From assembly GCF_003991565.1 (NCBI RefSeq), contig NZ_CP032819.1, positions 1,116,001-1,180,000 of the forward strand: a stretch of DNA of 64,000 bases, in the 5' to 3' direction. This document shows, piece after piece, positions 1-64,000 of this stretch. Each line of letters begins with the position of its first letter. Positions within the stretch are counted from its first letter, which is position 1. The stretch comes from Butyricimonas faecalis (GTDB lineage: Bacteria; Bacteroidota; Bacteroidia; Bacteroidales; Marinifilaceae). A model generated the notes under the pieces. It was not told where the DNA came from. It saw only the letters and a list, made by a program, of their open reading frames with translations, and did not search any database. Position numbers and translations under genes: made by a program.

Positions 1-2
1 TG

Positions 3-437
3 TACGGGCAAACCAAAGGCAACCGCTTCACGTGGTACCTCTCGCCCAAAGCCGGGTTCAACTCCTTCAAGATGGAATACATTGACCCCGCCCGCCTCAT
101 GAAGATAAACTACCTGTACGGCGGGATGAACCTCTTTGCCGCTGCCGGCTACAAAAAGTCCTCCTTCCAGCTCGTTCTGGACGGGACGTATCGCAAGAAC
201 TCGACCGCCGACTTGCAACTCACGGAAATCGACCAGGAGCAAATCGCCCTGGCTGCCGTTTACAAGGCTTACGACAACCTCTCGGCGGACAACTGGACCA
301 CGAACATCGAAGTCCGCTGGAATTACTCCCTGCCCAAAAACAGGGGCATTTTCATCAAACTCAACTGGCAACACGACTCCTGCAAAAACGACTTGCACCG
401 GGAAACCCTGCAAGCACATTGCGGCATTGTTTTTTAA
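3..437 (+). CDS. C-terminal part of an outer-membrane beta-barrel protein (5' truncated by window edge)
   Basis: The reading frame is open from the first bases of the window, so the gene begins upstream. The visible ~144 residues alternate aromatic and polar residues in short strands (for example RFTWYLSPKAGF and IEVRWNYSLP) and end in a terminal phenylalanine after a short strand. This is the usual signature of an outer-membrane barrel recognised by the BAM complex. It lies 18 bp before the ABC ATPase gene on the same strand, so it may belong to the same transcript. It could be a DUF6850-type barrel, but I cannot confirm the family from this fragment. Confidence 0.55.
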   Translation, partial: YGQTKGNRFTWYLSPKAGFNSFKMEYIDPARLMKINYLYGGMNLFAAAGYKKSSFQLVLDGTYRKNSTADLQLTEIDQEQIALAAVYKAYDNLSADNWTTNIEVRWNYSLPKNRGIFIKLNWQHDSCKNDLHRETLQAHCGIVF

Positions 438-455
438 ACCACAAATATCTTATAC

Positions 456-1340
456 ATGGAAAAAGTAATCGAGTGTAAAAACATAACGCACTATTACGGG
501 GAAAAACTCATTTACGAGAACCTGAACTTTGAAGTAGAGAAAGGCAAAGTGCTCGGGCTGCTCGGGAAAAACGGAACGGGAAAAACCACCATCATCAACA
601 TCTTGAACGGTTACCTGAAACCCCGCTCCGGAGAGTGCTACCTCCTCGGCGAGAACATGAATCACCTCACGCCCGCCACGAAAGCCAAAATCGGCTTGCT
701 ACTGGAAGGCCACGTGCAACACACCTACTTCACGATCGAGCAAATCGAGAAATATTACCGGGCCTTCTTCCCGAACTGGAAACGGGACGCCTTCTACGGT
801 CTGATGGAAAAACTAAAAGTCGTTCCCCATCAGAAAATCAACAACATGTCATGCGGCCAGCGTTCCCAAGTCGCCCTCGGGCTGCTATTTGCCCAAGACC
901 CGGAGCTGCTGATCCTGGACGACTTCTCCATGGGACTGGATCCCGGCTACCGCCGCCTCTTCGTGGAATACTTGCGGGACTTTGCCGCCGGCGGGGACAA
1001 AACGATATTCCTCACCTCCCACATCATCCAAGACATGGAACTGCTGATTGACGACTGCATGATCTTGGACTACGGACGCCTGTTGATACACAAGCCGACC
1101 CGGGAAATCATGGACAACTTCCACCGTTTCCGCTTCTCCCTGGACGAGGGACAACTTCCCGCCACCCATGAAAAACTATGGAACACGGAGAAAACCAACG
1201 GTCAGTGGATCACCTACTCCTTCGAGCCCCTCGCAACCGTCCGTCAACTGCTGGAAGCAAAAGGCGCGCACGTGTCCGACTTGAAGGAAGAAACCTTGAC
1301 CCTTGAAGACGCTTTTATCGGCTTGACCGGGAAATATTAA
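456..1340 (+). CDS. ABC transporter ATP-binding protein
   Basis: A 294-residue cytoplasmic ATPase subunit that should energise the permease encoded next. The Walker A motif GLLGKNGTGKTT lies near residues 35-46 and the Walker B motif LLILDDFSMGLDPG near residues 150-163. The signature is an unusual MSCGQRSQVALG rather than LSGGQ, and the switch histidine is in FLTSHIIQDM. A ~90-residue C-terminal extension follows the nucleotide-binding domain, as in many exporters of the CcmA/DrrA/YtrB type. The gene starts an apparent operon with the permease (26 bp gap), the DUF4857 protein and a lipoprotein. The substrate is unknown. Confidence 0.9.
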   Translation: MEKVIECKNITHYYGEKLIYENLNFEVEKGKVLGLLGKNGTGKTTIINILNGYLKPRSGECYLLGENMNHLTPATKAKIGLLLEGHVQHTYFTIEQIEKYYRAFFPNWKRDAFYGLMEKLKVVPHQKINNMSCGQRSQVALGLLFAQDPELLILDDFSMGLDPGYRRLFVEYLRDFAAGGDKTIFLTSHIIQDMELLIDDCMILDYGRLLIHKPTREIMDNFHRFRFSLDEGQLPATHEKLWNTEKTNGQWITYSFEPLATVRQLLEAKGAHVSDLKEETLTLEDAFIGLTGKY

Positions 1341-1366
1341 CCAACTCAGAAAACAACACCAAAACG

Positions 1367-2035
1367 ATGAACAAAGCACTACTATTCAAAGAATGGATCA
1401 AAACCCGCTGGATACTCCTCCTGATGTTCGCGGTATTTATCCTCGCCATGGGCTACATCGCGCTCCGTATATCGAGTGCCGCCCGCAACGTGGGAATGCC
1501 ACACTTGTGGGAAGTATTTATCCTGAAAAACGTGGTTTTGCTGGACCAGATAAAAGTCTTACCGCTACTCGCCGGAATCATCATGGGGATCACCCAGTTT
1601 ATCCCGGAAATGACAAAGAAACGTTTTAAACTGACACTACACCTCCCGCTGGGAGAAAACCGGATCGTGTGCCTGATGCTGGGCTACGGGATGGTATGCC
1701 TGCTGCTCCTCTTCGCGGTCAGCTACGGCGGATTCCTGTGGGGACTATCCGGCAGCTTCCCGCGTGAAGTCGTCGGGGCATGGTTCGTCACGATCCTCCC
1801 CCACGTGTTAGGCGGATTCGCCTCCTACCTACTCGCGGCATGGATCATCCTGGAACCCGTGTGGAGCCAACGCCTCTACAACGCCGTGATCGGGCTGTTG
1901 GTCCTGTCGGTATTCATGATCCAGGGCGTGCCCGGCAGCCACGCGTGCATGTACCCGTTCCTGTTCGGGACACTCGTCCTGCTAGCCCTATACCCCAAAA
2001 TCTCCATTCGTCACTTTAAAGAAGGAATGCAGTAA
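1367..2035 (+). CDS. ABC transporter permease-like integral membrane protein
   Basis: A 222-residue hydrophobic protein with about six predicted membrane segments, the first near residues 13-33 (WILLLMFAVFILAMGYIALR). It has no recognisable catalytic motif. Its position directly after an ABC ATPase and before a DUF4857 protein makes it the probable membrane subunit of that exporter. Its length matches small ABC-2-like permeases of Bacteroidetes. Function is inferred from context. Confidence 0.75.
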   Translation: MNKALLFKEWIKTRWILLLMFAVFILAMGYIALRISSAARNVGMPHLWEVFILKNVVLLDQIKVLPLLAGIIMGITQFIPEMTKKRFKLTLHLPLGENRIVCLMLGYGMVCLLLLFAVSYGGFLWGLSGSFPREVVGAWFVTILPHVLGGFASYLLAAWIILEPVWSQRLYNAVIGLLVLSVFMIQGVPGSHACMYPFLFGTLVLLALYPKISIRHFKEGMQ

Positions 2036-2055
2036 CACCATTAAATGTCAAGCAA

Positions 2056-3258
2056 ATGAAAATAAAGATCTTATACATCGGGTTATCCGTCTTCTTACTA
2101 TCGTGGATAATCCCGTCGCTCGTTGAGCTCTCCCTGGACTCCTCCTCCCGCTACCCGTTCACCTACTACAGCTCCGTCGTCAACCAATTCTGTTACTTTG
2201 ACCAGGAGGATGACAACGTGCGGGGACGGGACATGAGCGGTAGAACCTACACCGACGCGGAATTCGACCGGGTGCTGCCCATGTTCTACTACCGCCAGTT
2301 GGCCATGGAAAACGCCCTTCCGGACTCCATACAAGGGGTCCCGGTTGACCTGCACACGATCGCCCGCAACAACTTTTTCTTCTGGTACAAGCCCAAGGAC
2401 AAAAACACCCCGGTCATCGCGCTCTACCCCATGTTCGAATCCTGCTCGGGGAAAGTGGACCTGGAGAACCCCAGCGACATGTTCCGCCTGAAAGAGAACA
2501 TCGAATTCATCGACATGGCCACCAACCGGGTCGACGAACAGAAATCCGCCCGCTTCCAGCAAGCCTTGGAAAAGGCCGGGTTCGCCTTCCCCGCGCAATG
2601 GGTGGCCGGCATCCCCACCAGCCAGAAATCATACGATGAAGGCTACTTCGCCCTGGACAGCGAGGGCCACCTCTTCCATGTAAAGATGACGAACGGCAAA
2701 CCTTTTGTCAAGGACACGAAGGTGCGCGACATCTCCTGCATGCTCCCGATGGAAATTGAAAACCGGAGCCTGTACGGATTCCTGTTCGACACGCACCACA
2801 CGCTGTACTACCTCTCCACGGACGGCTACCGGCTCGTGAAAGTGCTGGACGACGTGGACCCCGACAAAGACCGGGTGTCCATCATGGCCAACATGTTCTA
2901 CTGGACGGTGGCCAAAACCACCTCGGACGGGGAACACACCTACGCCCTGGAGAGCCGAAGCATGCAACGGGTCGACAGCCTGTTCCGCCCGGCACCGGAA
3001 TCCGCGTGGGACAAAACGCTGCCCTACCTATTCCCGTTCACGGTAACCTTCCAAGACAGCACGAACAGTTACATCTATCCCCGGGTTTCGGGGTACTACT
3101 TCCCGTCACTCCCGTTGAACATCGTACTCGCGGTCGTTACCCTTATCGTGTACCGCAAAGACAGATCCCGCGGGAAATACCTTGCCGGAATCATCACCCT
3201 ATGCACGGGAATTGCCGGATTCATCACCGTATGCCTCTTTGCCAGAATAAGAAAATAA
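2056..3258 (+). CDS. DUF4857 domain-containing protein
   Basis: A 400-residue protein with one N-terminal membrane segment (residues ~4-22), a large presumably periplasmic domain and two C-terminal membrane segments (from residue ~352, the last in GIAGFITVCLFARI). The sequence resembles DUF4857 proteins of Bacteroidetes, which I recall contain blocks like FYYRQL, FIDMATN.VDE and YDEGY that are all seen here. It starts 20 bp after the permease, so it is probably a third component of the same ABC system. Biochemical role unknown. Confidence 0.7.
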   Translation: MKIKILYIGLSVFLLSWIIPSLVELSLDSSSRYPFTYYSSVVNQFCYFDQEDDNVRGRDMSGRTYTDAEFDRVLPMFYYRQLAMENALPDSIQGVPVDLHTIARNNFFFWYKPKDKNTPVIALYPMFESCSGKVDLENPSDMFRLKENIEFIDMATNRVDEQKSARFQQALEKAGFAFPAQWVAGIPTSQKSYDEGYFALDSEGHLFHVKMTNGKPFVKDTKVRDISCMLPMEIENRSLYGFLFDTHHTLYYLSTDGYRLVKVLDDVDPDKDRVSIMANMFYWTVAKTTSDGEHTYALESRSMQRVDSLFRPAPESAWDKTLPYLFPFTVTFQDSTNSYIYPRVSGYYFPSLPLNIVLAVVTLIVYRKDRSRGKYLAGIITLCTGIAGFITVCLFARIRK

Positions 3259-3276
3259 CATTAAATCAATAACACC

Positions 3277-3822
3277 ATGAAAAGAAACACGTTCATTTTT
3301 ATCCTCGTTTGCATCGCGACACTCTCCATCGTCGGGTGTAAAAACGCCAACAAGAAAACACAACAAGAGAGTACCCCCGAAATATCCGCGGCCGACAAAG
3401 CCCTGGATGTCAACGCTCTTATGCAGGTTGCCGAACAGCAGGTCAACGACACCATCGTGCTGAAAGGCATCGTGAAACACACCTGTTCCCACTCCGGACG
3501 CCGCTGCTTCATGGCCGACACCACGGGTAAACTCACGATTCGCGTCGAGGCCGGAGGTAACATCCAAGCCTTCAACAAAGAGCTGGTCAACTCCGAAATC
3601 GTCGTGACCGGGGTGTTACAGGAACAACGCCTGTCACAGGAATACATCGATAACTGGGAAAAAGAAGTGGCCGAGGAAGAAGCGAAAGGCGACAAAGACG
3701 CCGACCATTGCAACTCGGAAAAGAACAGCATCCAACAAATGCGGGAGTGGATGAAAAACCATAACAAGGACTTCTACTCCATCTACTACGTGAACGGCAT
3801 CGATTACGAGATCGTGAAATAG
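3277..3822 (+). CDS. OB-fold-like lipoprotein
   Basis: A 181-residue predicted lipoprotein. The N-terminus is a signal peptide with lipobox SIVGC, so Cys21 would be lipidated. Residues ~46-115 (DTIVLKGIVKHTC followed by CFMADTTGKLTIRVEAG) look like a small OB-fold domain of the kind found in periplasmic DUF4920-like and tRNA-anticodon-like proteins. The C-terminal third is charged and helical, with a conserved-looking CNSEKNSIQQMREWM stretch. It is the last gene of the 456-3822 operon, 18 bp after the DUF4857 gene. Function unknown. Confidence 0.6.
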   Translation: MKRNTFIFILVCIATLSIVGCKNANKKTQQESTPEISAADKALDVNALMQVAEQQVNDTIVLKGIVKHTCSHSGRRCFMADTTGKLTIRVEAGGNIQAFNKELVNSEIVVTGVLQEQRLSQEYIDNWEKEVAEEEAKGDKDADHCNSEKNSIQQMREWMKNHNKDFYSIYYVNGIDYEIVK

Positions 3823-3826
3823 GCCG

Positions 3827-4080
3827 CTTGGTAATCCCCGAGGGGAGAAAGCCGCCCGGTAATCAACGAGTGGAAAACACCCGGTAACCAAACCCTCCCC
3901 CTGTGCAAGGGGGAGTTGGAGGGGGTAGTCGCTCCTTCCACCAAAACACCTCTTCTATGTCCTTATAAATAATGGAGAAGATGAGCGCGACAGACTACCT
4001 CCCCTAACCCCTCCTTGCACAGGAGGGGAAACCGCTTGGTAATTAAGGGAGGGAGAAAGCCGCCCCGGTAATCCCTCGCC
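3827..4080. repeat. Intergenic palindromic repeat pair with ~27-bp satellite units
   Basis: This gene-free stretch holds one palindromic repeat at 3891-3931 (core CCCCCTGTGCAAGGGGG) and a second in opposite orientation at 3992-4030. They are flanked by several degenerate copies of a unit resembling CGCTTGGTAATCAACNAGGAG at about 3829, 3854, 3880, 4031 and 4062. The same family occurs at 12.16-12.31, 14.26-15.64, 17.79-17.90 and 62.19-62.24 kb. It behaves like a REP/MITE-type intergenic element. Confidence 0.75.
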
Positions 4081-4157
4081 CCTTTAAGATTCCTTAACTA
4101 TAGCTTTACATTTTTTCCGGAAAATTACCGGATCGTGAATAATAAGTCACCGACCTG

Positions 4158-4202
4158 CTCCGGTAACTTTCCGGTGACTTTCCGGTAACTTACCGGTAAC
4201 TA
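4158..4202. repeat. 11-bp short tandem repeat (unit TTCCGGTAACT, about 4 copies)
   Basis: Four head-to-tail copies of an 11-bp unit (CTCCGGTAACT, TTCCGGTGACT, TTCCGGTAACT, TACCGGTAACT). The surrounding 4080-4338 interval has no convincing gene. Confidence 0.7.
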
Positions 4203-4338
4203 ACAGAAGAAACCGTTAACAAACCACGAAGATCACCCACCTCTTACACGCCTCAGCCCCCTTCCCACGCGGGATAAGGGGGAAAACGCGAAAGAACATC
4301 GTTAAAATAAGCTAATTTTAAGTAAGAATAGATTCTTT

Positions 4339-4947
4339 TTATACCGTCAACGACTTTATAAACAACGTGATCCCGTCAAATATCATCTGCAAACCGATCG
4401 TGGCAACAATCAACCCGATAATCCGGATCAACGGGTTCATGAAATTGTATTTAATCAAGAAATTCCCGATTCGCCGGGCCTGCAACATACAAAACAGATT
4501 CACCGACAGGGCGATCAGGATGGCGATGATCGTGATCTCGCGCCCGTACTGGACGGGAAACGTAACGGCAGCCGTGATCGTGGCCGGTCCCGCGATCATC
4601 GGGATGGCGATAGGCACCGTGGTCAGATCGGCCAGTTTGATATGCTCGTCCACTTTCAAGAAAAAACCTTTCAGCAGGCCGGACAACCCGTTATACATCA
4701 ACACGGCCCCGCAGGTGATTTGAAAAGAGTACAGCTCGACATGGAACACGTAACTGAACGTGACCTCGCCCAGGAAAAGAAAAAAGACCAGGATCAACGC
4801 GGCGGTAATGGACGATTTGATCGATATATACCGCAACTCCTTAGGAGTGAACCTCTCCTGCAACGAAGTAACAATTAAAACCTTCTGTACCGGGTTGACC
4901 AGGGCCAAGAGGGCCACGATACAAGCTAATATCATTTTTACCGTCAT
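4339..4947 (-). CDS. MarC family integral membrane protein
   Basis: A 202-residue inner-membrane protein with about six membrane segments. It carries the MarC/UPF0056 features LALVNPVQKVLIVTSL near the N-terminus, PIAIPMIAGPATITAA in the centre and GLIVATIGLQMIFDGI at the C-terminus. MarC proteins are multi-spanning proteins of uncertain transport function. The gene is monocistronic and divergent from the small exported ORF at 5076. Confidence 0.9.
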   Translation of the reverse strand: MTVKMILACIVALLALVNPVQKVLIVTSLQERFTPKELRYISIKSSITAALILVFFLFLGEVTFSYVFHVELYSFQITCGAVLMYNGLSGLLKGFFLKVDEHIKLADLTTVPIAIPMIAGPATITAAVTFPVQYGREITIIAILIALSVNLFCMLQARRIGNFLIKYNFMNPLIRIIGLIVATIGLQMIFDGITLFIKSLTV

Positions 4948-4971
4948 AATCCGAATATTTCTGATTCCACG

Positions 4972-4979
4972 CGAAGGTA
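4972..4979 (-). promoter_or_regulatory. Candidate minus-7 box for marC-like gene
   Basis: On the minus strand the sequence TACCTTCG is one mismatch from the Bacteroidetes minus-7 consensus TAnnTTTG, 25 bp upstream of the start codon. No clear minus-33 element was found. Confidence 0.35.
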
Positions 4980-5047
4980 CGTAATAAAACGGATTTATGG
5001 ATAAGAAAAAGCGTTAACAAGACCGGAGATATATCCAAAAAATATAT

Positions 5048-5055
5048 TACTTTTG
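5048..5055 (+). promoter_or_regulatory. Minus-7 box (TACTTTTG) upstream of the 5076 ORF
   Basis: TACTTTTG matches the TAnnTTTG consensus 20 bp before the ATG at 5076. It supports the idea that this small orphan ORF is transcribed. No good minus-33 TTTG is present. Confidence 0.45.
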
Positions 5056-5075
5056 AACCTGTAAATAATTTTATA

Positions 5076-5471
5076 ATGAAAACGTTGTTTTTTGTGTACA
5101 TACCTATCTTCATCTTTTCTTTATCGTTCATAGCCAATGGACTAAAGACAGAGAAAAACGCGGATGAGATAACACCACCTACACGAACGGAACAACTTTC
5201 CGAATCGGACGAGTTCACCAACTGCTACGCACCCCTCTCGCCAGGCCTCCATTTAGGTGCCGACGAAGGAGTGGTCACTCCCACCGGACGGCGTTTCGGG
5301 CTCAACAAAGCCCAGAAGACAAACGTGTATTCGCATCACAACATACATGGTGGAAAAAACATTCCGGTCAAGTTGTCTTTCGCACGGGAAAGGCGACATT
5401 TTATTCAATACCTGACCACCCGACACAGCCAAGGTTTTTATATCTATTCACTGCAAGTGTTGCTGTTATGA
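5076..5471 (+). CDS. Hypothetical small exported protein
   Basis: A 131-residue ORF with a hydrophobic N-terminus (FFVYIPIFIFSLSFIANG) that looks like a signal peptide or anchor, followed by a hydrophilic region. I recognise no domain. It has a minus-7 box directly upstream and typical local base composition, so it may be real, although the basic C-terminal part is weakly protein-like. It lies between marC (divergent) and the Ca2+ ATPase (co-oriented, 115 bp away). Confidence 0.4.
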   Translation: MKTLFFVYIPIFIFSLSFIANGLKTEKNADEITPPTRTEQLSESDEFTNCYAPLSPGLHLGADEGVVTPTGRRFGLNKAQKTNVYSHHNIHGGKNIPVKLSFARERRHFIQYLTTRHSQGFYIYSLQVLLL

Positions 5472-5586
5472 CGAGTGCCGTAAACGAACATGACAATCAC
5501 CTCCTTTTCCGGTGGAACGGGCATTTTCATGTATCCTATTATCCAGTCAACACGTAAAAAAAAAACAATTAAATCTTAACATATAA

Positions 5587-8517
5587 ATGGAATCACGTAA
5601 ACACTACACGGGTCTCACGGGTAAACAAGTGCTGGAAAGTCGTGAAAAACACGGGGCCAACGTGTTAACTCCCCCCAAGAGGGACTCTTTGTGGCAAATT
5701 TTTATCGGGAACTTCGAGGATCCCGTTATTCGCATATTAATGGTGGCGGTATTTCTTTCCGGGGGCATCGCCATCTCCATGTATTTCTCGGAAGGGGTCA
5801 TCGAGATCGCGGAAACCATCGGTATTGCCGTGGCCATATTGCTCGCGACGGGAGTGGCCACGTGGTTCGTGTGGGACGCGAACAAGAAGTTCGACGTGCT
5901 GAATCAGGTGAACGACGACACGCTGGTCAAAGTGATTCGCGACGGTGACGTGCACGAGGTACCGAAAAAGGAGATCGTCGTGGACGATATCGTGCTGTTG
6001 GAGCAAGGGGAAGAGATTCCCGCCGACGGGGTACTCCTGGAGGCGATCTCCCTGCAGGTGAACGAATCCAGTTTGACCGGAGAGCCGATGGCCAATAAAA
6101 CCGTGGTCGAGTCCGAGTTTAACCTGGAAGCCACCTATCCATCGAATCACGTGATGCGGGGAACCACCGTTTCCGACGGTCACGGGATCATGCGGGTGCT
6201 TGCCGTGGGTGACGCCACGGAGTTCGGGAGAGTGGCAGAGAAGTCCTCGGAGAAAAGCGAGGAACCGACCCCACTTGACAAGCAACTGGATTCACTGGCA
6301 AAGTTCATCGGGGTGGTGGGATTCTGTGGCGCGGCAGCCACGTTTACCATCCTGTTCATCAAAGCCATTTTCTTCAACCCGGCATCCCCTACCCCGGGAT
6401 GGGGACAACTCGGGCTGATCGGGGCGTTGATTATCGCGGCCGTCATCATGCTGGCCAAAGTGTGGGTGCCGGTCATATACGACGTGCATGCCCTGCGGGG
6501 GAAAGCAAAAGAGCTTCCACGAAGCATAGAACAGGGCAGTTGGGCACGCTGGTTCCTGTACGGGCTGGGTGCGTTGGTCGTCATGCTCGCCGTTGGTTTG
6601 GCCTTCGGGGTGAAGCCGTGGGACCCGCAAGCATGGATTTCGCTAAGCCTCGGGAAGAAGATCCTATCGGCATTCATGGCCTCCGTTACCTTGATCGTGG
6701 TAACGGTGCCGGAAGGGCTCCCGATGAGCGTCACCTTGAGCCTGGCTCTCAGCATGCGCAAAATGTTGAAATCGAACAACCTGGTGCGCAAGATGCACGC
6801 TTGCGAGACGATGGGTGCCACGACCGTCATTTGCACGGATAAAACGGGGACCCTGACCCAAAACCGGATGACCGTGTACAAGACCAATTTCTACGGTCTG
6901 AAGGATCAACAACTATCGGACAACGAGAATTCCCGACTGATAAAGGAAGGGATTGCCGTGAACACGACCGCATTTCTCGACTTTTCCGAGCCGGGCCGGG
7001 TGAAGACGTTGGGCAACCCGACCGAGGCCGCCTTGCTGCTCTGGCTGAACGGGCAACAGGTAAATTACCGGGAACTCCGGGAGAATGCCGCGGTGATCGA
7101 CCAGTTGACTTTTTCCACGGAACGGAAATACATGGCCACGCTGGTTGATTCGCCCGTCATGGGGAAAAAGATTCTATACGTGAAGGGGGCTCCCGAGATC
7201 GTCTTCGCCCAATGTAAACATGCCTTGATCGACGGGGAGCTGCAACCGATTGCCCGTTATAAAACGACGGTGGAGGCCCAATTGCTGGAATACCAGAATC
7301 AGGCCATGCGGACGCTGGGTTTTGCTTACCAGGTCATCGAGGATCATGAATCGCGCTTCAAAGAGGGACGTCTGTACAACGCGGAATTGACGTTCCTGGG
7401 GATCGCGGCGATTTCGGACCCGATTCGTCCGGACGTGCCGGAGGCGGTGAAACGTTGTTTCGATGCCGGAATACAAGTGAAGATGGTGACCGGGGACACG
7501 CCGGGTACGGCAAAAGAGATCGGGCGACAAATCGGGCTGTGGACGGAAAAAGATACCGAGCGGAACGTGATCACGGGGGTCGAGTTTGCCCGGTTAACCG
7601 ACCAAGAGGCCCTGGAGCGGGTGCTGGATTTAAAGATCATGTCCCGCGCCCGCCCGATGGACAAACAACGCCTCGTGCAGTTGCTACAACAGAAACAGGC
7701 CATCGTGGCTGTCACGGGGGACGGGACGAACGATGCCCCGGCGTTGAATCACGCGCACGTGGGGCTATCCATGGGTAGCGGTACTTCCGTGGCCAAGGAG
7801 GCGAGCGACATCACGTTGCTGGACGACTCGTTCAGCAGCATCACCTCTGCCGTGATGTGGGGACGTTCGGTGTACCAGAACATCCAACGGTTCATCCTGT
7901 TCCAGCTTACCATTAACGTGGCCGCCTTGATCATCGTGCTACTGGGCTCCTTGTTCGGTTCGGAGCTTCCGATCACGGTGACGCAGATGTTGTGGGTGAA
8001 CCTCATCATGGACACGTTTGCCGCCGGGGCTTTGGCCTCGCTCCCACCCAGTCCGGAGGTGATGAAACGCAAGCCGAGGGATTCGAATGCCTTTATCATC
8101 GTACCGCAAATGCGACGACTGATACTGGCCACGGGGATCGCGTTCGTGGTTATCCTGCTCGGCCTGCTGTACGTGCTCTCCCATTATGCCGGAGGCATCG
8201 ATGCCGGTACGCCGGAGGGGTTGCGCAACCTGACGATCTTTTTCACCGTGTTCGTGATGTTGCAGTTCTGGAACATGTTTAACGCGAAGACGTTCGGGAC
8301 AAACGATTCGGCCTTTAAAAATATATTCAAAAGCGAGGGATTCCTCACCGTGGGGATGGCGATTATCGTGGGACAGGTGCTGGTAGTCAATTTCGGGGGT
8401 TCCGTTTTCAGAACCGTCCCGCTGACCTGGGGCGAATGGATGGGGATCACGCTTGCCACCTCGGTCGTACTTTGGGTGGGAGAAATCTTTAGAGCATTCA
8501 AACGGATGAAAAAATAG
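5587..8517 (+). CDS. Calcium-translocating P-type ATPase, PMCA-like (type IIB)
   Basis: A 976-residue membrane pump that should export Ca2+ at the cost of ATP. Visible motifs are the actuator TGE loop (SSLTGEPM, ~residue 160), the PEGL motif in TM4 (VTVPEGLPMSVTLSLA), the phosphorylation site DKTGTLT with Asp418, the nucleotide-binding KGAPE, MVTGDTPGTA, and the hinge TGDGTNDAPAL. The C-terminal helices carry LWVNLIMDTFAAGALA. Between TM3 and TM4 there is an extra stretch of roughly 90 residues with its own hydrophobic segments (from LIGALIIAAVIMLAKVWVPV onward), which makes the protein longer than usual bacterial members. The antiporter gene follows after 12 bp, suggesting co-transcription for ion homeostasis. 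Confidence 0.93.
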   Translation: MESRKHYTGLTGKQVLESREKHGANVLTPPKRDSLWQIFIGNFEDPVIRILMVAVFLSGGIAISMYFSEGVIEIAETIGIAVAILLATGVATWFVWDANKKFDVLNQVNDDTLVKVIRDGDVHEVPKKEIVVDDIVLLEQGEEIPADGVLLEAISLQVNESSLTGEPMANKTVVESEFNLEATYPSNHVMRGTTVSDGHGIMRVLAVGDATEFGRVAEKSSEKSEEPTPLDKQLDSLAKFIGVVGFCGAAATFTILFIKAIFFNPASPTPGWGQLGLIGALIIAAVIMLAKVWVPVIYDVHALRGKAKELPRSIEQGSWARWFLYGLGALVVMLAVGLAFGVKPWDPQAWISLSLGKKILSAFMASVTLIVVTVPEGLPMSVTLSLALSMRKMLKSNNLVRKMHACETMGATTVICTDKTGTLTQNRMTVYKTNFYGLKDQQLSDNENSRLIKEGIAVNTTAFLDFSEPGRVKTLGNPTEAALLLWLNGQQVNYRELRENAAVIDQLTFSTERKYMATLVDSPVMGKKILYVKGAPEIVFAQCKHALIDGELQPIARYKTTVEAQLLEYQNQAMRTLGFAYQVIEDHESRFKEGRLYNAELTFLGIAAISDPIRPDVPEAVKRCFDAGIQVKMVTGDTPGTAKEIGRQIGLWTEKDTERNVITGVEFARLTDQEALERVLDLKIMSRARPMDKQRLVQLLQQKQAIVAVTGDGTNDAPALNHAHVGLSMGSGTSVAKEASDITLLDDSFSSITSAVMWGRSVYQNIQRFILFQLTINVAALIIVLLGSLFGSELPITVTQMLWVNLIMDTFAAGALASLPPSPEVMKRKPRDSNAFIIVPQMRRLILATGIAFVVILLGLLYVLSHYAGGIDAGTPEGLRNLTIFFTVFVMLQFWNMFNAKTFGTNDSAFKNIFKSEGFLTVGMAIIVGQVLVVNFGGSVFRTVPLTWGEWMGITLATSVVLWVGEIFRAFKRMKK

Positions 8518-8529
8518 AGTAACATATCA

Positions 8530-10809
8530 TTGGGGATCATGAAAAGGAATAGCACAAATTACTGGATTTATCTCGGCATGATGACCGTCTTCTGTGCTTT
8601 GATTTATTTCGCACTTTGCACGGGACAGCATTTCGACCATTCGGATGTCGGCAGTACGGCAAACCTGGAAATGGGATCGTTTGAACTATTCAAACGAGTT
8701 ATTTCCGACAACCTGACCAATTCACTGACGATTCTGTTGTTACAGATCATCGTGATTTTGATCACCGTCCGTATATTCTCGTTCCTTTTCAAATACATCG
8801 GCCAACCCGGCGTGATGGGTGAAATCGTGGCCGGAATCGTCTTGGGGCCCTCGTTGCTGGGGTATTTCTTCCCGGAATTCTCGGCCGCGCTGTTTCCCCC
8901 GGAATCACTGATGAACTTGAATTTGTTGAGCCAGATCGGGTTGGTCCTGTTCATGTTCGTGATCGGGCTGGAATTGGATTTCAGTGTCATCAAGAACAAA
9001 CTGCACGAAACGTTGGTCATCAGTCATGCCGGGATCGTGGTTCCTTTCTTCCTGGGGGTGGTGGCTGCCATTTGGGTGTACACGGACTACGGGGCCCAGC
9101 AAACGGAATTTTTACCTTTTGCCATGTTCATCGGGATAAGCATGAGTATCACGGCCTTCCCCGTGTTGGCCCGCATCGTGCAGGAACGCAACATGACCAA
9201 AAGCCCCGTCGGGATGTTGTCCATCGCTTCGGCAGCCAATGACGACGTCACGGCATGGTGCCTGCTGGCCATCGTGATTGCCTTGGCCAAGGCGGGCAGT
9301 TTTGTCAGCGCCCTCTACACCATTGCCTTAACCATCGTCTACATCGCGTTCATGTTTATGGTCATGCGCCCGTTTCTTCGTAAAATCGGAGAAACGTATG
9401 CCAACTCGGAAGTGATCAACAAAGCATTCGTGGGGTTCATTTTCCTGTTTCTGGTGCTCTCGTCGGTGGCGACGGAAATTATCGGTATCCATGCCCTTTT
9501 CGGGGCATTCATGGCCGGGGTGGTTATGCCCATGAACCTCGGGTTCCGCAAGGTCATGATGGAGAAGGTGGAGGATATTTCCCTGGTATTTTTCCTGCCT
9601 CTGTTCTTTGCCTTCTCGGGGCTACACACGGAAATCGGATTGATAAACACCCCGGAGTTGTGGGGCGTGTGCCTGCTGTTTATCGTGGTTGCCATTGCCG
9701 GGAAGTTCGGCGGATGCACGCTGGCAGCACGGGCCGTGGGCGAAAACTGGAAAGACAGCCTGATCGTCGGCACGCTGATGAACACGCGGGGGCTGATGCA
9801 ACTCGTGGCGCTGAACATCGGGTTCGAGATGGGCATTCTTTCCGCCCAGATGTTCGTGGTGCTGCTGATCATGTCTTTATTGACCACGTTTATGGCCACC
9901 CCCATGTTGTCGCTCGTGGAAAAAATATTTGCCAAGCAAGAGGAGAAAGCCCATCAACACGAGAAGGTGTTGCTCTCCTTTGGTCGCCCGGAAACCGGTA
10001 GGATGCTACTGGGGATGGCCGACCTTTTACTGGGACATCGCCTGCAAAAGAGCCAGCTTATAGCCACGCACTTCACGCTGGGAACAGAATTGAACCCGAC
10101 CAAGGCGGAGGAGTTCGCGGAGGAGAGTTTTATTCCCCTGCGGGAAGAGGCCCGGCAGTTGAATTTACGGGTGGACGAACGTTATCAGGTAACCGACAAA
10201 CTGATCCAGGAAATGGTTCGCGTGGCCAAGAGAGAGCACGTGGACTACCTATTCGTCGGAGCCGGACAGCAATTCATGCAGGACAGCAGTACCACCCCCG
10301 GGAAAGGGGGCAAAAGGTTTGCCGCGATCGCCCGCTGGGTGAAACAATTAAAAGATCGCCCGTTGCATTTGCCGGGGACGTTGCTGCGGCAAAAGCTGGA
10401 ATCGATCATGGATCACGTGGACTGTTCCGTGGGAATCTTCGTGAACCGGGGATTTACGCGGGCTTCCAATATTCTGCTGCTTGTGGATAACGAAGATGAC
10501 TTGTTCCTCTTCAATTACGCCAGAACCCGGTTGGGGGAACAGAGTATGACGATCCGGATTTGCTTCATCGACGAGCAAGCAGACAAAGAGCTGCAAGCCA
10601 AGATAATGACTGATTTTGTTCAACAGGATCCCAACAAGTTCGTGCTGGACAGGCCGTTGACCGCGAACTCGTTTATTGAGAATAAAGAGACTTTACTGGT
10701 GATGAGTTACGTCACTTGCGAGAAATTGTCAAAAGATCAGGAACTTTTTGCAAAACTGCCTTCGCTCCTGATCATACGACCGAGACAAATGAACAGGGAG
10801 GAAGTTTAG
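8530..10809 (+). CDS. CPA2-family cation:proton antiporter with C-terminal USP-like domain
   Basis: A 759-residue inner-membrane protein. One N-terminal helix (residues ~10-30) precedes a KefB/NhaS-type exchanger domain (residues ~60-460). It shows the family features GQPGVMGEIVAGIVLGPSLLG, GLELDF and the paired acidic SAANDDVTAW in the ion-binding region. The C-terminal ~280 residues are soluble and resemble one or two universal-stress-protein folds, common in cyanobacterial and Bacteroidetes antiporters and probably regulatory. It likely exchanges Na+ or K+ for H+. It follows the Ca2+ ATPase by 12 bp. Confidence 0.9.
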   Translation: MGIMKRNSTNYWIYLGMMTVFCALIYFALCTGQHFDHSDVGSTANLEMGSFELFKRVISDNLTNSLTILLLQIIVILITVRIFSFLFKYIGQPGVMGEIVAGIVLGPSLLGYFFPEFSAALFPPESLMNLNLLSQIGLVLFMFVIGLELDFSVIKNKLHETLVISHAGIVVPFFLGVVAAIWVYTDYGAQQTEFLPFAMFIGISMSITAFPVLARIVQERNMTKSPVGMLSIASAANDDVTAWCLLAIVIALAKAGSFVSALYTIALTIVYIAFMFMVMRPFLRKIGETYANSEVINKAFVGFIFLFLVLSSVATEIIGIHALFGAFMAGVVMPMNLGFRKVMMEKVEDISLVFFLPLFFAFSGLHTEIGLINTPELWGVCLLFIVVAIAGKFGGCTLAARAVGENWKDSLIVGTLMNTRGLMQLVALNIGFEMGILSAQMFVVLLIMSLLTTFMATPMLSLVEKIFAKQEEKAHQHEKVLLSFGRPETGRMLLGMADLLLGHRLQKSQLIATHFTLGTELNPTKAEEFAEESFIPLREEARQLNLRVDERYQVTDKLIQEMVRVAKREHVDYLFVGAGQQFMQDSSTTPGKGGKRFAAIARWVKQLKDRPLHLPGTLLRQKLESIMDHVDCSVGIFVNRGFTRASNILLLVDNEDDLFLFNYARTRLGEQSMTIRICFIDEQADKELQAKIMTDFVQQDPNKFVLDRPLTANSFIENKETLLVMSYVTCEKLSKDQELFAKLPSLLIIRPRQMNREEV

Positions 10810-10865
10810 CATGGAGAAAACTACCGGCTTTCAACAACCAAAATCTAAAATCAAAAAACTAACAC

Positions 10866-12143
10866 ATGGAATTTCTAATCATCATAGGACTTATCATTTT
10901 TAACGGGATACTCGCCATGTCCGAAATAGCGATGGTTTCCGCCCGCAAATCCCGGCTTGAAACAGAAGCGAAAAGCGGGAACAAATCCGCACGAAGAGCC
11001 TTAAAACTAGCGAACGAACCGGATCGCTTCCTTTCGACGATACAGATCGGGATCACGTTAATCGGTATCCTTACCGGTCTTTATTCCGGACAAGCCCTCG
11101 CGAACGATTTGGCCGTGTGGGTGGAGAAAATCGAGGTGCTACGCCCTCACGCGCTACTCGTATCCAAAACGCTTATCGTGATCGTCGTGACCTACCTCAC
11201 GTTGATTTTCGGGGAACTCGTCCCCAAACGAATCGGCATGGTGGCTGCCGAGAGAATGGCAAAACTTATTGCCGCTCCCATGGACGTGCTTTCCCGCGTG
11301 GCCTCCCCTTTCGTGTGGTTGCTCTCCGCCAGCACGGCGTGCATGATGAAACTGTTGGGGCTGAACAAGTCCGGGGAGAACAAGATCACGGAAGAAGAGA
11401 TCAAAGCAATCATCCAGGAAAGTACCGCCGAAGGGGAGATTCAAGAGGTGGAGCAGGACATCGTGGAACGGGTATTTAACCTCGGGGATCGGGATCTCGG
11501 CTCCATCATGACTCACCGGAGTGATTTGATCTGGTTGAACGTACGAGATAGCAACGAGGCCCTGCGGGAGACGGTAAACACGCATCTCCACACGATTTAC
11601 CCGGTGGCCGACACGAAGCTGGATAATATGGTCGGGGTGGTTTTCCTGAAAGACCTTTTCGGAAGAATGGATGCACCGGATTTTAACTTGAAAGCCATTG
11701 TCCGCCCACCGCAGTATTTTCCGCAGAATCAAAGCGTGTATAACGCCATGGAACAGTTGAAGCAGGGGCATATAAAATACGGGTTGGTCACGGATGAATT
11801 CGGAAGTATCGAGGGGATCGTCACGTTGCAGGATATTCTGAAAGCCTTGATCGGAGACTTACCGGAGCTTGGCGAAGAACCGGACATCGTGCAACGGGAA
11901 GATGGCACGTATCTCGTGGACGGCCAGTGTTCTTTCTATGATTTCCTGGCCTATTTCGACATGGAATGTCTCTACACGCACCACTACTATAACACGCTAA
12001 GCGGGTTGATCCTAAAGATTTTGGAACATATTCCCCAAACCGGAGAGAAATTGACCTGGTACAATTTCCAGTTTGAAATCGTGGACATGGACGGCGCTCG
12101 AATCGACAAAGTACTTGTCAGGGTAAACAGAGAGGGGGAGTGA
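10866..12143 (+). CDS. Hemolysin/CorC-family protein with DUF21 and CBS domains
   Basis: A 425-residue membrane protein. The N-terminal DUF21 (CNNM) domain holds about four membrane segments (residues 1-190, with FGELVPKRIGM). Two CBS domains follow (~210-330, MTHRSDLIWL and LVTDEFGSIEGIVTLQDIL), then a C-terminal CorC_HlyC domain (residues ~340-420). Members are implicated in Mg2+/Co2+ efflux; the name hemolysin is historical. It starts 56 bp after the antiporter and probably shares its ion-homeostasis context. Confidence 0.9.
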   Translation: MEFLIIIGLIIFNGILAMSEIAMVSARKSRLETEAKSGNKSARRALKLANEPDRFLSTIQIGITLIGILTGLYSGQALANDLAVWVEKIEVLRPHALLVSKTLIVIVVTYLTLIFGELVPKRIGMVAAERMAKLIAAPMDVLSRVASPFVWLLSASTACMMKLLGLNKSGENKITEEEIKAIIQESTAEGEIQEVEQDIVERVFNLGDRDLGSIMTHRSDLIWLNVRDSNEALRETVNTHLHTIYPVADTKLDNMVGVVFLKDLFGRMDAPDFNLKAIVRPPQYFPQNQSVYNAMEQLKQGHIKYGLVTDEFGSIEGIVTLQDILKALIGDLPELGEEPDIVQREDGTYLVDGQCSFYDFLAYFDMECLYTHHYYNTLSGLILKILEHIPQTGEKLTWYNFQFEIVDMDGARIDKVLVRVNREGE

Positions 12144-12161
12144 GAGGTTTATGCTTGAATA

Positions 12162-12308
12162 ACTACCTCCCCTAGCCCCTCCTTACACAGGAGGGGAAAC
12201 CGCTTGGTAATCAACTAGGAGTAAACCACCCGGTAACCAACAAGGAGAAAGCGGCTTGGTAATCAACCCTCCCCCTGTGTAAGGGGGAGCCGGAGGGGGT
12301 AGTTGCTC
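12162..12308. repeat. Palindromic intergenic repeat element with satellite units
   Basis: Two oppositely oriented repeat arms (12162-12195 and 12267-12308) end in ACTACCTCCCC and GGGGGTAGT, forming terminal inverted repeats. Between them are three copies of the CGCTTGGTAATCAAC-type unit at about 12200, 12228 and 12251. Same family as at 3.9, 14.3, 17.8 and 62.2 kb. Confidence 0.75.
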
Positions 12309-12340
12309 AAGGATAAACCCTGCCAGCCCCTCCCATCATT

Positions 12341-12718
12341 TCAATGCTGATGCCCACACTGGTGCTCCCCATCCTCCTGGTGATGGTGGCAACCGATGCC
12401 GGAGTCCAAGATAAACCCTTTCAAATAACCTTCCGCTATTTTCCGCACATCCCCTTTACAACCCCGGAAGACCTTGATCCCTTGGTCGCTTAATACCTTC
12501 AAAGCCCCGTCGCCCATGCTACCAGCAAGCATCACGGTAACCCCTTTTTCTTTCAACACGGAAGCGATGTTCGATTTACAACCGCATCCCTGTGGAGAAG
12601 GAAGTGTTTCCGTGTCCGTGATATTCTTATCGTCATCTACCGTGAACAGCGTGTAATACGCGCAATGTCCAAAATGGTCATCAACAACATTTTCTCTTGT
12701 TGGTACTGCAATTTTCAT
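12341..12718 (-). CDS. NifX/NifB-type dinitrogenase iron-molybdenum cofactor domain protein
   Basis: A 125-residue cytoplasmic protein. The N-terminus MKIAVPTRENVVDDHFGHC and the central GVTVMLAGSMGDGALKVL are typical of the NifX/NafY/YedF-like Fe-Mo cofactor-binding fold. The C-terminus GIGCHHHQEDGEHQCGHQH is metal-binding-like. Such orphan proteins in anaerobes without nif genes are thought to carry or insert metal or Fe-S cofactors. The partner is unknown. The gene is divergent from the M23 peptidase gene. Confidence 0.85.
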   Translation of the reverse strand: MKIAVPTRENVVDDHFGHCAYYTLFTVDDDKNITDTETLPSPQGCGCKSNIASVLKEKGVTVMLAGSMGDGALKVLSDQGIKVFRGCKGDVRKIAEGYLKGFILDSGIGCHHHQEDGEHQCGHQH

Positions 12719-12742
12719 GATATTATTTTTTTAGTGGTTTCG

Positions 12743-12750
12743 CAAAGGTA
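12743..12750 (-). promoter_or_regulatory. Minus-7 box for the NifX-like gene
   Basis: TACCTTTG on the minus strand is an exact TAnnTTTG match, 25 bp before the start codon at 12718. It forms one half of a divergent promoter region with the box at 12784. Confidence 0.6.
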
Positions 12751-12756
12751 CATGAT

Positions 12757-12791
12757 TTTGAGTGAAAAACAGATAAAAATTCATAACTTTG
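12757..12791 (+). promoter_or_regulatory. Promoter of the M23 peptidase gene (TTTG, 23 bp, TAACTTTG)
   Basis: A minus-33-like TTTG at 12757-12760 and an exact minus-7 box TAACTTTG at 12784-12791 lie just before the ATG at 12810. The box overlaps any TTG start at 12789, which rules that start out. The spacer of 23 bp is slightly longer than the usual ~19-21. Confidence 0.65.
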
Positions 12792-12809
12792 CACCCCATA
12801 AATTTACAT

Positions 12810-13565
12810 ATGCAAGGTACGTTATCACTATTCGGATGGATATTCCTATGGCTCATCGCTTGTTGTTCCTGTTCGCAGAAACACCTGACGAGAGTCCCCA
12901 CGACTTTTTCCACCCCGGTCTTACAGGCTTCAGACTTACTGAAAATCCCTGATTTATATTCCTGTACACGACCCCAAATCGCTGATTTCTTTGTACAAAC
13001 CTACCCGATAACCGAGACTTTCAATGCCCGAGAAAAACGATACGTGCAAGTGGAAGATCCCTTATTATTTTCACGCGGAAGAAACCACATCCTGGATCTG
13101 GATCAAATTCTGGACGATGAATTTTCATTCCCGCTGCCCGGAGCACGCGTGCTCTCTACCTATGGCAAACGACGCGGCAGAATGCACGCAGGTATAGACC
13201 TGAAAACATTTGCCAAAGACACCGTAAGGGCCGTATTCCCGGGAATTATACGGGTGGCCTGCAGAGCACAGGGATACGGAAACGTGATTGTCGTGCGCCA
13301 CTACAATGGACTGGAAACCGTGTACAGCCATAACTTCAAGCATCTGGTAAAATCGGGAGACCGGGTAAACGCGGGTGACCCCATAGCCCTTGTCGGACGT
13401 ACCGGACGGGCCACTACCGAACACGTGCATTTTGAAACCCGCATCAACGGCAAACATTTTAATCCCGCCATCCTCATCGATTTCGAGAAACAAGCCATCC
13501 GCTTAAAATGTATTGTCTTCACGAAAAACCGGAAAGGAATCATCCGAATCACCCCGATCCTCTAA
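12810..13565 (+). CDS. M23 family metallopeptidase (LytM domain lipoprotein)
   Basis: A 251-residue predicted envelope lipoprotein. I use the ATG at 12810 because the promoter overlaps anything further upstream. The signal peptide ends at LIAC, with Cys18 as the likely lipidation site. The C-terminal half is a LytM/M23 domain with intact zinc ligands: HAGID (HxxxD) and HVHFE (HxH), plus the G.VGNTG-like block ALVGRTGRATTEH. It should cleave peptidoglycan cross-bridges or act as an amidase activator. Monocistronic, with a GGGAAA/TTTCCC hairpin at ~13591-13607 downstream. Confidence 0.88.
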   Translation: MQGTLSLFGWIFLWLIACCSCSQKHLTRVPTTFSTPVLQASDLLKIPDLYSCTRPQIADFFVQTYPITETFNAREKRYVQVEDPLLFSRGRNHILDLDQILDDEFSFPLPGARVLSTYGKRRGRMHAGIDLKTFAKDTVRAVFPGIIRVACRAQGYGNVIVVRHYNGLETVYSHNFKHLVKSGDRVNAGDPIALVGRTGRATTEHVHFETRINGKHFNPAILIDFEKQAIRLKCIVFTKNRKGIIRITPIL

Positions 13566-13703
13566 TCCTCAAAAAATGCTTCGTGTACCCGGGAAAACAT
13601 ATTTCCCAGGCAATCCGTTATTCATTTTTAAGTCCGATATAATAACTTTTTGAGCCCATTTCGTATATAAAGAAATAAATTAAACTTTAAACATATCAGA
13701 GAA

Positions 13704-14252
13704 ATGACTACAACAAGTGCAACAACCTCTACCGGACCCAAGGGATTCAGATGGTTATACCTTATCCTGGGTATCGTGTTATTCGTCTTCGGTGTCGGTA
13801 TCATCCGGCACCCGGTGGCCTCCTACTTCGGGCTGGCCATGTATTTCAGTATCATCATCATTGTTATCGGAATCAGTGAAATCATGAACGCCTTCGCGGG
13901 CGGGAACTCCCGGCATTGGGGATGGGGATTGTTCATCGGGCTGCTCGACCTGGTGATCGGTTTCGTACTGCTGATCCACCCGATCATCGCGGAAGATATA
14001 CTCCCCTACATCGTCGGCTTTATCCTCATGTTCAAAAGCATTGACTACATCGCCGAATCATTACAGATGTCATCGCTAAGAATCAGAGGTTGGGGATGGA
14101 TATTCATCGCGGGAATCATCACCTTGTTCTTTTCCTTCATGATCGTTTTCTATCCCCTGTTCGGCGTGTTTAACATCATCATCTGGACCGGACTTAGCTT
14201 CATTTTCGCCGGCATATCCTCATTTGTATATGCTTTCGTGGGGAGAGGGTAA
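13704..14252 (+). CDS. DUF308 (HdeD-like) membrane protein, copy 1
   Basis: A 182-residue protein with a short polar N-terminus and about six membrane segments (GIVLFVFGVGIIRHPVASYF is the first). It resembles DUF308/HdeD proteins, which are linked to acid or envelope stress but have no defined activity. A second copy at 17235-17783 differs by one residue (Ile versus Val in YFSI[I/V]II) and about 15 nucleotides, nearly all synonymous, so both copies appear to be under selection. It belongs to a duplicated block that also contains the end of ispE. Confidence 0.85.
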   Translation: MTTTSATTSTGPKGFRWLYLILGIVLFVFGVGIIRHPVASYFGLAMYFSIIIIVIGISEIMNAFAGGNSRHWGWGLFIGLLDLVIGFVLLIHPIIAEDILPYIVGFILMFKSIDYIAESLQMSSLRIRGWGWIFIAGIITLFFSFMIVFYPLFGVFNIIIWTGLSFIFAGISSFVYAFVGRG

Positions 14253-14419
14253 ACGGCTACCCCCTCTAACTCCCCCTTACATAGGGGGAGGATGCGCTAC
14301 ATTGAAATATTGTGATGTTTGGTAATCAACTCTCCCCCTGTGTAACCTTAGCTTTGTATCATGAAAAGTAAATGGAATAAAAAAGTAATATTTATATTTG
14401 TAAAGTATGAACTAATTTG

Positions 14420-14570
14420 AAAGAAAGGAAACCGAGGTGTGAACCGTGAGCTGTGTTTGAAAACAGCTTCATCCCCCTATTTGGACACCTTGGCTTTCTT
14501 GAACGGGGACCTGTATAAGAAATTAACTTTCTTGTTGTTAAGGTTTTTAGGTGACGTTCAATATCCTTTC
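14420..14570 (+). ncRNA. Putative IS110 bridge RNA
   Basis: The 5' noncoding region contains four segments in the order expected for a bridge RNA. CTGTGT (14451-14456) equals the left target flank. TCCCCCT (14472-14478) is complementary to the right flank AGGGGGA (15621-15627). ATAAGAA (14515-14521) equals the IS right end (15613-15619). TAAGGTT (14539-14545) is complementary to the IS left end AACCTTA (14344-14350). Possible stems are AGCTGT/ACAGCT at 14449/14463 and AAGAAA/TTTCTT at ~14517/14528. RNA boundaries are guesses. Confidence 0.65.
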
Positions 14571-14597
14571 CCTCTTCAAATTGCTAAACACAAAGAT

Positions 14598-15596
14598 ATG
14601 GAAAACTTTTATTTTATCGGGGTAGACGTTAGTAAAAAGAAACTTGATTTTTGCGTGTTGCTAAACGGCACGATAGTTCTTGAAGAAGTAGTAAACAATA
14701 ACATCCCGTCGATACGTCGTTTCCTGGAAACGTTCTTGGTTGATTTTAAAACCTCGATCGATAACCTGCTAGTCTGTGCCGAGCACACGGGGCAGTACAC
14801 CTTCCCCCTGTCAATCGCTTGCCAGTCTCTCTCTTGTGGTTTATGGCTTGAAAATCCAGCGCAGATCAAGTATTCTTCGGGCTTCTCACGTGGGAAGAAT
14901 GACAAGGTCGATGCTCACCGAATCGCTCGCTACGCCTCTCGTTTCAGTGACAACGCTCGTTATTACCAGCGTCCTCGGGAAGAGATCGAGCGCCTCAAGC
15001 AGTTAAGGAACGAGCAAGACCTTTACAAGTCGGACTTGGCCAAGTACAAGGGGCAACTCTCCGACCAACGAGAGTTCATGCTTGATCGAGTCTATCAAGA
15101 GAAGGCTCAAAGACTGGAACGGTTGATAGAAGAGCTGGAAAAATTGATCAAAGATATCGATCTACTCGTCGAGACAATTATCCGTTCCTGCCGTGTTCTC
15201 TGGCGGCAGCGGGAGTTGTTGCTATCAGTCGAGGGGGTTGGGCCGAGTGTCGCCCTTTGCTTGATCATCGAGACTGAAGCGTTCACGCGCTTCGATGATC
15301 CCCGCAAGTTCGCCTGTCATGCCGGGGTAGCACCTTTCCGTTACACCTCGGGAAGCAGTCAACATTCCAGGAACAAGGTATCCCAGCGGGCGAACAAGCA
15401 AATCAAGACGTTGTTACACATGGCTGCCTTGTCGATCACGGGAAGGAAGTCTGGTGAGTTAAAGGCGTATTACGAGAGAAAGGTTAAGGAAGGAAAGAAC
15501 AAGATGACGGTCATTAACGCGATCAGGGCAAAGCTGATCGCGAGAATGTTTGCTGTCATCAAAAAAGATCAATTTTATACCCCTGTTTATTCATGA
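14598..15596 (+). CDS. IS110-family transposase (DEDD recombinase)
   Basis: A 332-residue transposase. The start is placed at the ATG at 14598 because the domain begins right there (MENFYFIGVDVSKKKLDF), and the open frame upstream overlaps the putative bridge RNA. The RuvC-like DEDD domain shows Asp in GVDVSKK, Glu in CAEHTGQY and paired Asp in KNDKVDAHRIA. A coiled-coil linker (residues ~140-190) leads to the C-terminal Transposase_20 domain with VEGVGPSVALCLI and the serine-containing GVAPFRYTSGSS. The frame is intact, so the element may be active. Confidence 0.93.
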   Translation: MENFYFIGVDVSKKKLDFCVLLNGTIVLEEVVNNNIPSIRRFLETFLVDFKTSIDNLLVCAEHTGQYTFPLSIACQSLSCGLWLENPAQIKYSSGFSRGKNDKVDAHRIARYASRFSDNARYYQRPREEIERLKQLRNEQDLYKSDLAKYKGQLSDQREFMLDRVYQEKAQRLERLIEELEKLIKDIDLLVETIIRSCRVLWRQRELLLSVEGVGPSVALCLIIETEAFTRFDDPRKFACHAGVAPFRYTSGSSQHSRNKVSQRANKQIKTLLHMAALSITGRKSGELKAYYERKVKEGKNKMTVINAIRAKLIARMFAVIKKDQFYTPVYS

Positions 15597-15722
15597 AATA
15601 TTTGCATAAATCATAAGAATAGGGGGAGTCGGAGGGGGTAGTCGTTTTATATCTAACAGCAACACAACCACCAAACAAAGCCCCCCACCGAGGTCTATAA
15701 ACCTTCAACTTTATAAACTCCT

Positions 15723-15872
15723 TCACTCACCTTGCCACACAAAATATTCCGGGAACGCCTTCCCTACCTCCACCGGATGAGGGAACACCCCGTAAACGGC
15801 CGATCCGCTTCCGGTCATGGAAACGTAAACCGCTCCCAGTTCCCGCAATGTATTCTTTATTTCTAGCATCAC
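15723..15872 (-). pseudogene. ispE: Duplicated 3' fragment of ispE
   Basis: About 48 codons on the minus strand encode the last residues of IspE ([20 protein letters not shown]) and a stop codon, colinear with 17976-18125. They diverge from it by roughly 9 percent. Most differences are synonymous, so the fragment descends from a functional gene. Similarity ends abruptly near 15872, where AT-rich sequence begins. It carries no kinase active site and should not be functional. Confidence 0.8.
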
Positions 15873-15948
15873 CTAAATTCAAAAATCACATTATCCAAAA
15901 AATAGAAGTATTTTCAACTTATTTCACCATTTAATAAAATATTATTCA

Positions 15949-15956
15949 TACATTTG
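15949..15956 (+). promoter_or_regulatory. Minus-7 box (TACATTTG) upstream of the lipoprotein pair
   Basis: An exact TAnnTTTG match, 114 bp before the ATG at 16071, in the AT-rich gap 15873-16070. No minus-33 partner is evident and nothing else is seen in this gap. Confidence 0.4.
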
Positions 15957-16070
15957 TATTGATCGGCCGTTGAATACATAATTAATCCCAAAAGGAGATT
16001 TAATTAAATCAAAAGTACAAACATAAAATAAATTTTATGTGTTTAAGATTTTAGTATTGATTTAATAAGA

Positions 16071-16664
16071 ATGAAAATGAAAACTACATACATTCCATTA
16101 TTTCTCATTCTCTCATCTTTTATTGCTTGTCAGAATGAAAAAAACTCATTAGATGAACAAATCGTTCCCAACCATCAAGAGACCATTACTTCATTATCAC
16201 GTTCAACACAAAATAACGTATTAGATTCTGTTTATGTGAATACAGAAGGAGCTCTTGTTTTTGAAACGGCAACAGCCTACATGTCAATCACAGATACATT
16301 ATTGCAATTTACAAATAAGGAATTAGATCAATGGGATTACATATTACAATGCAAAGAAATAAATGCACTTCTGTATCAAACTTCCTTCTCTGTTGGAACC
16401 TTACCTGTTTGGCCTTACGAAATAAAAAATGCATCAACAGCACAACTTGGAGCAGAAAAGGATGGATATCATTTATCTCATTCTTTTACGTTTCGCTACG
16501 ATAATAACAATTCTCCTATAGATTGGTGTACTTGCACACGACCAATAGGGCAAGAATTAGAATTTAGAGAACTAGAAAAACTATCGCTAAAAGCGAGAAT
16601 ATATCCATTTGCATATGGCATAGCATTTGGATACAAAACAACAATGCCAAATTTAAAATACTAA
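16071..16664 (+). CDS. Hypothetical lipoprotein
   Basis: A 197-residue predicted lipoprotein with lipobox SSFIAC (Cys20). The body is rich in Thr, Asn and Glu and contains a C-terminal aromatic segment (RIYPFAYGIAFGYKT). I recognise no domain. Base composition is clearly more AT-rich than the neighbouring housekeeping genes. Together with 16677-17057 it forms a two-gene cassette sitting exactly between the two copies of the duplicated DUF308/ispE block, which suggests acquisition with the rearrangement. Confidence 0.6.
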   Translation: MKMKTTYIPLFLILSSFIACQNEKNSLDEQIVPNHQETITSLSRSTQNNVLDSVYVNTEGALVFETATAYMSITDTLLQFTNKELDQWDYILQCKEINALLYQTSFSVGTLPVWPYEIKNASTAQLGAEKDGYHLSHSFTFRYDNNNSPIDWCTCTRPIGQELEFRELEKLSLKARIYPFAYGIAFGYKTTMPNLKY

Positions 16665-16676
16665 CATTGTACCACT

Positions 16677-17057
16677 ATGAAATTTATCGTAATTTTATAC
16701 GTCATCATCACAATTATCGCATGCAATAAAGACAGTGATAAAATCATCTGTTATAACGATAGAGATGTAAAAATTAGAATAGACATTCCGTATGGAGCCT
16801 ATATTAATGAGAAATGTATCATTGAAGGAGAAGTCAATAAGCCCATAACGATGCAAATATTTGTTGATTCAATAAAAATCGGAGAGATATTCGGGAAAGA
16901 TACATTATCTTGGATTCCCACTGAAGATAAATTTCACCCCGGAAATAATCATCTTCTTCGCGCTTTAGTTTACGTGTGTACCAAAGGAAGCAAAGAATTA
17001 ACAAAGATGTTTCTAGATAGTCCCCTAACCATTCGAAAACGTGAAGATAACGAATAA
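16677..17057 (+). CDS. Hypothetical lipoprotein
   Basis: A 126-residue predicted lipoprotein with lipobox TIIAC (Cys16). The remainder looks like an all-beta, Ig-like domain: VKIRIDIPYGAYI, CIIEGEVNKPITMQIFVD, then NHLLRALVYVC. It starts 12 bp after the preceding lipoprotein gene and is similarly AT-rich. No family recognised. A strong hairpin at 17079-17116 follows it. Confidence 0.6.
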   Translation: MKFIVILYVIITIIACNKDSDKIICYNDRDVKIRIDIPYGAYINEKCIIEGEVNKPITMQIFVDSIKIGEIFGKDTLSWIPTEDKFHPGNNHLLRALVYVCTKGSKELTKMFLDSPLTIRKREDNE

Positions 17058-17078
17058 TCAAAATCATTCGAAATAAAG

Positions 17079-17116
17079 ATAATGCGAATGTGCTATTAAA
17101 AACACATTCGCATTAT
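17079..17116 (+). terminator. 14-bp perfect hairpin after the lipoprotein pair
   Basis: ATAATGCGAATGTG (17079-17092) pairs perfectly with CACATTCGCATTAT (17103-17116) around a 10-nt loop. A short AT-rich tail follows rather than a pure T run, so it is a likely bidirectional terminator or mRNA-stabilising hairpin. Confidence 0.65.
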
Positions 17117-17234
17117 TATATACCCTCATTCTATCTAGCGTTAATAACTTTAAATCCAACAAACAGACCCAAGATTATTTATTTTTAATGACAATATAAC
17201 AACTTTTTGAAGGTATTTCACATATAAAGAAGAA

Positions 17235-17783
17235 ATGACTACAACAAGCGCAACAACCTCTACCGGACCCAAGGGATTCAGATGGTTATACCTTATCCTG
17301 GGTATCGTGTTATTCGTCTTCGGTGTCGGCATCATCCGGCACCCGGTGGCTTCCTACTTCGGGCTGGCCATGTATTTTAGTATCGTCATCATCGTTATCG
17401 GAATCAGTGAAATCATGAACGCCTTCGCGGGCGGGAACTCCCGGCATTGGGGATGGGGATTGTTCATCGGGTTACTCGACCTGGTGATCGGTTTCGTACT
17501 GCTGATCCACCCGATCATCGCGGAAGACATACTCCCCTACATCGTCGGCTTTATCCTCATGTTCAAAAGCATTGACTACATTGCCGAATCATTACAGATG
17601 TCATCGCTAAGAATCAGAGGCTGGGGATGGATATTCATCGCGGGAATCATCACCTTGTTCTTTTCCTTCATGATCGTTTTCTATCCCCTGTTCGGCGTGT
17701 TTAACATCATCATCTGGACTGGACTTAGCTTCATTTTCGCCGGTATCTCTTCATTTGTATATGCTTTCGTGGGGAGAGGGTAA
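17235..17783 (+). CDS. DUF308 (HdeD-like) membrane protein, copy 2
   Basis: A 182-residue six-helix membrane protein identical to the product of 13704-14252 except for one conservative change. Upstream sequences are also related between copies (ATATAA.AACTTTTTGA at ~13637 and ~17193), so the promoter is probably duplicated too. This copy lies next to the intact ispE and is therefore likely the original locus. Function unknown beyond the HdeD-like stress association. Confidence 0.85.
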   Translation: MTTTSATTSTGPKGFRWLYLILGIVLFVFGVGIIRHPVASYFGLAMYFSIVIIVIGISEIMNAFAGGNSRHWGWGLFIGLLDLVIGFVLLIHPIIAEDILPYIVGFILMFKSIDYIAESLQMSSLRIRGWGWIFIAGIITLFFSFMIVFYPLFGVFNIIIWTGLSFIFAGISSFVYAFVGRG

Positions 17784-17787
17784 ACAA

Positions 17788-17896
17788 CTACCCCCTCCGG
17801 CTCCCCCTTACACAGGGGGAGAGTTGATTACCAAATATCACGATACTTCAATGCAGCTTGTCCTCCCCCTGTGTAAGGGGGAGTTAGAGGGGGTAG
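17788..17896. repeat. Palindromic repeat element, intact and inverted relative to copy 1
   Basis: A 109-bp element begins CTACCCCCTCCGG and ends GGGGGTAG, with ~30-bp terminal inverted repeats, each itself containing a CCCCCTTACACAGGGGG palindrome. The unique core (~17825-17860) is the reverse complement of the core at 14298-14330. The flanking DNA is not inverted. Confidence 0.85.
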
Positions 17897-17975
17897 CCGT
17901 TTATTTTTAACAGCAACACAACCACCAACCAAAGCCCCCGCCGAGCTCTATAAACCTTCGACTTTATAAACTCCT

Positions 17976-18791
17976 TCACTCCCCTTGCCACACGAAATAC
18001 TCCGGGAACGCCTTCCCTGCCTCCACGGGGTGAGAGAACAACCCGTAAACGGCCGATCCGCTTCCGGTCATGGAAACGTAAACCGCACCCAATTCCCGCA
18101 ACGTATGTTTTATTTCTTGTATCTCCGGCACCTTCGGTATCACGGAGTCCTCAAAATCGTTCACTACCACCCCGTTCCATTGTTCCACCGGCAACTTCCC
18201 CAGTTCCCGCAAATCAAACGAGGCCGCACGAGGCGTTATTCCCCGGTAAGCCTCGGGAGTCGCGACACCCCGGTCCGGCTTAACAAGCACCACGTGATAC
18301 CCCCGTAGCGACACGTCTATCGTTTCCATCAACTCCCCTTTCCCAAAAGCAAACACGGGACGATTCAAAACAAAAAAAGGACAATCACTTCCCACCCGGG
18401 CAGCGTATCCCGTTAACCGTTCCTCGTTCAACCCCAAGGAAAAAAGCTGATTCAAACCGACCAGCATAAAAGCCGCGTCAGCGGAACCGCCACCCAGTCC
18501 GGCACCGTAAGGAATCATCTTGTGCAAATGCACATCCACCGAGGGCAAATCAAACTCGTCAGCCAAAATAGCATAGGCCTTACTCACCAAATTCTTCTCC
18601 GGCGGGCAATCAATCGGAATCCCCGTGGAGGTGAAAACACAACTTCCCCGTTCACCTTTTATCTCCGTGATCTCCAGTATATCCCGCAACTCTATCGGGT
18701 AAAACACGGTTTCCAAATTATGAAATCCATCCGGCCTTTTCCCCGTGACGAACAACCCTATATTAATCTTTGCATTCGGAAATACTACCAT
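17976..18791 (-). CDS. ispE: 4-diphosphocytidyl-2-C-methyl-D-erythritol kinase
   Basis: A 271-residue GHMP kinase that phosphorylates CDP-ME in the MEP isoprenoid pathway. The start at 18791 gives the canonical opening MVVFPNAKINIGLFVTGKR; longer in-frame starts would add a tail not typical of the family, although MFNFDEY at 18812 is possible. The ATP-binding loop IPYGAGLGGGSADAA is intact, and the C-terminal [12 protein letters not shown] motif is present. It is expressed divergently from the PAP2 gene through a shared palindromic promoter. Confidence 0.93.
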   Translation of the reverse strand: MVVFPNAKINIGLFVTGKRPDGFHNLETVFYPIELRDILEITEIKGERGSCVFTSTGIPIDCPPEKNLVSKAYAILADEFDLPSVDVHLHKMIPYGAGLGGGSADAAFMLVGLNQLFSLGLNEERLTGYAARVGSDCPFFVLNRPVFAFGKGELMETIDVSLRGYHVVLVKPDRGVATPEAYRGITPRAASFDLRELGKLPVEQWNGVVVNDFEDSVIPKVPEIQEIKHTLRELGAVYVSMTGSGSAVYGLFSHPVEAGKAFPEYFVWQGE

Positions 18792-18857
18792 ATATTCATC
18801 AAAATTAAACATCCGGCACCGCCGACCTACTATTTGTAATTCATTCAATTTCATGTG

Positions 18858-18914
18858 AAAACTCCGCCTCGATTTATAGAGGAGGCCACAGCGAAACTGA
18901 CGGAGGAGTTTTAC
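18858..18914 (-). repeat. Imperfect inverted repeat in the ispE leader
   Basis: AAAACTCCGCC (18858-18868) and GGAGGAGTTTT (18903-18912) form an imperfect stem enclosing a second inverted pair, CCTC..GAGG. It lies between the divergent promoter and ispE, so it would be transcribed in the ispE 5' leader. It may be a dispersed REP-like element or an RNA structure. Confidence 0.45.
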
Positions 18915-18930
18915 CATTTCATCGAACAAC

Positions 18931-18961
18931 TTTGCAAATATACCTTTTTTCGGTATATTTG
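18931..18961. promoter_or_regulatory. Divergent ispE / PAP2 promoter built on a perfect palindrome
   Basis: On the plus strand TTTG (18931-18934), a 19-bp spacer and TATATTTG (18954-18961) form a perfect Bacteroidetes promoter for the PAP2 gene. CAAATATACC (18935-18944) and GGTATATTTG (18952-18961) are perfect inverted arms around TTTTTTC. The minus-strand arm therefore gives an identical TATATTTG minus-7 box (18942-18935) for ispE. Confidence 0.75.
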
Positions 18962-19024
18962 TGATGCGATTTTTCCCAAATAGCAATTGGATATTATTTA
19001 TTTAAACTTATAGATTCAAATCCC

Positions 19025-19729
19025 ATGTTAGAATCATTACAAGCTCTCGATCGGACGATATTCCTCACGTTGAATGGCATGCACACGCCATACCTCGATT
19101 CGTTCATGTACATCTTCACGAGTAAACTCGTGTGGATTCCTCTCTACGCCTCCATCTTGTATGTCTTGTACAAAAACATGAACATCCGGATGGTCATTTT
19201 CACAACTGTAATGTTCGCCCTGCTTATAGCATTGGCCGACCAGGCGTGCAGTTCCATCCTGCGCCCCATATTTGAACGTCCCCGCCCGTCACGGGACCCG
19301 GGAATTGCCGATCTGGTTCACATCGTCAACGGGAAACGAGGCGGGATGTACGGTTTCCCCTCCTGTCACGCGGCCAACACGTTCGCGCTGGCTTGTTTCA
19401 TCATGTTGCTGTTCAAAAACAAGGCGCTCACCACGTTCTTCATGTTGTGGGCCATCGTGACGTGTTACACCCGGATATACGTGGGAGTTCACTACCCCGG
19501 AGACTTGCTTTTCGGAACGATTGTCGGTTTTGCCGCGGGAGCTGTCACTTATGGAATATACCGTTTCTGTCTTCGCATAGACGGCATTGCCAACGGGCTG
19601 AAATATCACCAAGACCGTAAACTCGTGAAAAATCCCACCCACATGCGTCAAACCTCAGTCATCATCTTCACGGGATTACTGACGATTGCCACCTTCGCCG
19701 TGTTCAGCATCTGGTGGAGACCCATGTGA
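19025..19729 (+). CDS. PAP2-family phosphatase
   Basis: A 234-residue membrane phosphatase with about six helices. The three PAP2 signature blocks are present: LRPIFERPRP, PSCHAANTFA (SCH instead of the common SGH) and RIYVGVHYPGDLLFG. Such enzymes dephosphorylate undecaprenyl pyrophosphate, lipid A or phosphatidic acid at the periplasmic face. Which substrate applies is not visible. The neighbouring ispE makes isoprenoid precursors, so an undecaprenyl-PP role is plausible but only inferred. Confidence 0.9.
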   Translation: MLESLQALDRTIFLTLNGMHTPYLDSFMYIFTSKLVWIPLYASILYVLYKNMNIRMVIFTTVMFALLIALADQACSSILRPIFERPRPSRDPGIADLVHIVNGKRGGMYGFPSCHAANTFALACFIMLLFKNKALTTFFMLWAIVTCYTRIYVGVHYPGDLLFGTIVGFAAGAVTYGIYRFCLRIDGIANGLKYHQDRKLVKNPTHMRQTSVIIFTGLLTIATFAVFSIWWRPM

Positions 19730-19855
19730 TTTCAGATTTTAAAAACTGAAAAAATAGGCGAAATGCAAGACGTACAACTTGCCTTCCGCCTAAATCAAGA
19801 AAAAATGAAAAAAATTACCCTTCCCGATTTACCGGGAGAAAGTAGAAAGTATCTA

Positions 19856-20932
19856 TTATTTCCCCGAACGACTGAACTCATCCAACAACGACCGGAAAGT
19901 CTCTTTCACGGAAACGATCTTCGTGGCCCGGAAAGCATTTGCCCCTGCAAAAGCGTAACCGTTATCCATGTTCCCCTTGAAAGCGTTATATAAAGCCGCG
20001 ATGATACAATAAGGACTCTTGCTGATATCACACGTCTTGATACACTTGCATATACACGTTTTAGGCTGTTTCTGCCCTTCCTTCACCTTCTGGATAAACT
20101 TGCTGAATATCGCGCGCCCCGGCATCCCTACCGGGCTCTTGATTATCTGTATATCCTCCTGCTTCGCCTCGATATAAGTCTGTTTGAAAACATCGGAAGC
20201 GTCACACTCCTCCGTGGTCACGAAACGAGTTCCCATCTGTACTCCGGAAGCACCCATATCCATGAAACGTTTTATATCCTCCCCCGTGTAGATACCCCCG
20301 GCCACGATCACCGGGATCTCTTTCCCGTAACGCGCTCCCATGTCTTGAACCTCATCGATCACTTCCGGCAAAATATGTTCCAACGAAAAATGCTCGTCAT
20401 TGATTTGTTCATCTTTAAACCCGAGGTGGCCTCCCGCCTTCGGTCCTTCCACGACAAACGCGTCCGGCAGGTAATTATACAAGCTATGCCACTTCTCGGC
20501 AATAACCCTTGCAGCACGCGCTGAAGAAACGATCGGGACCAACTTCGTCACGCTATCCTTTTGCAAGAAACTCGGCAAATTCAACGGTAATCCCGCGCCC
20601 GAGAATATAATATCCGCTTTTTCAGCTATCGCCGTCTTCACCATATCCGTGAAATTCGACATGGCAACCATGACATTCACACCGATCACCCCCTTCGTCT
20701 TCTCGCGGGCCTTACGAAGTTCTTCCTTCAAACCCATGATACTCGCCTGAATATAGTCTTTGGATAAATTCCGGTATAACAAACCCAATCCAGCACTGGA
20801 AATCACGCCAACTCCTCCCTCATTTGCCACTGCAGACGCTAACCCTGAAAGTGATATTCCAACACCCATACCACCTTGTACAATCGGAACTGAGATCGAA
20901 AGATTCCCAATGTTTAATTTTTTCATCATCAT
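19856..20932 (-). CDS. NAD(P)H-dependent flavin oxidoreductase / nitronate monooxygenase-like
   Basis: A 358-residue TIM-barrel FMN enzyme. The N-terminal PIVQGGMGVGISLSGLASAV, the EGPKAGGHLGF block containing the catalytic-type histidine, and the phosphate-binding VAGGIYTGEDI and GVQMGTRF are all typical of the NMO/2-nitropropane dioxygenase family. The C-terminus contains a Cys cluster (KTCICKCIKTCDI) seen in anaerobe members, which could bind a metal. The physiological substrate is unknown. It is convergent with the PAP2 gene. Confidence 0.88.
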   Translation of the reverse strand: MMMKKLNIGNLSISVPIVQGGMGVGISLSGLASAVANEGGVGVISSAGLGLLYRNLSKDYIQASIMGLKEELRKAREKTKGVIGVNVMVAMSNFTDMVKTAIAEKADIIFSGAGLPLNLPSFLQKDSVTKLVPIVSSARAARVIAEKWHSLYNYLPDAFVVEGPKAGGHLGFKDEQINDEHFSLEHILPEVIDEVQDMGARYGKEIPVIVAGGIYTGEDIKRFMDMGASGVQMGTRFVTTEECDASDVFKQTYIEAKQEDIQIIKSPVGMPGRAIFSKFIQKVKEGQKQPKTCICKCIKTCDISKSPYCIIAALYNAFKGNMDNGYAFAGANAFRATKIVSVKETFRSLLDEFSRSGK

Positions 20933-20954
20933 ATATAAAAGTATTTAAGACAGT

Positions 20955-20962
20955 CAAAGATA
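20955..20962 (-). promoter_or_regulatory. Minus-7 box for the nitronate monooxygenase-like gene
   Basis: TATCTTTG on the minus strand is an exact TAnnTTTG match 23 bp upstream of the start at 20932. No clear minus-33 element. Confidence 0.55.
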
Positions 20963-21125
20963 TGCTTTATTATTTAACATCCCCTATTTTGCAGCAAGAA
21001 TAAACGCGCTAACAACATTATTTACGTTATTCAACACGATTATTAACACTGGCATGTTTCTTGCATAAAACTTTAAAGTCATTTTATCGTAATAAACGTA
21101 TTCAAGACAGAAAAAGTTAATCGAT

Positions 21126-22121
21126 ATGAAACAATTTACACGCAATACTATAAAAATGCTATGCCTAGGGATCATTTTAGGCGCAAGCAGCATCCTATCA
21201 TCCGTGGCACAAACGACCGTGAACGAAAATGAAAAACTAATCCCATTCGGGGACTTTAATCGCTGGATGGTTCGCGTCATTGACGAATCGTTTGTTATTG
21301 GCGGTAACACGAAAATCCTCTACGAGGTTGCCCCGGTGGACACGATTCGAGGTGACAAGCCCTATATCGGTTCCACGGTCTCCCCGTGGAGAACTTCCAA
21401 CGTGATGGCAAAAGTCAGCGGAATCACGAAATGCAGTATCTCCGTTTTCCCGGAGAAAAGAGACGACGGTTATTGCGTGCGTGTTGAAACACTCATGGAG
21501 AAATGCAAAGTGCTGGGGATCGTGAACATCACCGTCCTTGTACCGGGCACCATTTACCTGGGACAAATGCACGAACCCATCAAGGACACGAAAAACCCGC
21601 AAAGTAAACTGAATGCCGGGATTCCTTTCACGGAAACCCCGAAAGCCGTCGTGTTCGACTACAAGATGGAAACTCCCGGAACGGATCACCGGATCAAAGC
21701 AACCGGATTCAGCAAAATTGTTGACGTACCGGGACGGGATTCCGCCGAAATATATGTAATCTTTCAAAAACGCTGGGAGGACGAGAACGGCAACGTGTAT
21801 GCCAAACGTATCGGCACGGCCATCGAACGCCTTTCGGAGAACACGCCCGACTGGAAAAACGGTCACCGGCTGGATGTGATTTACGGGAACCCGGCCAACC
21901 AACCCGGCTACAAATCCTACATGCAATTAATCCCTAAAGAACAATCCCTGTACTGCATCAACAGCAAAGGTAAATCCGTACCCGTGGAAGAGATCGGTTG
22001 GGGGGATGCCGATGACAAACCCACGCATCTATTCTTACGTGTATCTTCCAGTTACGGGGAAGCTTACATCGGCACGGTTGGAAATAAACTTTGGATAGAC
22101 AACGTTCGGTTGGCCTATTAA
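21126..22121 (+). CDS. PCMD domain-containing exported protein
   Basis: A 331-residue protein with a signal peptide (cleavage likely after SSVAQ). The body resembles the PCMD (putative carbohydrate metabolism domain) fold of Bacteroidetes: an N-terminal block with WRTSNVMAKVSG, FPEKRDDGYCVRVET and GTIYLGQM, and a C-terminal jelly-roll ending in FLRVSSSYGEAYIG followed by LWIDNVRL. Such proteins occur in glycan-use loci, often at the surface. Here the gene is alone, with no SusC/D neighbours. Function unknown. Confidence 0.7.
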   Translation: MKQFTRNTIKMLCLGIILGASSILSSVAQTTVNENEKLIPFGDFNRWMVRVIDESFVIGGNTKILYEVAPVDTIRGDKPYIGSTVSPWRTSNVMAKVSGITKCSISVFPEKRDDGYCVRVETLMEKCKVLGIVNITVLVPGTIYLGQMHEPIKDTKNPQSKLNAGIPFTETPKAVVFDYKMETPGTDHRIKATGFSKIVDVPGRDSAEIYVIFQKRWEDENGNVYAKRIGTAIERLSENTPDWKNGHRLDVIYGNPANQPGYKSYMQLIPKEQSLYCINSKGKSVPVEEIGWGDADDKPTHLFLRVSSSYGEAYIGTVGNKLWIDNVRLAY

Positions 22122-22761
22122 AATAACTTTAACCGAGTTCCATCCCAAGTCTTACTGAATTAATACTAATTATTGTTACCAACTTCCTATCATATTCCCA
22201 TCACATTGCGAGCCGCTCCCATTCCGCTCCCATTCTCTTCCTATTCCCCTCCCATTACAATAGCAAAAAATAGACATTAATTAATATCTGGAATGATTCG
22301 GTTACATTTTTGATAGCAATATAATCACAAGATAATAGCTACCACTGATAGGAACTCCTATAAAACACCTTTTGACAGGAGTATTAATTGGATATATCCC
22401 ATAAAATAAATGGAAATGTAAATCGCCATAAAAGTTTTTTTCAAAAAAATCACTTTTTGTCTCCATCTAAATCCTGATGAGCGTGTTTCTTATATGAAAA
22501 TAGACGTGTGGCTGGATAAACGGTTGGAAAAGAAATAAACCAATACTTATTCATACAACAACAAATATTTAAATGACATCCTTCACCCTAACAAGTAGAT
22601 GAATTGTAATAGGTATAGGACAACTCATAATACTTATGAAGCATCCACAAGATAGGAGAAAGGAAATATAAAATTAGAGATACAAATCGTTGTATCCATA
22701 CAAACAAAAAAGAACGGTTTATGAAACCGGTAATTCAATTTAATAACTAAAATCAATTACA
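22122..22761 (+). promoter_or_regulatory. Long noncoding leader / promoter region of the RiPP operon
   Basis: This 640-bp gap has no credible ORF. It contains a GC-rich VNTR-like block (22178-22256) related to 47414-47488. It also contains a 41-bp AT-rich block (22426-22466, ccataaaag then a T run) strongly similar to 32751-32793 before the pilus operon. Two small hairpins precede the precursor: GATACAA/TTGTATC at 22679-22696 and CGGTTT/AAACCG at ~22714-22728. The promoter is probably in or near 22426-22466, but no clean TAnnTTTG was found. Confidence 0.45.
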
Positions 22762-23019
22762 ATGAAAGAAAATCAATTTGAAGTCATCGTTCCAGCTTAC
22801 GATGCATTAGAGTCGGAACTTGAAGACATTCTGGGAGGAGGGTGTTTGATACAAAGGTGTAATCCAAATATCGACTGTAAACCAAATTACGATAACGGCG
22901 GTGGTGATGGAAACTGTACCGAAGAGGGAAATATTCCTACTGATCAGAAACCGTGTTGTCCTGGATTAATAGCAGTCATCATTAAAGAGAGGAAAAGATG
23001 TTTTCCTGCAGCAATGTGA
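22762..23019 (+). CDS. RiPP precursor peptide, GG-leader, cysteine-rich
   Basis: An 85-residue peptide. Residues 1-27 form an acidic leader ending LESELEDILGGG, a typical double-glycine site for C39 peptidases; cleavage after Gly26 or Gly27 is equally compatible. The core of ~58 residues has seven cysteines (28, 33, 39, 52, 65, 66, 80) and is rich in Gly, Asn and Pro, with a basic C-terminal stretch (KERKRCFPAAM). It resembles GG-type natural-product precursors of Bacteroidales that sit beside radical SAM/SPASM maturases. It is followed by a strong hairpin and then the maturase gene. Confidence 0.85.
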   Translation: MKENQFEVIVPAYDALESELEDILGGGCLIQRCNPNIDCKPNYDNGGGDGNCTEEGNIPTDQKPCCPGLIAVIIKERKRCFPAAM

Positions 23020-23030
23020 TTTTAATCTAT

Positions 23031-23062
23031 TTGACTAAGGGTTATTACGAACCCTTAGTCAA
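23031..23062 (+). terminator. Intercistronic 13-bp hairpin between precursor and maturase
   Basis: TTGACTAAGGGTT (23031-23043) pairs perfectly with AACCCTTAGTCAA (23050-23062) around a 6-nt loop; GTTTTCCCC follows. It lies 11 bp after the precursor stop and 21 bp before the maturase ATG. It is well placed to act as a partial terminator or 3' stabiliser that yields more precursor than enzyme mRNA. Confidence 0.75.
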
Positions 23063-23082
23063 GTTTTCCCCAAAATATAACT

Positions 23083-24417
23083 ATGAAATGGTCAAAATAT
23101 AATTATATACTGAATTGTAAACATGGAGTCTTTGTTTATAACTCAACCACGAATTCATTTTTAAAAATAAGCAAGACCCTACTAGATTCCTTAAAAAATA
23201 TCAAGGACTGGGATTTAGAAATAGACGAACTAGATGAAGATATAAAAAAAATTCTAGTTGCGCATAACATTGTTGTTTCCAATGATTTTGACAACAAATA
23301 CCTAACTAAACTTAAGTTTATACACAGAAGATCAGCTTTTGCAAATTCTCAGCTCTCCCTCACAATCGCAACAACAACCGATTGTAATTTCAAGTGTCCA
23401 TATTGTTATGAAGAAGGAATCTCTCATACTAAAATGGATGAAGAAACGGAAACGGCAATAATTGATTATATCAATACAATAAAACCCAAGAGCTTATATA
23501 TCACATGGTATGGTGGAGAACCTTTAATGAATTTCAAAACCATAGAACGATTGATGAAGAATATAAATGAACTGAGTTATATTGAAGAAGTAAAATACGA
23601 TATGGTTACAAACGGTTCTTTATTGACAGAAAAGGTAGGTTCGTATTTTATCGAGAAAAAATTAAAGAATGTACAAATAACCATAGACGGACTTGAAGAA
23701 AATCATAATCGTACCAGAATAACAAAAAACGGTAAATCTTCCTATCGTATTATTCTAAGTAACCTTGATAAAGCTTTAGAAATACTTCCCGATTGTCATT
23801 TTTCTGTAAGAGTTAATATAGGCCTAAATAATAGAGCTGATTATCCTATTTTATATCGTGAACTTCGAGAGAAATATAAGGATAAAACGAACTTTTCAAT
23901 TTACTTTAGCTTTGTAGAAGATTATAGTATGTGTGGAGGTGCGAGTTGTCTCGATTCTAAAAAAAGAATAGATTTCTTACGCTACTTACAAGATGTACAT
24001 CATATTGCGGAAGAGGTATATCCAAAACATCGACAATGTTTATGTACCGCAACCTCTATTAATAGTTTTGTTATAGCCCCGAACGGAGATTTATATAAAT
24101 GCTGGAATGAAATCGGACGTAAAGATTATATTGTTGGGAATATCAAGAATAAAAAAATGATCTCTAATTATGATCTAATCTGTGACTATTCGATCAATTA
24201 TAATAAATTCAATGACCCAAAATGTCTAGCTTGCTTTTTACTACCGGTTTGTATCGGAGGTTGTCCGAGCAATAGAAATAGTAACCTAACGAGAAACACA
24301 AATCTCGAAATATGTCCTTATAATTTTGAACATATTGATCTTGCGTTGGAATTAATGTATGAAAGGGTATTAGCCACAACAAAAAAATACCTTTCAAAAC
24401 ACAATATTCAGTCATAA
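23083..24417 (+). CDS. Radical SAM/SPASM peptide maturase
   Basis: A 444-residue rSAM enzyme expected to modify the Cys-rich precursor. The first ~95 residues look like a small peptide-recognition (RRE-like) region. The rSAM core starts with TTDCNFKCPYCYEEG, with Cys101, Cys105 and Cys108 as the CX3CX2C cluster, followed by ITWYGGEPLMN. The C-terminal SPASM domain holds further cysteines in QCLCTATSINSF, LYKCWNE, CLACFLLPVCIGGCP and EICPYNF for auxiliary Fe-S clusters. Architecture matches the GG-Bacteroidales peptide maturase class; the bond formed (thioether, C-C or epimer) cannot be read from sequence. Confidence 0.92.
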   Translation: MKWSKYNYILNCKHGVFVYNSTTNSFLKISKTLLDSLKNIKDWDLEIDELDEDIKKILVAHNIVVSNDFDNKYLTKLKFIHRRSAFANSQLSLTIATTTDCNFKCPYCYEEGISHTKMDEETETAIIDYINTIKPKSLYITWYGGEPLMNFKTIERLMKNINELSYIEEVKYDMVTNGSLLTEKVGSYFIEKKLKNVQITIDGLEENHNRTRITKNGKSSYRIILSNLDKALEILPDCHFSVRVNIGLNNRADYPILYRELREKYKDKTNFSIYFSFVEDYSMCGGASCLDSKKRIDFLRYLQDVHHIAEEVYPKHRQCLCTATSINSFVIAPNGDLYKCWNEIGRKDYIVGNIKNKKMISNYDLICDYSINYNKFNDPKCLACFLLPVCIGGCPSNRNSNLTRNTNLEICPYNFEHIDLALELMYERVLATTKKYLSKHNIQS

Positions 24418-24451
24418 AATATATACACTATTCCCTACTAAAACCCCAAAA

Positions 24452-26761
24452 ATGAAAACACTCATATTCATATTTTTCCTATCGTTTCCTTGTATATTAT
24501 GGGGACAACAACCCAATCGGATAAAAGGTAGTCTAATAGATTCCTGTCATAATCCGGTGAAGGGAGCTTCAATCGTATTAATGAATCGGGCTGATTCCTC
24601 GCAAATCACATGGATGGTGTGTAAAGAAAACATTTTCGAATTGGAATACAAAGATACGGGGAAACCACTGCTGCTCCACGTGTCGGCTATTGGTTACGCG
24701 GGCAAATACATCAAAATAGATCCCACTCACCTTAACTTAGGCGAAATCGTGATGATGCCTTGGGCTTTGAACATTGATGAGGTGACGATTTCTGTAAAAA
24801 AGCCCATCGTTCATAACGTGGAACGCGGCAGGGATCAATACACGATTCCCGAATGGATGGGGCTGCAAGCTTATAACTTATCCTCGTTACTATCGCTTAT
24901 TCCGGGACTTATATTAAATAACGAAAATATTGAAATTGCCGGAATCGGTAAACCTATTTACATTCTTAACGGGACGAATCCTCGCATGGGAGAGTTGGAA
25001 AATCTCAATCCCAGAGACATCGAAAAAGTGACCATTGCCCGGATGCCTTCCAGTAAGTTCGGACCAAACGCCGTCGGAATTATTTATATCGAAACTAAAA
25101 AACAGTGGCATGACTATACGAGAATCCGCTTGAAAAACCAGTTTAAATACACGAACGTGACAAATAACCAATCGTCATTGTTTTTCAGTTACAAGAAAAA
25201 CAAACTATCCCATTACCTTGGCTATAGTTTTGATTACGACCCCGAAAAATATGATTTACGTTATGGCTATGAAACAAACATTCCTGAAGAAGATATTCAT
25301 TACAGTATGTTCACTTCAACTGACATGTATGAAAAGGGTAAAAATCACAATTTGACATACAGCACGAAATATCAAATCAATGCCAACAGCTTTGTTGACT
25401 TACTATATTACTTTAGCATGAAAAACATACTAGCCGATAATTTAGCCCATACTGATTTTTTTGATGAAGATCAACCGGACCTTTCAAGTCATACTCTTAC
25501 AGATATGAAATACAAACTACATTTGGCCAACATCAGATATGACAACACGTTTGATGGAAAAGATCGATTGACTTTTTCCATAAGTTGCATGCTAGTAGAT
25601 GACAAGCGGGATGAAGCCCTCAAGGAAGAAGCACTACAAACAGAAAGTACCCGTATGGCCTATAACCAAGCGTACAAAAATAAGGATGTGGGACTTTCAC
25701 TCGACTACACGCACACCTTTGAAGGGTTAGATATTGAAACCGGAGTATCTTACGGTAAACTTTGGACTCAAAGCGATATGAATTATTATACCGAAAATAA
25801 CTCACAAAAGAGCACGAGTCGTACCGAAAATACAACAGCCTATCTGAACATCGATCATGCTATTGGTAAATTTCATTACCAAATCGGATTGCGAGGTGAA
25901 TACGAATACCGTCACGCAGAAAATGACAGTTATAAAAAGAATCACTCGTTTTATTTTTTGCCCTCAGCGGGAATGTCATATCGAGTCAATGATGACTTGA
26001 ATTTCATGTTGTATTATCGTAGAATCACGACTCAACCAACCGAAAGGCAATTAAACACGAACGTGTCATACATGAATAGCTATCTATACTTTACCGGTAA
26101 CCCGTTATTAAAACCCACCGTGTCTCATACCTTCATGACCCGTTGGGCTTTCCCTTGTCATTTATCGCTGACATGCAATTATTCCTATGATAAAAACAGT
26201 ATATTTCAACTCACCGTGAACGACAAGGATGACCCGAATATTCTTGTCGATACTTACGAGAATCTGAAAAAATCGCAAGAATTAAACCTGACCCTCGCCT
26301 GGGATCGGACATTCCGGTTTTATTATCTCAATCTAAATGCCAGTTATTCTCAATCGTTTGCCAAAGTACCGTTTGTTAATCAAGAAGTCAAGTATAGTAA
26401 ACCGGCGTATTCGTTCTACGCAATGCATTCCATTACCCTGTACGAGGATATCAAATTAAACATTCTAGGTAGTTACACAACTACCCGTGAATATGCCACT
26501 ACCTATTCCAAAGAGAGTTATTCAGCGAGTGTTCAACTTCAAATGCTACTACTGAAAAAGCGATTGAACGTGTTGATAGCAGGAAATAGTCTGTTAAATG
26601 CGGGTAACATATATCAAGAGACCAGGTATAAACACACACTAATGATTAACAAGAGCAACTTCCATCGTTGCGGTATCACTATTGGAATCACCTACAATTT
26701 TAACAACTATATAGACGAGGAAAAAAGAAAAGAATCGGAAATAATTAAAAGAGCACTATAA
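24452..26761 (+). CDS. Outer-membrane beta-barrel (TonB-receptor-like) protein, RiPP operon copy 1
   Basis: A 769-residue outer-membrane protein. After a signal peptide ending near ILWGQ comes a carboxypeptidase-regulatory-like domain (~residues 20-105). A plug-like region (~110-215, LSSLLSLIPGLILN.. and IYILNG) follows, then a large barrel of the OMP_b-brl_3 type. It starts 34 bp after the maturase gene, and the next gene, a close paralogue, starts 2 bp after its stop. In this context it may be the outer-membrane exit for the peptide, a receptor for its re-uptake, or an immunity factor. None can be chosen from sequence alone. Confidence 0.85.
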   Translation: MKTLIFIFFLSFPCILWGQQPNRIKGSLIDSCHNPVKGASIVLMNRADSSQITWMVCKENIFELEYKDTGKPLLLHVSAIGYAGKYIKIDPTHLNLGEIVMMPWALNIDEVTISVKKPIVHNVERGRDQYTIPEWMGLQAYNLSSLLSLIPGLILNNENIEIAGIGKPIYILNGTNPRMGELENLNPRDIEKVTIARMPSSKFGPNAVGIIYIETKKQWHDYTRIRLKNQFKYTNVTNNQSSLFFSYKKNKLSHYLGYSFDYDPEKYDLRYGYETNIPEEDIHYSMFTSTDMYEKGKNHNLTYSTKYQINANSFVDLLYYFSMKNILADNLAHTDFFDEDQPDLSSHTLTDMKYKLHLANIRYDNTFDGKDRLTFSISCMLVDDKRDEALKEEALQTESTRMAYNQAYKNKDVGLSLDYTHTFEGLDIETGVSYGKLWTQSDMNYYTENNSQKSTSRTENTTAYLNIDHAIGKFHYQIGLRGEYEYRHAENDSYKKNHSFYFLPSAGMSYRVNDDLNFMLYYRRITTQPTERQLNTNVSYMNSYLYFTGNPLLKPTVSHTFMTRWAFPCHLSLTCNYSYDKNSIFQLTVNDKDDPNILVDTYENLKKSQELNLTLAWDRTFRFYYLNLNASYSQSFAKVPFVNQEVKYSKPAYSFYAMHSITLYEDIKLNILGSYTTTREYATTYSKESYSASVQLQMLLLKKRLNVLIAGNSLLNAGNIYQETRYKHTLMINKSNFHRCGITIGITYNFNNYIDEEKRKESEIIKRAL

Positions 26762-26763
26762 AA

Positions 26764-29073
26764 ATGAAATCACTCATATCAATATTTTTTCTGTTATTCC
26801 CTTGTATTCTATGGGGACAACAATCCAATCGGATAAAAGGTAGTCTGGTAGATACCTGTCATAATCCAGTGAAGGATGCTTCAATCGTATTAATGAATCA
26901 AGCTGATTCCTCGCAGATCACATGGATAGTATGTAAAGAGCACATGTTTGAATTGAAATACAAAGATACGGGAAAACCACTGCTGCTCCACGTGTCGGCT
27001 ATTGGTTACGCGGGCAAATACATCAAGATAGATCCCACTCACCTCGACTTAGGCGAAATCGTGATGAAACCTTGGACTCTGAACATTGACGAGGTGACAG
27101 TTTCTGTAAAAAAGCCCATCGTTCATAAAGTGGAACGCGGCAGGGATCAATACATGATTCCCGAATGGATGGGGATGCAAGCTTATGACTTATCCTCGTT
27201 ACTGGCACTTGTTCCAGGACTTATATTAAAAAATGATGACATCGAAATAGCCGGTATAGGTAAACCTGTTTACATTCTTAACGGATTGAATCCTCAGATG
27301 GGTGAGTTGGAAAGTTTAAATCCCAGAGATATCGAAAAAGTGACCATTGCCCGGATGCCTTCCGGCAAATTTGGACCGACTGCTGTTGGAATTATTTATA
27401 TTGAAACGAAAAAACAGTGGTTTGACTATATGAGAGTCCGCTTGAAAAACCAATTTAAATACACGAATGTAACAAATAACGAATCATCACTATCTTGCAA
27501 TTACAAGAAAAACAAACTATCCCATTATGTCGGCTACAGTTTTAGTTACGAACCATTAAAATATGATTTACGTTATGGCTATGAAACAATCATCCCGGAA
27601 GAAGATATTCATTACAATATGTCTACTTCAACAGACATGTATGAGAAAAACAAAAAACATCGTTTTATATACAGCACGAAATACCAAATTAATACTAGCA
27701 GTTTTGTCGATTTACAATATTATTTTAGCATGGAAAATATATTAGCTAATAATTTGGTTTATACTGCTTTTTTCAATGAAGATCAACCTGACCTTTCAAG
27801 TCGTACTCTTACAGATATGAAAGGCCATCAACATTTGGCTAACATCAGATATGATAATATGTTTGACGAAAGAAAACGATTGACTTTTTCCATCGGTTGC
27901 TTGTTAATCGACGATAAACGGGATGAAGAACTTAAGGAAGAAGTACAACAACCAGAAAGTACTCACATGGCCTATCGCCAAGCTTACAAGAACAAGGTGT
28001 TGAGTTCTTCCTTGGATTACACGCATGCTTTCGGAGAATTAGAAATCGAGACAGGAGTATCCTACGGTAAACTTTGGACCTGGAGTAAAATGGACTATGA
28101 TACCGGAGAAAACACGCCAGAAAGCACGAGCCGCAACGAAAGTGCGACAGTCTATCTAAATCTCGACCATGCTATCGGTAAATTTCATTACCAAATCGGG
28201 TTACGAGGCGAGTACGAATACCGACACGAGGAAAACGAAAACTACAAGAAAAAGCATTCATTTTATTTTTTGCCCTCTGCGGGAATGTCATATCGAGTCG
28301 ATGATGACTTGAACTTCATGCTGTATTATTATAGAACGACCACACAGCCAAGCGTAAAAGAATTAAACACGAACGTGTCATACATGAATAAATACGTCTA
28401 CTTCACGGGGAACCCGTTATTAAAACCGACCGTGTCTCATTCCTTCATGACCCGCTGGGTCTTTCCTTACCATTTATCACTTACCTGCAATTATTCCTAC
28501 AATAAAAACGGTATTTTCCAACTCACTGTAAACGATAAAGACGACCCGAATATCCTTGTTAATACTTACGAGAATCTAAAGAAATCGCAAGGGTTAAGTC
28601 TGACCCTCGCCTGGGACCGGACGTTCCGGTTTTATTATCTCAACTTGAATGCCGGTTATTTTCAATCGTTTGCCAAAGTACCGTTTGTGGATCAAAAAGT
28701 CAAGTACAGTAAACCGGGGTATTCGTTCTACGCGATGAATTCTATTACCCTGTACGAGGATATCAAATTAAACATCATAGGTAATTACACTACCGCTTGT
28801 GAGTCTGTCACAAGTTATTCGGAAGAAGCTTATTCTGCAACCGTTCAACTTCAAATGTTGTTATTGAAGAAGCGATTGAACGTGTTGATAGCAGGGAATA
28901 GCCTGCTAAACTCTGGTGCCCAATATCAAGAGAGTAGATATAAACACACGCTATCCATTGATAACAGCAACTTTCACCCTCGCGGTATTACAATCGGAGT
29001 CACCTACAATTTTAACAACTATATAGATAAGGAAAAAAGGGAAGAATCGGAAATAATCAAAAGAGCATTATAA
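26764..29073 (+). CDS. Outer-membrane beta-barrel (TonB-receptor-like) protein, RiPP operon copy 2
   Basis: A 769-residue paralogue of the preceding protein with exactly the same length and roughly 80 percent identity by eye, arisen by tandem duplication. Differences cluster in the barrel strands and loops (for example around residues 270-330 and 440-480), while the N-terminal domain and C-terminal strands are nearly identical. The gap to the previous stop is 2 bp and to the transporter gene 3 bp, indicating translational coupling. Retention of both copies suggests partner diversification, such as forming a heteromer or handling different peptide variants. Confidence 0.85.
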   Translation: MKSLISIFFLLFPCILWGQQSNRIKGSLVDTCHNPVKDASIVLMNQADSSQITWIVCKEHMFELKYKDTGKPLLLHVSAIGYAGKYIKIDPTHLDLGEIVMKPWTLNIDEVTVSVKKPIVHKVERGRDQYMIPEWMGMQAYDLSSLLALVPGLILKNDDIEIAGIGKPVYILNGLNPQMGELESLNPRDIEKVTIARMPSGKFGPTAVGIIYIETKKQWFDYMRVRLKNQFKYTNVTNNESSLSCNYKKNKLSHYVGYSFSYEPLKYDLRYGYETIIPEEDIHYNMSTSTDMYEKNKKHRFIYSTKYQINTSSFVDLQYYFSMENILANNLVYTAFFNEDQPDLSSRTLTDMKGHQHLANIRYDNMFDERKRLTFSIGCLLIDDKRDEELKEEVQQPESTHMAYRQAYKNKVLSSSLDYTHAFGELEIETGVSYGKLWTWSKMDYDTGENTPESTSRNESATVYLNLDHAIGKFHYQIGLRGEYEYRHEENENYKKKHSFYFLPSAGMSYRVDDDLNFMLYYYRTTTQPSVKELNTNVSYMNKYVYFTGNPLLKPTVSHSFMTRWVFPYHLSLTCNYSYNKNGIFQLTVNDKDDPNILVNTYENLKKSQGLSLTLAWDRTFRFYYLNLNAGYFQSFAKVPFVDQKVKYSKPGYSFYAMNSITLYEDIKLNIIGNYTTACESVTSYSEEAYSATVQLQMLLLKKRLNVLIAGNSLLNSGAQYQESRYKHTLSIDNSNFHPRGITIGVTYNFNNYIDKEKREESEIIKRAL

Positions 29074-29076
29074 ACA

Positions 29077-31287
29077 ATGACGACGAGAAGGATTCCATCG
29101 GTTTTACAGCATGACGCCATGGATTGCGGGGTGGCTTGCATATCCATGATATGCGAGTGGTACGGCATTTACGCACCTATCCCCGATCTAAAAAAGAGTT
29201 GTGTGCCCACGAAAGAAGGTGTTTCACTGAAACGCATTTCCACCACGCTGGAAGAATTAGGATTCAATGTCGTGGGTGGTCGTGCTACCACTAAATTACT
29301 CGTTGAAAAAGCTGTTCTACCGGTGATTCTTCATTGGAGCCAAAACCATTTTGTCGTTCTCTTCAAAATTACCAACAAGCATAGGAAATACGTCTTTCAT
29401 GTATCGGATCCCGCAGTTGGTGTAATAACGTACACGCAAGAAGAGTTCGAGAAAAAATGGATCAGTACCCGGACTCATGATGAAGATAAAGGGATCGCTC
29501 TATTCATCTATAACAACCAAAATGTATGGGGTAAACAATCATTCCAGAAATCAACAAAAAAATACAGGCCCGCAGTGGTACAACTGATGCCTTATTTCGG
29601 CAGGTACAAATATTTCTTCCTGCTGTTAGTATGCGGTTATATCATTATAAGCTTGCTTCAATTAATCCTGCCATACCTGACACAATCCATCGTAGACGTG
29701 GGTATTGCAAACAAAGACCTAAGTATTATCACACTCATACTTATCGCACAACTCATGCTGTTGATCGGGGCTACCTCCGTGAGGATGGTGAATAATTGGA
29801 TAACCCTCCATATCAGCACGCGAGTGAGTATCTCGTTAATATCCGATTTTCTCATACGGCTGGTAAAATCACCCATGGAATTCTTTGATCACAAAAAAAT
29901 AGGTGATACCGTGCAACGGATCGGAGACCACGACCGGATAGAAAATTTTATAACGACACAATCCCTATCTCTTCTTTATTCCATAATCACGTTGGTCGTG
30001 TTCAGCATCGTGATGCTTACCTACAACGTGAAGATATTCATTGTCTTTCTGGCGTTCAGTACCGTGTATTTCGTCTGGCTCCTGATTTTCATGAAAAAGA
30101 GGAAGGTACTGGATTACAAATTCTTCGGGATCAGTTCCGCAAGCCAAGGTGCTACATATCAATTAATCAGTGGCATACAAGAGGCAAAACTACAGAACAA
30201 TACCCAGGAACAACGTTGGAAATGGGAGGATATACGCGTAGACCTGTTCGATGCCAATATCGAACAACTCAAACTGTCGCAAAAGCAACAAATAGGAAGT
30301 ACATTCATAAATGAATCAAAAAATATAGTAATAACCATTATTGCCGCTTCACTAGTCATAAACGGAAGCATCACGTTAGGTATGATGCTGGCCATACAAT
30401 ACATTATCGGACAATTATCCGTACCCGTGATACAAATCGCAAATTATATCTATAATATTCAAGATGTCAAGATCAGCCTGGAACGTATCAACGAGATAAA
30501 AAATCAAAAAGATGAAAATGCAGACCGGCACAATTCACTAAACATCACCGATAATTCGATTAAAATAAAAAATCTTTCTTTCAGATATGAGGGCTCTAGC
30601 GTAGACGTGCTTAAAAACATAAACCTGACCGTTGACAACAATGAAACTGTCGCAATCGTGGGAAGTAGCGGGAGTGGTAAAACCACGTTATTAAAACTGA
30701 TTCTTCAATATTACCTTCCTCAAAACGGGTGTATTGAAATGGGAGGTACTGATTTGCGGGATGTTAACGTTCAATCTCTCTGGGACCGGTGCGGGGTTGT
30801 CATGCAGGACGGGTACATTTTTTCAGACACGATAGCCAAGAATATTGCGACCTCCACGGATGAAATAGATCTTTCCCGGTTAAAATACGCGGCCGACATG
30901 GCAAGATTGTCCCCTTTTATCGAATCGCTACCCTTGAAATACAATACCATTGTAGGCGATGATGGACGAAGTCTTAGTAGCGGGCAAAGGCAAAGATTAT
31001 TAATAGCCCGAGCTATTTACAAAAATGCAGATTTCCTTTTTTTTGACGAGGCGACTAACGCACTAGACGCAACGAATGAAAAATTCATTCTACAAAATAT
31101 TAATCAATTCATTCATAATAAAACGGCTCTAATTATCGCCCACCGTCTTAGTACGGTAAAACATGCTGACAAAATTGTCGTGCTGGAAGACGGCTATGTT
31201 GCGGAATCCGGTACTCATGATGAACTAATTAGTAATAAAAGCTATTATTACAACCTCGTAAAAAATCAACTTGAATTGAATAATTAA
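29077..31287 (+). CDS. Peptidase-containing ABC transporter (C39, PCAT) exporting the peptide
   Basis: A 736-residue inner-membrane protein that should cleave the GG leader and export the core. The N-terminal C39 domain has oxyanion Gln11, catalytic Cys17 (DAMDCGVACISM), His91 (HWSQNHFVVL) and Asp111 (VSDPAVG). A transmembrane domain with about six helices follows (residues ~160-450). The C-terminal ATPase has Walker A GSSGSGKTT, signature LSSGQRQRLLIARAI, Walker B FLFFDEATNALD and H-loop IIAHRLSTV. All catalytic residues look intact. No dedicated HlyD with a full periplasmic domain or TolC is encoded nearby. Confidence 0.95.
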   Translation: MTTRRIPSVLQHDAMDCGVACISMICEWYGIYAPIPDLKKSCVPTKEGVSLKRISTTLEELGFNVVGGRATTKLLVEKAVLPVILHWSQNHFVVLFKITNKHRKYVFHVSDPAVGVITYTQEEFEKKWISTRTHDEDKGIALFIYNNQNVWGKQSFQKSTKKYRPAVVQLMPYFGRYKYFFLLLVCGYIIISLLQLILPYLTQSIVDVGIANKDLSIITLILIAQLMLLIGATSVRMVNNWITLHISTRVSISLISDFLIRLVKSPMEFFDHKKIGDTVQRIGDHDRIENFITTQSLSLLYSIITLVVFSIVMLTYNVKIFIVFLAFSTVYFVWLLIFMKKRKVLDYKFFGISSASQGATYQLISGIQEAKLQNNTQEQRWKWEDIRVDLFDANIEQLKLSQKQQIGSTFINESKNIVITIIAASLVINGSITLGMMLAIQYIIGQLSVPVIQIANYIYNIQDVKISLERINEIKNQKDENADRHNSLNITDNSIKIKNLSFRYEGSSVDVLKNINLTVDNNETVAIVGSSGSGKTTLLKLILQYYLPQNGCIEMGGTDLRDVNVQSLWDRCGVVMQDGYIFSDTIAKNIATSTDEIDLSRLKYAADMARLSPFIESLPLKYNTIVGDDGRSLSSGQRQRLLIARAIYKNADFLFFDEATNALDATNEKFILQNINQFIHNKTALIIAHRLSTVKHADKIVVLEDGYVAESGTHDELISNKSYYYNLVKNQLELNN

Positions 31288-31292
31288 GTACC

Positions 31293-31481
31293 ATGCAAAA
31301 AGAAAACATTGAATTAAGAAGTCCCAAAGTACAAAACGTTATCGGAAAAATGCCACGACGTTTAGTTCTTTCAGCAATATTGATCTACGTCATTGTGTTT
31401 CTGTTAGTTCTACTTGTCATATATTTCCTTGATTTAGAAAGTGCAAACATATTATCACGCTTGTTAAAACAGATCGTATGA
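31293..31481 (+). CDS. Small membrane protein resembling only the N-terminus of HlyD adaptors
   Basis: A 62-residue protein with a 22-residue membrane segment (LSAILIYVIVFLLVLLVIYF). The preceding motif IELRSPKVQNVIGKMPRRLV resembles the opening of Bacteroidetes HlyD-family secretion proteins (ELRSxxVQxxxGxxPxWxxRxG), but the protein ends ~20 residues after the helix. There is no coiled-coil or lipoyl domain. It starts 5 bp after the transporter and overlaps the VKOR gene by 4 bp (ATGA), so it is a coupled operon gene and not an accidental fragment. It may be a minimal transporter accessory subunit. Confidence 0.7.
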   Translation: MQKENIELRSPKVQNVIGKMPRRLVLSAILIYVIVFLLVLLVIYFLDLESANILSRLLKQIV

Positions 31482-32695
31482 GAACTTCCAAGGACACGAA
31501 AATCAACAACAAGATCGAACTATTCATGCTCAAAGCCCTGGGGTATATCGTGCTATTACTAATCCTCTATAAAACTATTATAGTTTTTAGTCAGGAAAAT
31601 CTAATACTCGTTCTCTACTGCATACTGTACGGTAGCGGTTTATTTTTTAGCATACTTCTTCTTCTTGAAACGTACGGTTTTCAATTCAAGATAATAAACA
31701 GGTTTTGCAGTAATAAATCCGGATCAAACGGTTGTTCTCCCGTGGTTCTATCCAAGGGAGCAACCATTATCGGAGAAATATCATGGAGTGATATAGGCAT
31801 CGTGTATTTTTTGTCCATGTATATCATATCCCTCCTGTTTTCTTATGAAAGCAATAACCTTGCATTGATTATTTCTTCTTTTATCGCTTTCCCGTATACC
31901 ATTTTTTCCGTGTATTACCAATGGAAAATCGCTAAATCATGGTGTAGAATGTGTTTGATGGTTCAATTCATACTGATTGTATTATTTATTTTGTCCATAA
32001 TCGTTTTATCGGGACATAATCATACCTATAAGTTAACTGATTTATTCTCCATGACAATTGTCGTGTTATTGACTGTGACAACTTACTTCTCGGCAAAATA
32101 TATATTGAAAACATTCATTAGCAAAAAAGCAACTGTTGAACAATATAGATTATTTAAATTCGAAAACTTGAAGCATACTCTTTTCCTATTCGAACCACTA
32201 GAGCCTATTGAAGAAGTGGCAAGTGTTATCTACAACAAAACAGCACCTGATAAAATTACCATCATATTTCGATTTGATTGTACACCTTGTTTATATCATT
32301 TAGAAGAGATTATTGAAACAATACATGCAAAAATGGATATAGCAATTGAATTTGTCTTCATTTCGTGGCGAACAACCCTGAGAAAAGATTTACCCATGAT
32401 ATTGCACTTCACAATGTTATATCTTATTAATCCCAATAAATTCCTTGATGAATTATCCCAATATATTTCAGACTATCCTCAAATTGATAAATATTTATCC
32501 CCCACCCCGGAGATTGACGAGCGAGCTAAAACCATAATTAAATCACACGTCGCCTGGGGTGCTAAAAACAAAATAAACCAGACACCAACTTATTTAATTA
32601 ACAACAGAATGGTTAATCATCATTATAAGTTTAACGAATTGGTAAGTATTTTAGAGGCAAATATGATAGAACGAAAAACAAATTCCCTACTCTAG
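31478..32695 (+). CDS. Vitamin K epoxide reductase (VKOR) - thioredoxin-like fusion
   Basis: A 405-residue inner-membrane protein. Residues ~20-215 form a multi-helix VKOR domain with loop cysteines Cys77 and Cys86 (CSNKSGSNGCSPVVLS) and the quinone-proximal pair Cys156/Cys159 (WCRMC). The C-terminal domain (~255-400) is thioredoxin-like, with Cys268/Cys271 (FDCTPCLYH). Together these would pass electrons from periplasmic thiols to quinone, acting as a disulfide-forming machine like DsbA/DsbB in one chain. As the last gene of the RiPP operon, it most likely oxidises cysteines of the exported peptide. Confidence 0.87.
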   Translation: MRTSKDTKINNKIELFMLKALGYIVLLLILYKTIIVFSQENLILVLYCILYGSGLFFSILLLLETYGFQFKIINRFCSNKSGSNGCSPVVLSKGATIIGEISWSDIGIVYFLSMYIISLLFSYESNNLALIISSFIAFPYTIFSVYYQWKIAKSWCRMCLMVQFILIVLFILSIIVLSGHNHTYKLTDLFSMTIVVLLTVTTYFSAKYILKTFISKKATVEQYRLFKFENLKHTLFLFEPLEPIEEVASVIYNKTAPDKITIIFRFDCTPCLYHLEEIIETIHAKMDIAIEFVFISWRTTLRKDLPMILHFTMLYLINPNKFLDELSQYISDYPQIDKYLSPTPEIDERAKTIIKSHVAWGAKNKINQTPTYLINNRMVNHHYKFNELVSILEANMIERKTNSLL

Positions 32696-32853
32696 CAAGA
32701 CAAAAGTTTTTTTACACATTTCTCTATCTATTTTAGGTTGAGATTTTATTTCCATAAGAGTTTTTTTGTTAAAAATCACTATTTTTGCACCATAAAAGAA
32801 ATATTTGAAACCAGCCAAAGGTAGACTCTGCGGCCTATCCTAGCAATAGGAGA
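32696..32853 (+). promoter_or_regulatory. Promoter region of the pilus operon
   Basis: TATTTTTG at 32780-32787 is an exact minus-7 match, embedded in a block (32751-32793) very similar to one upstream of the RiPP precursor. A small hairpin with a GCAA tetraloop (TCCTA/TAGGA, ~32838-32851) lies in the predicted leader. A canonical minus-33 is not visible. Confidence 0.5.
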
Positions 32854-32892
32854 ATGCCTCTTATCTTCATGGCTAATTTTAAACAAATAATT

Positions 32893-34116
32893 ATGATAAA
32901 TTATTTTACAATAAGGATTAGATTACTGGTCGCGATACTCGCTGCGACTCTTCCTCTTTCCGTCGCGAAAGCGGATGGTAACGATAAAGTGAAGTCAAAT
33001 TCGCAAGGTTGGTATGTCGGCATCAAAGGCGGAGTGCCCTTCGGCTTCTCTACGTTTTCAAGTTTTGGACACGATAAAACACGTCTTGGTTGGGCTGCCG
33101 GTATATATGGAGGCTACCGTTTCAATCCGATATTCTCGGCAGAGCTGTCCGCCAAATATGGAAAGATGAGTTTGTCGGCACACGACTGCTGCGTGGAGCA
33201 AAACTATTGGTTGGGTTCCAATGGCGTATTATACAAGGCCGGAGTCTTGGGCATGGATAGTTGGGAATATTCCAATCTGAAAAGCCATGTCACCCTGGGA
33301 GAATATGGTGCCAGTGTGAATGTCAATCTCTTGGGATTATTCGCAAACACAGCCAATAGCCGTTGGGAAGTAGCCGTGTCCCCTCATATATCCGCGGTGA
33401 CAACGAAAGCTGATATGCAGACCATAGCCGACGGTGCGGACGTGATGAAAGGCTCCACCAACTGGCATTTCGGTTACGGGGCAGATTTGCAGGTTGGCTA
33501 CCAACTGAACTCATTTCTGAAAGTCGGTGTTTATTCCGGATGGACAGGTCTCACGGGAAGTCGAATGGATGGAATGCCCAAACATCTGCATAAGAATAAC
33601 TTCGTTTGGGAAAGTGGTATCAGGTTAGGCTTCAATCTATCAAAAAAGAAAAAGAACAAGGTCATAGAGGTCGCTCCAACTCCACAAACCGAGATTCAAC
33701 AAAAGGAGGAAAGTCCCAAGGAGAATACAATCCAACCGGAGCCCGTAAGCAAAGCGGAAGCGAAGGTCACGACACAAGACACGGTTGAGCAGACAAAGGT
33801 CACCTTCCCTAACATATATTTCTCATTCAACAGCATAGACATCAGAAAGAGTGAAGAAGTAAAGCTGAACGAAATTCTAAACACGTTGAAAACAAACCCG
33901 GAGGTAAAGGTTACGGTGACAGGTTGGTGTGATACCCAAGGCGACGTTGCTGTCAACAAACGTGTATCCAAACAGCGTGCAGAGGCGGTAAAGGCTTGGC
34001 TTGTGAAGAAAGGCATTGAAGCAAGTCGCATCCAGACCGTGGGTAAGGGAAGCGATGATACTCAAAACGCGGAAAATGCTCGCCGAGTGGAGACAACAGA
34101 TAATCGTAATCAGTAA
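32893..34116 (+). CDS. OmpA-family protein (beta-barrel plus peptidoglycan-binding domain)
   Basis: I prefer the ATG at 32893, which gives a 407-residue product with a clean signal peptide (IRIRLLVAILAATLPLSVAKA); an upstream in-frame ATG at 32854 adds 13 residues. An eight-strand-like barrel (WYVGIKGGVPFGFS to WESGIRLGFNLS) is followed by a charged linker. A C-terminal OmpA domain then follows, with IYFSFNSIDIRKSE, VTVTGWCDTQGDVAVNKRVSKQRA and GIEASRIQTVGKG. It would anchor the outer membrane to peptidoglycan. In Bacteroidales such a gene commonly heads a FimB/Mfa2-fimbrillin operon, as here (18 bp gap). Confidence 0.9.
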   Translation: MINYFTIRIRLLVAILAATLPLSVAKADGNDKVKSNSQGWYVGIKGGVPFGFSTFSSFGHDKTRLGWAAGIYGGYRFNPIFSAELSAKYGKMSLSAHDCCVEQNYWLGSNGVLYKAGVLGMDSWEYSNLKSHVTLGEYGASVNVNLLGLFANTANSRWEVAVSPHISAVTTKADMQTIADGADVMKGSTNWHFGYGADLQVGYQLNSFLKVGVYSGWTGLTGSRMDGMPKHLHKNNFVWESGIRLGFNLSKKKKNKVIEVAPTPQTEIQQKEESPKENTIQPEPVSKAEAKVTTQDTVEQTKVTFPNIYFSFNSIDIRKSEEVKLNEILNTLKTNPEVKVTVTGWCDTQGDVAVNKRVSKQRAEAVKAWLVKKGIEASRIQTVGKGSDDTQNAENARRVETTDNRNQ

Positions 34117-34134
34117 GCCATAAAACAAGATAAA

Positions 34135-35031
34135 ATGAAAGCAAAAAGTAAATGTAATATTTGGTTCTGGGTACTGCTATGCGTCCCATGCCTATTGACA
34201 AGTTGCGAGCATGAGGTCCATGATGGCAAGGAAGAGGGAGGATTGTCCGTGTCACTCACTTGGCAAGACAAGACCGACCAGGGTACGGAAGTAAAGGATG
34301 TGAAACTCTGGCTATTCAACGCCGACGATAGTTTGCTCGTGGAAGAGATGCATTATGGCAGTGCCGAAGAGGTGGCAAACCAACGTTTCCAACTCCCGGA
34401 AGGCAACTATCGTATCTTGGCAACAATCAACCTCACGGAGCCTTTCTTTATCAACGAGGCGACAAGGGCCTTGGCTGATTGGAACAATATCATGATCGGG
34501 CTGACCCATCCGAAGGATGTGAAGGAGAATGCCTATTTCGGAGTGACCGATGTGAGGATAGATACCAAGGAAGGGAACTACGTGGTACAGAATCCGATAA
34601 AGAGCGTGCTTGCCGAGCTGACCATCATTATCGAAAATGTACCGAAGGGAACGGAGATGAGTGGCAAGGCATTGGATGCAGCCCAATGCCTGTTCCCCAC
34701 GCGGAAGGATGGCGACGGTGACTATGGCTTGCCGGGCACGGATCTCGTGGAAGTGAAACTCCCTACCATCTTGGCCACGGAGAACACCCTGCAATCGGAA
34801 GTCATTCGACTCATGCCGACAACGCCGATTAGTGCAGCTTCTCATATCTATCTCCGCCTTCTGCTCCCGAACGAGGTGGTGCAAGAGTATGACATCACCG
34901 CTCCCGCGATGAAGGCAGGAGGCAAGTATGAGTTACGGTTCAAGCACAACGAGATGCAGCCTAAGATGAATCTTGATGCAACCATCAATAATTGGAAAGA
35001 CCTCAACAAAGACGAAGTAGAAATAAAATAA
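34135..35031 (+). CDS. FimB/Mfa2 family fimbrial anchor subunit (lipoprotein)
   Basis: A 298-residue predicted lipoprotein (lipobox LLTSC, Cys24). The body matches the FimB/Mfa2 family: an N-terminal beta domain with VKDVKLWLFNADDSLL and LPEGNYRILATINL, then a second domain ending RFKHNEMQPKMNLDATINNW. These proteins cap the base of type V pili and anchor them in the outer membrane. It lies between the OmpA-like gene and the first fimbrillin. Confidence 0.85.
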   Translation: MKAKSKCNIWFWVLLCVPCLLTSCEHEVHDGKEEGGLSVSLTWQDKTDQGTEVKDVKLWLFNADDSLLVEEMHYGSAEEVANQRFQLPEGNYRILATINLTEPFFINEATRALADWNNIMIGLTHPKDVKENAYFGVTDVRIDTKEGNYVVQNPIKSVLAELTIIIENVPKGTEMSGKALDAAQCLFPTRKDGDGDYGLPGTDLVEVKLPTILATENTLQSEVIRLMPTTPISAASHIYLRLLLPNEVVQEYDITAPAMKAGGKYELRFKHNEMQPKMNLDATINNWKDLNKDEVEIK

Positions 35032-35056
35032 CAATAACTTTTAAAATGTTTGTAAT

Positions 35057-35947
35057 ATGAAAAAGATAGTAACGTTTTTCGCCCTTGCACTCTTGGCTGG
35101 TGTAATGGTATCATGTAACAACGAAAACTCGCCGATGGCACAGGATGAAAAGGTAGCCGTACAGTTTACTGGCGGCATTAACGTAAGCACTCGTGCTGCT
35201 GGAGTAGCTTGGGCTGATGGTGACAAGATTGGTATTTTCATGACAGCAGCGAAAGAGACCCTTTCTGCCAATAGTATCAAAGAAGGCGTTGACAATGTGG
35301 CTTACGAGACAAACGGAGGTATTTCTTTCTCACCGATTTCAGGTGGTAAGACCATTTACTACCCCATTGATGGAGACGTGGATTTCTATGCTTACTATCC
35401 ACAAACTACAGTCAATGACTACAAGGTGGCACTCAATGTAGCTGACCAAAGCAAGCAGGAAGCTATCGACTTCATGTATGCCAAAACTACCGGGTGCAAC
35501 AAAGCCATTCCACAAGTAGAATTGAAGTTCTCCCACCAGTTGAGTTGGTTAGTACTGAATGTTCAAGCCGGGAACGGTTTGACTGAAGATGATCTGGAAA
35601 ATTTGAAGGTCACCATTGAAGACCAAAACACAACAGCTACATTCAATCTTGTTGATGGTACGATCTCGGATGAAGGAAATCCTAACAACATCACGATGAA
35701 GACGGTTGAGGCCGGTAAAGTATACGAGGCCATCCTGCTTCCAACAACATCGAAGACCAGAAAGATCGTGTTCGATCTTAACACTGGATATGACGCTCCT
35801 TTTGTTTGGACCATGGAGTCCGACCTTAAGGGAGGTAACAGATACAACTATACCACGGTGAAGCTGACGCGAACCAGCGTGGATATTATGGGTACCATCG
35901 AAAGTTGGAACGAGGTGAAGAATATCAATGAAAATGTCGCGTTATAA
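35057..35947 (+). CDS. Fimbrillin family lipoprotein 1 (probable major pilin)
   Basis: A 296-residue protein with lipobox VMVSC (Cys20) and the Mfa-like/fimbrillin layout: a ~46-residue prosegment ending in ..INVSTRAAG, then WADGDKIGIFM, ..YYPIDGDVDFYAYYP and KFSHQLSWLVLNV. Arg46 is at the place where type V pilins are cut by an arginine-specific protease before strand-exchange polymerisation. The C-terminus contains DIMGTIESWNE, the donor-strand-like end. Second subunit gene after the anchor, hence probably the shaft pilin. Confidence 0.87.
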   Translation: MKKIVTFFALALLAGVMVSCNNENSPMAQDEKVAVQFTGGINVSTRAAGVAWADGDKIGIFMTAAKETLSANSIKEGVDNVAYETNGGISFSPISGGKTIYYPIDGDVDFYAYYPQTTVNDYKVALNVADQSKQEAIDFMYAKTTGCNKAIPQVELKFSHQLSWLVLNVQAGNGLTEDDLENLKVTIEDQNTTATFNLVDGTISDEGNPNNITMKTVEAGKVYEAILLPTTSKTRKIVFDLNTGYDAPFVWTMESDLKGGNRYNYTTVKLTRTSVDIMGTIESWNEVKNINENVAL

Positions 35948-35967
35948 TAACTTCAAAATACGACCAC

Positions 35968-36912
35968 ATGAAGGCTATTAAATTCTTATACATCGCTGCA
36001 ACAGCATTGCTGTTTGCAGCTTGCGCTAACGAGGACGATGGGATGGGCAACCGTCCCGTTGCCGCTACCGTACGAGCGGACATATTTAATAGTGTAAATA
36101 CTCGTGCAACTGTAAATAATACATGGACTGCCAACGAAGATGCTATTGGCGTGTATGTTACCTCCACAGGTTACACGAAAGGGGATAACGTGAAATATGT
36201 AGTTTCCGACCAAGCAGGCAATTTCACACCTGCAGACAACCCCATTTATTTCGCCGATAAGGATGAAACCTCTTTTAGCGCATATTACCCTTATTGTAGC
36301 TCTAACGACACACGTGTAAACCAGGATGGGACAATAAATTGGCAAGGTGGTGTTGTGAAAGACGGAAAATGTCAATGGGATTTTCTTTTTGCCCATGGTG
36401 CAACTGCCCGGCAATCGTCTCCCATAGTACATTTTTCAGGTAACAACGCGTTCAAGCATTGCATGGCAATGGTAAAATTCATTATCAAAGCAGGCGATTT
36501 CGTTACCCCAAACGAGACTTTACTTAATGGTGATTTTATCTTGGACGGGGTGAACAACGAGGGAATCGTAAATCCGAAAACTGGCGAGGCTATAGCAAAC
36601 GCTACAACAAAGACTAAACTATCAGAGCCGATGAATCAAAGTCTGGCTGACGACATAACGATCAGTTTCATTTTGCTTCCCCAGTCTTTGCAAAGCGATA
36701 GTTTGAGTGTAAGCCTCAAGGTATCAGCAAATGGCACGACAAATACCTGTTCAACACCTTTGACTTTACCCGCGGACGGTAAATTTAATGGTGGAAATAT
36801 GTACACCTACACCCTTTTTGTTTCCAATACAAAGATAGAGATCGAAAATTCATCAATAATCCAATGGGGGAAGAGGGATTTTGGTGACTTAGATGTTGAT
36901 GTAGAACCATAA
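35968..36912 (+). CDS. Fimbrillin family lipoprotein 2
   Basis: A 314-residue fimbrillin with lipobox LFAAC (Cys19), a prosegment ending NSVNTRATV (Arg46), then TANEDAIGVYV, PIYFADKDETSFSAYYPY and FKHCMAMVKFIIKAGD. The C-terminal strand is IIQWGKRDFGDLDVDV. The gene follows fimbrillin 1 by 20 bp. Divergence from fimbrillin 1 suggests an accessory or alternative subunit. Confidence 0.85.
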   Translation: MKAIKFLYIAATALLFAACANEDDGMGNRPVAATVRADIFNSVNTRATVNNTWTANEDAIGVYVTSTGYTKGDNVKYVVSDQAGNFTPADNPIYFADKDETSFSAYYPYCSSNDTRVNQDGTINWQGGVVKDGKCQWDFLFAHGATARQSSPIVHFSGNNAFKHCMAMVKFIIKAGDFVTPNETLLNGDFILDGVNNEGIVNPKTGEAIANATTKTKLSEPMNQSLADDITISFILLPQSLQSDSLSVSLKVSANGTTNTCSTPLTLPADGKFNGGNMYTYTLFVSNTKIEIENSSIIQWGKRDFGDLDVDVEP

Positions 36913-36978
36913 ATATAGTCCAAGTACAATAGGAATATCGGGTTCGTGAGTCCGGTCGCTCACCAACAACAAAAATAG

Positions 36979-37866
36979 ATGATTATGAAGAAGATAAGAA
37001 TAATTTCCTATGCGGTCATAGCTTTTGTAACCATGAGCTTTGCTGCATGTACGCAAAATGAAGATATAGCTCCAACTTGGGGTGGACAAGAAATCGACGT
37101 ATCCTTCATTGTTGGAGGCATGCAAACTCGTACCAACATACTAGATAAGGGAGATCATTGGGAGGATGGCGATAGTATAAGGGTGCAAGCTTTCGCGGGA
37201 GATTCAACAGGTTACGCTCTTTTTACTTTTTCCAATTCCAATGGAATAGGAAGATGGTCACGTGATAGGCAGTTTTGTTGGTTAGATTTGAATTCCAACC
37301 ATACAATATGGGCATCATATCCTTGTGATTGTGAATGTTTTTCCTTTGAGTTGCCTGCTGAACAGGAAACATTGAAAAAGCTAAAAAAAGCAGACTACAT
37401 GAACGGTTCATGGCAAGGAGATCCATATGATAACACAACTATAAGTATACAGATGCAGCATAGAATGTCAATAGTCACCGTAGACTATGAAATTGGCAGT
37501 TCGGATTTTGAAGGCAGTCCTTCGCCCACCAAGGTTGAAGTTCTTTCAAAGAACTATCAGGTAAAATTTGACACGGAAGGAAAAATCACTTCTTTAACCG
37601 GAGGAGATAAATGGGTAACCGCCCACTTGCATGACGGCAATAAGTTTTCTGCCATCGTTACGCCTGGTAAATATCAAGCCAATGAGGTGTTTATGCGCAT
37701 CACCCTTAACGGGAAGGAATATAACGTGGCAATAAAGATTGATACAGAATTCTATGAAGGATACCGTCATGATTTTCATCTTAAGATGGGTAAGAAGAAA
37801 TGCGATCTGGTTCCGGTAAGTGAAGACAACTTATCTGGTTGGACTACAGAAGAAGAACTAAAATGA
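36979..37866 (+). CDS. Fimbrillin family lipoprotein 3
   Basis: A 295-residue fimbrillin-like lipoprotein; the second ATG at 36985 (MKKIRI) may be the real start. The lipobox is SFAAC. The prosegment ends GGMQTRTNI, then HWEDGDSIRVQAF, NHTIWASYPC and ISIQMQHRMSIVTVDYEI follow the family pattern. The C-terminus is DNLSGWTTEEELK. It is probably a minor or tip-proximal subunit of the same pilus. Confidence 0.82.
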   Translation: MIMKKIRIISYAVIAFVTMSFAACTQNEDIAPTWGGQEIDVSFIVGGMQTRTNILDKGDHWEDGDSIRVQAFAGDSTGYALFTFSNSNGIGRWSRDRQFCWLDLNSNHTIWASYPCDCECFSFELPAEQETLKKLKKADYMNGSWQGDPYDNTTISIQMQHRMSIVTVDYEIGSSDFEGSPSPTKVEVLSKNYQVKFDTEGKITSLTGGDKWVTAHLHDGNKFSAIVTPGKYQANEVFMRITLNGKEYNVAIKIDTEFYEGYRHDFHLKMGKKKCDLVPVSEDNLSGWTTEEELK

Positions 37867-37881
37867 CAAGAGGATAGAACT

Positions 37882-39207
37882 ATGTGCAAAATATATCAAT
37901 ATATAATGATGGCATTTGTTGTCGTAACAACGGCATCATGTGTCAGTGAAATGGACGAGACGGAAATAGAGGCAAGCCAACATCGCATTCAGCTTGTCGT
38001 GGATGGTTTCCCTGCATTTGGGGAATCAACTACTCGCGCTATAGGTACACCTGACGTCGGAAAAACATCGTGGACAGAAGGGGATGAACTACTTTTGGCG
38101 GTAAACTCTGCATATCACGGGGATAAGTATGCTGTCTTTACATATAACGGCGAGACTTGGACGTTGACAAGTGGTGAATTGTATTTTAGGGAAGGTAATA
38201 TTGTCAGGGTAACACACGTGTACTATGCTCCCAATTATGAATGGAGTTCCGGTGAACTTGAGTTGAAAGAAGGTAAAGTGGCTGGTACGGACGAATGCAT
38301 CGAAGGCACGGGCACGACCACGGATGGGGAGACTGTAACCGTTTCTTTCTCAAGTGCCACACGCAAGTATTCACGCTTACGCATCGCGACGGCACCCAAT
38401 ACAGATGTTCTTGTTATAGCCAAAGACTTTATTCCGGCTAACGGTAATAGTGCGGTAAATAACACTTATACTTTCACTTCGGATGCTGATGGTAATGTCT
38501 TTTTGTATGGCAATTTTACAATGGATTCATCTATAGAGGTTAAATATGGAGAAAACTCTTTAGTTGACTATACTTTTACAGAGTCAACAAAAGATGGCAT
38601 AAGTTATGCATTGGATGCGACGTTTACTTCTGCAGTCGACCTGAAACCCAACGACATCATGGAGATGGTCAAAAAAGAAATGCAAGAAGGCAGAACAGAT
38701 TTCAAAATTATTCTCGCACCTAATGCCGGAGAAGAAGAACTCAAGGCTATAACTAGCATTCTGCAAGATGCTTCTGTAAATCTCACCATTACGGGAATCA
38801 CGTCTATTCCTGAAAAGGGATTCTCACAGATGGAAAACTTGCAATCCATCCGTTTGCCAGATGTTACGGAGCTTGGGGCTTATGCCTTTGAGGAATGTTC
38901 AAATATAAAAACAATAGAGGCTCCTAAACTTGAAAAAATCAATAATGGGTGTTTTAGGAACTGCGACTATCTTCAAAAGCTTGTATTTGGCACGATTACA
39001 AGAGTCGATGATACAGACGGATTGTTAATACCCAATAATTCTAGGAATACAATAGATTTAGTCTTATCAGAACAACAGAAGTTGCTCACAAACGATGGTC
39101 ATGGAATATGGACGCCCGCGACATCTGATGAAAGATATTCTGGATCATCCGAATCTAACAAGAACCAATTTTTTGGGTATATATTTAAATCCATCAGATT
39201 TAAGTGA
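37882..39207 (+). CDS. Fimbrillin-like lipoprotein with C-terminal BspA-type leucine-rich repeats
   Basis: A 441-residue protein with lipobox TTASC (Cys20) and a fimbrillin-like N-terminal half: prosegment ending STTRAIG, then SWTEGDELLLAV and YAPNYEWSSG. Residues ~305-400 contain three or so BspA/LRR_5 repeats (FSQMENLQSIRLPDVTELG, AFEECSNIKTIEAPKLEKI, CFRNCDYLQKLVFG). BspA-type LRRs often bind host matrix or other bacteria. As the last pilus gene, it is a good candidate for the tip adhesin. Confidence 0.78.
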   Translation: MCKIYQYIMMAFVVVTTASCVSEMDETEIEASQHRIQLVVDGFPAFGESTTRAIGTPDVGKTSWTEGDELLLAVNSAYHGDKYAVFTYNGETWTLTSGELYFREGNIVRVTHVYYAPNYEWSSGELELKEGKVAGTDECIEGTGTTTDGETVTVSFSSATRKYSRLRIATAPNTDVLVIAKDFIPANGNSAVNNTYTFTSDADGNVFLYGNFTMDSSIEVKYGENSLVDYTFTESTKDGISYALDATFTSAVDLKPNDIMEMVKKEMQEGRTDFKIILAPNAGEEELKAITSILQDASVNLTITGITSIPEKGFSQMENLQSIRLPDVTELGAYAFEECSNIKTIEAPKLEKINNGCFRNCDYLQKLVFGTITRVDDTDGLLIPNNSRNTIDLVLSEQQKLLTNDGHGIWTPATSDERYSGSSESNKNQFFGYIFKSIRFK

Positions 39208-39297
39208 GATAGAGAACAATAACATCACTTTTACAATCCATTTTAGGGTGGGAACAAAAAATAAGACGGACAATTCTAAGTATTCCGGAAATTTGAG

Positions 39298-39305
39298 TAT
39301 CTTTG
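39298..39305 (+). promoter_or_regulatory. Minus-7 box (TATCTTTG) for guaB
   Basis: An exact TAnnTTTG match 35 bp upstream of the guaB ATG, so the gene is expected to have its own promoter independent of the pilus operon. No clear minus-33 TTTG. Confidence 0.6.
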
Positions 39306-39340
39306 CACAATTTTAATCAAACCGCATAAAGATAAATTCT

Positions 39341-40840
39341 ATGGCAATCTATTTGGACGATGTATCAAGAACTTTCGGAGAATATTTGCTTATTCCCGGT
39401 CTAACCACGAAACAATGTATTCCAAACAACGTTTCATTGAAAACCCCCTTGGTGAAGTATAAAAAAGGCGAGAAATCAGCCATTGAACTGAATATTCCGT
39501 TTGTTTCAGCGATCATGCAGTCGGTTTCCGACTCGGGCTTGGCCATCGCGCTTGCTCGCAACGGAGGATTGTCATTTATCTTCGGTTCGCAACCTATCGA
39601 ATCACAAGCAGAAATGGTTCGCAAGGTAAAGAAATTCAAAGCCGGATTCGTTACCAGCGATTCAAACATCACCCCGGAAGCCACGCTGGCAGATGTACTG
39701 GCGTTAGTGAAACGCACGGGACATACCACCATGGGAGTTACTCATGACGGAACCCCGAACGGCAAACTGCTGGGAATGGTTACCAGCCGGGATTACCGGG
39801 GAGAAAAAGACCCGAAAGACAGAAAGGTGAAAGAATTCATGACGCCTTTCTCCAAATTAACGGTTGGTGAAATCGGGATGACCCTCAGCGAGGCAAACCA
39901 GATTATCTGGGATCACAAATTGAACACTTTACCGATTATCGATAAAGATCAAAACCTTGCTTATTTCGTGTTCCGCAAGGACTACGATAGCCACAAGGAT
40001 AACCCGAATGAATTGTTAAACACCACGGACAAGAAATTACTGGTAGGCGCCGGAATCAACTCTCGCGACTATAAAGAACGCGTACCCGCGTTGGTTGAAG
40101 CCGGAGTGGACGTTTTATGTATCGACTCATCCGACGGTTTCTCGGAATGGCAAAAAGAGACGCTGCAATGGATCAAACAAGAGTATAACGGCAAAGTACT
40201 CGTTGGTGCCGGGAACGTGGTAGACCAAGACGGATTCCGCTACCTGGTAGAGGCCGGAGCCGATTTTGTCAAAGTGGGTATCGGTGGAGGTTCCATCTGT
40301 ATCACCCGCGAACAGAAGGGTATCGGACGCGGACAGGCCACTGCCGTGATCGACGTGGCAAAAGCCCGCGACAAATACTTCGAAGAAACCGGAATATACG
40401 TGCCGATTTGTAGTGACGGTGGCCTTGTACACGATTATCACATGGTACTGGCTCTTGCCATGGGTGCCGACTTCCTCATGATGGGACGTTATTTTGCCCG
40501 CTTCGACGAATCGCCTACCAAGAAATTAATGGTTGGTAATTCTTACGTGAAAGAGTACTGGGGAGAAGGTTCTAACCGTGCCCACAACTGGCAACGCTAT
40601 GATATGGGCGGTAGCGAATCGCTCAAATTCGAGGAAGGTGTAGACAGTTATGTACCCTATGCCGGAAAATTAAAAGACAATTTGGATGTAACCATTGGTA
40701 AAATCCGTTCCACGATGTGTAGCTGTGGTGCTACCACCATCACGGAATTACAACAGAATGCCAAGATTACCTTGGTGTCATCCACCAGTATCGTGGAAGG
40801 CGGTGCCCACGATGTGATATTGAAAGAACGCAACAGATAA
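39341..40840 (+). CDS. guaB: IMP dehydrogenase, Tritrichomonas-like type
   Basis: A 499-residue enzyme converting IMP to XMP with NAD+, the committed step of GMP synthesis. The barrel carries the catalytic loop [20 protein letters not shown] with Cys320, the flap Arg419-Tyr420 (NWQRYDMGG) and a C-terminal VEGGAHDVI. Two CBS domains are inserted (~residues 100-225). The sequence is far closer, from memory, to protozoan T. foetus IMPDH than to the MSFIADK-type enzyme of Bacteroides. Lys311 and Glu432 align with the residues that make the T. foetus enzyme insensitive to mycophenolic acid. Transcribed alone and ends at a strong terminator. Confidence 0.95.
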
Positions 40841-40844
40841 TATC

Positions 40845-40876
40845 AAAAAATCCCGGATTAACCCTCCGGGATTTTT
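40845..40876. terminator. Bidirectional Rho-independent terminator between guaB and the GT2 gene
   Basis: AAAAAATCCCGG (40845-40856) pairs with CCGGGATTTTT (40866-40876), giving an A-tract and T-tract on both sides. It serves the convergent guaB and glycosyltransferase genes. Confidence 0.85.
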
Positions 40877-40899
40877 ATTTTTCTTCCTGCTGGCAAGCA

Positions 40900-41640
40900 T
40901 TACTCCCGCCCCATGTAACGACAATAAATATTAAACAATTCCCTAGGCATTTTCAGCAAATGCTTGAACTTGATACGACTATCCCCTTTTTCCACCCAAG
41001 TATTCAACGGCACTTCATGAATAATCCGGTTATAATCAGCGTGTTTCTCCCGGATTCTCAAGATCAGCTCCACGTCGAAAAGCCAACCGGAACGGAATTT
41101 CTCGCTAAACCCGACGGGTATCAATTCGCTTTTCAACAGTTTGGCCCCGCATTGGGAATCATATACCGGAAGTTGATATAACATGGAAACCAACGTGGCA
41201 AAACCTCGTCCCAGGTAATGACGATACGCTTTCCTCTGTACATTAGCCCCCAGGCGTTTCAAACGAGCACCCATCGTCATACACACTTCCGGTTGCCTAT
41301 CCATCACTTCTGCCAGCAGATACAAGTCCTCCAATGGGGTGGCCAAATCGGCATCCAAGTATCCCACGATATGGTAACGATTTAAAGAATTGACATACAA
41401 TATCCCGCTCCTGACGGCCTCGGCCTTTCCCCGGTTGTCGGCATTGTCTACCAACAAAAAACGATTCGGTTCCAATGCCACGGCCCGCCGTAAAACTTCG
41501 GAGGTATTATCCTGACTACCATCGTTCACGAAACAAAAATCAAAACGTTCCTCCTTGCCCACGAATTCCCGGAAGACCTCCAACTCCAAACGTTGTGCCT
41601 CGTTATAACACGGGATAATGATACATATCTTTTCCATCAA
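40900..41640 (-). CDS. Family 2 glycosyltransferase (dolichyl-/polyprenyl-phosphate sugar synthase-like)
   Basis: A 246-residue cytoplasmic GT-A enzyme. It has CIIIPCYNEAQRL at the N-terminus, FVNDGSQDNTSE, the metal-binding YLDADLATP and QCGAKLLKSE, a pattern typical of DPG-synthase-like GT2 proteins that load a sugar on a polyprenyl phosphate. It follows the large membrane glycosyltransferase gene by 8 bp in the same operon. It therefore probably makes the lipid-linked sugar donor used by that enzyme. Confidence 0.87.
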   Translation of the reverse strand: MMEKICIIIPCYNEAQRLELEVFREFVGKEERFDFCFVNDGSQDNTSEVLRRAVALEPNRFLLVDNADNRGKAEAVRSGILYVNSLNRYHIVGYLDADLATPLEDLYLLAEVMDRQPEVCMTMGARLKRLGANVQRKAYRHYLGRGFATLVSMLYQLPVYDSQCGAKLLKSELIPVGFSEKFRSGWLFDVELILRIREKHADYNRIIHEVPLNTWVEKGDSRIKFKHLLKMPRELFNIYCRYMGRE

Positions 41641-41648
41641 TCATTGTT

Positions 41649-44600
41649 TTATTTTCGGATTTCCATTTCTTTCGACAAGACATGCCGCAATTCAACCGCT
41701 TCCCTGTTCTTCGGGTCCAGTTCTAGCGCCTTTTGAGTCATTTCTGTAGCTGCAGCCCGGCGTCCCGCCGCGAGTTCACACAACGCACGTAATACCAAAA
41801 ATTCGCTATCCTCTTTAACCCCACTCATCTGTTTTAACAATTGTTCAGCCTCTTCCATGCGTTTTTGTTGAATCAAAGCCCGGAGCTCAATTTTCTGCAA
41901 CGCTGCTTTATCATGTCCTTGCTCGCGCAACAACGAGGTGACTTGTTCCAGCAATTTGTAATTATTTACGCGGCAATAACATTCTGCCAAAGAAAGCAAC
42001 ACCCGCTCGTCTGCCCGTTTGGCTCTCACAATCTTCTCGTAAGGTCCAATGGCTTGCGAGTAGCTCCCGTTTCGCCGCAGAATATCCCCGCCCAAGGCCA
42101 AAGCCTGCGCGTTTCCCCCGTTATATCTCAATGCCTTATTGACATAGTCCAGAGCCTCCTTGTCCTTTCCCTCCGTGTAATAAATCAATCCCTTCAAATA
42201 ATAAGAAGAAGATGCCACGTCATTTTGGGCTAGCATGGCGTCAACTGCTTGATGGGCTGTCGTGAACTTCTTCAAATCCAATGCACTCAGCACCCTGATA
42301 TTCAATGCATCCATCAACTGCGGTTGCCATTTCAACGATTCGCCCGTACACCGAAGAGCCTCCTCCGGCTTGCCGATCGTGTAGTACATCCGAGATAAAC
42401 GCATCCACATCTCCTCGTTCCACGGGTAATCTTTCAAATAATTTTCCAGTTTCGCGATGGCTTCCGGATATTTCTTCTCTTCCTCCAGTTTGATCGCCTC
42501 GTAATCTTCCAGAGACCTTCTCTCTCCCACCACGCACATCGGCAACCCGTCAACATCGACCGAGTACAGGAAGCCCTCTTTCACGGGGAAAAGACCATTT
42601 TTCAATTGGAAACTATTGATATACACGTTATCGAATATCATGTAATCCCACTCCTTACTGAACTTATCGTAATACCGGCTATACACGATGGTTATATTCG
42701 TATCCTTCCGGAAATAATGTTGTAAGTTCGCACTATGATTTGTCACGATCCGTAGAGGACGTCCTTTATAATCCACGTTCTTCTTGAACCAATCCACCCC
42801 TTTTTTCAACGAATTATAATAGTAGTCCGTTTCGTAATCCCCGTAAGCACCTCGTACGCCTCCCACCAACTCGTTGAAATAAACATAGTCATTGGGATGA
42901 TTCACGGCCATGTGACGCGCAGGCAGGAACAACAACCCGACAAACACGACCACCGTGATCCCTTTCAAATATTTAGGGGAAACGGACAGCATTAACGTCC
43001 AGAACCGGGCAGCCAGCAACACCATGAAAGGCATCACGAACAACAAATGACGAATACCCCCGTACAAATTCGATTTCTGATAAATGACCCAAAATACGGG
43101 AAATACCAGCGCGAATAAAATGAAAAAGGAGGGTAAGGAGAATTCTCTCTTCCGGAAAATCATGAAAAAGAGATACCCGATAAAACCGATCACCACGACC
43201 AAGGGAGACCCGATCAGCAAGTATTTCGGGGCATAATGAACGGGCAGCATATTCGACATCATTTGTTTTCCCTCGAATATCGTACGCAACCCGATATTAT
43301 AATTCGTGAATTCCTTCAAAGATACGACCACATTAGCAAACGGGCGAGCCAATGCAAAGGGCCACGTGATGATAGACAAGAAATAACCGACAAACAGGAC
43401 GAGTACAATCAAGAACAGGATGTTTTCAACTTCTTTACGGTATTTCATAAATTTATAGAACTCCTTGAACCCAACCCGTAAAATGTAGAACAAACCGCCA
43501 TACATCAACAAATACGGGAACAAAAGCAAGCCCCCGGAACGAGTTCCCAATGCCAACGCGATTCCCAGCATGGCACCGATCATGTGACGCAATTTAACCA
43601 CGGGATAGCGATCGAACATCCGTACAAAATAGAATATGGCCACCAAATACCCGACGGCAAAAGGAATATCCTTCAAGTTATTCATGCTATGCCCAAAAAA
43701 TCGAGGAGAGAAAAAGAGTAACAACATGGAAATCAATCCACACAATCCTCCCCCGAAACGTAATCCAAACAAACCGATCGTGATTACACCCAGAACTCCC
43801 ACCAAGGCACACACCACATGACGCACGGCATAGACATCATCCGCACCGATGATGTTAGCCACCACGGCCGCGACAACCTGCATCGAATTACCGTAAAGGT
43901 GTAAAGCTGTTTTGGGCTGATTCAACGCGGCCTTATCTCCTTTCGTGAAGAAATCAAGCACGTAACCGGAATGCCGGTGGTCGACAAACTCGTCCCCGCT
44001 AATCCCGTAATCCTTACTGATATAAGGCATATAGAAAAAGATGAACAAACCGAATAACAACATCAACATCCGGTACGTCATGTCCCGACGAGATCGACCG
44101 GAAACATCAAACAACGTGGAAAAGAAACGGCCTGTCGTCAAGAAGCGGAAAGGTATTTTCCAAAAATAATTCAGGGCAGGATCCGAAACATTCTCCGCCT
44201 CCTTCCAAGTAATTGCTGCCTCCAAAGCTTCGAATTTCACGAACGCTTTCTGCAAGCTATAACTCACGGCCCGCAACAAATTCCCGTCCAAGTCATTCCC
44301 CGCGTAAGCCCTCATGAACAAAGACTTGTTACCGATCAACACGGGAGAATCCGTAATGACACGATCCCCCCGCCACAAGGCAACATCCACAAAACCAAGC
44401 CACAATTTACGCTTCCGGTTGCTCACGTAATAAAGATAATCCTCGCGTGCCGTCTTTTCATAAACTTGCTCGAGCGTGTCCAACACGGGCAGTGCCACCC
44501 GATCCAGATCAACAAGCATAATATCCTCGGCTTGAACCTCTTGTAGCACATTTAGAAACTCTTCATGCTGACAACCAGCCTGTAACAGGATGATTTCTTT

Positions 44601-44684
44601 ATTGGAATTCAACGAGGGTAATTGGAAATCAACACTTTTCGTGAAACCAATTACCTGGATTGACTTATTTACGACTTCTTCCAC
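41649..44684 (-). CDS. Membrane glycosyltransferase (GT39/ArnT-like) with C-terminal TPR domain
   Basis: A 1011-residue protein. Residues ~1-200 are soluble. A multi-helix membrane domain (~210-595) begins with ..YGISGDEFVDHRHSGYVLD, containing the acidic pair typical of GT-C enzymes of the PMT/ArnT class. Residues ~730-1005 form about seven TPR-like repeats (YPEAIAKLENYLKDYPW, PEEALRCTGESLKWQP and others). It probably transfers a sugar from a polyprenyl phosphate, made by the adjacent GT2 enzyme, to an envelope acceptor. The TPR region may select the acceptor or assemble a complex. Confidence 0.82.
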   Translation of the reverse strand: MEEVVNKSIQVIGFTKSVDFQLPSLNSNKEIILLQAGCQHEEFLNVLQEVQAEDIMLVDLDRVALPVLDTLEQVYEKTAREDYLYYVSNRKRKLWLGFVDVALWRGDRVITDSPVLIGNKSLFMRAYAGNDLDGNLLRAVSYSLQKAFVKFEALEAAITWKEAENVSDPALNYFWKIPFRFLTTGRFFSTLFDVSGRSRRDMTYRMLMLLFGLFIFFYMPYISKDYGISGDEFVDHRHSGYVLDFFTKGDKAALNQPKTALHLYGNSMQVVAAVVANIIGADDVYAVRHVVCALVGVLGVITIGLFGLRFGGGLCGLISMLLLFFSPRFFGHSMNNLKDIPFAVGYLVAIFYFVRMFDRYPVVKLRHMIGAMLGIALALGTRSGGLLLFPYLLMYGGLFYILRVGFKEFYKFMKYRKEVENILFLIVLVLFVGYFLSIITWPFALARPFANVVVSLKEFTNYNIGLRTIFEGKQMMSNMLPVHYAPKYLLIGSPLVVVIGFIGYLFFMIFRKREFSLPSFFILFALVFPVFWVIYQKSNLYGGIRHLLFVMPFMVLLAARFWTLMLSVSPKYLKGITVVVFVGLLFLPARHMAVNHPNDYVYFNELVGGVRGAYGDYETDYYYNSLKKGVDWFKKNVDYKGRPLRIVTNHSANLQHYFRKDTNITIVYSRYYDKFSKEWDYMIFDNVYINSFQLKNGLFPVKEGFLYSVDVDGLPMCVVGERRSLEDYEAIKLEEEKKYPEAIAKLENYLKDYPWNEEMWMRLSRMYYTIGKPEEALRCTGESLKWQPQLMDALNIRVLSALDLKKFTTAHQAVDAMLAQNDVASSSYYLKGLIYYTEGKDKEALDYVNKALRYNGGNAQALALGGDILRRNGSYSQAIGPYEKIVRAKRADERVLLSLAECYCRVNNYKLLEQVTSLLREQGHDKAALQKIELRALIQQKRMEEAEQLLKQMSGVKEDSEFLVLRALCELAAGRRAAATEMTQKALELDPKNREAVELRHVLSKEMEIRK

Positions 44685-44997
44685 TGTAAAATTTATTACA
44701 CAACTAATTAATATTCCGCCAACTTATGGTCTTTAACGGGCATAAAGATATAAAATAAGTTATCAACTCCCAAGACTCTTTCTGTCATTTCATTGTCAGA
44801 TTAAAACGTTGTAGCACGTCCGATTTATGACGTTATGTCAGTAAATATGACACCAAGCAGGCCCCTGTAAGAGATTTTTATGAAAATAAGTCTTATTTGG
44901 GAACTGGCACACCGTTTGATAAAAGATAAGTGTTCTTGAAACTATTCAAGGATAGAGAATGAAAAAAATAATAATAACATTATAAATATTAAACAAT
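44685..44997 (+). promoter_or_regulatory. dnaK upstream region with sigma-54-like promoter
   Basis: TGGCAC at 44905-44910, 5 bp, then TTGA at 44916-44919 resembles a sigma-54 minus-24/minus-12 promoter (TGGCAC-N5-TTGC) with one mismatch at the minus-12 C. It lies ~80 bp before dnaK. No CIRCE inverted repeat and no exact TAnnTTTG box were found. The rest of this 313-bp gap is featureless. Confidence 0.45.
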
Positions 44998-46911
44998 ATG
45001 GGAAAGATTATTGGTATAGACTTGGGAACCACGAACTCTTGCGTTGCCGTGATGGAAGGTAACGAACCGGTGGTGATCCCGAACAGTGAAGGTAGGAGAA
45101 CAACACCATCTATTGTTGCTTTTGTTGACAATGGCGAACGAAAAGTAGGTGATCCTGCAAAACGTCAGGCTATCACAAACCCGACGAGAACAATATATTC
45201 TATCAAACGTTTCATGGGTGAAACATTTGATCAAGTAGACAAAGAGATTAACCGTGTAGCTTACAAAGTAGTAAGAGGAGAAAACAATACCCCGCGTGTT
45301 GAAATCGGTGACCGTAAATACTCCCCGCAAGAAATCTCAGCCATGATTCTTCAGAAAATGAAGAAAACAGCCGAGGATTACTTGGGACAAGAAGTATCGG
45401 AAGCGGTAATTACGGTTCCCGCGTACTTCAACGACGCTCAACGTCAAGCCACGAAAGAAGCCGGAGAAATCGCCGGATTGAGTGTAAAACGTATTATCAA
45501 CGAGCCGACTGCCGCAGCATTGGCTTACGGGTTGGATAAACAAGATAAAGATATGAAAATCGCCGTCTTCGACTTGGGAGGTGGTACCTTTGATATTTCT
45601 ATCTTGGAATTAGGTGATGGCGTGTTCGAGGTAAAATCAACCGATGGTGATACACACCTGGGAGGTGACGATTTCGATGACGTAATCATCAACTGGTTGG
45701 CTGACGAGTTCAAGAAAGACGAAAACGTGGATATCCGGAAAGACCCGATGGCTCACCAACGTTTGAAAGAGGCTGCCGAGAAAGCTAAAATCGAGCTTTC
45801 AAGTTCAACCTCCACGGAAATCAACCTGCCGTACATATTCCCGGTTGACGGAATTCCAAAACACTTGGTAAGAACCTTGACCCGGTCACAATTCGAGCAA
45901 TTGACGGATCACTTGATACAAGCTACCATCGAGCCTTGCCGTCGTGCATTAAAGAATGCCAACGTGAGTGCATCAGACATCAGCGAAGTTATTCTAGTAG
46001 GTGGTTCTACTCGTATTCCGGCTGTTCAGAAGAAAGTTGAAGAATTCTTTGGCAAAGCACCTTCCAAGGGAGTTAACCCGGATGAAGTTGTAGCCGTAGG
46101 TGCTGCCATTCAGGGTGGTGTGTTGACCGGAGAGGTAAAAGACGTGTTGTTACTTGACGTAACCCCGCTTTCTTTAGGTATCGAGACTCTAGGTGGAGTG
46201 ATGACGAAATTAATCGAATCCAACACCACGATCCCGACCAAGAAGTCAGAAGTATTCTCCACGGCTGCCGACAACCAACCGTCTGTTGAGATTCACGTGT
46301 TACAAGGAGAACGTCCTTTGGCAAAAGACAACAAGACAATCGGACGTTTCCACTTGGATGGACTACCACCAGCCCCGCGTGGAGTGCCACAGATCGAGGT
46401 TAGTTTTGACATCGATGCCAACGGTATTCTGAAAGTATCTGCAAAAGATAAAGCTACCGGAAAAGAGCAATCCATCCGTATCGAGGCTTCATCAGGACTT
46501 TCCGATGCCGACATCAAGAGAATGAAGGACGAGGCGGCCGCTAATGCAGAAGCTGATAAAAAGGAGAAAGAGCGGATCGACACGATTAATAAAGCCGACA
46601 GCATGATCTTCCAAACGGAAAAACAATTAAAAGAATTTGGAGATAAATTACCTGCCGACAAGAAACAACCCATCGAGACAGCCCTGCAAAAACTGAAAGA
46701 TGCTCACAAAGCTCAGGATGTTGCTGCCATCAATTCGGCTATCGATGAATTGAACAACGTGTTCCAAGCAGCTTCTCAAGAAATGTACAACGCCCAACAA
46801 CAACAAGGCGGTACACAACAAGGAGCCCCTCACGCTGATCAACAACAACAAACGAACAACGGAGGAAAAGATCAGGAAGTAACTGACGTTGACTTCGAAG
46901 AAGTGAAATGA
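44998..46911 (+). CDS. dnaK: Molecular chaperone DnaK (Hsp70)
   Basis: A 637-residue Hsp70. The ATPase domain starts [21 protein letters not shown] and contains the phosphate loop [16 protein letters not shown] and the adenosine motif [16 protein letters not shown]. The substrate domain begins after the linker [20 protein letters not shown] helical lid and a Gln/Gly-rich tail follow ([20 protein letters not shown]), ending in the acidic DVDFEEVK. It folds and refolds cytoplasmic proteins with DnaJ and GrpE, which are not in this window. Monocistronic, with a terminator at 46953. Confidence 0.97.
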
Positions 46912-46952
46912 TTCCGATAAGGAAACAGATAATAAACAATAAACGCAAAAAT

Positions 46953-46981
46953 GGTGCAGCTCAATGAGTTGCACCCTTTTT
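46953..46981 (+). terminator. Rho-independent terminator after dnaK
   Basis: GGTGCAGCTCA (46953-46963) pairs with TGAGTTGCACC (46965-46975) with one G-T wobble, followed by a T tract. Confidence 0.8.
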
Positions 46982-47061
46982 GCGTTTATGGGGCTCATGG
47001 TTGTTATGTGTTTTCTATGGGCTTTTTTATCTCTTATTTGCGACATGTTTGCAACACGTCT

Positions 47062-47273
47062 TACTTGGCGATAAGGTACAACTTAAAAACACGGCATCGA
47101 CCTATTTTTCCATACTCAAAGCCGAATTGAAACAGGCATTCATTGATGAATATCTGACGGTTGACATCAGCGCAAAAGTAAAAGGAATAACAAACATAGA
47201 GACACCTCGTGTTGCACTTACCATGAATGAAGTACAAATGTTGGTTGATACTCCTAGTTTTTTACACCCTTAG
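47062..47273 (+). pseudogene. Tyrosine recombinase (phage-integrase family) remnant, SAM-like domain
   Basis: About 70 residues (KVQLKNTASTYFSILKAEL.. to ..RVALTMNEVQMLVDTPS) match the core-binding SAM-like domain of Bacteroidetes tyrosine integrases. The match includes the LT..E...L..TP boundary where the catalytic domain should begin. The catalytic domain is absent; the frame stops two codons later. Upstream, the open frame back to 46980 overlaps the dnaK terminator and is not integrase-like. Remnant of a past mobile element inserted downstream of dnaK. Confidence 0.7.
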
Positions 47274-47652
47274 ATTCAATTAAAAAATGCCGAGTAAGCC
47301 TCCTTGAACAACCCATATCCTACCTTTACAAACTATATTCTATCTACATACTTGCTATCAACCATGTAAAAACTTGTTTACATTTACTAAATACATACTA
47401 CTCCTCTCCTATTTCAATAGGAGGAGAATGGGAGCGGAATGGGAGGGGAATGGGAGCGGCTCGCATTATGATGGCTAGATGATAGATAATTAATACAAAG
47501 TATGTTAATTATTACAATAGAAACAGGTATTAAAATCCTTCTGAACTCAAACTCTATTCGAAAGACTTTTTCAATAACCTATCCCTCCCGTCGGACTCAA
47601 CGGATACACATGGATTTTCGACAAGATTTCAAACAAAAACAGAGTATTATTT
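47274..47652. repeat. Intergenic region with GGGAGCGGAAT-type repeat, inverted copy of one at 22.2 kb
   Basis: The block 47414-47488 contains 11-12-bp units (GGGAGCGGAAT, GGGAGGGGAAT, GGGAGCGG) followed by CTCGCATTATGATGG. It is the reverse complement of 22178-22256 apart from one extra unit here. The remainder of the interval shows no gene. Confidence 0.65.
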
Positions 47653-48301
47653 TCAGATAATAATCGTGAAGACCGTTTCCTTACCCGCTATGGAGGAAGC
47701 TTTTAGATTACCACCGTGCATTCGCATAATCTGACGGGAGATGCTTAGCCCGATGCCAGACCCCTCTTCTTTGGTGGTAAAGAAGGGGACGAATATCTCG
47801 TTCATGATTTCGGGAGGAATGCCGGGGCCATTGTCCCGTACCCGGATCAACACCTTGCCCGTAGCCCCTTGTTCAGCCGAAAGGGTGATGCAAGCGTCTG
47901 CCCTACCCCGCAAAGCGTAAAACGCGTTTTTCATCAAGTTCAAAAGGACTTGCCCCATGAGGTTCGGGTCAGCAAATACTTTCAAGTCGTCCGGTTGGAT
48001 GCAAATATCGATCTTGACTTCCGGGAAATTCGGTTCCGTGCTGCTCAGGATCACCACCCGCTGGATAAATTCGTTCAAGTTGATCAATTCCCGTTCGGGA
48101 CGGGGGATGCGGGTAAACTTGCGATAGGATTCCACGAAAGAGATTAAGCCTTTGCCCGTTTCACTGATCACCTTCAACCCGTTTTCCGTGTTGCGTTTCA
48201 AATCGTCGGGAGCGATTTCCGGGTCCGCGTGCATGGAAAGTAACGTGTCGCTTAAAGAGGTTACGGGGGCGATCGAGTTCATGATCTCGTGCGATAGCAT
48301 A
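47653..48301 (-). pseudogene. 5'-truncated sensor histidine kinase
   Basis: About 215 residues encode only the catalytic end of a histidine kinase: H-box MLSHEIMNSIAPVTSLSDTL, N-box NLMKNAFYALRG, G1 VRDNGPGIPPE and G2 EEGSGIGLSISRQIMRMHGG. The sensor and linker regions are missing. The reading frame meets the start of a permease fragment on the opposite strand at ~48301, so the 5' end was lost by deletion. Kinases with this H-box usually pair with sigma-54-type response regulators, and none is nearby. Probably non-functional. Confidence 0.75.
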
Positions 48302-49513
48302 CACTTATACACTCATAGAAGATTGAATCATAACGAACTCCAACAAGCCATCCAATCTGCTCCCCGGCACAGGGATATCAAAAAAATACTCACCGTTGTA
48401 CAAATTACAATTTTCAGCGCCCTCCTTTTCTGTGCCCTCGTGGTATCAAGGCAGATGAACTATATGCAACACATGGATTTGGGTTTCAATCAGGAAAACA
48501 TCTTATATTTTTACTGGCCGGACAATGAATTGCGATACGAAACCCTAAAACAAGAACTGCGACATCACCCTGCCATATTTAACGCCAGTAATGGTTACCC
48601 CCTCCCATGTTACGAAAGAGCCGAGTCGATCACAGTACCTAACCAACCGGAGAAAACTATTAAAGCTCGTATTATTCTCGGCGATGCTGACTATATCGAT
48701 ACTTACCAAATTCAACTTCGGGAAGGCCGATGCTTAAAAAAGTATAACTATCCTATTGATCTGAAAGAATTTGCAAGAATCCGTCCCAATCATATCCGGG
48801 AAGCTATCGTTAACCAGTCTCTCGTGAAAGCTCTTCAACTAGAACACCCGTTGGAAACCATTCTCAACTTATGGGATTATGAGTACCTTCTCAAAATAGT
48901 GGGGGTCGTGGACGATTTCCAGTATTTCCCACTATACAAATACACGGAGCCCGCAATCATCATGTACGAATTTCCTCAAATATCCTCCACGATGATCGTT
49001 CACTACCAAACGGGAGAATTCCAAAACGTGTACCGTTATATCCGGACAATGTTTCAAGAGAAATTTCCCAATACCGTTTTTAAATGTGAAGAATACAATT
49101 TTTCAGAATTATACGGCAAAGATATCGCTGTTGTTAAACTCATCATTTTGTTCGCCCTCATAACTATTCTCATCGGTGGTATGGGTATTTTCGCGTTCTC
49201 TACTTTTATGGTTGAAAGTAAGACCCGGGAAGTCGCCCTACGTAAAGTAAACGGAGCTACCGAATGGCAGATCATGCAACTCTTTAATCAACAATTCTTC
49301 ACGAGAGTTCTCCTAGCTTGTTTTATCGGTCTGCCCGTTGCTTACTATGCCTCGAAAGAATGGTTAAAAGGATTCGCTTACAAGATTGAAATACACGCAG
49401 GATTATTTATATTTGTTTTCCTCACTTCCGTCTTTGTCGTCCTCGCCATCACAACTTGGCAGACTCGAAAGGCTGCCCGTCAAAACCCGATAGATACTCT
49501 TAAAACCGAATAG
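48302..49513 (+). pseudogene. 5'-truncated FtsX/MacB-type ABC permease
   Basis: About 403 residues correspond to the second half of a ~780-residue Bacteroidetes permease: RHRDIKKILTVVQITIFSALLFC (mid-protein helix), a periplasmic domain with DLGFNQENILYF, and a C-terminal FtsX domain (GGMGIFAFSTFMVESKTREV, ALRKVNGATEWQIMQLF, NPIDTLK). The first ~370 residues, including the N-terminal helix, are missing. Upstream codons in the same frame are antisense to the kinase fragment. The following permease gene starts 2 bp downstream. Confidence 0.75.
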
Positions 49514-49515
49514 CC

Positions 49516-51845
49516 ATGCAAGATGTTCAATTCAAAATCATATTTCGAGGATGGATAAAAAATAGGACCTACACACTGATCTCTTTGGTCAGCTTGATCT
49601 CGGGGATCACGTGTTGCACGCTATTAATAACATTCGTGCTACACGAATATCGAATCGCACACTCTATACTGAACGAGAAAAACTGTTATCTCGTTCAAAC
49701 ACAAAGGAAACAACAAAACATTCTCAATGATGTTGTTACCTCTGGAGCAATCGTAGTCCAACTCAAGAACACTTATCCAGAGGTAGAAAATCTCTGTGTA
49801 TTTAGGTGCGAGAATCTTCTTTTCTCCGAAAAAGCCGAAGAAGCAGAATACAGAGACGCCTATTCCGTTACGCCTAGTTTTACAGACTTTTTCAAACTCC
49901 CCCTACTGTCAGGGGATTTACGTAAGACACTCTCGTCTCCTAATGAAATTGCAGTTACCCGATCTTTTGCTCGCCAACATTTCGGAGTTGCCAATCCTAT
50001 CGGACAATCGCTCATGCTAGGACGCTATATTATTCATTTTGACGGAAAGAAAAACATCTACAAAAAAATATTCGAACTTTATACAATCACTTCCGTGATT
50101 AATGATTCTCAAAAAAATTTTCTCCATTTCGGGATTTTACGAGGTTTATCCGATAAAGAAGTATCGCAATATACCGGATTTTCTTTTTATACATTTATAG
50201 AACTTGCTCCTAAAATTTCTGCCTCCAAATTTCTAAATAAAATAAAGGATTGGAACAAAGAACAATTTAAAGATGAAACCATTCATCTTAAACCCGTTGA
50301 GCAACTCTATTTGGCAAAGGCCACTCATTTATACGAAGACGGGTTAATCTTTAAACGTGATCCTTCCTTTGTTTATCTCGGCCTAGGAGTTGCCATACTC
50401 ATATTCATCATTGCCTGTTTTAATCACATCAACATTTGTTTAACCCGTACTATTCAACAAGTAAAAACAACAGGCATTCAACTCATATCAGGCGAATCGA
50501 AACGAGGCATACAAAAACAATTGATCATGGAAACCGCATTACTCGTGTTGTTCTCCTTTATTGTATCCATCGGCATCATCCATGTACTTATTCCTTATTT
50601 CAATACATTCATTACTTCCGATTTATGTCTATCGGATTTGTATGCCGGAAATACTCCACTAGTACTTCTTTTGGTACTTGTTACTATTATCATCATACCA
50701 CCCCTGTACGTAATACTAAAAATCAATAGAAATTCATTAGCCGAAATCCTAAAGAACGAGAACAAACAAAAAACTATTCTTGTTCGCAATATCGTGATCG
50801 CCCAATTTACCATATCCATCATCTTGACAACTACCGTAGTAAACATTCATCACCAAATGAATTTTGCCACACATTGTCGTCCGCATGCAGACGAGATTAT
50901 TATATTGGGATGGGAGCTCTATACCGTAGAAGACGACATTATTAAAACTTTCTGGGAACGACTCTCGTCTATACCCGAAATCACGCATCACACAAGAACC
51001 AATATCGTGCAGAATTCCACTTATGGATTGGAGGATATGGAAGCAAATTGTACTGATGCAGACCCTTCTTTTTTGATTTTTATGACATACAACTTCTCGC
51101 AGGAAGACGATTCTCTCCCGGAGAAAAGGGATTACACGAAGTTATCGTGAACGAGGCATTCTTGAAGAAAAAAGGAATGACAGAACCTTTGGGTAAACCA
51201 TTTCAATTATGGGAAGAAAACTACACGATTGTCGGAATCGTCGCTGACTATCTAACAGATAAACTCTCCCGACAAGTACTTCCCATGTTTATCCGGTTCA
51301 GCGATACCGGATCCGAACGTCATATCATTCGTATTCAACCCGGTACCCGAAAAATAGTCGAAGAAAAGATTAATGCACTTTGGGAACAAGTTGCACCGGG
51401 AGCAATCGAAATAAAAACTTGTAGTATGGCCGAACGATTCATGGAGTTTCACGAAGAAGAGTTACAAGTCATGAAAATTCTTTCGATATTTTCCTATATC
51501 AGCATTTTACTGGCCGGAGTTGGATTATTCGGGTTGGCATGGTTCTCCGTGGAGAACAGGCGGAAAGAGATCAGCCTACGTAAAATCAACGGGGCCAGTG
51601 AAAACCAGATCACCGTGTTGTTGTGCGCCCGATTTATCAAATGGATTCTGATCGCTTTTTGCATCGGGGCGCCGATTGCCTATTACTGCTCGGCACAGTG
51701 GCTCACGCAATTCGTTTATAAAAACGAGATGTCTCCGGTATCATTTATTTTTATCGGTATTGCGGCAGTCATTATTGGCACGCTGACCGTTGCCTGGCAG
51801 GCGTTTAAAGCCTCCCGGATGAATCCGGTAGATAGTATAAAATAG
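49516..51845 (+). pseudogene. FtsX/MacB-type ABC permease, interrupted by a frameshift
   Basis: Two overlapping frames together make a ~776-residue permease, the usual length. The first (49516-51150) holds the N-terminal helix (TLISLVSLISGITCCTLLI), a periplasmic domain and the central helices. The second frame contains the conserved HEVIVNEAFLKKKGM and the C-terminal FtsX domain (YISILLAGVGLFGLAW, EISLRKINGASENQI, NPVDSIK). The switch lies at about 51090-51120 and requires a single-base change. A GTG at 51147 could restart translation. Either a real lesion, consistent with the decayed neighbour, or a sequencing error. Confidence 0.75.
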
Positions 51846-51852
51846 GGGAAAG

Positions 51853-52086
51853 TCAAGCGTTCTTTCCCCTATCCAAATCGTTCTCGTCCGGTTCTGTACC
51901 CAAGGCATCGGACTCTTCTTTCATTTCGTCCATGTAATTCGCCAAGTTATCCCGGGCGTCATCATCGTTGTTCTCCAGGATTTCACCTAAAGCGTTTATA
52001 TATGCCTCGTGCAATTTTTCATCCTCTTCGGGTGTCAGATGCTTTTTCACATCCATGTTCTCTTGTTTCTTTCCTTTCTCTTTCAT
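51853..52086 (-). CDS. Small acidic hypothetical protein
   Basis: A 77-residue hydrophilic, strongly charged protein (LTPEEDEKLHEAYINALGEILENNDDDARD), predicted helical, with no signal peptide. It is preceded by a short gap after tex on the same strand (58 bp) and may be its distal operon partner. No family recognised. Confidence 0.55.
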   Translation of the reverse strand: MKEKGKKQENMDVKKHLTPEEDEKLHEAYINALGEILENNDDDARDNLANYMDEMKEESDALGTEPDENDLDRGKNA

Positions 52087-52144
52087 AACTGTGTTCGTTT
52101 GAATTTAATACGTGAAACGAAAGAAAAGGGAAAAAGTTCGAATA

Positions 52145-54277
52145 TCACGCTTGCTTGATCGAAAGTCCGATACGTTTCCGGGCTTTGTCAACCTGTACGA
52201 TTTTCACTGAAACATGCTGATTTAAAGAAAGCACGTCTGCCGGGTTCGAAATATATTTATCGGCAATCTCGGATATATGTACCAGGCCGTCCTGTTTCAC
52301 GCCAATATCCACGAAGGCGCCGAAGTTTGTCAGATTGGTCACGATTCCCGGAACAACCATCCCGATCTCCAGATCATCAATGGTGTGAATGTTGTCAGCA
52401 AAACTGAATACTTTAGCCACAGAACGGGGATCACGTCCCGGTTTCTTGAGTTCTTCCACGATGTCTTTCAAGGTAGGCAATCCAATCCGGTCATTCACGT
52501 AACGGGATAGTTCGATTTTGTTGCAAGCCTCTTCGTTACCGATCAATGATTTCAGCGGGATGTTCAAGTCTTTTGCCATCCGTTCTGCCACGGTGTATGA
52601 TTCCGGATGCACGGATGAGTTATCCAAAGGATTCTCGGCTCCCTCTATGCGAAGGAATCCGGCACATTGCTCGAATGCTTTCTCTCCCATGCGTTTCACT
52701 TTTTTCAATTCATTGCGACTACGGAATGCTCCATTCTCCTTGATGTAGTTCACCACGTTTTCTGCCAAGGTAGGTCCTAAACCGGAAACATACGTCAACA
52801 GATACTTGCTTGCCGTGTTCACGTTCACCCCCACCCGGTTCACGCAGGACTCGACCACCCGATCCAGACTCTCTTTTAATTTCGTCTGGTCGACATCATG
52901 CTGGTACTGACCTACCCCGATAGACTTCGGATCAATCTTCACCAACTCGGCCAACGGGTCCATCAACCGACGTCCGATGGATACCGCCCCGCGAACCGTT
53001 ACGTCATACTGCGGGAACTCGTCCCGGGCTATCTTAGAAGCCGAATAAATTGATGCGCCACTTTCACTCACGACAAACACTTGTATATTCCGGTCATAAC
53101 GCAAATTCTGGATAAATCGTTCGGTTTCACGTCCGGCCGTACCGTTACCGATAGCAATCGCCTCGATTCGGTAAGAGTTGACCAGGTTGGTAATTTTATT
53201 GGCTGCCTGCTTCACCTCGTTTTGTGGCGGATGAGGATAAATGGTTTCATTATGCACCAGATTTCCCGTCTCATCCAGACAAACAACCTTACATCCCGTG
53301 CGGAATCCCGGATCTATACCCAACACGCGTTTATTTCCCAGAGGCGGAGCCAAGAGTAGTTGACGCAGATTTTCAGCAAACACTTTAATCGCTTCTTCAT
53401 CCGCTTTTTGCTTACCGCTTTGCAGGTATTCGGTCTCGATAGACGAAAGTAACAAACGTTTGTACCCGTCTTTCACGGCCATGGACACTTGCTCTGCACT
53501 CTCGTTACGACCTTTCACGAATATTCTCTCCAAAGACTCGATCGTTTCCTCTTCCGGTATCTCGATCGCCACTTTCAGAATACCTTCCGCCTCCCCCCGA
53601 CGAATCGCCAGCATCCGGTGGGAAGGGATCTTCCGCAAAGGCTCGGAATAATCGAAATAATCCGTGAATTTCTCCCCTTCTTCCTCTTTCCCCTTCACGA
53701 CTTTCGCTTTTACCACGGCCACCCGGTCAAAGGAACGACGCACGGTGTTGCGTGCCCGGTCGTTTTCGCTGACCCACTCGGCAATGATATCTCGGGCTCC
53801 TTGTAAAGCCTCCTCTTCATTTTCCACGTCATTCTTCACGAAACGAGCCGCTTTGTCCCACACGTCCCCACTATCCTGTTTCATCAATATGGCAGCCAAA
53901 GGTTCCAATCCTTTCGCTTTTGCCTTCGATGCCCGAGTTTGTTTTTTCGGTTTATAAGGCAGGTAAATATCTTCCAGTTCCCGTAAATCGGTACAATGTT
54001 CTATCTGTTTCCGTAGTTCCGGAGTCAGTTTTTCTTGCTGTTCGATACTCTCCAACACGGTCTTTTTTCGTTTTTCCAGTTCTTTGAACTGTTCATAAAT
54101 CTCCCGAACCTGTCCCACCTGCACCTCGTCCATACTCCCGGTCATTTCTTTTCGATAACGGGAAATGAAAGGTATCGTGGCTCCTTCATCCAATAATCCT
54201 AATAAATTTTTTATATATCTACTCTCAAAACCACTCTTTTGCGTCACGAATGTGACCGGATCTATATAATATTCCAT
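52145..54277 (-). CDS. tex: Tex family RNA-binding transcription accessory protein
   Basis: A 710-residue cytoplasmic protein. The N-terminal helical region with TIPFISRYRKEMTGSMDE is a hallmark of Tex. A YqgF/RuvC-like domain (~320-440, GIDPGFRTGCKVVCLD, AIGNGTAGRETERF) follows, then helix-hairpin-helix repeats (~490-560, YVSGLGPTLAENVVNYI) and a C-terminal S1 domain (~640-708, GVKQDGLVHISEIADKYI). Tex/Spt6 homologues bind nucleic acid and affect transcription or RNA turnover. Complete and typical in length. Confidence 0.93.
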   Translation of the reverse strand: MEYYIDPVTFVTQKSGFESRYIKNLLGLLDEGATIPFISRYRKEMTGSMDEVQVGQVREIYEQFKELEKRKKTVLESIEQQEKLTPELRKQIEHCTDLRELEDIYLPYKPKKQTRASKAKAKGLEPLAAILMKQDSGDVWDKAARFVKNDVENEEEALQGARDIIAEWVSENDRARNTVRRSFDRVAVVKAKVVKGKEEEGEKFTDYFDYSEPLRKIPSHRMLAIRRGEAEGILKVAIEIPEEETIESLERIFVKGRNESAEQVSMAVKDGYKRLLLSSIETEYLQSGKQKADEEAIKVFAENLRQLLLAPPLGNKRVLGIDPGFRTGCKVVCLDETGNLVHNETIYPHPPQNEVKQAANKITNLVNSYRIEAIAIGNGTAGRETERFIQNLRYDRNIQVFVVSESGASIYSASKIARDEFPQYDVTVRGAVSIGRRLMDPLAELVKIDPKSIGVGQYQHDVDQTKLKESLDRVVESCVNRVGVNVNTASKYLLTYVSGLGPTLAENVVNYIKENGAFRSRNELKKVKRMGEKAFEQCAGFLRIEGAENPLDNSSVHPESYTVAERMAKDLNIPLKSLIGNEEACNKIELSRYVNDRIGLPTLKDIVEELKKPGRDPRSVAKVFSFADNIHTIDDLEIGMVVPGIVTNLTNFGAFVDIGVKQDGLVHISEIADKYISNPADVLSLNQHVSVKIVQVDKARKRIGLSIKQA

Positions 54278-54362
54278 ACGTAATTTATTTTAGATTGCTA
54301 AGATACACACTCTTTATTTAATCGCTATCTCTATCCAGCAAATAATTTAATCGAATAATTCA

Positions 54363-54370
54363 TATCTTTG
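54363..54370 (+). promoter_or_regulatory. Minus-7 box (TATCTTTG) for the helicase-nuclease gene
   Basis: An exact TAnnTTTG match 72 bp before the ATG at 54443. No minus-33 TTTG at the right spacing. Confidence 0.45.
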
Positions 54371-54442
54371 CTTGGAATTTAAATAAATTAGTATAATACA
54401 AATTAAATCTTATATCGAGCTCACGTTAAAATAAGCAAATAT

Positions 54443-57148
54443 ATGGACGTAAAGCTGTGCATGATTATTGACCTAGAAAAACGTGGAAACAAACAAATGT
54501 TTGTCACCGATCAGATTTCCTCTATTAACGAAAACAAAAATGGCTTTTGGTCTGTTCGATTTCTGTCATCCCCTCGTGTGTTCAATTACAACCAGTCCCG
54601 TCTGCTTTATCTGACACATCCGGAAACTATTAATCTTGACGAAAAGGGTCTATATATCAAAAACAAGCACATCTTTAATATAGCTGAACTACTTCGCTTC
54701 ACTAATGGTCACTACACATTCTATCGAGTGACTTATACCAATGGTTATTATGAAAATTTGGACGGAAGCGAAGTCTATATCACCCGTACGCCGATTGATA
54801 AAAATGGCGGCTCTACATGGGATTATCTTCGTAAATTAGCTGCTGAAACTGGATTGACAACTGAAGATGATGAGAACATTCTGTCCAAACAATATGATTT
54901 GGTGGATGTAAAGCGCGATAATGTCCCCTTGGCCCAATACCTTGGTGACAAAACAAAACTGGCTACTTATCGCATGCCAAAACAGATATACTATCCTTTT
55001 GGATGCAATGCGAGCCAAAAAACTGCTATAGAAACAGCTTTAACACACCAAGTTAGCATCATACAAGGACCTCCTGGAACCGGTAAGACGCAAACTATTC
55101 TGAACATCATTGCCAATCTGCTTATGAATGACAAAACGGTATTAGTGGTGTCGAACAACAATTCCGCCGTAGAGAATGTGGCAGAAAAACTCGATGGAGA
55201 GAGCCTAGGTTTCATTGTAGCCAAGCTAGGTAACATGCAAAATAAAGAAGTGTTCATTGCAAACCAAGCAAATTATCCAAACATGACCGAGTTGAAGATT
55301 GACGAACTGGCATCCGCAAAGATGTTAGCACAAGATTCGCTTCGTACTGTTTCACAAGGATTTGACATACAGCTACGTCAAGCTCAGCTAAAAGCAGAGT
55401 ACGATGCTTTATTAAAAGAATCGAGATATAATGAAATGCTGGAAACAAATCATGCAGAAGACAAATGGTTAAATAGTAAATCGCCTACCAAACTAATAAA
55501 ACTACTTAATCTCTACCAGACAATAATAGGAAATGGACATAAACCAAATTTATGGTTCAAGGTAAAGTGGTCGTTTTTATTAGGTGCAAAAATGTTGAAG
55601 TTCTTAGGTGACAAATCTTCGAATGTTATAGCCAGTCTAGAATCGGCATTCTATTTCTCTCGAAAACAAGAAATAGAACATGAATTGGAATTAATTGCAT
55701 CGACATTTCAAAACATAGACATCAAAAAGAACGTAAAAGACCTTCGTTCCTCTTCCCTCCTACTATTAAAGGATAAGATTGCTAAGCGATATAGTACTGG
55801 CAAAAGAAAAACGTTTACCCTCAGGGATATCAAGCTCAGAACGGAAGAATTTTTAAAGGAATATCCGGTTGTACTTAGTACAACCTATTTAGCCAAAAGC
55901 TGTATCAGCAAGGACATGGTATTTGACTATGTGATTATGGACGAGGCTTCACAAGTGGATATAAAAACAGGCGCACTGGCATTGTCATGTGCTATTAATG
56001 CCGTAATTGTGGGTGACGACAAACAACTGCCCAATGTGATAAACCGCAAAGAGGCACTCTCGCTTAATGCCATTCAAACAACCTACAAAGTAGATGACCG
56101 GTATAACGCTGTAACACATAGCTTTTTGCAATCTTGTGCTGAAGTATTTCAAGATGCTCCAGTAACTTTACTTCGAGAACATTATCGCTGCCATCCCAAA
56201 ATCATAGAATTTTGCAATCAGCGTTTCTATGATGGAGAACTCATAACAATGACATCTGATAAGAATGAAGATAACGTGCTTCAAGTAATTAAGACAGTAC
56301 CGGGTAATCATGCCAGAGGACATTTCAATCAAAGGGAAATTGATGTCATCTCTCAAGAAGTATTACCAGAATGTACAAATTCGGAAAGCATAGGTATTAT
56401 TACCCCCTATCGTTCACAAGCTGAAGCAATAAATCAAATATTGAAGAAAGATATTGCCAGCACAGTGCATAAGTATCAAGGGCGAGAATGTGATACCATC
56501 ATCATGAGTATGGTAGACAACGTCCCTACTGTATTTTCTGATGATGCCAATTTGCTCAACGTAGCAATATCACGTGCCAAGACAAGACTTTGCATTGTAA
56601 CAAACGGTAATGAAATGCCCCCAAATTCCAATCTCGGTCAACTTATCAGTTACATCCAATACAACAATTTTGAAGTGAAAGCGAGTAAACTACATTCAGT
56701 TTTTGATCTACTCTACAAACAATATACAGCAGAAAAATTAGCTTACGAGGCAACACATCTGAGTGTATCGAAACATCTGTCAGAGAACCTGATGTACAAT
56801 GTTTTGTTAAAGGCCATTAATGAATTAGGTTTAATTAATACTGGTATACTTTGTCATTACCCGCTATCCAGATTAATTGCAGATTGGGGTTTGTTGAATG
56901 ATAAAGAAAAAGCATTTGCTGAAAGCCCATTCTCGCATGTGGATTTTCTCATCTATAACTCTCTTACTAAACAACCGCATTGCGCTATAGAAGTGGATGG
57001 ATGGTATTTCCATAAGGGAAACGATGTTCAACAATTGCGTGATGCACTGAAAGACCAGATATTAACAAAGTTAGGACTTCGTATGCTCCGCATTTCTACT
57101 ACAGACACCGTGAACGATACAACAATAAAGAAATTTATTAGTTTGTAA
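54443..57148 (+). CDS. Superfamily 1 helicase with C-terminal PD-(D/E)xK nuclease domain
   Basis: A 901-residue protein. An N-terminal ~190-residue region of unknown fold precedes an Upf1/DNA2-like SF1 helicase: Walker A IQGPPGTGKTQTILN (~208-222), DEAD-like Walker B VIMDEASQVD, motif III VGDDKQLP, motif IV HYRCHPKIIEF, YQGRECDTIIMS and LLNVAISRAKTRLCIV. The C-terminus has HVDFLIYN...CAIEVDGWYFHKG (~832-860), which looks like the D and ExD of a Vsr/DUF559/MTES_1575-type nuclease, then LGLRMLRIST. The domain pairing resembles Hhe-type antiphage helicase-nucleases, though shorter. The gene is AT-rich relative to neighbours and stands alone. Confidence 0.87.
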   Translation: MDVKLCMIIDLEKRGNKQMFVTDQISSINENKNGFWSVRFLSSPRVFNYNQSRLLYLTHPETINLDEKGLYIKNKHIFNIAELLRFTNGHYTFYRVTYTNGYYENLDGSEVYITRTPIDKNGGSTWDYLRKLAAETGLTTEDDENILSKQYDLVDVKRDNVPLAQYLGDKTKLATYRMPKQIYYPFGCNASQKTAIETALTHQVSIIQGPPGTGKTQTILNIIANLLMNDKTVLVVSNNNSAVENVAEKLDGESLGFIVAKLGNMQNKEVFIANQANYPNMTELKIDELASAKMLAQDSLRTVSQGFDIQLRQAQLKAEYDALLKESRYNEMLETNHAEDKWLNSKSPTKLIKLLNLYQTIIGNGHKPNLWFKVKWSFLLGAKMLKFLGDKSSNVIASLESAFYFSRKQEIEHELELIASTFQNIDIKKNVKDLRSSSLLLLKDKIAKRYSTGKRKTFTLRDIKLRTEEFLKEYPVVLSTTYLAKSCISKDMVFDYVIMDEASQVDIKTGALALSCAINAVIVGDDKQLPNVINRKEALSLNAIQTTYKVDDRYNAVTHSFLQSCAEVFQDAPVTLLREHYRCHPKIIEFCNQRFYDGELITMTSDKNEDNVLQVIKTVPGNHARGHFNQREIDVISQEVLPECTNSESIGIITPYRSQAEAINQILKKDIASTVHKYQGRECDTIIMSMVDNVPTVFSDDANLLNVAISRAKTRLCIVTNGNEMPPNSNLGQLISYIQYNNFEVKASKLHSVFDLLYKQYTAEKLAYEATHLSVSKHLSENLMYNVLLKAINELGLINTGILCHYPLSRLIADWGLLNDKEKAFAESPFSHVDFLIYNSLTKQPHCAIEVDGWYFHKGNDVQQLRDALKDQILTKLGLRMLRISTTDTVNDTTIKKFISL

Positions 57149-57337
57149 CTATGTATTTTTTCCACTGCAACGCAAATTCTTTGCTAAAATCATCTGCCAA
57201 TACAATAAATTCTGTAATTTTAGCCCCTAAGAACATAGTGGTAATCGTTTAAATGAATAATAAATTTAATATTTTATTACTATATTCTTAGTAATCATTG
57301 AATAATTTTTATCTCAAACTCACGTTAATAAACACTC

Positions 57338-57679
57338 ATGAAACAATTAATCGCCTGTTGCGGATTAGATTGCGAAAATTGTGACGCCCGTATTGCCACG
57401 ATCAACAATGATGATAAGTTAAGAGAAGAAACCGCTCGAAAATGGAGTATCATGAACAATACGTCAGAGATTACCCCGGAAACCATCAATTGCACGGGTT
57501 GTCGTGTTGAGGGGGCAAAATTCGCCTATTGTAGCAATTATTGTGAAATCCGGAAATGTGTTCAAGCAAAGGGATTCAACACCTGTGGCGATTGTAATGA
57601 ACTGAATCATTGCCTGACCATCGATCATGTTTTCCAACATAATCCCGGCGCAAAAGAAAATCTTCTATCATCAATTTAA
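57338..57679 (+). CDS. DUF3795 domain-containing protein
   Basis: A 113-residue Cys-rich cytoplasmic protein opening with LIACCGLDCENCDARIAT and containing paired cysteines in INCTGCRVEG, YCSNYCEIRKC and NTCGDCNELNHC. This Cys pattern is typical of DUF3795 and suggests zinc or Fe-S binding. Function unknown. Isolated between the helicase-nuclease gene and the LolD-like gene; the 57149-57337 gap shows no other feature. Confidence 0.85.
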   Translation: MKQLIACCGLDCENCDARIATINNDDKLREETARKWSIMNNTSEITPETINCTGCRVEGAKFAYCSNYCEIRKCVQAKGFNTCGDCNELNHCLTIDHVFQHNPGAKENLLSSI

Positions 57680-57796
57680 TTATTCAAAAAAAGTAATCAA
57701 TCGGATTAGTCAAAATTGAAAATTATTATCTTTACCATCAAAATAATACAGTTAGTGAGTAAGAATCACTAAATCATACATCAAGAAATTAGGCAG

Positions 57797-58453
57797 GTGA
57801 TAGAAATTAAAAACATAGTCAAAAGCTACGGCGAACTAAAAGTATTGAAAGGAATCGATCTCACCATAAAAGAAAAAGAGATCGTAACGATCGTAGGGGC
57901 TAGCGGTGCAGGGAAAAGTACGTTGCTACACATTCTAGGAACACTCGATACCCCGGACGAGGGCGAGTTATTGTATGATTCCGTGAATATTGCCCGGTTA
58001 TCCTCCAACAAACTATCGGAATTCAGAAACAATAACATCGGGTTTGTATTCCAATTCCACCATTTATTGCCGGAATTCACGGCGTTGGAAAATGTTTGCA
58101 TTCCGGCATGGATCAAGGGAACCGGGAAAAAGGAAGCGGAACAACGAGCCATGGAATTACTGACTCTTCTCGGTCTGGGAAAGCGGGTTAGCCACAAGCC
58201 GAACCAACTCTCCGGCGGGGAGCAACAACGAGTTTCCGTGGCAAGGGCTCTCGTCAATCATCCCCGGGTGGTGTTGGCCGATGAGCCTTCCGGGAACCTG
58301 GACACCCGCACCAAAAATGAATTACACCAGTTGTTTTTCACTTTACGGGAAGAACTCGGGCAGACTTTTGTAATCGTCACGCACGACACGGAACTAGCCC
58401 GCATGTCAGATCGGCAAATAAAATTAAATGACGGAATGCTAATGAATGAATAA
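57797..58453 (+). CDS. ABC transporter ATP-binding protein, LolD/MacB type
   Basis: A 218-residue ATPase starting at a GTG codon (57797), which matches the family N-terminus [21 protein letters not shown]. It contains Walker [15 protein letters not shown]-loop [18 protein letters not shown], signature [15 protein letters not shown], Walker [12 protein letters not shown] and [13 protein letters not shown]. The [16 protein letters not shown] block is characteristic of LolD, the lipoprotein-releasing ATPase, so it likely powers a LolC/E-type permease that is not in this window. Confidence 0.88.
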
Positions 58454-58506
58454 AATGAATCTTCCGGTATGATTTTCTCGTATCGCAAATAAAACACGAA
58501 AACCTG

Positions 58507-58537
58507 TTTGTGTTTTCGCGCAATGTTCTTACATTTG
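58507..58537 (+). promoter_or_regulatory. Promoter of the FKBP gene pair (TTTG-N19-TACATTTG)
   Basis: TTTG at 58507-58510, a 19-bp spacer and TACATTTG at 58530-58537 exactly match the Bacteroidetes primary-sigma consensus, 43 bp before the first FKBP ATG. It overlaps an inverted repeat (CGAAAAC ... GTTTTCG, ~58497-58518). Confidence 0.8.
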
Positions 58538-58580
58538 CATCTTAATAAACAAAATATTTATTTATTAATAAAACCTTTCA

Positions 58581-59183
58581 ATGAAATATACAGAAGAGTT
58601 AGACAAAGTGAGTTATTGTTTCGGTCTAAGTATTGCAAGTAACCTCCTTTCTTCAGGAGTAAATTCCATTAACACAGAAGCTTTTGTTGATGCGCTCAGA
58701 ACTGTCTACGCGGGCCAGATGCCGGAAATCAAACCGGAAGAGGCAAACCAGATTTTGCAGGACTATTTCAACAAGTTGCAAAACGAAAGAGGTAAGGCTG
58801 CCAAGGAAGCCGGAGAACAATTCTTAAACGACAACAAGAACAAAGAAGGCGTGGTTACCTTAGCTAGCGGTTTACAATACAAAATAATATCCGCCGGAAA
58901 CGGGGCTATCCCGAAAAGTAACGATACGGTGAAATGCCACTATGAGGGACGCTTGATCAATGGTGCCGTGTTCGACTCTTCCATCCGTCGTGGAGAACCC
59001 GCTGAGTTCCCGGTAAACGGAGTTATTGCCGGTTGGGTTGAAGCCCTTCAATTGATGCCCGTGGGTTCAAAATGGCAATTGTACATCCCTTCTGATCTAG
59101 CCTACGGCCCTCATGGTGCAGGACAGGCTATCGGACCGAACGAAACTTTGATTTTTGATATCGAATTATTAGATATAGTATAA
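58581..59183 (+). CDS. FKBP-type peptidyl-prolyl cis-trans isomerase (cytoplasmic)
   Basis: A 200-residue protein without a signal peptide. The N-terminal ~95 residues form the FKBP_N dimerisation region (KVSYCFGLSIASNLL). The C-terminal FKBP domain has VKCHYEGRLINGAVFDSS, GVIAGWVEALQLMPVG, YIPSDLAYG and IGPNETLIFDIELLDI, all needed for the isomerase pocket. It catalyses proline isomerisation during folding. Followed after 18 bp by a lipoprotein paralogue. Confidence 0.92.
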   Translation: MKYTEELDKVSYCFGLSIASNLLSSGVNSINTEAFVDALRTVYAGQMPEIKPEEANQILQDYFNKLQNERGKAAKEAGEQFLNDNKNKEGVVTLASGLQYKIISAGNGAIPKSNDTVKCHYEGRLINGAVFDSSIRRGEPAEFPVNGVIAGWVEALQLMPVGSKWQLYIPSDLAYGPHGAGQAIGPNETLIFDIELLDIV

Positions 59184-59201
59184 TTTAATTTACGAAAAAC
59201 T

Positions 59202-59906
59202 ATGAACGCAAAAAATCTAATCTTAGGTTTATCTGTTGCTGCAATCGGTTTATCTAGCTGCTGCAACACTTCTACAAAAACGAATGTATCACTGAAAAAC
59301 GAAACTGATACTGCCAGTTTCTATATTGGTTACATGTACGGTTCTAATATCACCGGCAATGGTATTGAAGACATCAACATGGATGCTATTATCGCCGGAA
59401 TGAACAGTGCGTTACAGAAAAAAGACGCTCCTGCCGACATGATGCAAATGAATATGTTTTTACAGAAATATACTCAAAAAGCCATGATGGCTAAGGCTGA
59501 CAAAGCATTGAAAGCCGGAGAAGAGTTCTTGGCAGCAAACGCCAAAAAAGATGGTATCAAAATCACCGAGAGCGGACTTCAATACAAGATTGAAAAAGAA
59601 GGAACCGGAGCTATCCCGGCAGATACCAGTGTTGTAAGAGTTCACTACAAAGGAACTTTAATTGACGGAACCGAGTTCGACTCTTCATACAAGAGAGGCG
59701 AGCCTACCGAATTCCCTGTTAACCGCGTGATCAAAGGTTGGACGGAAGCATTACAATTAATGCCTGTGGGTTCTAAATGGACTCTTTATATCCCGTCAAA
59801 TTTGGCATACGGACCTCAAGGTGCTAGAGGTGCTATCGGACCGAACGAAACGTTGATTTTCGAAGTTGAATTAATCGACATCGTTGACCCGAACGCTCAA
59901 AAATAA
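59202..59906 (+). CDS. FKBP-type peptidyl-prolyl isomerase, lipoprotein (Mip-like)
   Basis: A 234-residue paralogue of the preceding FKBP carrying a signal peptide with lipobox GLSSC (Cys20), so it is placed in the envelope. FKBP_N (~35-120, DTASFYIGYMYGSNI) and FKBP_C (VRVHYKGTLIDGTEFDSS, LQLMPVGSKWTLYIPSNLAYG, GPNETLIFEVELIDI) are complete. The pair provides a cytoplasmic and a periplasmic isomerase from one promoter. Ends before a terminator at 59934. Confidence 0.92.
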   Translation: MNAKNLILGLSVAAIGLSSCCNTSTKTNVSLKNETDTASFYIGYMYGSNITGNGIEDINMDAIIAGMNSALQKKDAPADMMQMNMFLQKYTQKAMMAKADKALKAGEEFLAANAKKDGIKITESGLQYKIEKEGTGAIPADTSVVRVHYKGTLIDGTEFDSSYKRGEPTEFPVNRVIKGWTEALQLMPVGSKWTLYIPSNLAYGPQGARGAIGPNETLIFEVELIDIVDPNAQK

Positions 59907-59931
59907 TTTATCATTCGATATTTAAACAGCT

Positions 59932-59964
59932 AGCAAGCCCAAGGTTTCTTGGGCTTGTTTTTAA
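59932..59964 (+). terminator. Rho-independent terminator after the FKBP pair
   Basis: CAAGCCCAAG and CTTGGGCTTG pair perfectly around a 4-nt loop and are followed by TTTTTAATC. The DUF3127 start at 59976 lies just beyond it. Confidence 0.85.
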
Positions 59965-59975
59965 TCAGAAAAACA

Positions 59976-60353
59976 ATGAATTACGAAGTTACCGGAAAAT
60001 TAATTTACAAAGAAGCTACACAAAAAATCAGTGATCGTTTCCAGAAGAGAGAATTCGTGATAGAAGTTGAAAACGAGAAGAATCCACAGTGGAACGACTT
60101 CGTAAAAGTTCAATTGATCCAAGACCGGTGTGATCTATTGGAAAACGTCCAATTGAACGAGAATATTAAAGTGTATTTCAATTTGCGCGGCCGCAAATGG
60201 GAGAATAACGGACAAGTATCTTATTTCACGAACCTCGAAGGTTGGAGAATAGAGAAAGTTCAAGCGGAAGCTCCGATGATGGGAACTCCGGTACCCGAAT
60301 ACAAGGTGGAAGATATTCCTCCGATGCCGGAAGCTGACGATCTTCCTTTCTAA
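59976..60353 (+). CDS. DUF3127 domain-containing protein (OB-fold-like)
   Basis: A 125-residue cytoplasmic protein. The ATG at 59976 gives the family start MNYEVTGKLIYKEATQKIS; an upstream TTG lies inside the terminator and is rejected. Features are FQKREFVIEVENEKNPQWNDFVKVQLIQDRC, the FNLRGRKWENN block and an acidic proline-rich tail ending EADDLPF. That tail resembles the acidic C-terminal tips of SSB proteins. The DUF3127 family is Bacteroidetes-specific and of unknown function, with a likely OB fold. Confidence 0.85.
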   Translation: MNYEVTGKLIYKEATQKISDRFQKREFVIEVENEKNPQWNDFVKVQLIQDRCDLLENVQLNENIKVYFNLRGRKWENNGQVSYFTNLEGWRIEKVQAEAPMMGTPVPEYKVEDIPPMPEADDLPF

Positions 60354-60399
60354 AATTTTAGAAAGCTTATAAAACCTATTCTATTCTCAAAAATCTAAT

Positions 60400-60450
60400 A
60401 AGGGTGTCTGAAAAGTAAATTTCCATCATGGACTTTTCGGGCACCTTCTT
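60400..60450 (+). terminator. Hairpin terminator after the DUF3127 gene
   Basis: GGTGTCTGAAAAGT and ACTTTTCGGGCACC form a long stem with small mismatches around a ~16-nt loop, followed by TTCTTTTTATC. Confidence 0.7.
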
Positions 60451-60535
60451 TTTATCTTATGCAAAAACTCCGTGATTATCTTGAGCAAACATTAATATTT
60501 TATTAATTTTGAATAAATCATAACACGAAGGAAAT

Positions 60536-61258
60536 ATGAATATTCTAACAGACCTATTCCAATTCTTAAGAAAACCCGATTTTGTATCTATTCAAGATAA
60601 TGCTGGAAATAAGATAAAAATATTGTTCACCCTATTTTTGTGTCTATTAGTAATTATGTTCGGAATGAATGTGGTAGTAAGAATATTACAAGTTATTGTT
60701 ACGAACATTTCTTTAACATCCAGTACGGCAGGTCAAGCAACACAAATTCCTAGTTGGTGGAAAACATGGAATTTATTTCAAATTATACTATTAAGCCCTA
60801 TATTCGAAGAATTTAGTTATCGCTATGCTCTTGGACAATTTAACGTCACGCGAATCAAGATTTCTGTTAGCCTTATTATTGCATTTCATATTTCTTATCT
60901 TCTATATTTTTACAAACTTCATCAGCTCTGCGAGTCTAATCTTATTCTTCATTTTTTCTCGTTATATGGTTCCATGTTCACCATAGCAACCATACTCTTT
61001 TTGATCATGAGTCTATGCAATAAACAACTTGCACTGCTAAAAAATAAATGGAACTCGAATTTTTCTTTTATTTTCTACCTGTCAGCTGTTCTTTTCGCAA
61101 TATATCATGTTTACAATATGCCAGTTCTATTTCTACTCTCCCTTTTTGCAGGAGCCTTAATATTTGGATATACAAGGATTCGATTGGGATTAGGTTATGC
61201 TATTGCTTTACACATACTATGGAATTTTTTAAGCTCCTTTCGTCTCTTCATTAATTAA
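60536..61258 (+). CDS. CPBP family intramembrane glutamic endopeptidase
   Basis: A 240-residue protein with about six to eight membrane segments. The CPBP/Abi motifs are in order: EEFSYR (EExxxR, Glu91/Glu92/Arg96), FAIYH (FxxxH) and HILWN (HxxxN). Members are homologous to CAAX prenyl proteases, and some bacterial ones serve in bacteriocin maturation or self-immunity. There is no obvious substrate here. The gene overlaps menA by 4 bp at their convergent ends. Confidence 0.87.
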   Translation: MNILTDLFQFLRKPDFVSIQDNAGNKIKILFTLFLCLLVIMFGMNVVVRILQVIVTNISLTSSTAGQATQIPSWWKTWNLFQIILLSPIFEEFSYRYALGQFNVTRIKISVSLIIAFHISYLLYFYKLHQLCESNLILHFFSLYGSMFTIATILFLIMSLCNKQLALLKNKWNSNFSFIFYLSAVLFAIYHVYNMPVLFLLSLFAGALIFGYTRIRLGLGYAIALHILWNFLSSFRLFIN

Positions 61259-62154
61259 AGAATTTGACCAAAACCCAACAATAAGGAAATCAATAAGGTT
61301 GTGATGGAAAGAAATTTCAATTGAGAATCCAGAGCACGTCCTTCTCCTTGATACACATGCTTCAAGTGTACTACCAATAATGGCAAGGTCAGCAAAAAAA
61401 GAAAGCCAGTCCATCCGGCTGAGTGCAACATGGAGTACAATACTAGGCAGATCACGGTCAATAGCGTAATCACGAAATGATATATTTTCGCACCTCGTAT
61501 ACCCAAGATAACCGGGATGGTACGTTTACCGCAAACCGAATCATTCTCGATATCGCGGATATTATTCATATTCAAAACGCCGGAAGAAAGAAAGCCGATG
61601 GCTGCTGCCGGTAAAGCACATACCCAAGACAAAACGCCGGACATGGCAAAATAACTTCCCATCACGCTCACTAACCCAAAAAAGATAAACACGAAAAGGT
61701 CACCCAGTCCCCGATAACCATAAGCACTTTTTCCTACCGTATATTTCACGGCAGCCACGATGGATGCACCTCCGGCAATAAACAAGGAGATACTTTTCCA
61801 ATTCAATAAATCCCGGAAGGCTTCATAGATTAACAGGCTACCGGTGATGACTGCAACCACGCCAAAAACAATCATGGCTTGTATCATTTCCCGCATACTC
61901 AAAGCACCACTTTGAGCACTCCGAATGGGGCCTAAACGATGTTCATTATCTGTTCCCTTGGTTAAATCCCCTACCTCATTCGCCAGATTGGACAATATTT
62001 GCAAAGCAACCGTGGTGAGCATGGCCCACACGAAGGTCATTGTCTTAAAATACCCGTCACTTGCCGCCAACAGAGAACCTAGTAATACACCCGATAGGGA
62101 TAAAGGTAATGTTCTTAACCGAAAACTCGTGATATATGCCCGAACTTTAGACAT
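61255..62154 (-). CDS. menA: 1,4-dihydroxy-2-naphthoate polyprenyltransferase
   Basis: A 299-residue membrane prenyltransferase of the UbiA family that attaches the isoprenoid tail in menaquinone synthesis. The two Asp-rich motifs are visible as NEVGDLTKGTDNEHRLGPIR and NMNNIRDIENDSVCGKRT, among about nine membrane segments. It fits an anaerobe using menaquinone, the likely electron acceptor also for the VKOR fusion at 31.5 kb. Preceded by a palindromic repeat rather than a clear promoter. Confidence 0.92.
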   Translation of the reverse strand: MSKVRAYITSFRLRTLPLSLSGVLLGSLLAASDGYFKTMTFVWAMLTTVALQILSNLANEVGDLTKGTDNEHRLGPIRSAQSGALSMREMIQAMIVFGVVAVITGSLLIYEAFRDLLNWKSISLFIAGGASIVAAVKYTVGKSAYGYRGLGDLFVFIFFGLVSVMGSYFAMSGVLSWVCALPAAAIGFLSSGVLNMNNIRDIENDSVCGKRTIPVILGIRGAKIYHFVITLLTVICLVLYSMLHSAGWTGFLFLLTLPLLVVHLKHVYQGEGRALDSQLKFLSITTLLISLLLGFGQIL

Positions 62155-62188
62155 TTTCTATTACTTAAATCTATTTTTAGCTTTTCAA

Positions 62189-62245
62189 CTACCCCCTCTA
62201 ACTCCCCCTTACACAGGGGGAGAATACGCTGCATGAAAACACTGG
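62189..62245. repeat. Partial copy of the palindromic intergenic repeat
   Basis: One arm (CTACCCCCTCTAACTCCCCC, palindrome to GGGGG) plus ~25 bp of the element core (ATACGCTGCATGAAAACACT) similar to 14298-14320. The second arm is missing. Confidence 0.7.
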
Positions 62246-62259
62246 AGGTAATTTTTAAT

Positions 62260-63099
62260 TTATTTTTTCAATTTCAGTTCTTTCTCCTCGATAATCACCT
62301 TGTGCTGTTTGAATAAGCCGCCAACCGTCTTTTTGTAATTCTTTTTGCTACACCCAAAAAGACGGTATATTTCATCCGGGTTACTCTTATCCGATACGGC
62401 TAAAGAGCCCCCGTTCTCTTCCAGCTTTTTCAATATCAAGGCTGCAAGACGATCAATTTGTTCATGACCATCATTCTTTTGTAGAATACAATCGATTTTC
62501 CCGTCTTCCCGAATCGTCTTAATGTAACCGGTCAAGTGTTGGCCAATGGATATGGGTTGAAATATCTCGTTACGATAGATAATAGCCTCGTGGCTGTTAT
62601 TAACGATGACACTATACCCTAAATCCGTACGCCGGGCAACGATTAACTCAACCTCCTGTCCCAGTTTGTAATCTGCCGGGGTTTTATCGAGGAAACGATT
62701 TAACCTCGTGGAAGCGACAATTCGGTCTGTCGTTTTGTCCACATAGACATAAACCAGGTATTCACGTCCCACCACCATCTCTTCCCGTTGTTCCCGGAAA
62801 GGAACCAGCAAATCCTTACGCAATCCCCAGTCCAGAAAGGCACCCACTCGACTCGTTCCCACCACTTTCATCAAAGCAAAATCACCCACGACAGCCTTAG
62901 GTATTGTCATCGTGGCAATCACCCGATCTTCCGAGTCAAAATAAATGAAAACATTTAATTCGTCACCTTCCTTACATTCGGCCGGAGCTGTTTCTTTGGG
63001 TAACAAAATCTCCCCCCAATACTCTCCTCCATCCAAATAAACACCAAAATCCACGATCTTAACGACCTTCAATATGTTGTATTCGCCTAACTTTATCAT
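62260..63099 (-). CDS. CvfB-like S1-domain RNA-binding protein
   Basis: A 279-residue cytoplasmic protein with consecutive OB/S1-like domains: VVKIVDFGVYLDGGEYWGEIL (1), FALMKVVGTSRVGAFLDWGLRKDLLVPF (2) and a third at ~140-210 (GYIKTIREDGKIDCIL). A C-terminal winged-helix ends in GCSKKNYKKTVGGLFKQHKV. This order matches CvfB/YitL, an RNA-binding virulence regulator in Gram-positives with housekeeping relatives in Bacteroidetes. A minus-7 box lies just upstream. Confidence 0.9.
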   Translation of the reverse strand: MIKLGEYNILKVVKIVDFGVYLDGGEYWGEILLPKETAPAECKEGDELNVFIYFDSEDRVIATMTIPKAVVGDFALMKVVGTSRVGAFLDWGLRKDLLVPFREQREEMVVGREYLVYVYVDKTTDRIVASTRLNRFLDKTPADYKLGQEVELIVARRTDLGYSVIVNNSHEAIIYRNEIFQPISIGQHLTGYIKTIREDGKIDCILQKNDGHEQIDRLAALILKKLEENGGSLAVSDKSNPDEIYRLFGCSKKNYKKTVGGLFKQHKVIIEEKELKLKK

Positions 63100-63116
63100 A
63101 TTCTGTTATTTTGATG

Positions 63117-63124
63117 CAAAGATA
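63117..63124 (-). promoter_or_regulatory. Minus-7 box (TATCTTTG) for the CvfB-like gene
   Basis: An exact TAnnTTTG match on the minus strand, 18 bp before the start at 63099. Confidence 0.6.
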
Positions 63125-63153
63125 GGAATAATTTTAGATTTAAAATCACTACA

Positions 63154-64000
63154 TCATTTAAAAGCTTTCTCCGATAATCCCGGTCCATTTAACTTCAACT
63201 GATCAAAATACTCCGGTACCGGACGGCCCATTAATTTATCAACATAGATTTTAGCCAGATATTGAGATAACATGAAACCATGTCCCCGCATACCGACAAA
63301 CAGACCTAACTCGGGATCAACGATATAGCGAGGCTCCGTGTAATAACCTGACCACGTGGCTTGTATACTTACTCCCGCCAACTCGGGCACCCAATCCACG
63401 AAGAATTCACTGACAATTTCCATGAACTCCTTCGTATTCAAGATCAAATTTTTATCCGTCCTCAACGCATCCACCCGCGGAGAAGCACAACCGATAATCT
63501 GTCCTGTGTGGAGTAGTTGTTGCCCATAAACAGCGGAGAACCCTTTATATTCCTGCCGATCTATCAACATATCCAAACTATCACCGTTTTTTCCCAGCAT
63601 AGGTAAACGACGAGTGATAAACGCCTGATGGCGTACCGGGTACAATCCTGCATGAATTCCCAATCCCTCGCATATCTTTCCAGCCCCGGCTCCCAAGGCA
63701 TTCACGAATATCTCCGTACGGAATTCTACGTATTTCTTATCATGTGTCAATACTAATATACTATATGTCGATCCCTCTTTCATTACTTCCAGCACCTTGC
63801 AATCTTCCACGATCCGTCCCCCGGCTGAAACACCCATATTACGAATTAAATCAACCACTTTACCGGGTGTTGCCTGCCAGCAATCATTGGTAATCAAAGC
63901 TCCCAAGTAACGCTTGGACTTCGTGCTGAAATAAGGAGAAATCTCCTTGTGGAAGTTCTTCGGGTCAACCATAAAAGCATCCGACCACGCACGACTTGCA
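63154..64000 (-). CDS. FAD-dependent oxidoreductase, DAO family (5' truncated by window edge)
   Basis: The frame is open to the window edge, so the visible ~282 residues are the C-terminal part; the FAD-binding GxGxxG lies outside. Visible features typical of DAO/glycine-oxidase-like enzymes are PGKVVDLIRNM..GGRIVEDCKVLEV, the FVNALGAGAGKICEGLGI block, YPVRHQAFITRRLP and the C-terminal FAD-site GLFVGMRGHGFMLSQYLAKIYVDKLMG. It probably oxidises an amine or imino acid. Substrate unknown. Confidence 0.85.
   Translation of the reverse strand, partial: ASRAWSDAFMVDPKNFHKEISPYFSTKSKRYLGALITNDCWQATPGKVVDLIRNMGVSAGGRIVEDCKVLEVMKEGSTYSILVLTHDKKYVEFRTEIFVNALGAGAGKICEGLGIHAGLYPVRHQAFITRRLPMLGKNGDSLDMLIDRQEYKGFSAVYGQQLLHTGQIIGCASPRVDALRTDKNLILNTKEFMEIVSEFFVDWVPELAGVSIQATWSGYYTEPRYIVDPELGLFVGMRGHGFMLSQYLAKIYVDKLMGRPVPEYFDQLKLNGPGLSEKAFK

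Follow-up and report, generated by a model that had tools for sequence, protein, structure and literature searches.

The window analysed here is a stretch of 64,000 nucleotides from Butyricimonas faecalis. Between positions 22762 and 32695 it holds seven genes on one strand, which encode, in this order, a precursor peptide, a radical SAM (rSAM)/SPASM enzyme, two outer-membrane barrels, a C39 peptidase-ABC exporter (PCAT), a 62-aa HlyD stub and a VKOR-thioredoxin (VKOR-Trx) protein. The intergenic gaps are 63, 34, 2, 3, 5 and -4 bp. The initial annotation had described seven co-oriented, tightly spaced genes, and all seven open reading frames lie where it had placed them. The features of the locus are as follows.

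22427..22503, no strand assigned: segment of about 75 bp, with homology in two sister species to DNA that lies immediately 5' of another operon
22762..22839, + strand: precursor leader, residues 1-26, ending in ELEDILGG; mean pairwise identity 0.918 (16 rows)
22840..23016, + strand: precursor core, 59 residues, with an N-terminal cluster C28, C33, C39 and a C-terminal module C52-X12-C65-C66-X13-C80
23029..23064, + strand: 15-bp hairpin between the precursor and maturase genes (-20.8 kcal/mol, z -6.5)
23083..24417, + strand: rSAM/SPASM peptide maturase, 444 aa (PF04055, 59 bits)
24452..26761, + strand: barrel 1, TonB-receptor-like, with N-terminal domain and plug (PF14905, 179.9 bits; model pLDDT 82.2)
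26764..29073, + strand: barrel 2, a tandem copy of the first barrel (PF14905, 178.8 bits)
29077..31287, + strand: PCAT, C39 peptidase and ABC exporter, 736 aa (PF03412, PF00664, PF00005)
31293..31481, + strand: reduced HlyD/MFP adaptor, 62 aa, with a conserved cytoplasmic tail and one hydrophobic segment; periplasmic domain absent
31478..32695, + strand: VKOR-thioredoxin fusion, 405 aa (PF07884, 45.7 bits, above cut-off)

The operon lies on a variable island. The five sister species lack both the maturase (E 1e-60) and the VKOR (E 1e-5). The segment at 22427..22503 matches (blastn) loci L157 and L158 at 87% and 90%, respectively, where its copies directly precede an ORF starting MKRQIEETIKQAL, and may be the scar of a replaced locus. 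A plasmid or phage origin was considered and rejected. No plasmid was matched in a near-identity search, and the 58 phage records that match the maturase are all below 60% identity (at most 34.6% among the best 20 of the 58); scans of viral contigs turned up nothing related to VKOR and a single weak rSAM (31%). The hairpin at 23029..23064, equalled in stability by none of 200 shuffles, is a probable attenuator that would keep the precursor in excess over the enzyme. There is no stable hairpin 3' of the VKOR gene (z -0.2). Bacteroides-type promoter matches number 4 in the window, against 3.17 expected, with none immediately 5' of the operon, and sigma-70 matches are at chance level (41 against 41.8 expected).

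Precursor peptide and modifying enzymes

The precursor has 85 residues, an ELxxIxGG leader and seven cysteines in its core. Since 15 homologous protein clusters share the almost invariant leader, this short reading frame is a genuine gene, and its annotation as a GG-leader, Cys-rich precursor stands. Mean pairwise identity is 0.391 in the core versus 0.918 in the leader (16 rows), the combination of conserved leader and variable core that is expected of a RiPP made with a GG leader and sent out by a C39 exporter. Cleavage after G25-G26 gives 59 residues rather than the core of 57-58 residues first proposed. The CX12CC spacing is conserved in 15 of the 16 precursor-family rows. Seven cysteines had been taken to leave at least one for a thioether or free thiol; this argument from an odd number receives moderate support only, as 12 of the 16 family members have seven and the others 6, 6, 5 and 4. 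In one member (P0133) the N-terminal cysteine cluster is wholly absent, and its rSAM must hence act elsewhere or not at all. In the structure model, residues 51-85 form a block with a predicted hairpin (pLDDT 65-77) and residues 1-50 lie at 42-57; because the mean of the whole model is only 59, fold matching was not feasible. A relationship between the precursor profile and solved chains of the knottin type was dismissed (best E 1.4, not significant).

Related loci supply 34 candidate cores (25 of 30 loci; selection required at least one Cys) with a median of 30 aa and 3 Cys. The C-terminal CX12CC...C module occurs in none of the 34, and within this sample it is specific to the subfamily, a feature that the initial annotation had overlooked.

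The assignment of the second gene as an rSAM/SPASM enzyme is borne out by the CNFKCPYC core at residues 101-108 and by seven cysteines (321, 340, 381, 384, 390, 394 and 411) that are invariant in 22 aligned rows and which we take to fit the SPASM pattern. The maturase stays below the cut-off of the NCBIfam models it matches: TIGR04334 (Clo7bot), the best, at 214.5 bits versus 600, PapB NF047865 at 139.3 versus 340, and SCIFF TIGR03974 at 113 versus 425. Its best PDB profile match is 5wgg (E 2.1e-32), which is identified as the thioether enzyme CteB in the part of PMC10352776 that deals with it.

The thioredoxin domain of VKOR-Trx falls under the Pfam cut-off (20.6 versus 23.2 bits). Residues C77, C86, C156, C159, C268, C271 and P370 are invariant in 11 aligned rows and presumably represent the loop Cys pair and CxxC of VKOR, and the CxxC and cis-Pro of the thioredoxin domain. 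The protein thus carries the residues of a VKOR-thioredoxin disulfide pathway, including the CxPC and cis-Pro of Trx, and the reading as a fusion with six intact catalytic cysteines is upheld. Its relatives include C39-VKOR-Trx proteins, whose VKOR and Trx parts are homologous to those of the window at 25-27% identity. A GG-leader Cys peptide lies directly downstream in 9 of 13 of their neighbourhoods (L138-L146), and a C39 domain is found in all 10 homologues scanned, exceeding the Pfam cut-off in 7 and falling short of it in 3. A VKOR serving GG-leader Cys peptides therefore has a parallel, although in these proteins C39 is fused to VKOR and the peptides have another Cys pattern; the stretches around L138-L146 contain no rSAM of the window maturase family.

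Export genes and related loci

The C39 ABC transporter was annotated correctly, with peptidase, ABC membrane and ATPase domains all found. Residues 7-729 align to 4ry2, an 'ABC-type bacteriocin transporter', and the C39 domain (PF03412, 101.4 bits) has DCG at 16, NHFVV at 90 and DPA at 111, which we take to be the Cys, His and Asp motif positions; the operon thus carries its own C39-ABC exporter. The HlyD-like stub is also real: a leave-one-out HMM built from 17 adaptor N-termini, the window's own excluded, ranks it best of 394 window ORFs (E 6.6e-16; runner-up 0.69). The N-terminus of the adaptor has no counterpart among the other proteins of the genome, four further matches spanning query residues 196-414 only. 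A C-terminal helix retained in the stubs is not claimed, the position-weight test being not significant (fraction of shuffles at or above: window 0.09, L008 0.20, L106 0.09, L104 0.68).

The two outer-membrane barrels are present, both matching PF14905, and are not two different proteins: they form a tandem duplicate, 81% identical without gaps (dN 0.10, dS 0.67, dN/dS ~0.15), with the lowest identity at residues 351-450 (0.72 and 0.68 per 50). The model of barrel 1 is a large barrel with N-terminal plug, the fold of TonB-dependent transporters, and its top Foldseek matches are TonB-dependent receptors (best E 3.4e-20, TM 0.51 by query). A low-confidence linker (110-115) adjoins the stretch NIDEVTISVKKP, which was considered as a possible TonB box.

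The order precursor, rSAM/SPASM, PF14905-type barrel, PCAT and shortened HlyD, found in the window, is a wider Bacteroidales theme. The scan of genome contigs relied on motifs that many rSAMs have in common, and its matches are a sample rather than a census. In 15 of 20 related loci a barrel gene is flanked by those of maturase and PCAT. Among barrel-bearing loci whose downstream sequence suffices, the adaptor measures 63-245 aa in 13 of 15 (14 of 16 with the window), and shortened adaptors associate with the barrel (Fisher p 0.016 over 19 related loci, which are not independent). Their PCATs mostly form one clade (16 rows, support 100/98), to which the window PCAT belongs. Exceptions are L044 (barrel, full HlyD and TolC-type OEP all present), L108 (short adaptor, no barrel), L014 (barrel, no adaptor found) and L149 (short adaptor, PCAT outside the clade). 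The initial annotation had not noticed that the stub is one of a series of adaptors of reduced length.

In the survey of VKOR and barrel pairs that the initial annotation had proposed, rSAM, barrel and PCAT recur together. VKOR occurs in none of the 20 related loci whose sequence extends 2.5 kb or more past the PCAT, nor in the other 75 as far as their flanks reach. Loci L008, L104 and L106 have the stub and no VKOR, and hence the stub does not depend on VKOR. In the sample of related loci the extra Cys module and VKOR appear together, and VKOR-Trx, the tandem barrel pair and the C-terminal Cys module are subfamily-specific. The linkage of VKOR and rSAM was seen in one genome only; the close homologues of VKOR and of the precursor come from metagenomes, as single proteins without gene context.

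Proposed pathway and alternatives

The gene content is read directly from the DNA; for the chemistry, the direction of the barrels and the bioactivity we infer the following. The rSAM would recognise the near-invariant leader and crosslink at least one of C28, C33 and C39 in the cytosol, most likely as thioethers. As family knowledge suggests, the PCAT would cleave after G25-G26 and export the core. An adaptor consisting of a cytoplasmic tail and membrane segment only, without periplasmic domain, offers no sealed conduit to TolC, so that the peptide would be freed into the periplasm. There VKOR-Trx would oxidise the four-Cys C-terminal module, and one or both barrels may take the product across the outer membrane, one possibly also serving recognition or self-protection. 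The product, with its fast-changing core, would most likely be an antibacterial or signalling peptide. We slightly favour this reading, a Bacteroidales-type RiPP operon that has gained a disulfide-forming VKOR-Trx and a second barrel and follows the two-compartment pathway. A more far-reaching proposal is speculative and rather improbable: that evolutionary loss of the HlyD conduit opened the way to a periplasmic stage, in which disulfides form on one Cys module after thioethers have been set on another in the cytosol, with the TonB-receptor-like barrel exporting the mature folded RiPP.

Barrels of the TonB-receptor fold are usually importers, and the pair could be receptors that bind or re-import their own or a rival peptide (sensing, recycling, immunity), with exit elsewhere, e.g. 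through a distant TolC. Their matches in fold and sequence include import receptors (SusC homologues, Cir, PfeA), the dN/dS and the drop at residues 351-450 would fit diverging ligand surfaces, and no separate immunity gene was recognised among the seven genes. Against this stand the position of the barrel gene between maturase and PCAT and its association with adaptors too short to reach TolC; we consider the receptor reading somewhat less likely. It is unlikely that the rSAM leaves the cysteines alone, catalysing for instance epimerisation or C-C crosslinking, and that VKOR-Trx puts every one of them into disulfides. Cyclophane-forming maturases are among the lower-scoring NCBIfam matches and some family members have even counts of 4 and 6 cysteines, but seven predominate, CteB is the top profile match, and the related cores contain Cys, a weak point given their selection.

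That VKOR-Trx is a general periplasmic oxidase, placed at the operon end by chance and folding other proteins, we regard as very unlikely. It is the final gene, followed at 32854 by a gene for an OmpA-domain surface protein, and the sole VKOR match in its genome (E 1e-5); yet its start overlaps the stub's stop by 4 bp, it is missing together with the maturase from the five sister species, and its homologues adjoin GG peptides. Hardly any weight falls on the reading that precursor and maturase simply belong to an already named family, for example GG-Bacteroidales TIGR04149/TIGR04148. The GG leader, the Bacteroidales host and the rSAM neighbour would suit it, and homologue P0128 reaches 8.4 bits for TIGR04149; the cut-off is 25 bits, P0125 and P0135 give no match to it, and the window precursor matches no NCBIfam model even at E 10. 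With the maturase at 74.2 bits versus 300 for TIGR04148, the comparison suggested in the initial annotation spoke against both families.

Known systems and implications

The preferred two-compartment reading shares parts with several known systems. Maturation of SCIFF by CteB (5wgg), the best maturase profile match, likewise combines rSAM and SPASM with a Cys-containing substrate, but the window maturase is far from the SCIFF cut-off (113 bits versus 425). To our knowledge, VKOR, barrels and Gram-negative export are no part of that system. Bacteroidales clusters with PCAT and OMP and 'no MFP' have been described (PMC10352776, Fernandez-Cantos 2023). As presented in the passages on BGC6-8, these have an rSAM enzyme, GG-leader precursor, C39 exporter and OMP gene, and the authors noticed no MFP; they also carry YcaO, and the BGC8 precursor has 61 aa. 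The window operon differs, by description, in an adaptor found as a stub, doubled barrels and a second Cys module in the core. The terms VKOR, vitamin K and disulfide do not occur in the text of PMC10352776. Colicin V type export (PCAT, HlyD and TolC, as outlined there) also pairs a C39 exporter with a HlyD-family adaptor, whereas the window adaptor lacks the entire periplasmic part and the operon lacks TolC. For Bacteroidetes graspetide loci, the relevant section of PMC8939145 lists PF14905/SusC barrels among the genes of C39-export RiPP loci and predicts that TonB-receptor-related proteins mediate export; the main enzyme there is an ATP-grasp. According to the account in PMC8172795, the sporulation killing factor SKF bears a single disulfide next to a single rSAM thioether on the same peptide, and its operon has a putative thioredoxin (skfH). 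The likeness is by description only, SKF being a head-to-tail cyclic 26-mer of Bacillus with SkfE/SkfF for export/resistance.

The theme of rSAM, barrel and C39 is thus already described in part, and the window adds VKOR-Trx, the barrel pair and the second Cys module. The initial interpretation is partly supported: it holds for the GG-leader RiPP-type operon, the dedicated C39 exporter, the rSAM/SPASM maturase, whose nearest solved relative by profile is CteB, and the catalytic cysteines of VKOR-Trx. Its novelty was overstated: it knew of no described system with this exact gene set, but the theme is common in Bacteroidales and thioether plus disulfide is known from SKF.

How products are transported in Bacteroidales clusters with C39 exporter and OMP but without MFP is a question raised in the discussion of these clusters in PMC10352776. 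We suggest in answer that an MFP does exist, shortened to 62-245 residues, and that it goes with a clade of PCATs found mostly beside TonB-receptor-like barrels; the open transport question may thereby be reduced to simple gene deletions. The operon would also offer a natural route to peptides with thioether and disulfide bonds, made by separable enzymes.

Operon layout and genomic setting

The seven co-oriented genes that the initial annotation had read at 22762-32695 are borne out; all lie on the + strand, separated by 63, 34, 2, 3, 5 and -4 bp. The operon has a G+C content of 0.372 versus 0.439 for the window.

Genes of the operon and associated features
Gene 1, + strand: GG-leader precursor, 85 aa
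Gene 2, + strand: radical SAM/SPASM protein (maturase), 444 aa
Genes 3-4, + strand: two outer-membrane barrels, 769 aa each
Gene 5, + strand: C39-ABC exporter (PCAT), 736 aa
Gene 6, + strand: HlyD-like stub, 62 aa
Gene 7, + strand: VKOR-thioredoxin (VKOR-Trx) fusion, 405 aa
23029-23064, between precursor and maturase: 15-bp hairpin, -20.8 kcal/mol, z -6.5
22427-22503: remnant of about 75 bp, matching the region upstream of a different operon in genomes G399 and G401

The hairpin is what would be expected of an attenuator favouring the precursor over the enzyme. DNA matching window positions 22123 and 39281 is only 1.05 kb apart in the sister species G398, compared with 17.2 kb here, and the operon and the block following it are therefore placed on a variable locus. 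This locus (22121-39281; 17 kb in the window, about 1 kb in G398) lies between a gene for a PCMD-domain protein and one for an IMPDH-like protein (named by eye); in G399 and G401 a different operon occupies it. The sisters also have an lgt-like gene there, likewise named by eye, to which tblastn found no counterpart in the window. Just past the operon, on the same island (32854-39207), lie an OmpA-domain gene and a series of lipoprotein genes that look fimbrillin-like by eye. Elsewhere in the window, two genes for 182-aa membrane proteins (13704-14252 and 17235-17783) lie 3.5 kb apart and are nearly alike in their first 60 residues.

The operon is real, coherent and rare among the genomes sampled. 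Counting its own genome, 11 of 393 genomes of the order and 8 of 56 of the family have the maturase at E <= 1e-60, among the latter one of six of the genus; at 1e-50 it is found in 2 of 395 genomes of the class, the order and class sets being samples. The precursor profile matches 2 of the 393 genomes of the order, the second one weakly (2.8e-4).

Precursor, maturase and VKOR-thioredoxin

GG leaders follow an ELxxIxGG rule. The precursor leader fits it, and cleavage is therefore placed after G26, giving a core of 59 residues, slightly longer than the 57-58 originally proposed. The protein search returned 15 clusters of homologues at E <= 1 (weakest 2.5e-7), aligned with the window precursor in 16 rows, one of which (P0121) is almost the same as that precursor. 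Mean pairwise identity is 0.918 in the leader versus 0.391 in the core. Seven core cysteines are present in 12 of the 16 rows, and 6, 6, 5 and 4 in the remaining ones. What the core conserves in this alignment is its C-terminal module, CX12CC...C: the CX12CC spacing occurs in 15 rows (P0135 is longer by one residue), and the last cysteine likewise in 15 (missing in P0123). The N-terminal core cysteines vary from three down to none (P0133). The AlphaFold model of the precursor is poor (pLDDT 59 overall), residues 51-80, with a hairpin, being the best part.

The maturase contains CNFKCPYC and a SPASM-type cysteine set. Among the best 25 of 68 matching NCBIfam families it stays below the cut-off of every equivalog (Clo7bot 214.5 of 600 bits, PapB 139.3 of 340, SCIFF 113 of 425) and exceeds only that of the broad SPASM domain model TIGR04085 (59.3 versus 27). 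Its best solved relative in the profile search is 5wgg, that is CteB, a ranthipeptide maturase (PMC10352776), and thioether chemistry is therefore predicted as likely. The thioethers formed by PapB link Cys with Asp/Glu (PMC9413430).

The catalytic positions of the VKOR-Trx protein do not vary at all in an 11-row alignment with identities as low as 22%. Among the 7998 best candidates scored, the nearest homologues are metagenome proteins (40-100% identity); the next are 24-29% identical, and three of these, P0146, P0148 and P0151, combine Pfam domains for C39, VKOR and Trx. A VKOR match occurs in 12 of 56 genomes of the family, including its own. Eleven of 13 foreign VKOR places lie within open frames of 525-605 aa; all 10 of these frames that were scanned have Pfam VKOR and C39, the latter exceeding its cut-off in 7. 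One or more GG-leader cysteine peptides are encoded directly downstream in 9 of the 13 fetched neighbourhoods (L138-L146), at most 11 of them (L146). The L146 peptides lie at 9492-12183, counted on the reversed locus sequence. In none of the 13 neighbourhoods was an rSAM gene close to that of the window seen; there is only a 31-bit one in L148. Apparently, C39-VKOR-Trx with such peptides and without a related rSAM (L139-L146) constitutes a separate, disulfide-only peptide system in the same family.

Barrels, exporters and reduced adaptors in related loci

We examined 95 loci (L002-L081 and L101-L115; L112 repeats L009); in 28 of them a C39/ABC exporter is matched on the downstream side of the maturase relative. 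Eight were left out, five because their sequence stops at the exporter (L003, L016, L063, L101, L115) and three because the exporter match is weak (L032, L033, L040). A barrel is found in 15 of the 20 retained loci, and in 13 of these (L004, L007, L008, L038, L102, L103, L104, L106, L107, L109, L110, L111, L114) the HlyD relative is short, 63-245 aa. Of the other two, L044 encodes a full-length HlyD and an OEP/TolC protein, and in L014 no HlyD adaptor was found. Five loci lack a barrel: L036, L049 and L105 combine an S41 peptidase with a full-length HlyD, L108 pairs a short adaptor with an rSAM gene interrupted by a stop, and in L021 no adaptor was seen. The association of barrel and short adaptor (Fisher p 0.016, window included, L014 and L021 left out) is only a guide because the loci are related. 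In L036, L049, L105 and L115 the S41 peptidase takes the barrel's position, with a full-length HlyD in the three that have complete flanks. In L008 and L104 the PCAT is followed by a second rSAM gene and then a protein of 686-730 aa; in L008 the stub comes only after that second unit.

An HMM of 17 adaptor N-termini other than its own, including three stubs, detects the window stub at E 6.6e-16; the runner-up among 394 ORFs reaches 0.69. The stub consists of a cytoplasmic motif, ELRSxKVxNxIGKxP, and one hydrophobic segment, and then stops. In HlyD proteins the tail may contribute to the recruitment of exporter and substrate. In the exporter tree (25 rows: window, 20 loci, L138, L145, L149, L150) one branch, supported at 100/98, unites 16 rows with 11 mid-length, 4 stub and 1 unknown adaptors; on the other side stand all five rows labelled full-length together with L014, L036, L145 and the short-adaptor L149. 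The full-length HlyD of L036 is encoded upstream, in agreement with the tree position of this locus. The stub label requires at least three changes on the starred branches and shows no clustering (500 of 500 shuffles were as low). Repeated reduction of the adaptor is the simpler reading; the change count alone also allows one origin with reversals. The present loci suggest that what escaped notice in four 'no MFP' clusters of PMC10352776 was a shortened adaptor.

Both barrels match PF14905, a family that, with SusC, has already been tied to RiPP loci in Bacteroidetes (PMC8939145). The two copies are 81% identical without gaps, and since dN is 0.10 and dS 0.67, both appear to be under purifying selection. 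They may export the peptide or act as uptake receptors: export agrees with the order of the genes and the lack of a conduit, the fold with uptake. The model of barrel 1 (pLDDT 82.2, 15-row alignment) comprises an N-terminal domain, a plug and a large barrel, with TonB-dependent receptors among its Foldseek matches and SusC homologues by profile.

An apparent merger of two peptide systems

The initial annotation had proposed mapping the conservation of VKOR with paired barrels, and neither was found again in the rSAM loci. A VKOR search at E 1e-4 gave no match across the 95 rSAM loci, many of them short or distant; the firm figure is 0 of 20, counting the loci whose sequence extends 2.5 kb or more past the PCAT. 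A second barrel (A4 profile, E 1e-8, 6 kb downstream) was not found in any of the 15 loci with a barrel. Selection for a GG-type motif and one or more cysteines gives 34 candidate cores from 25 of 30 related loci (median 30 aa, 3 Cys), and none contains the CX12CC...C module. In this sample, the extra module and VKOR are thus both present in the window and both absent from the other loci. Mainly for this reason, we infer a division of labour in which the rSAM enzyme would act on the N-terminal cysteines and VKOR-Trx on the C-terminal module, the physical link being that of one genome.

A non-exhaustive literature search, covering few subscription papers, turned up no paper in which VKOR is combined with an rSAM RiPP operon; in PMC9716671 the words co-occur in unrelated passages. 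Thioether and disulfide have already been joined in SKF (PMC8172795). Because VKOR sits in other peptide loci without such an rSAM, the window looks like a merger of an rSAM-barrel-PCAT line with a VKOR line. New here are the VKOR-Trx protein and the cysteine module that matches it, the doubling of the barrel, and the identification of the missing adaptor as a shrunken HlyD.
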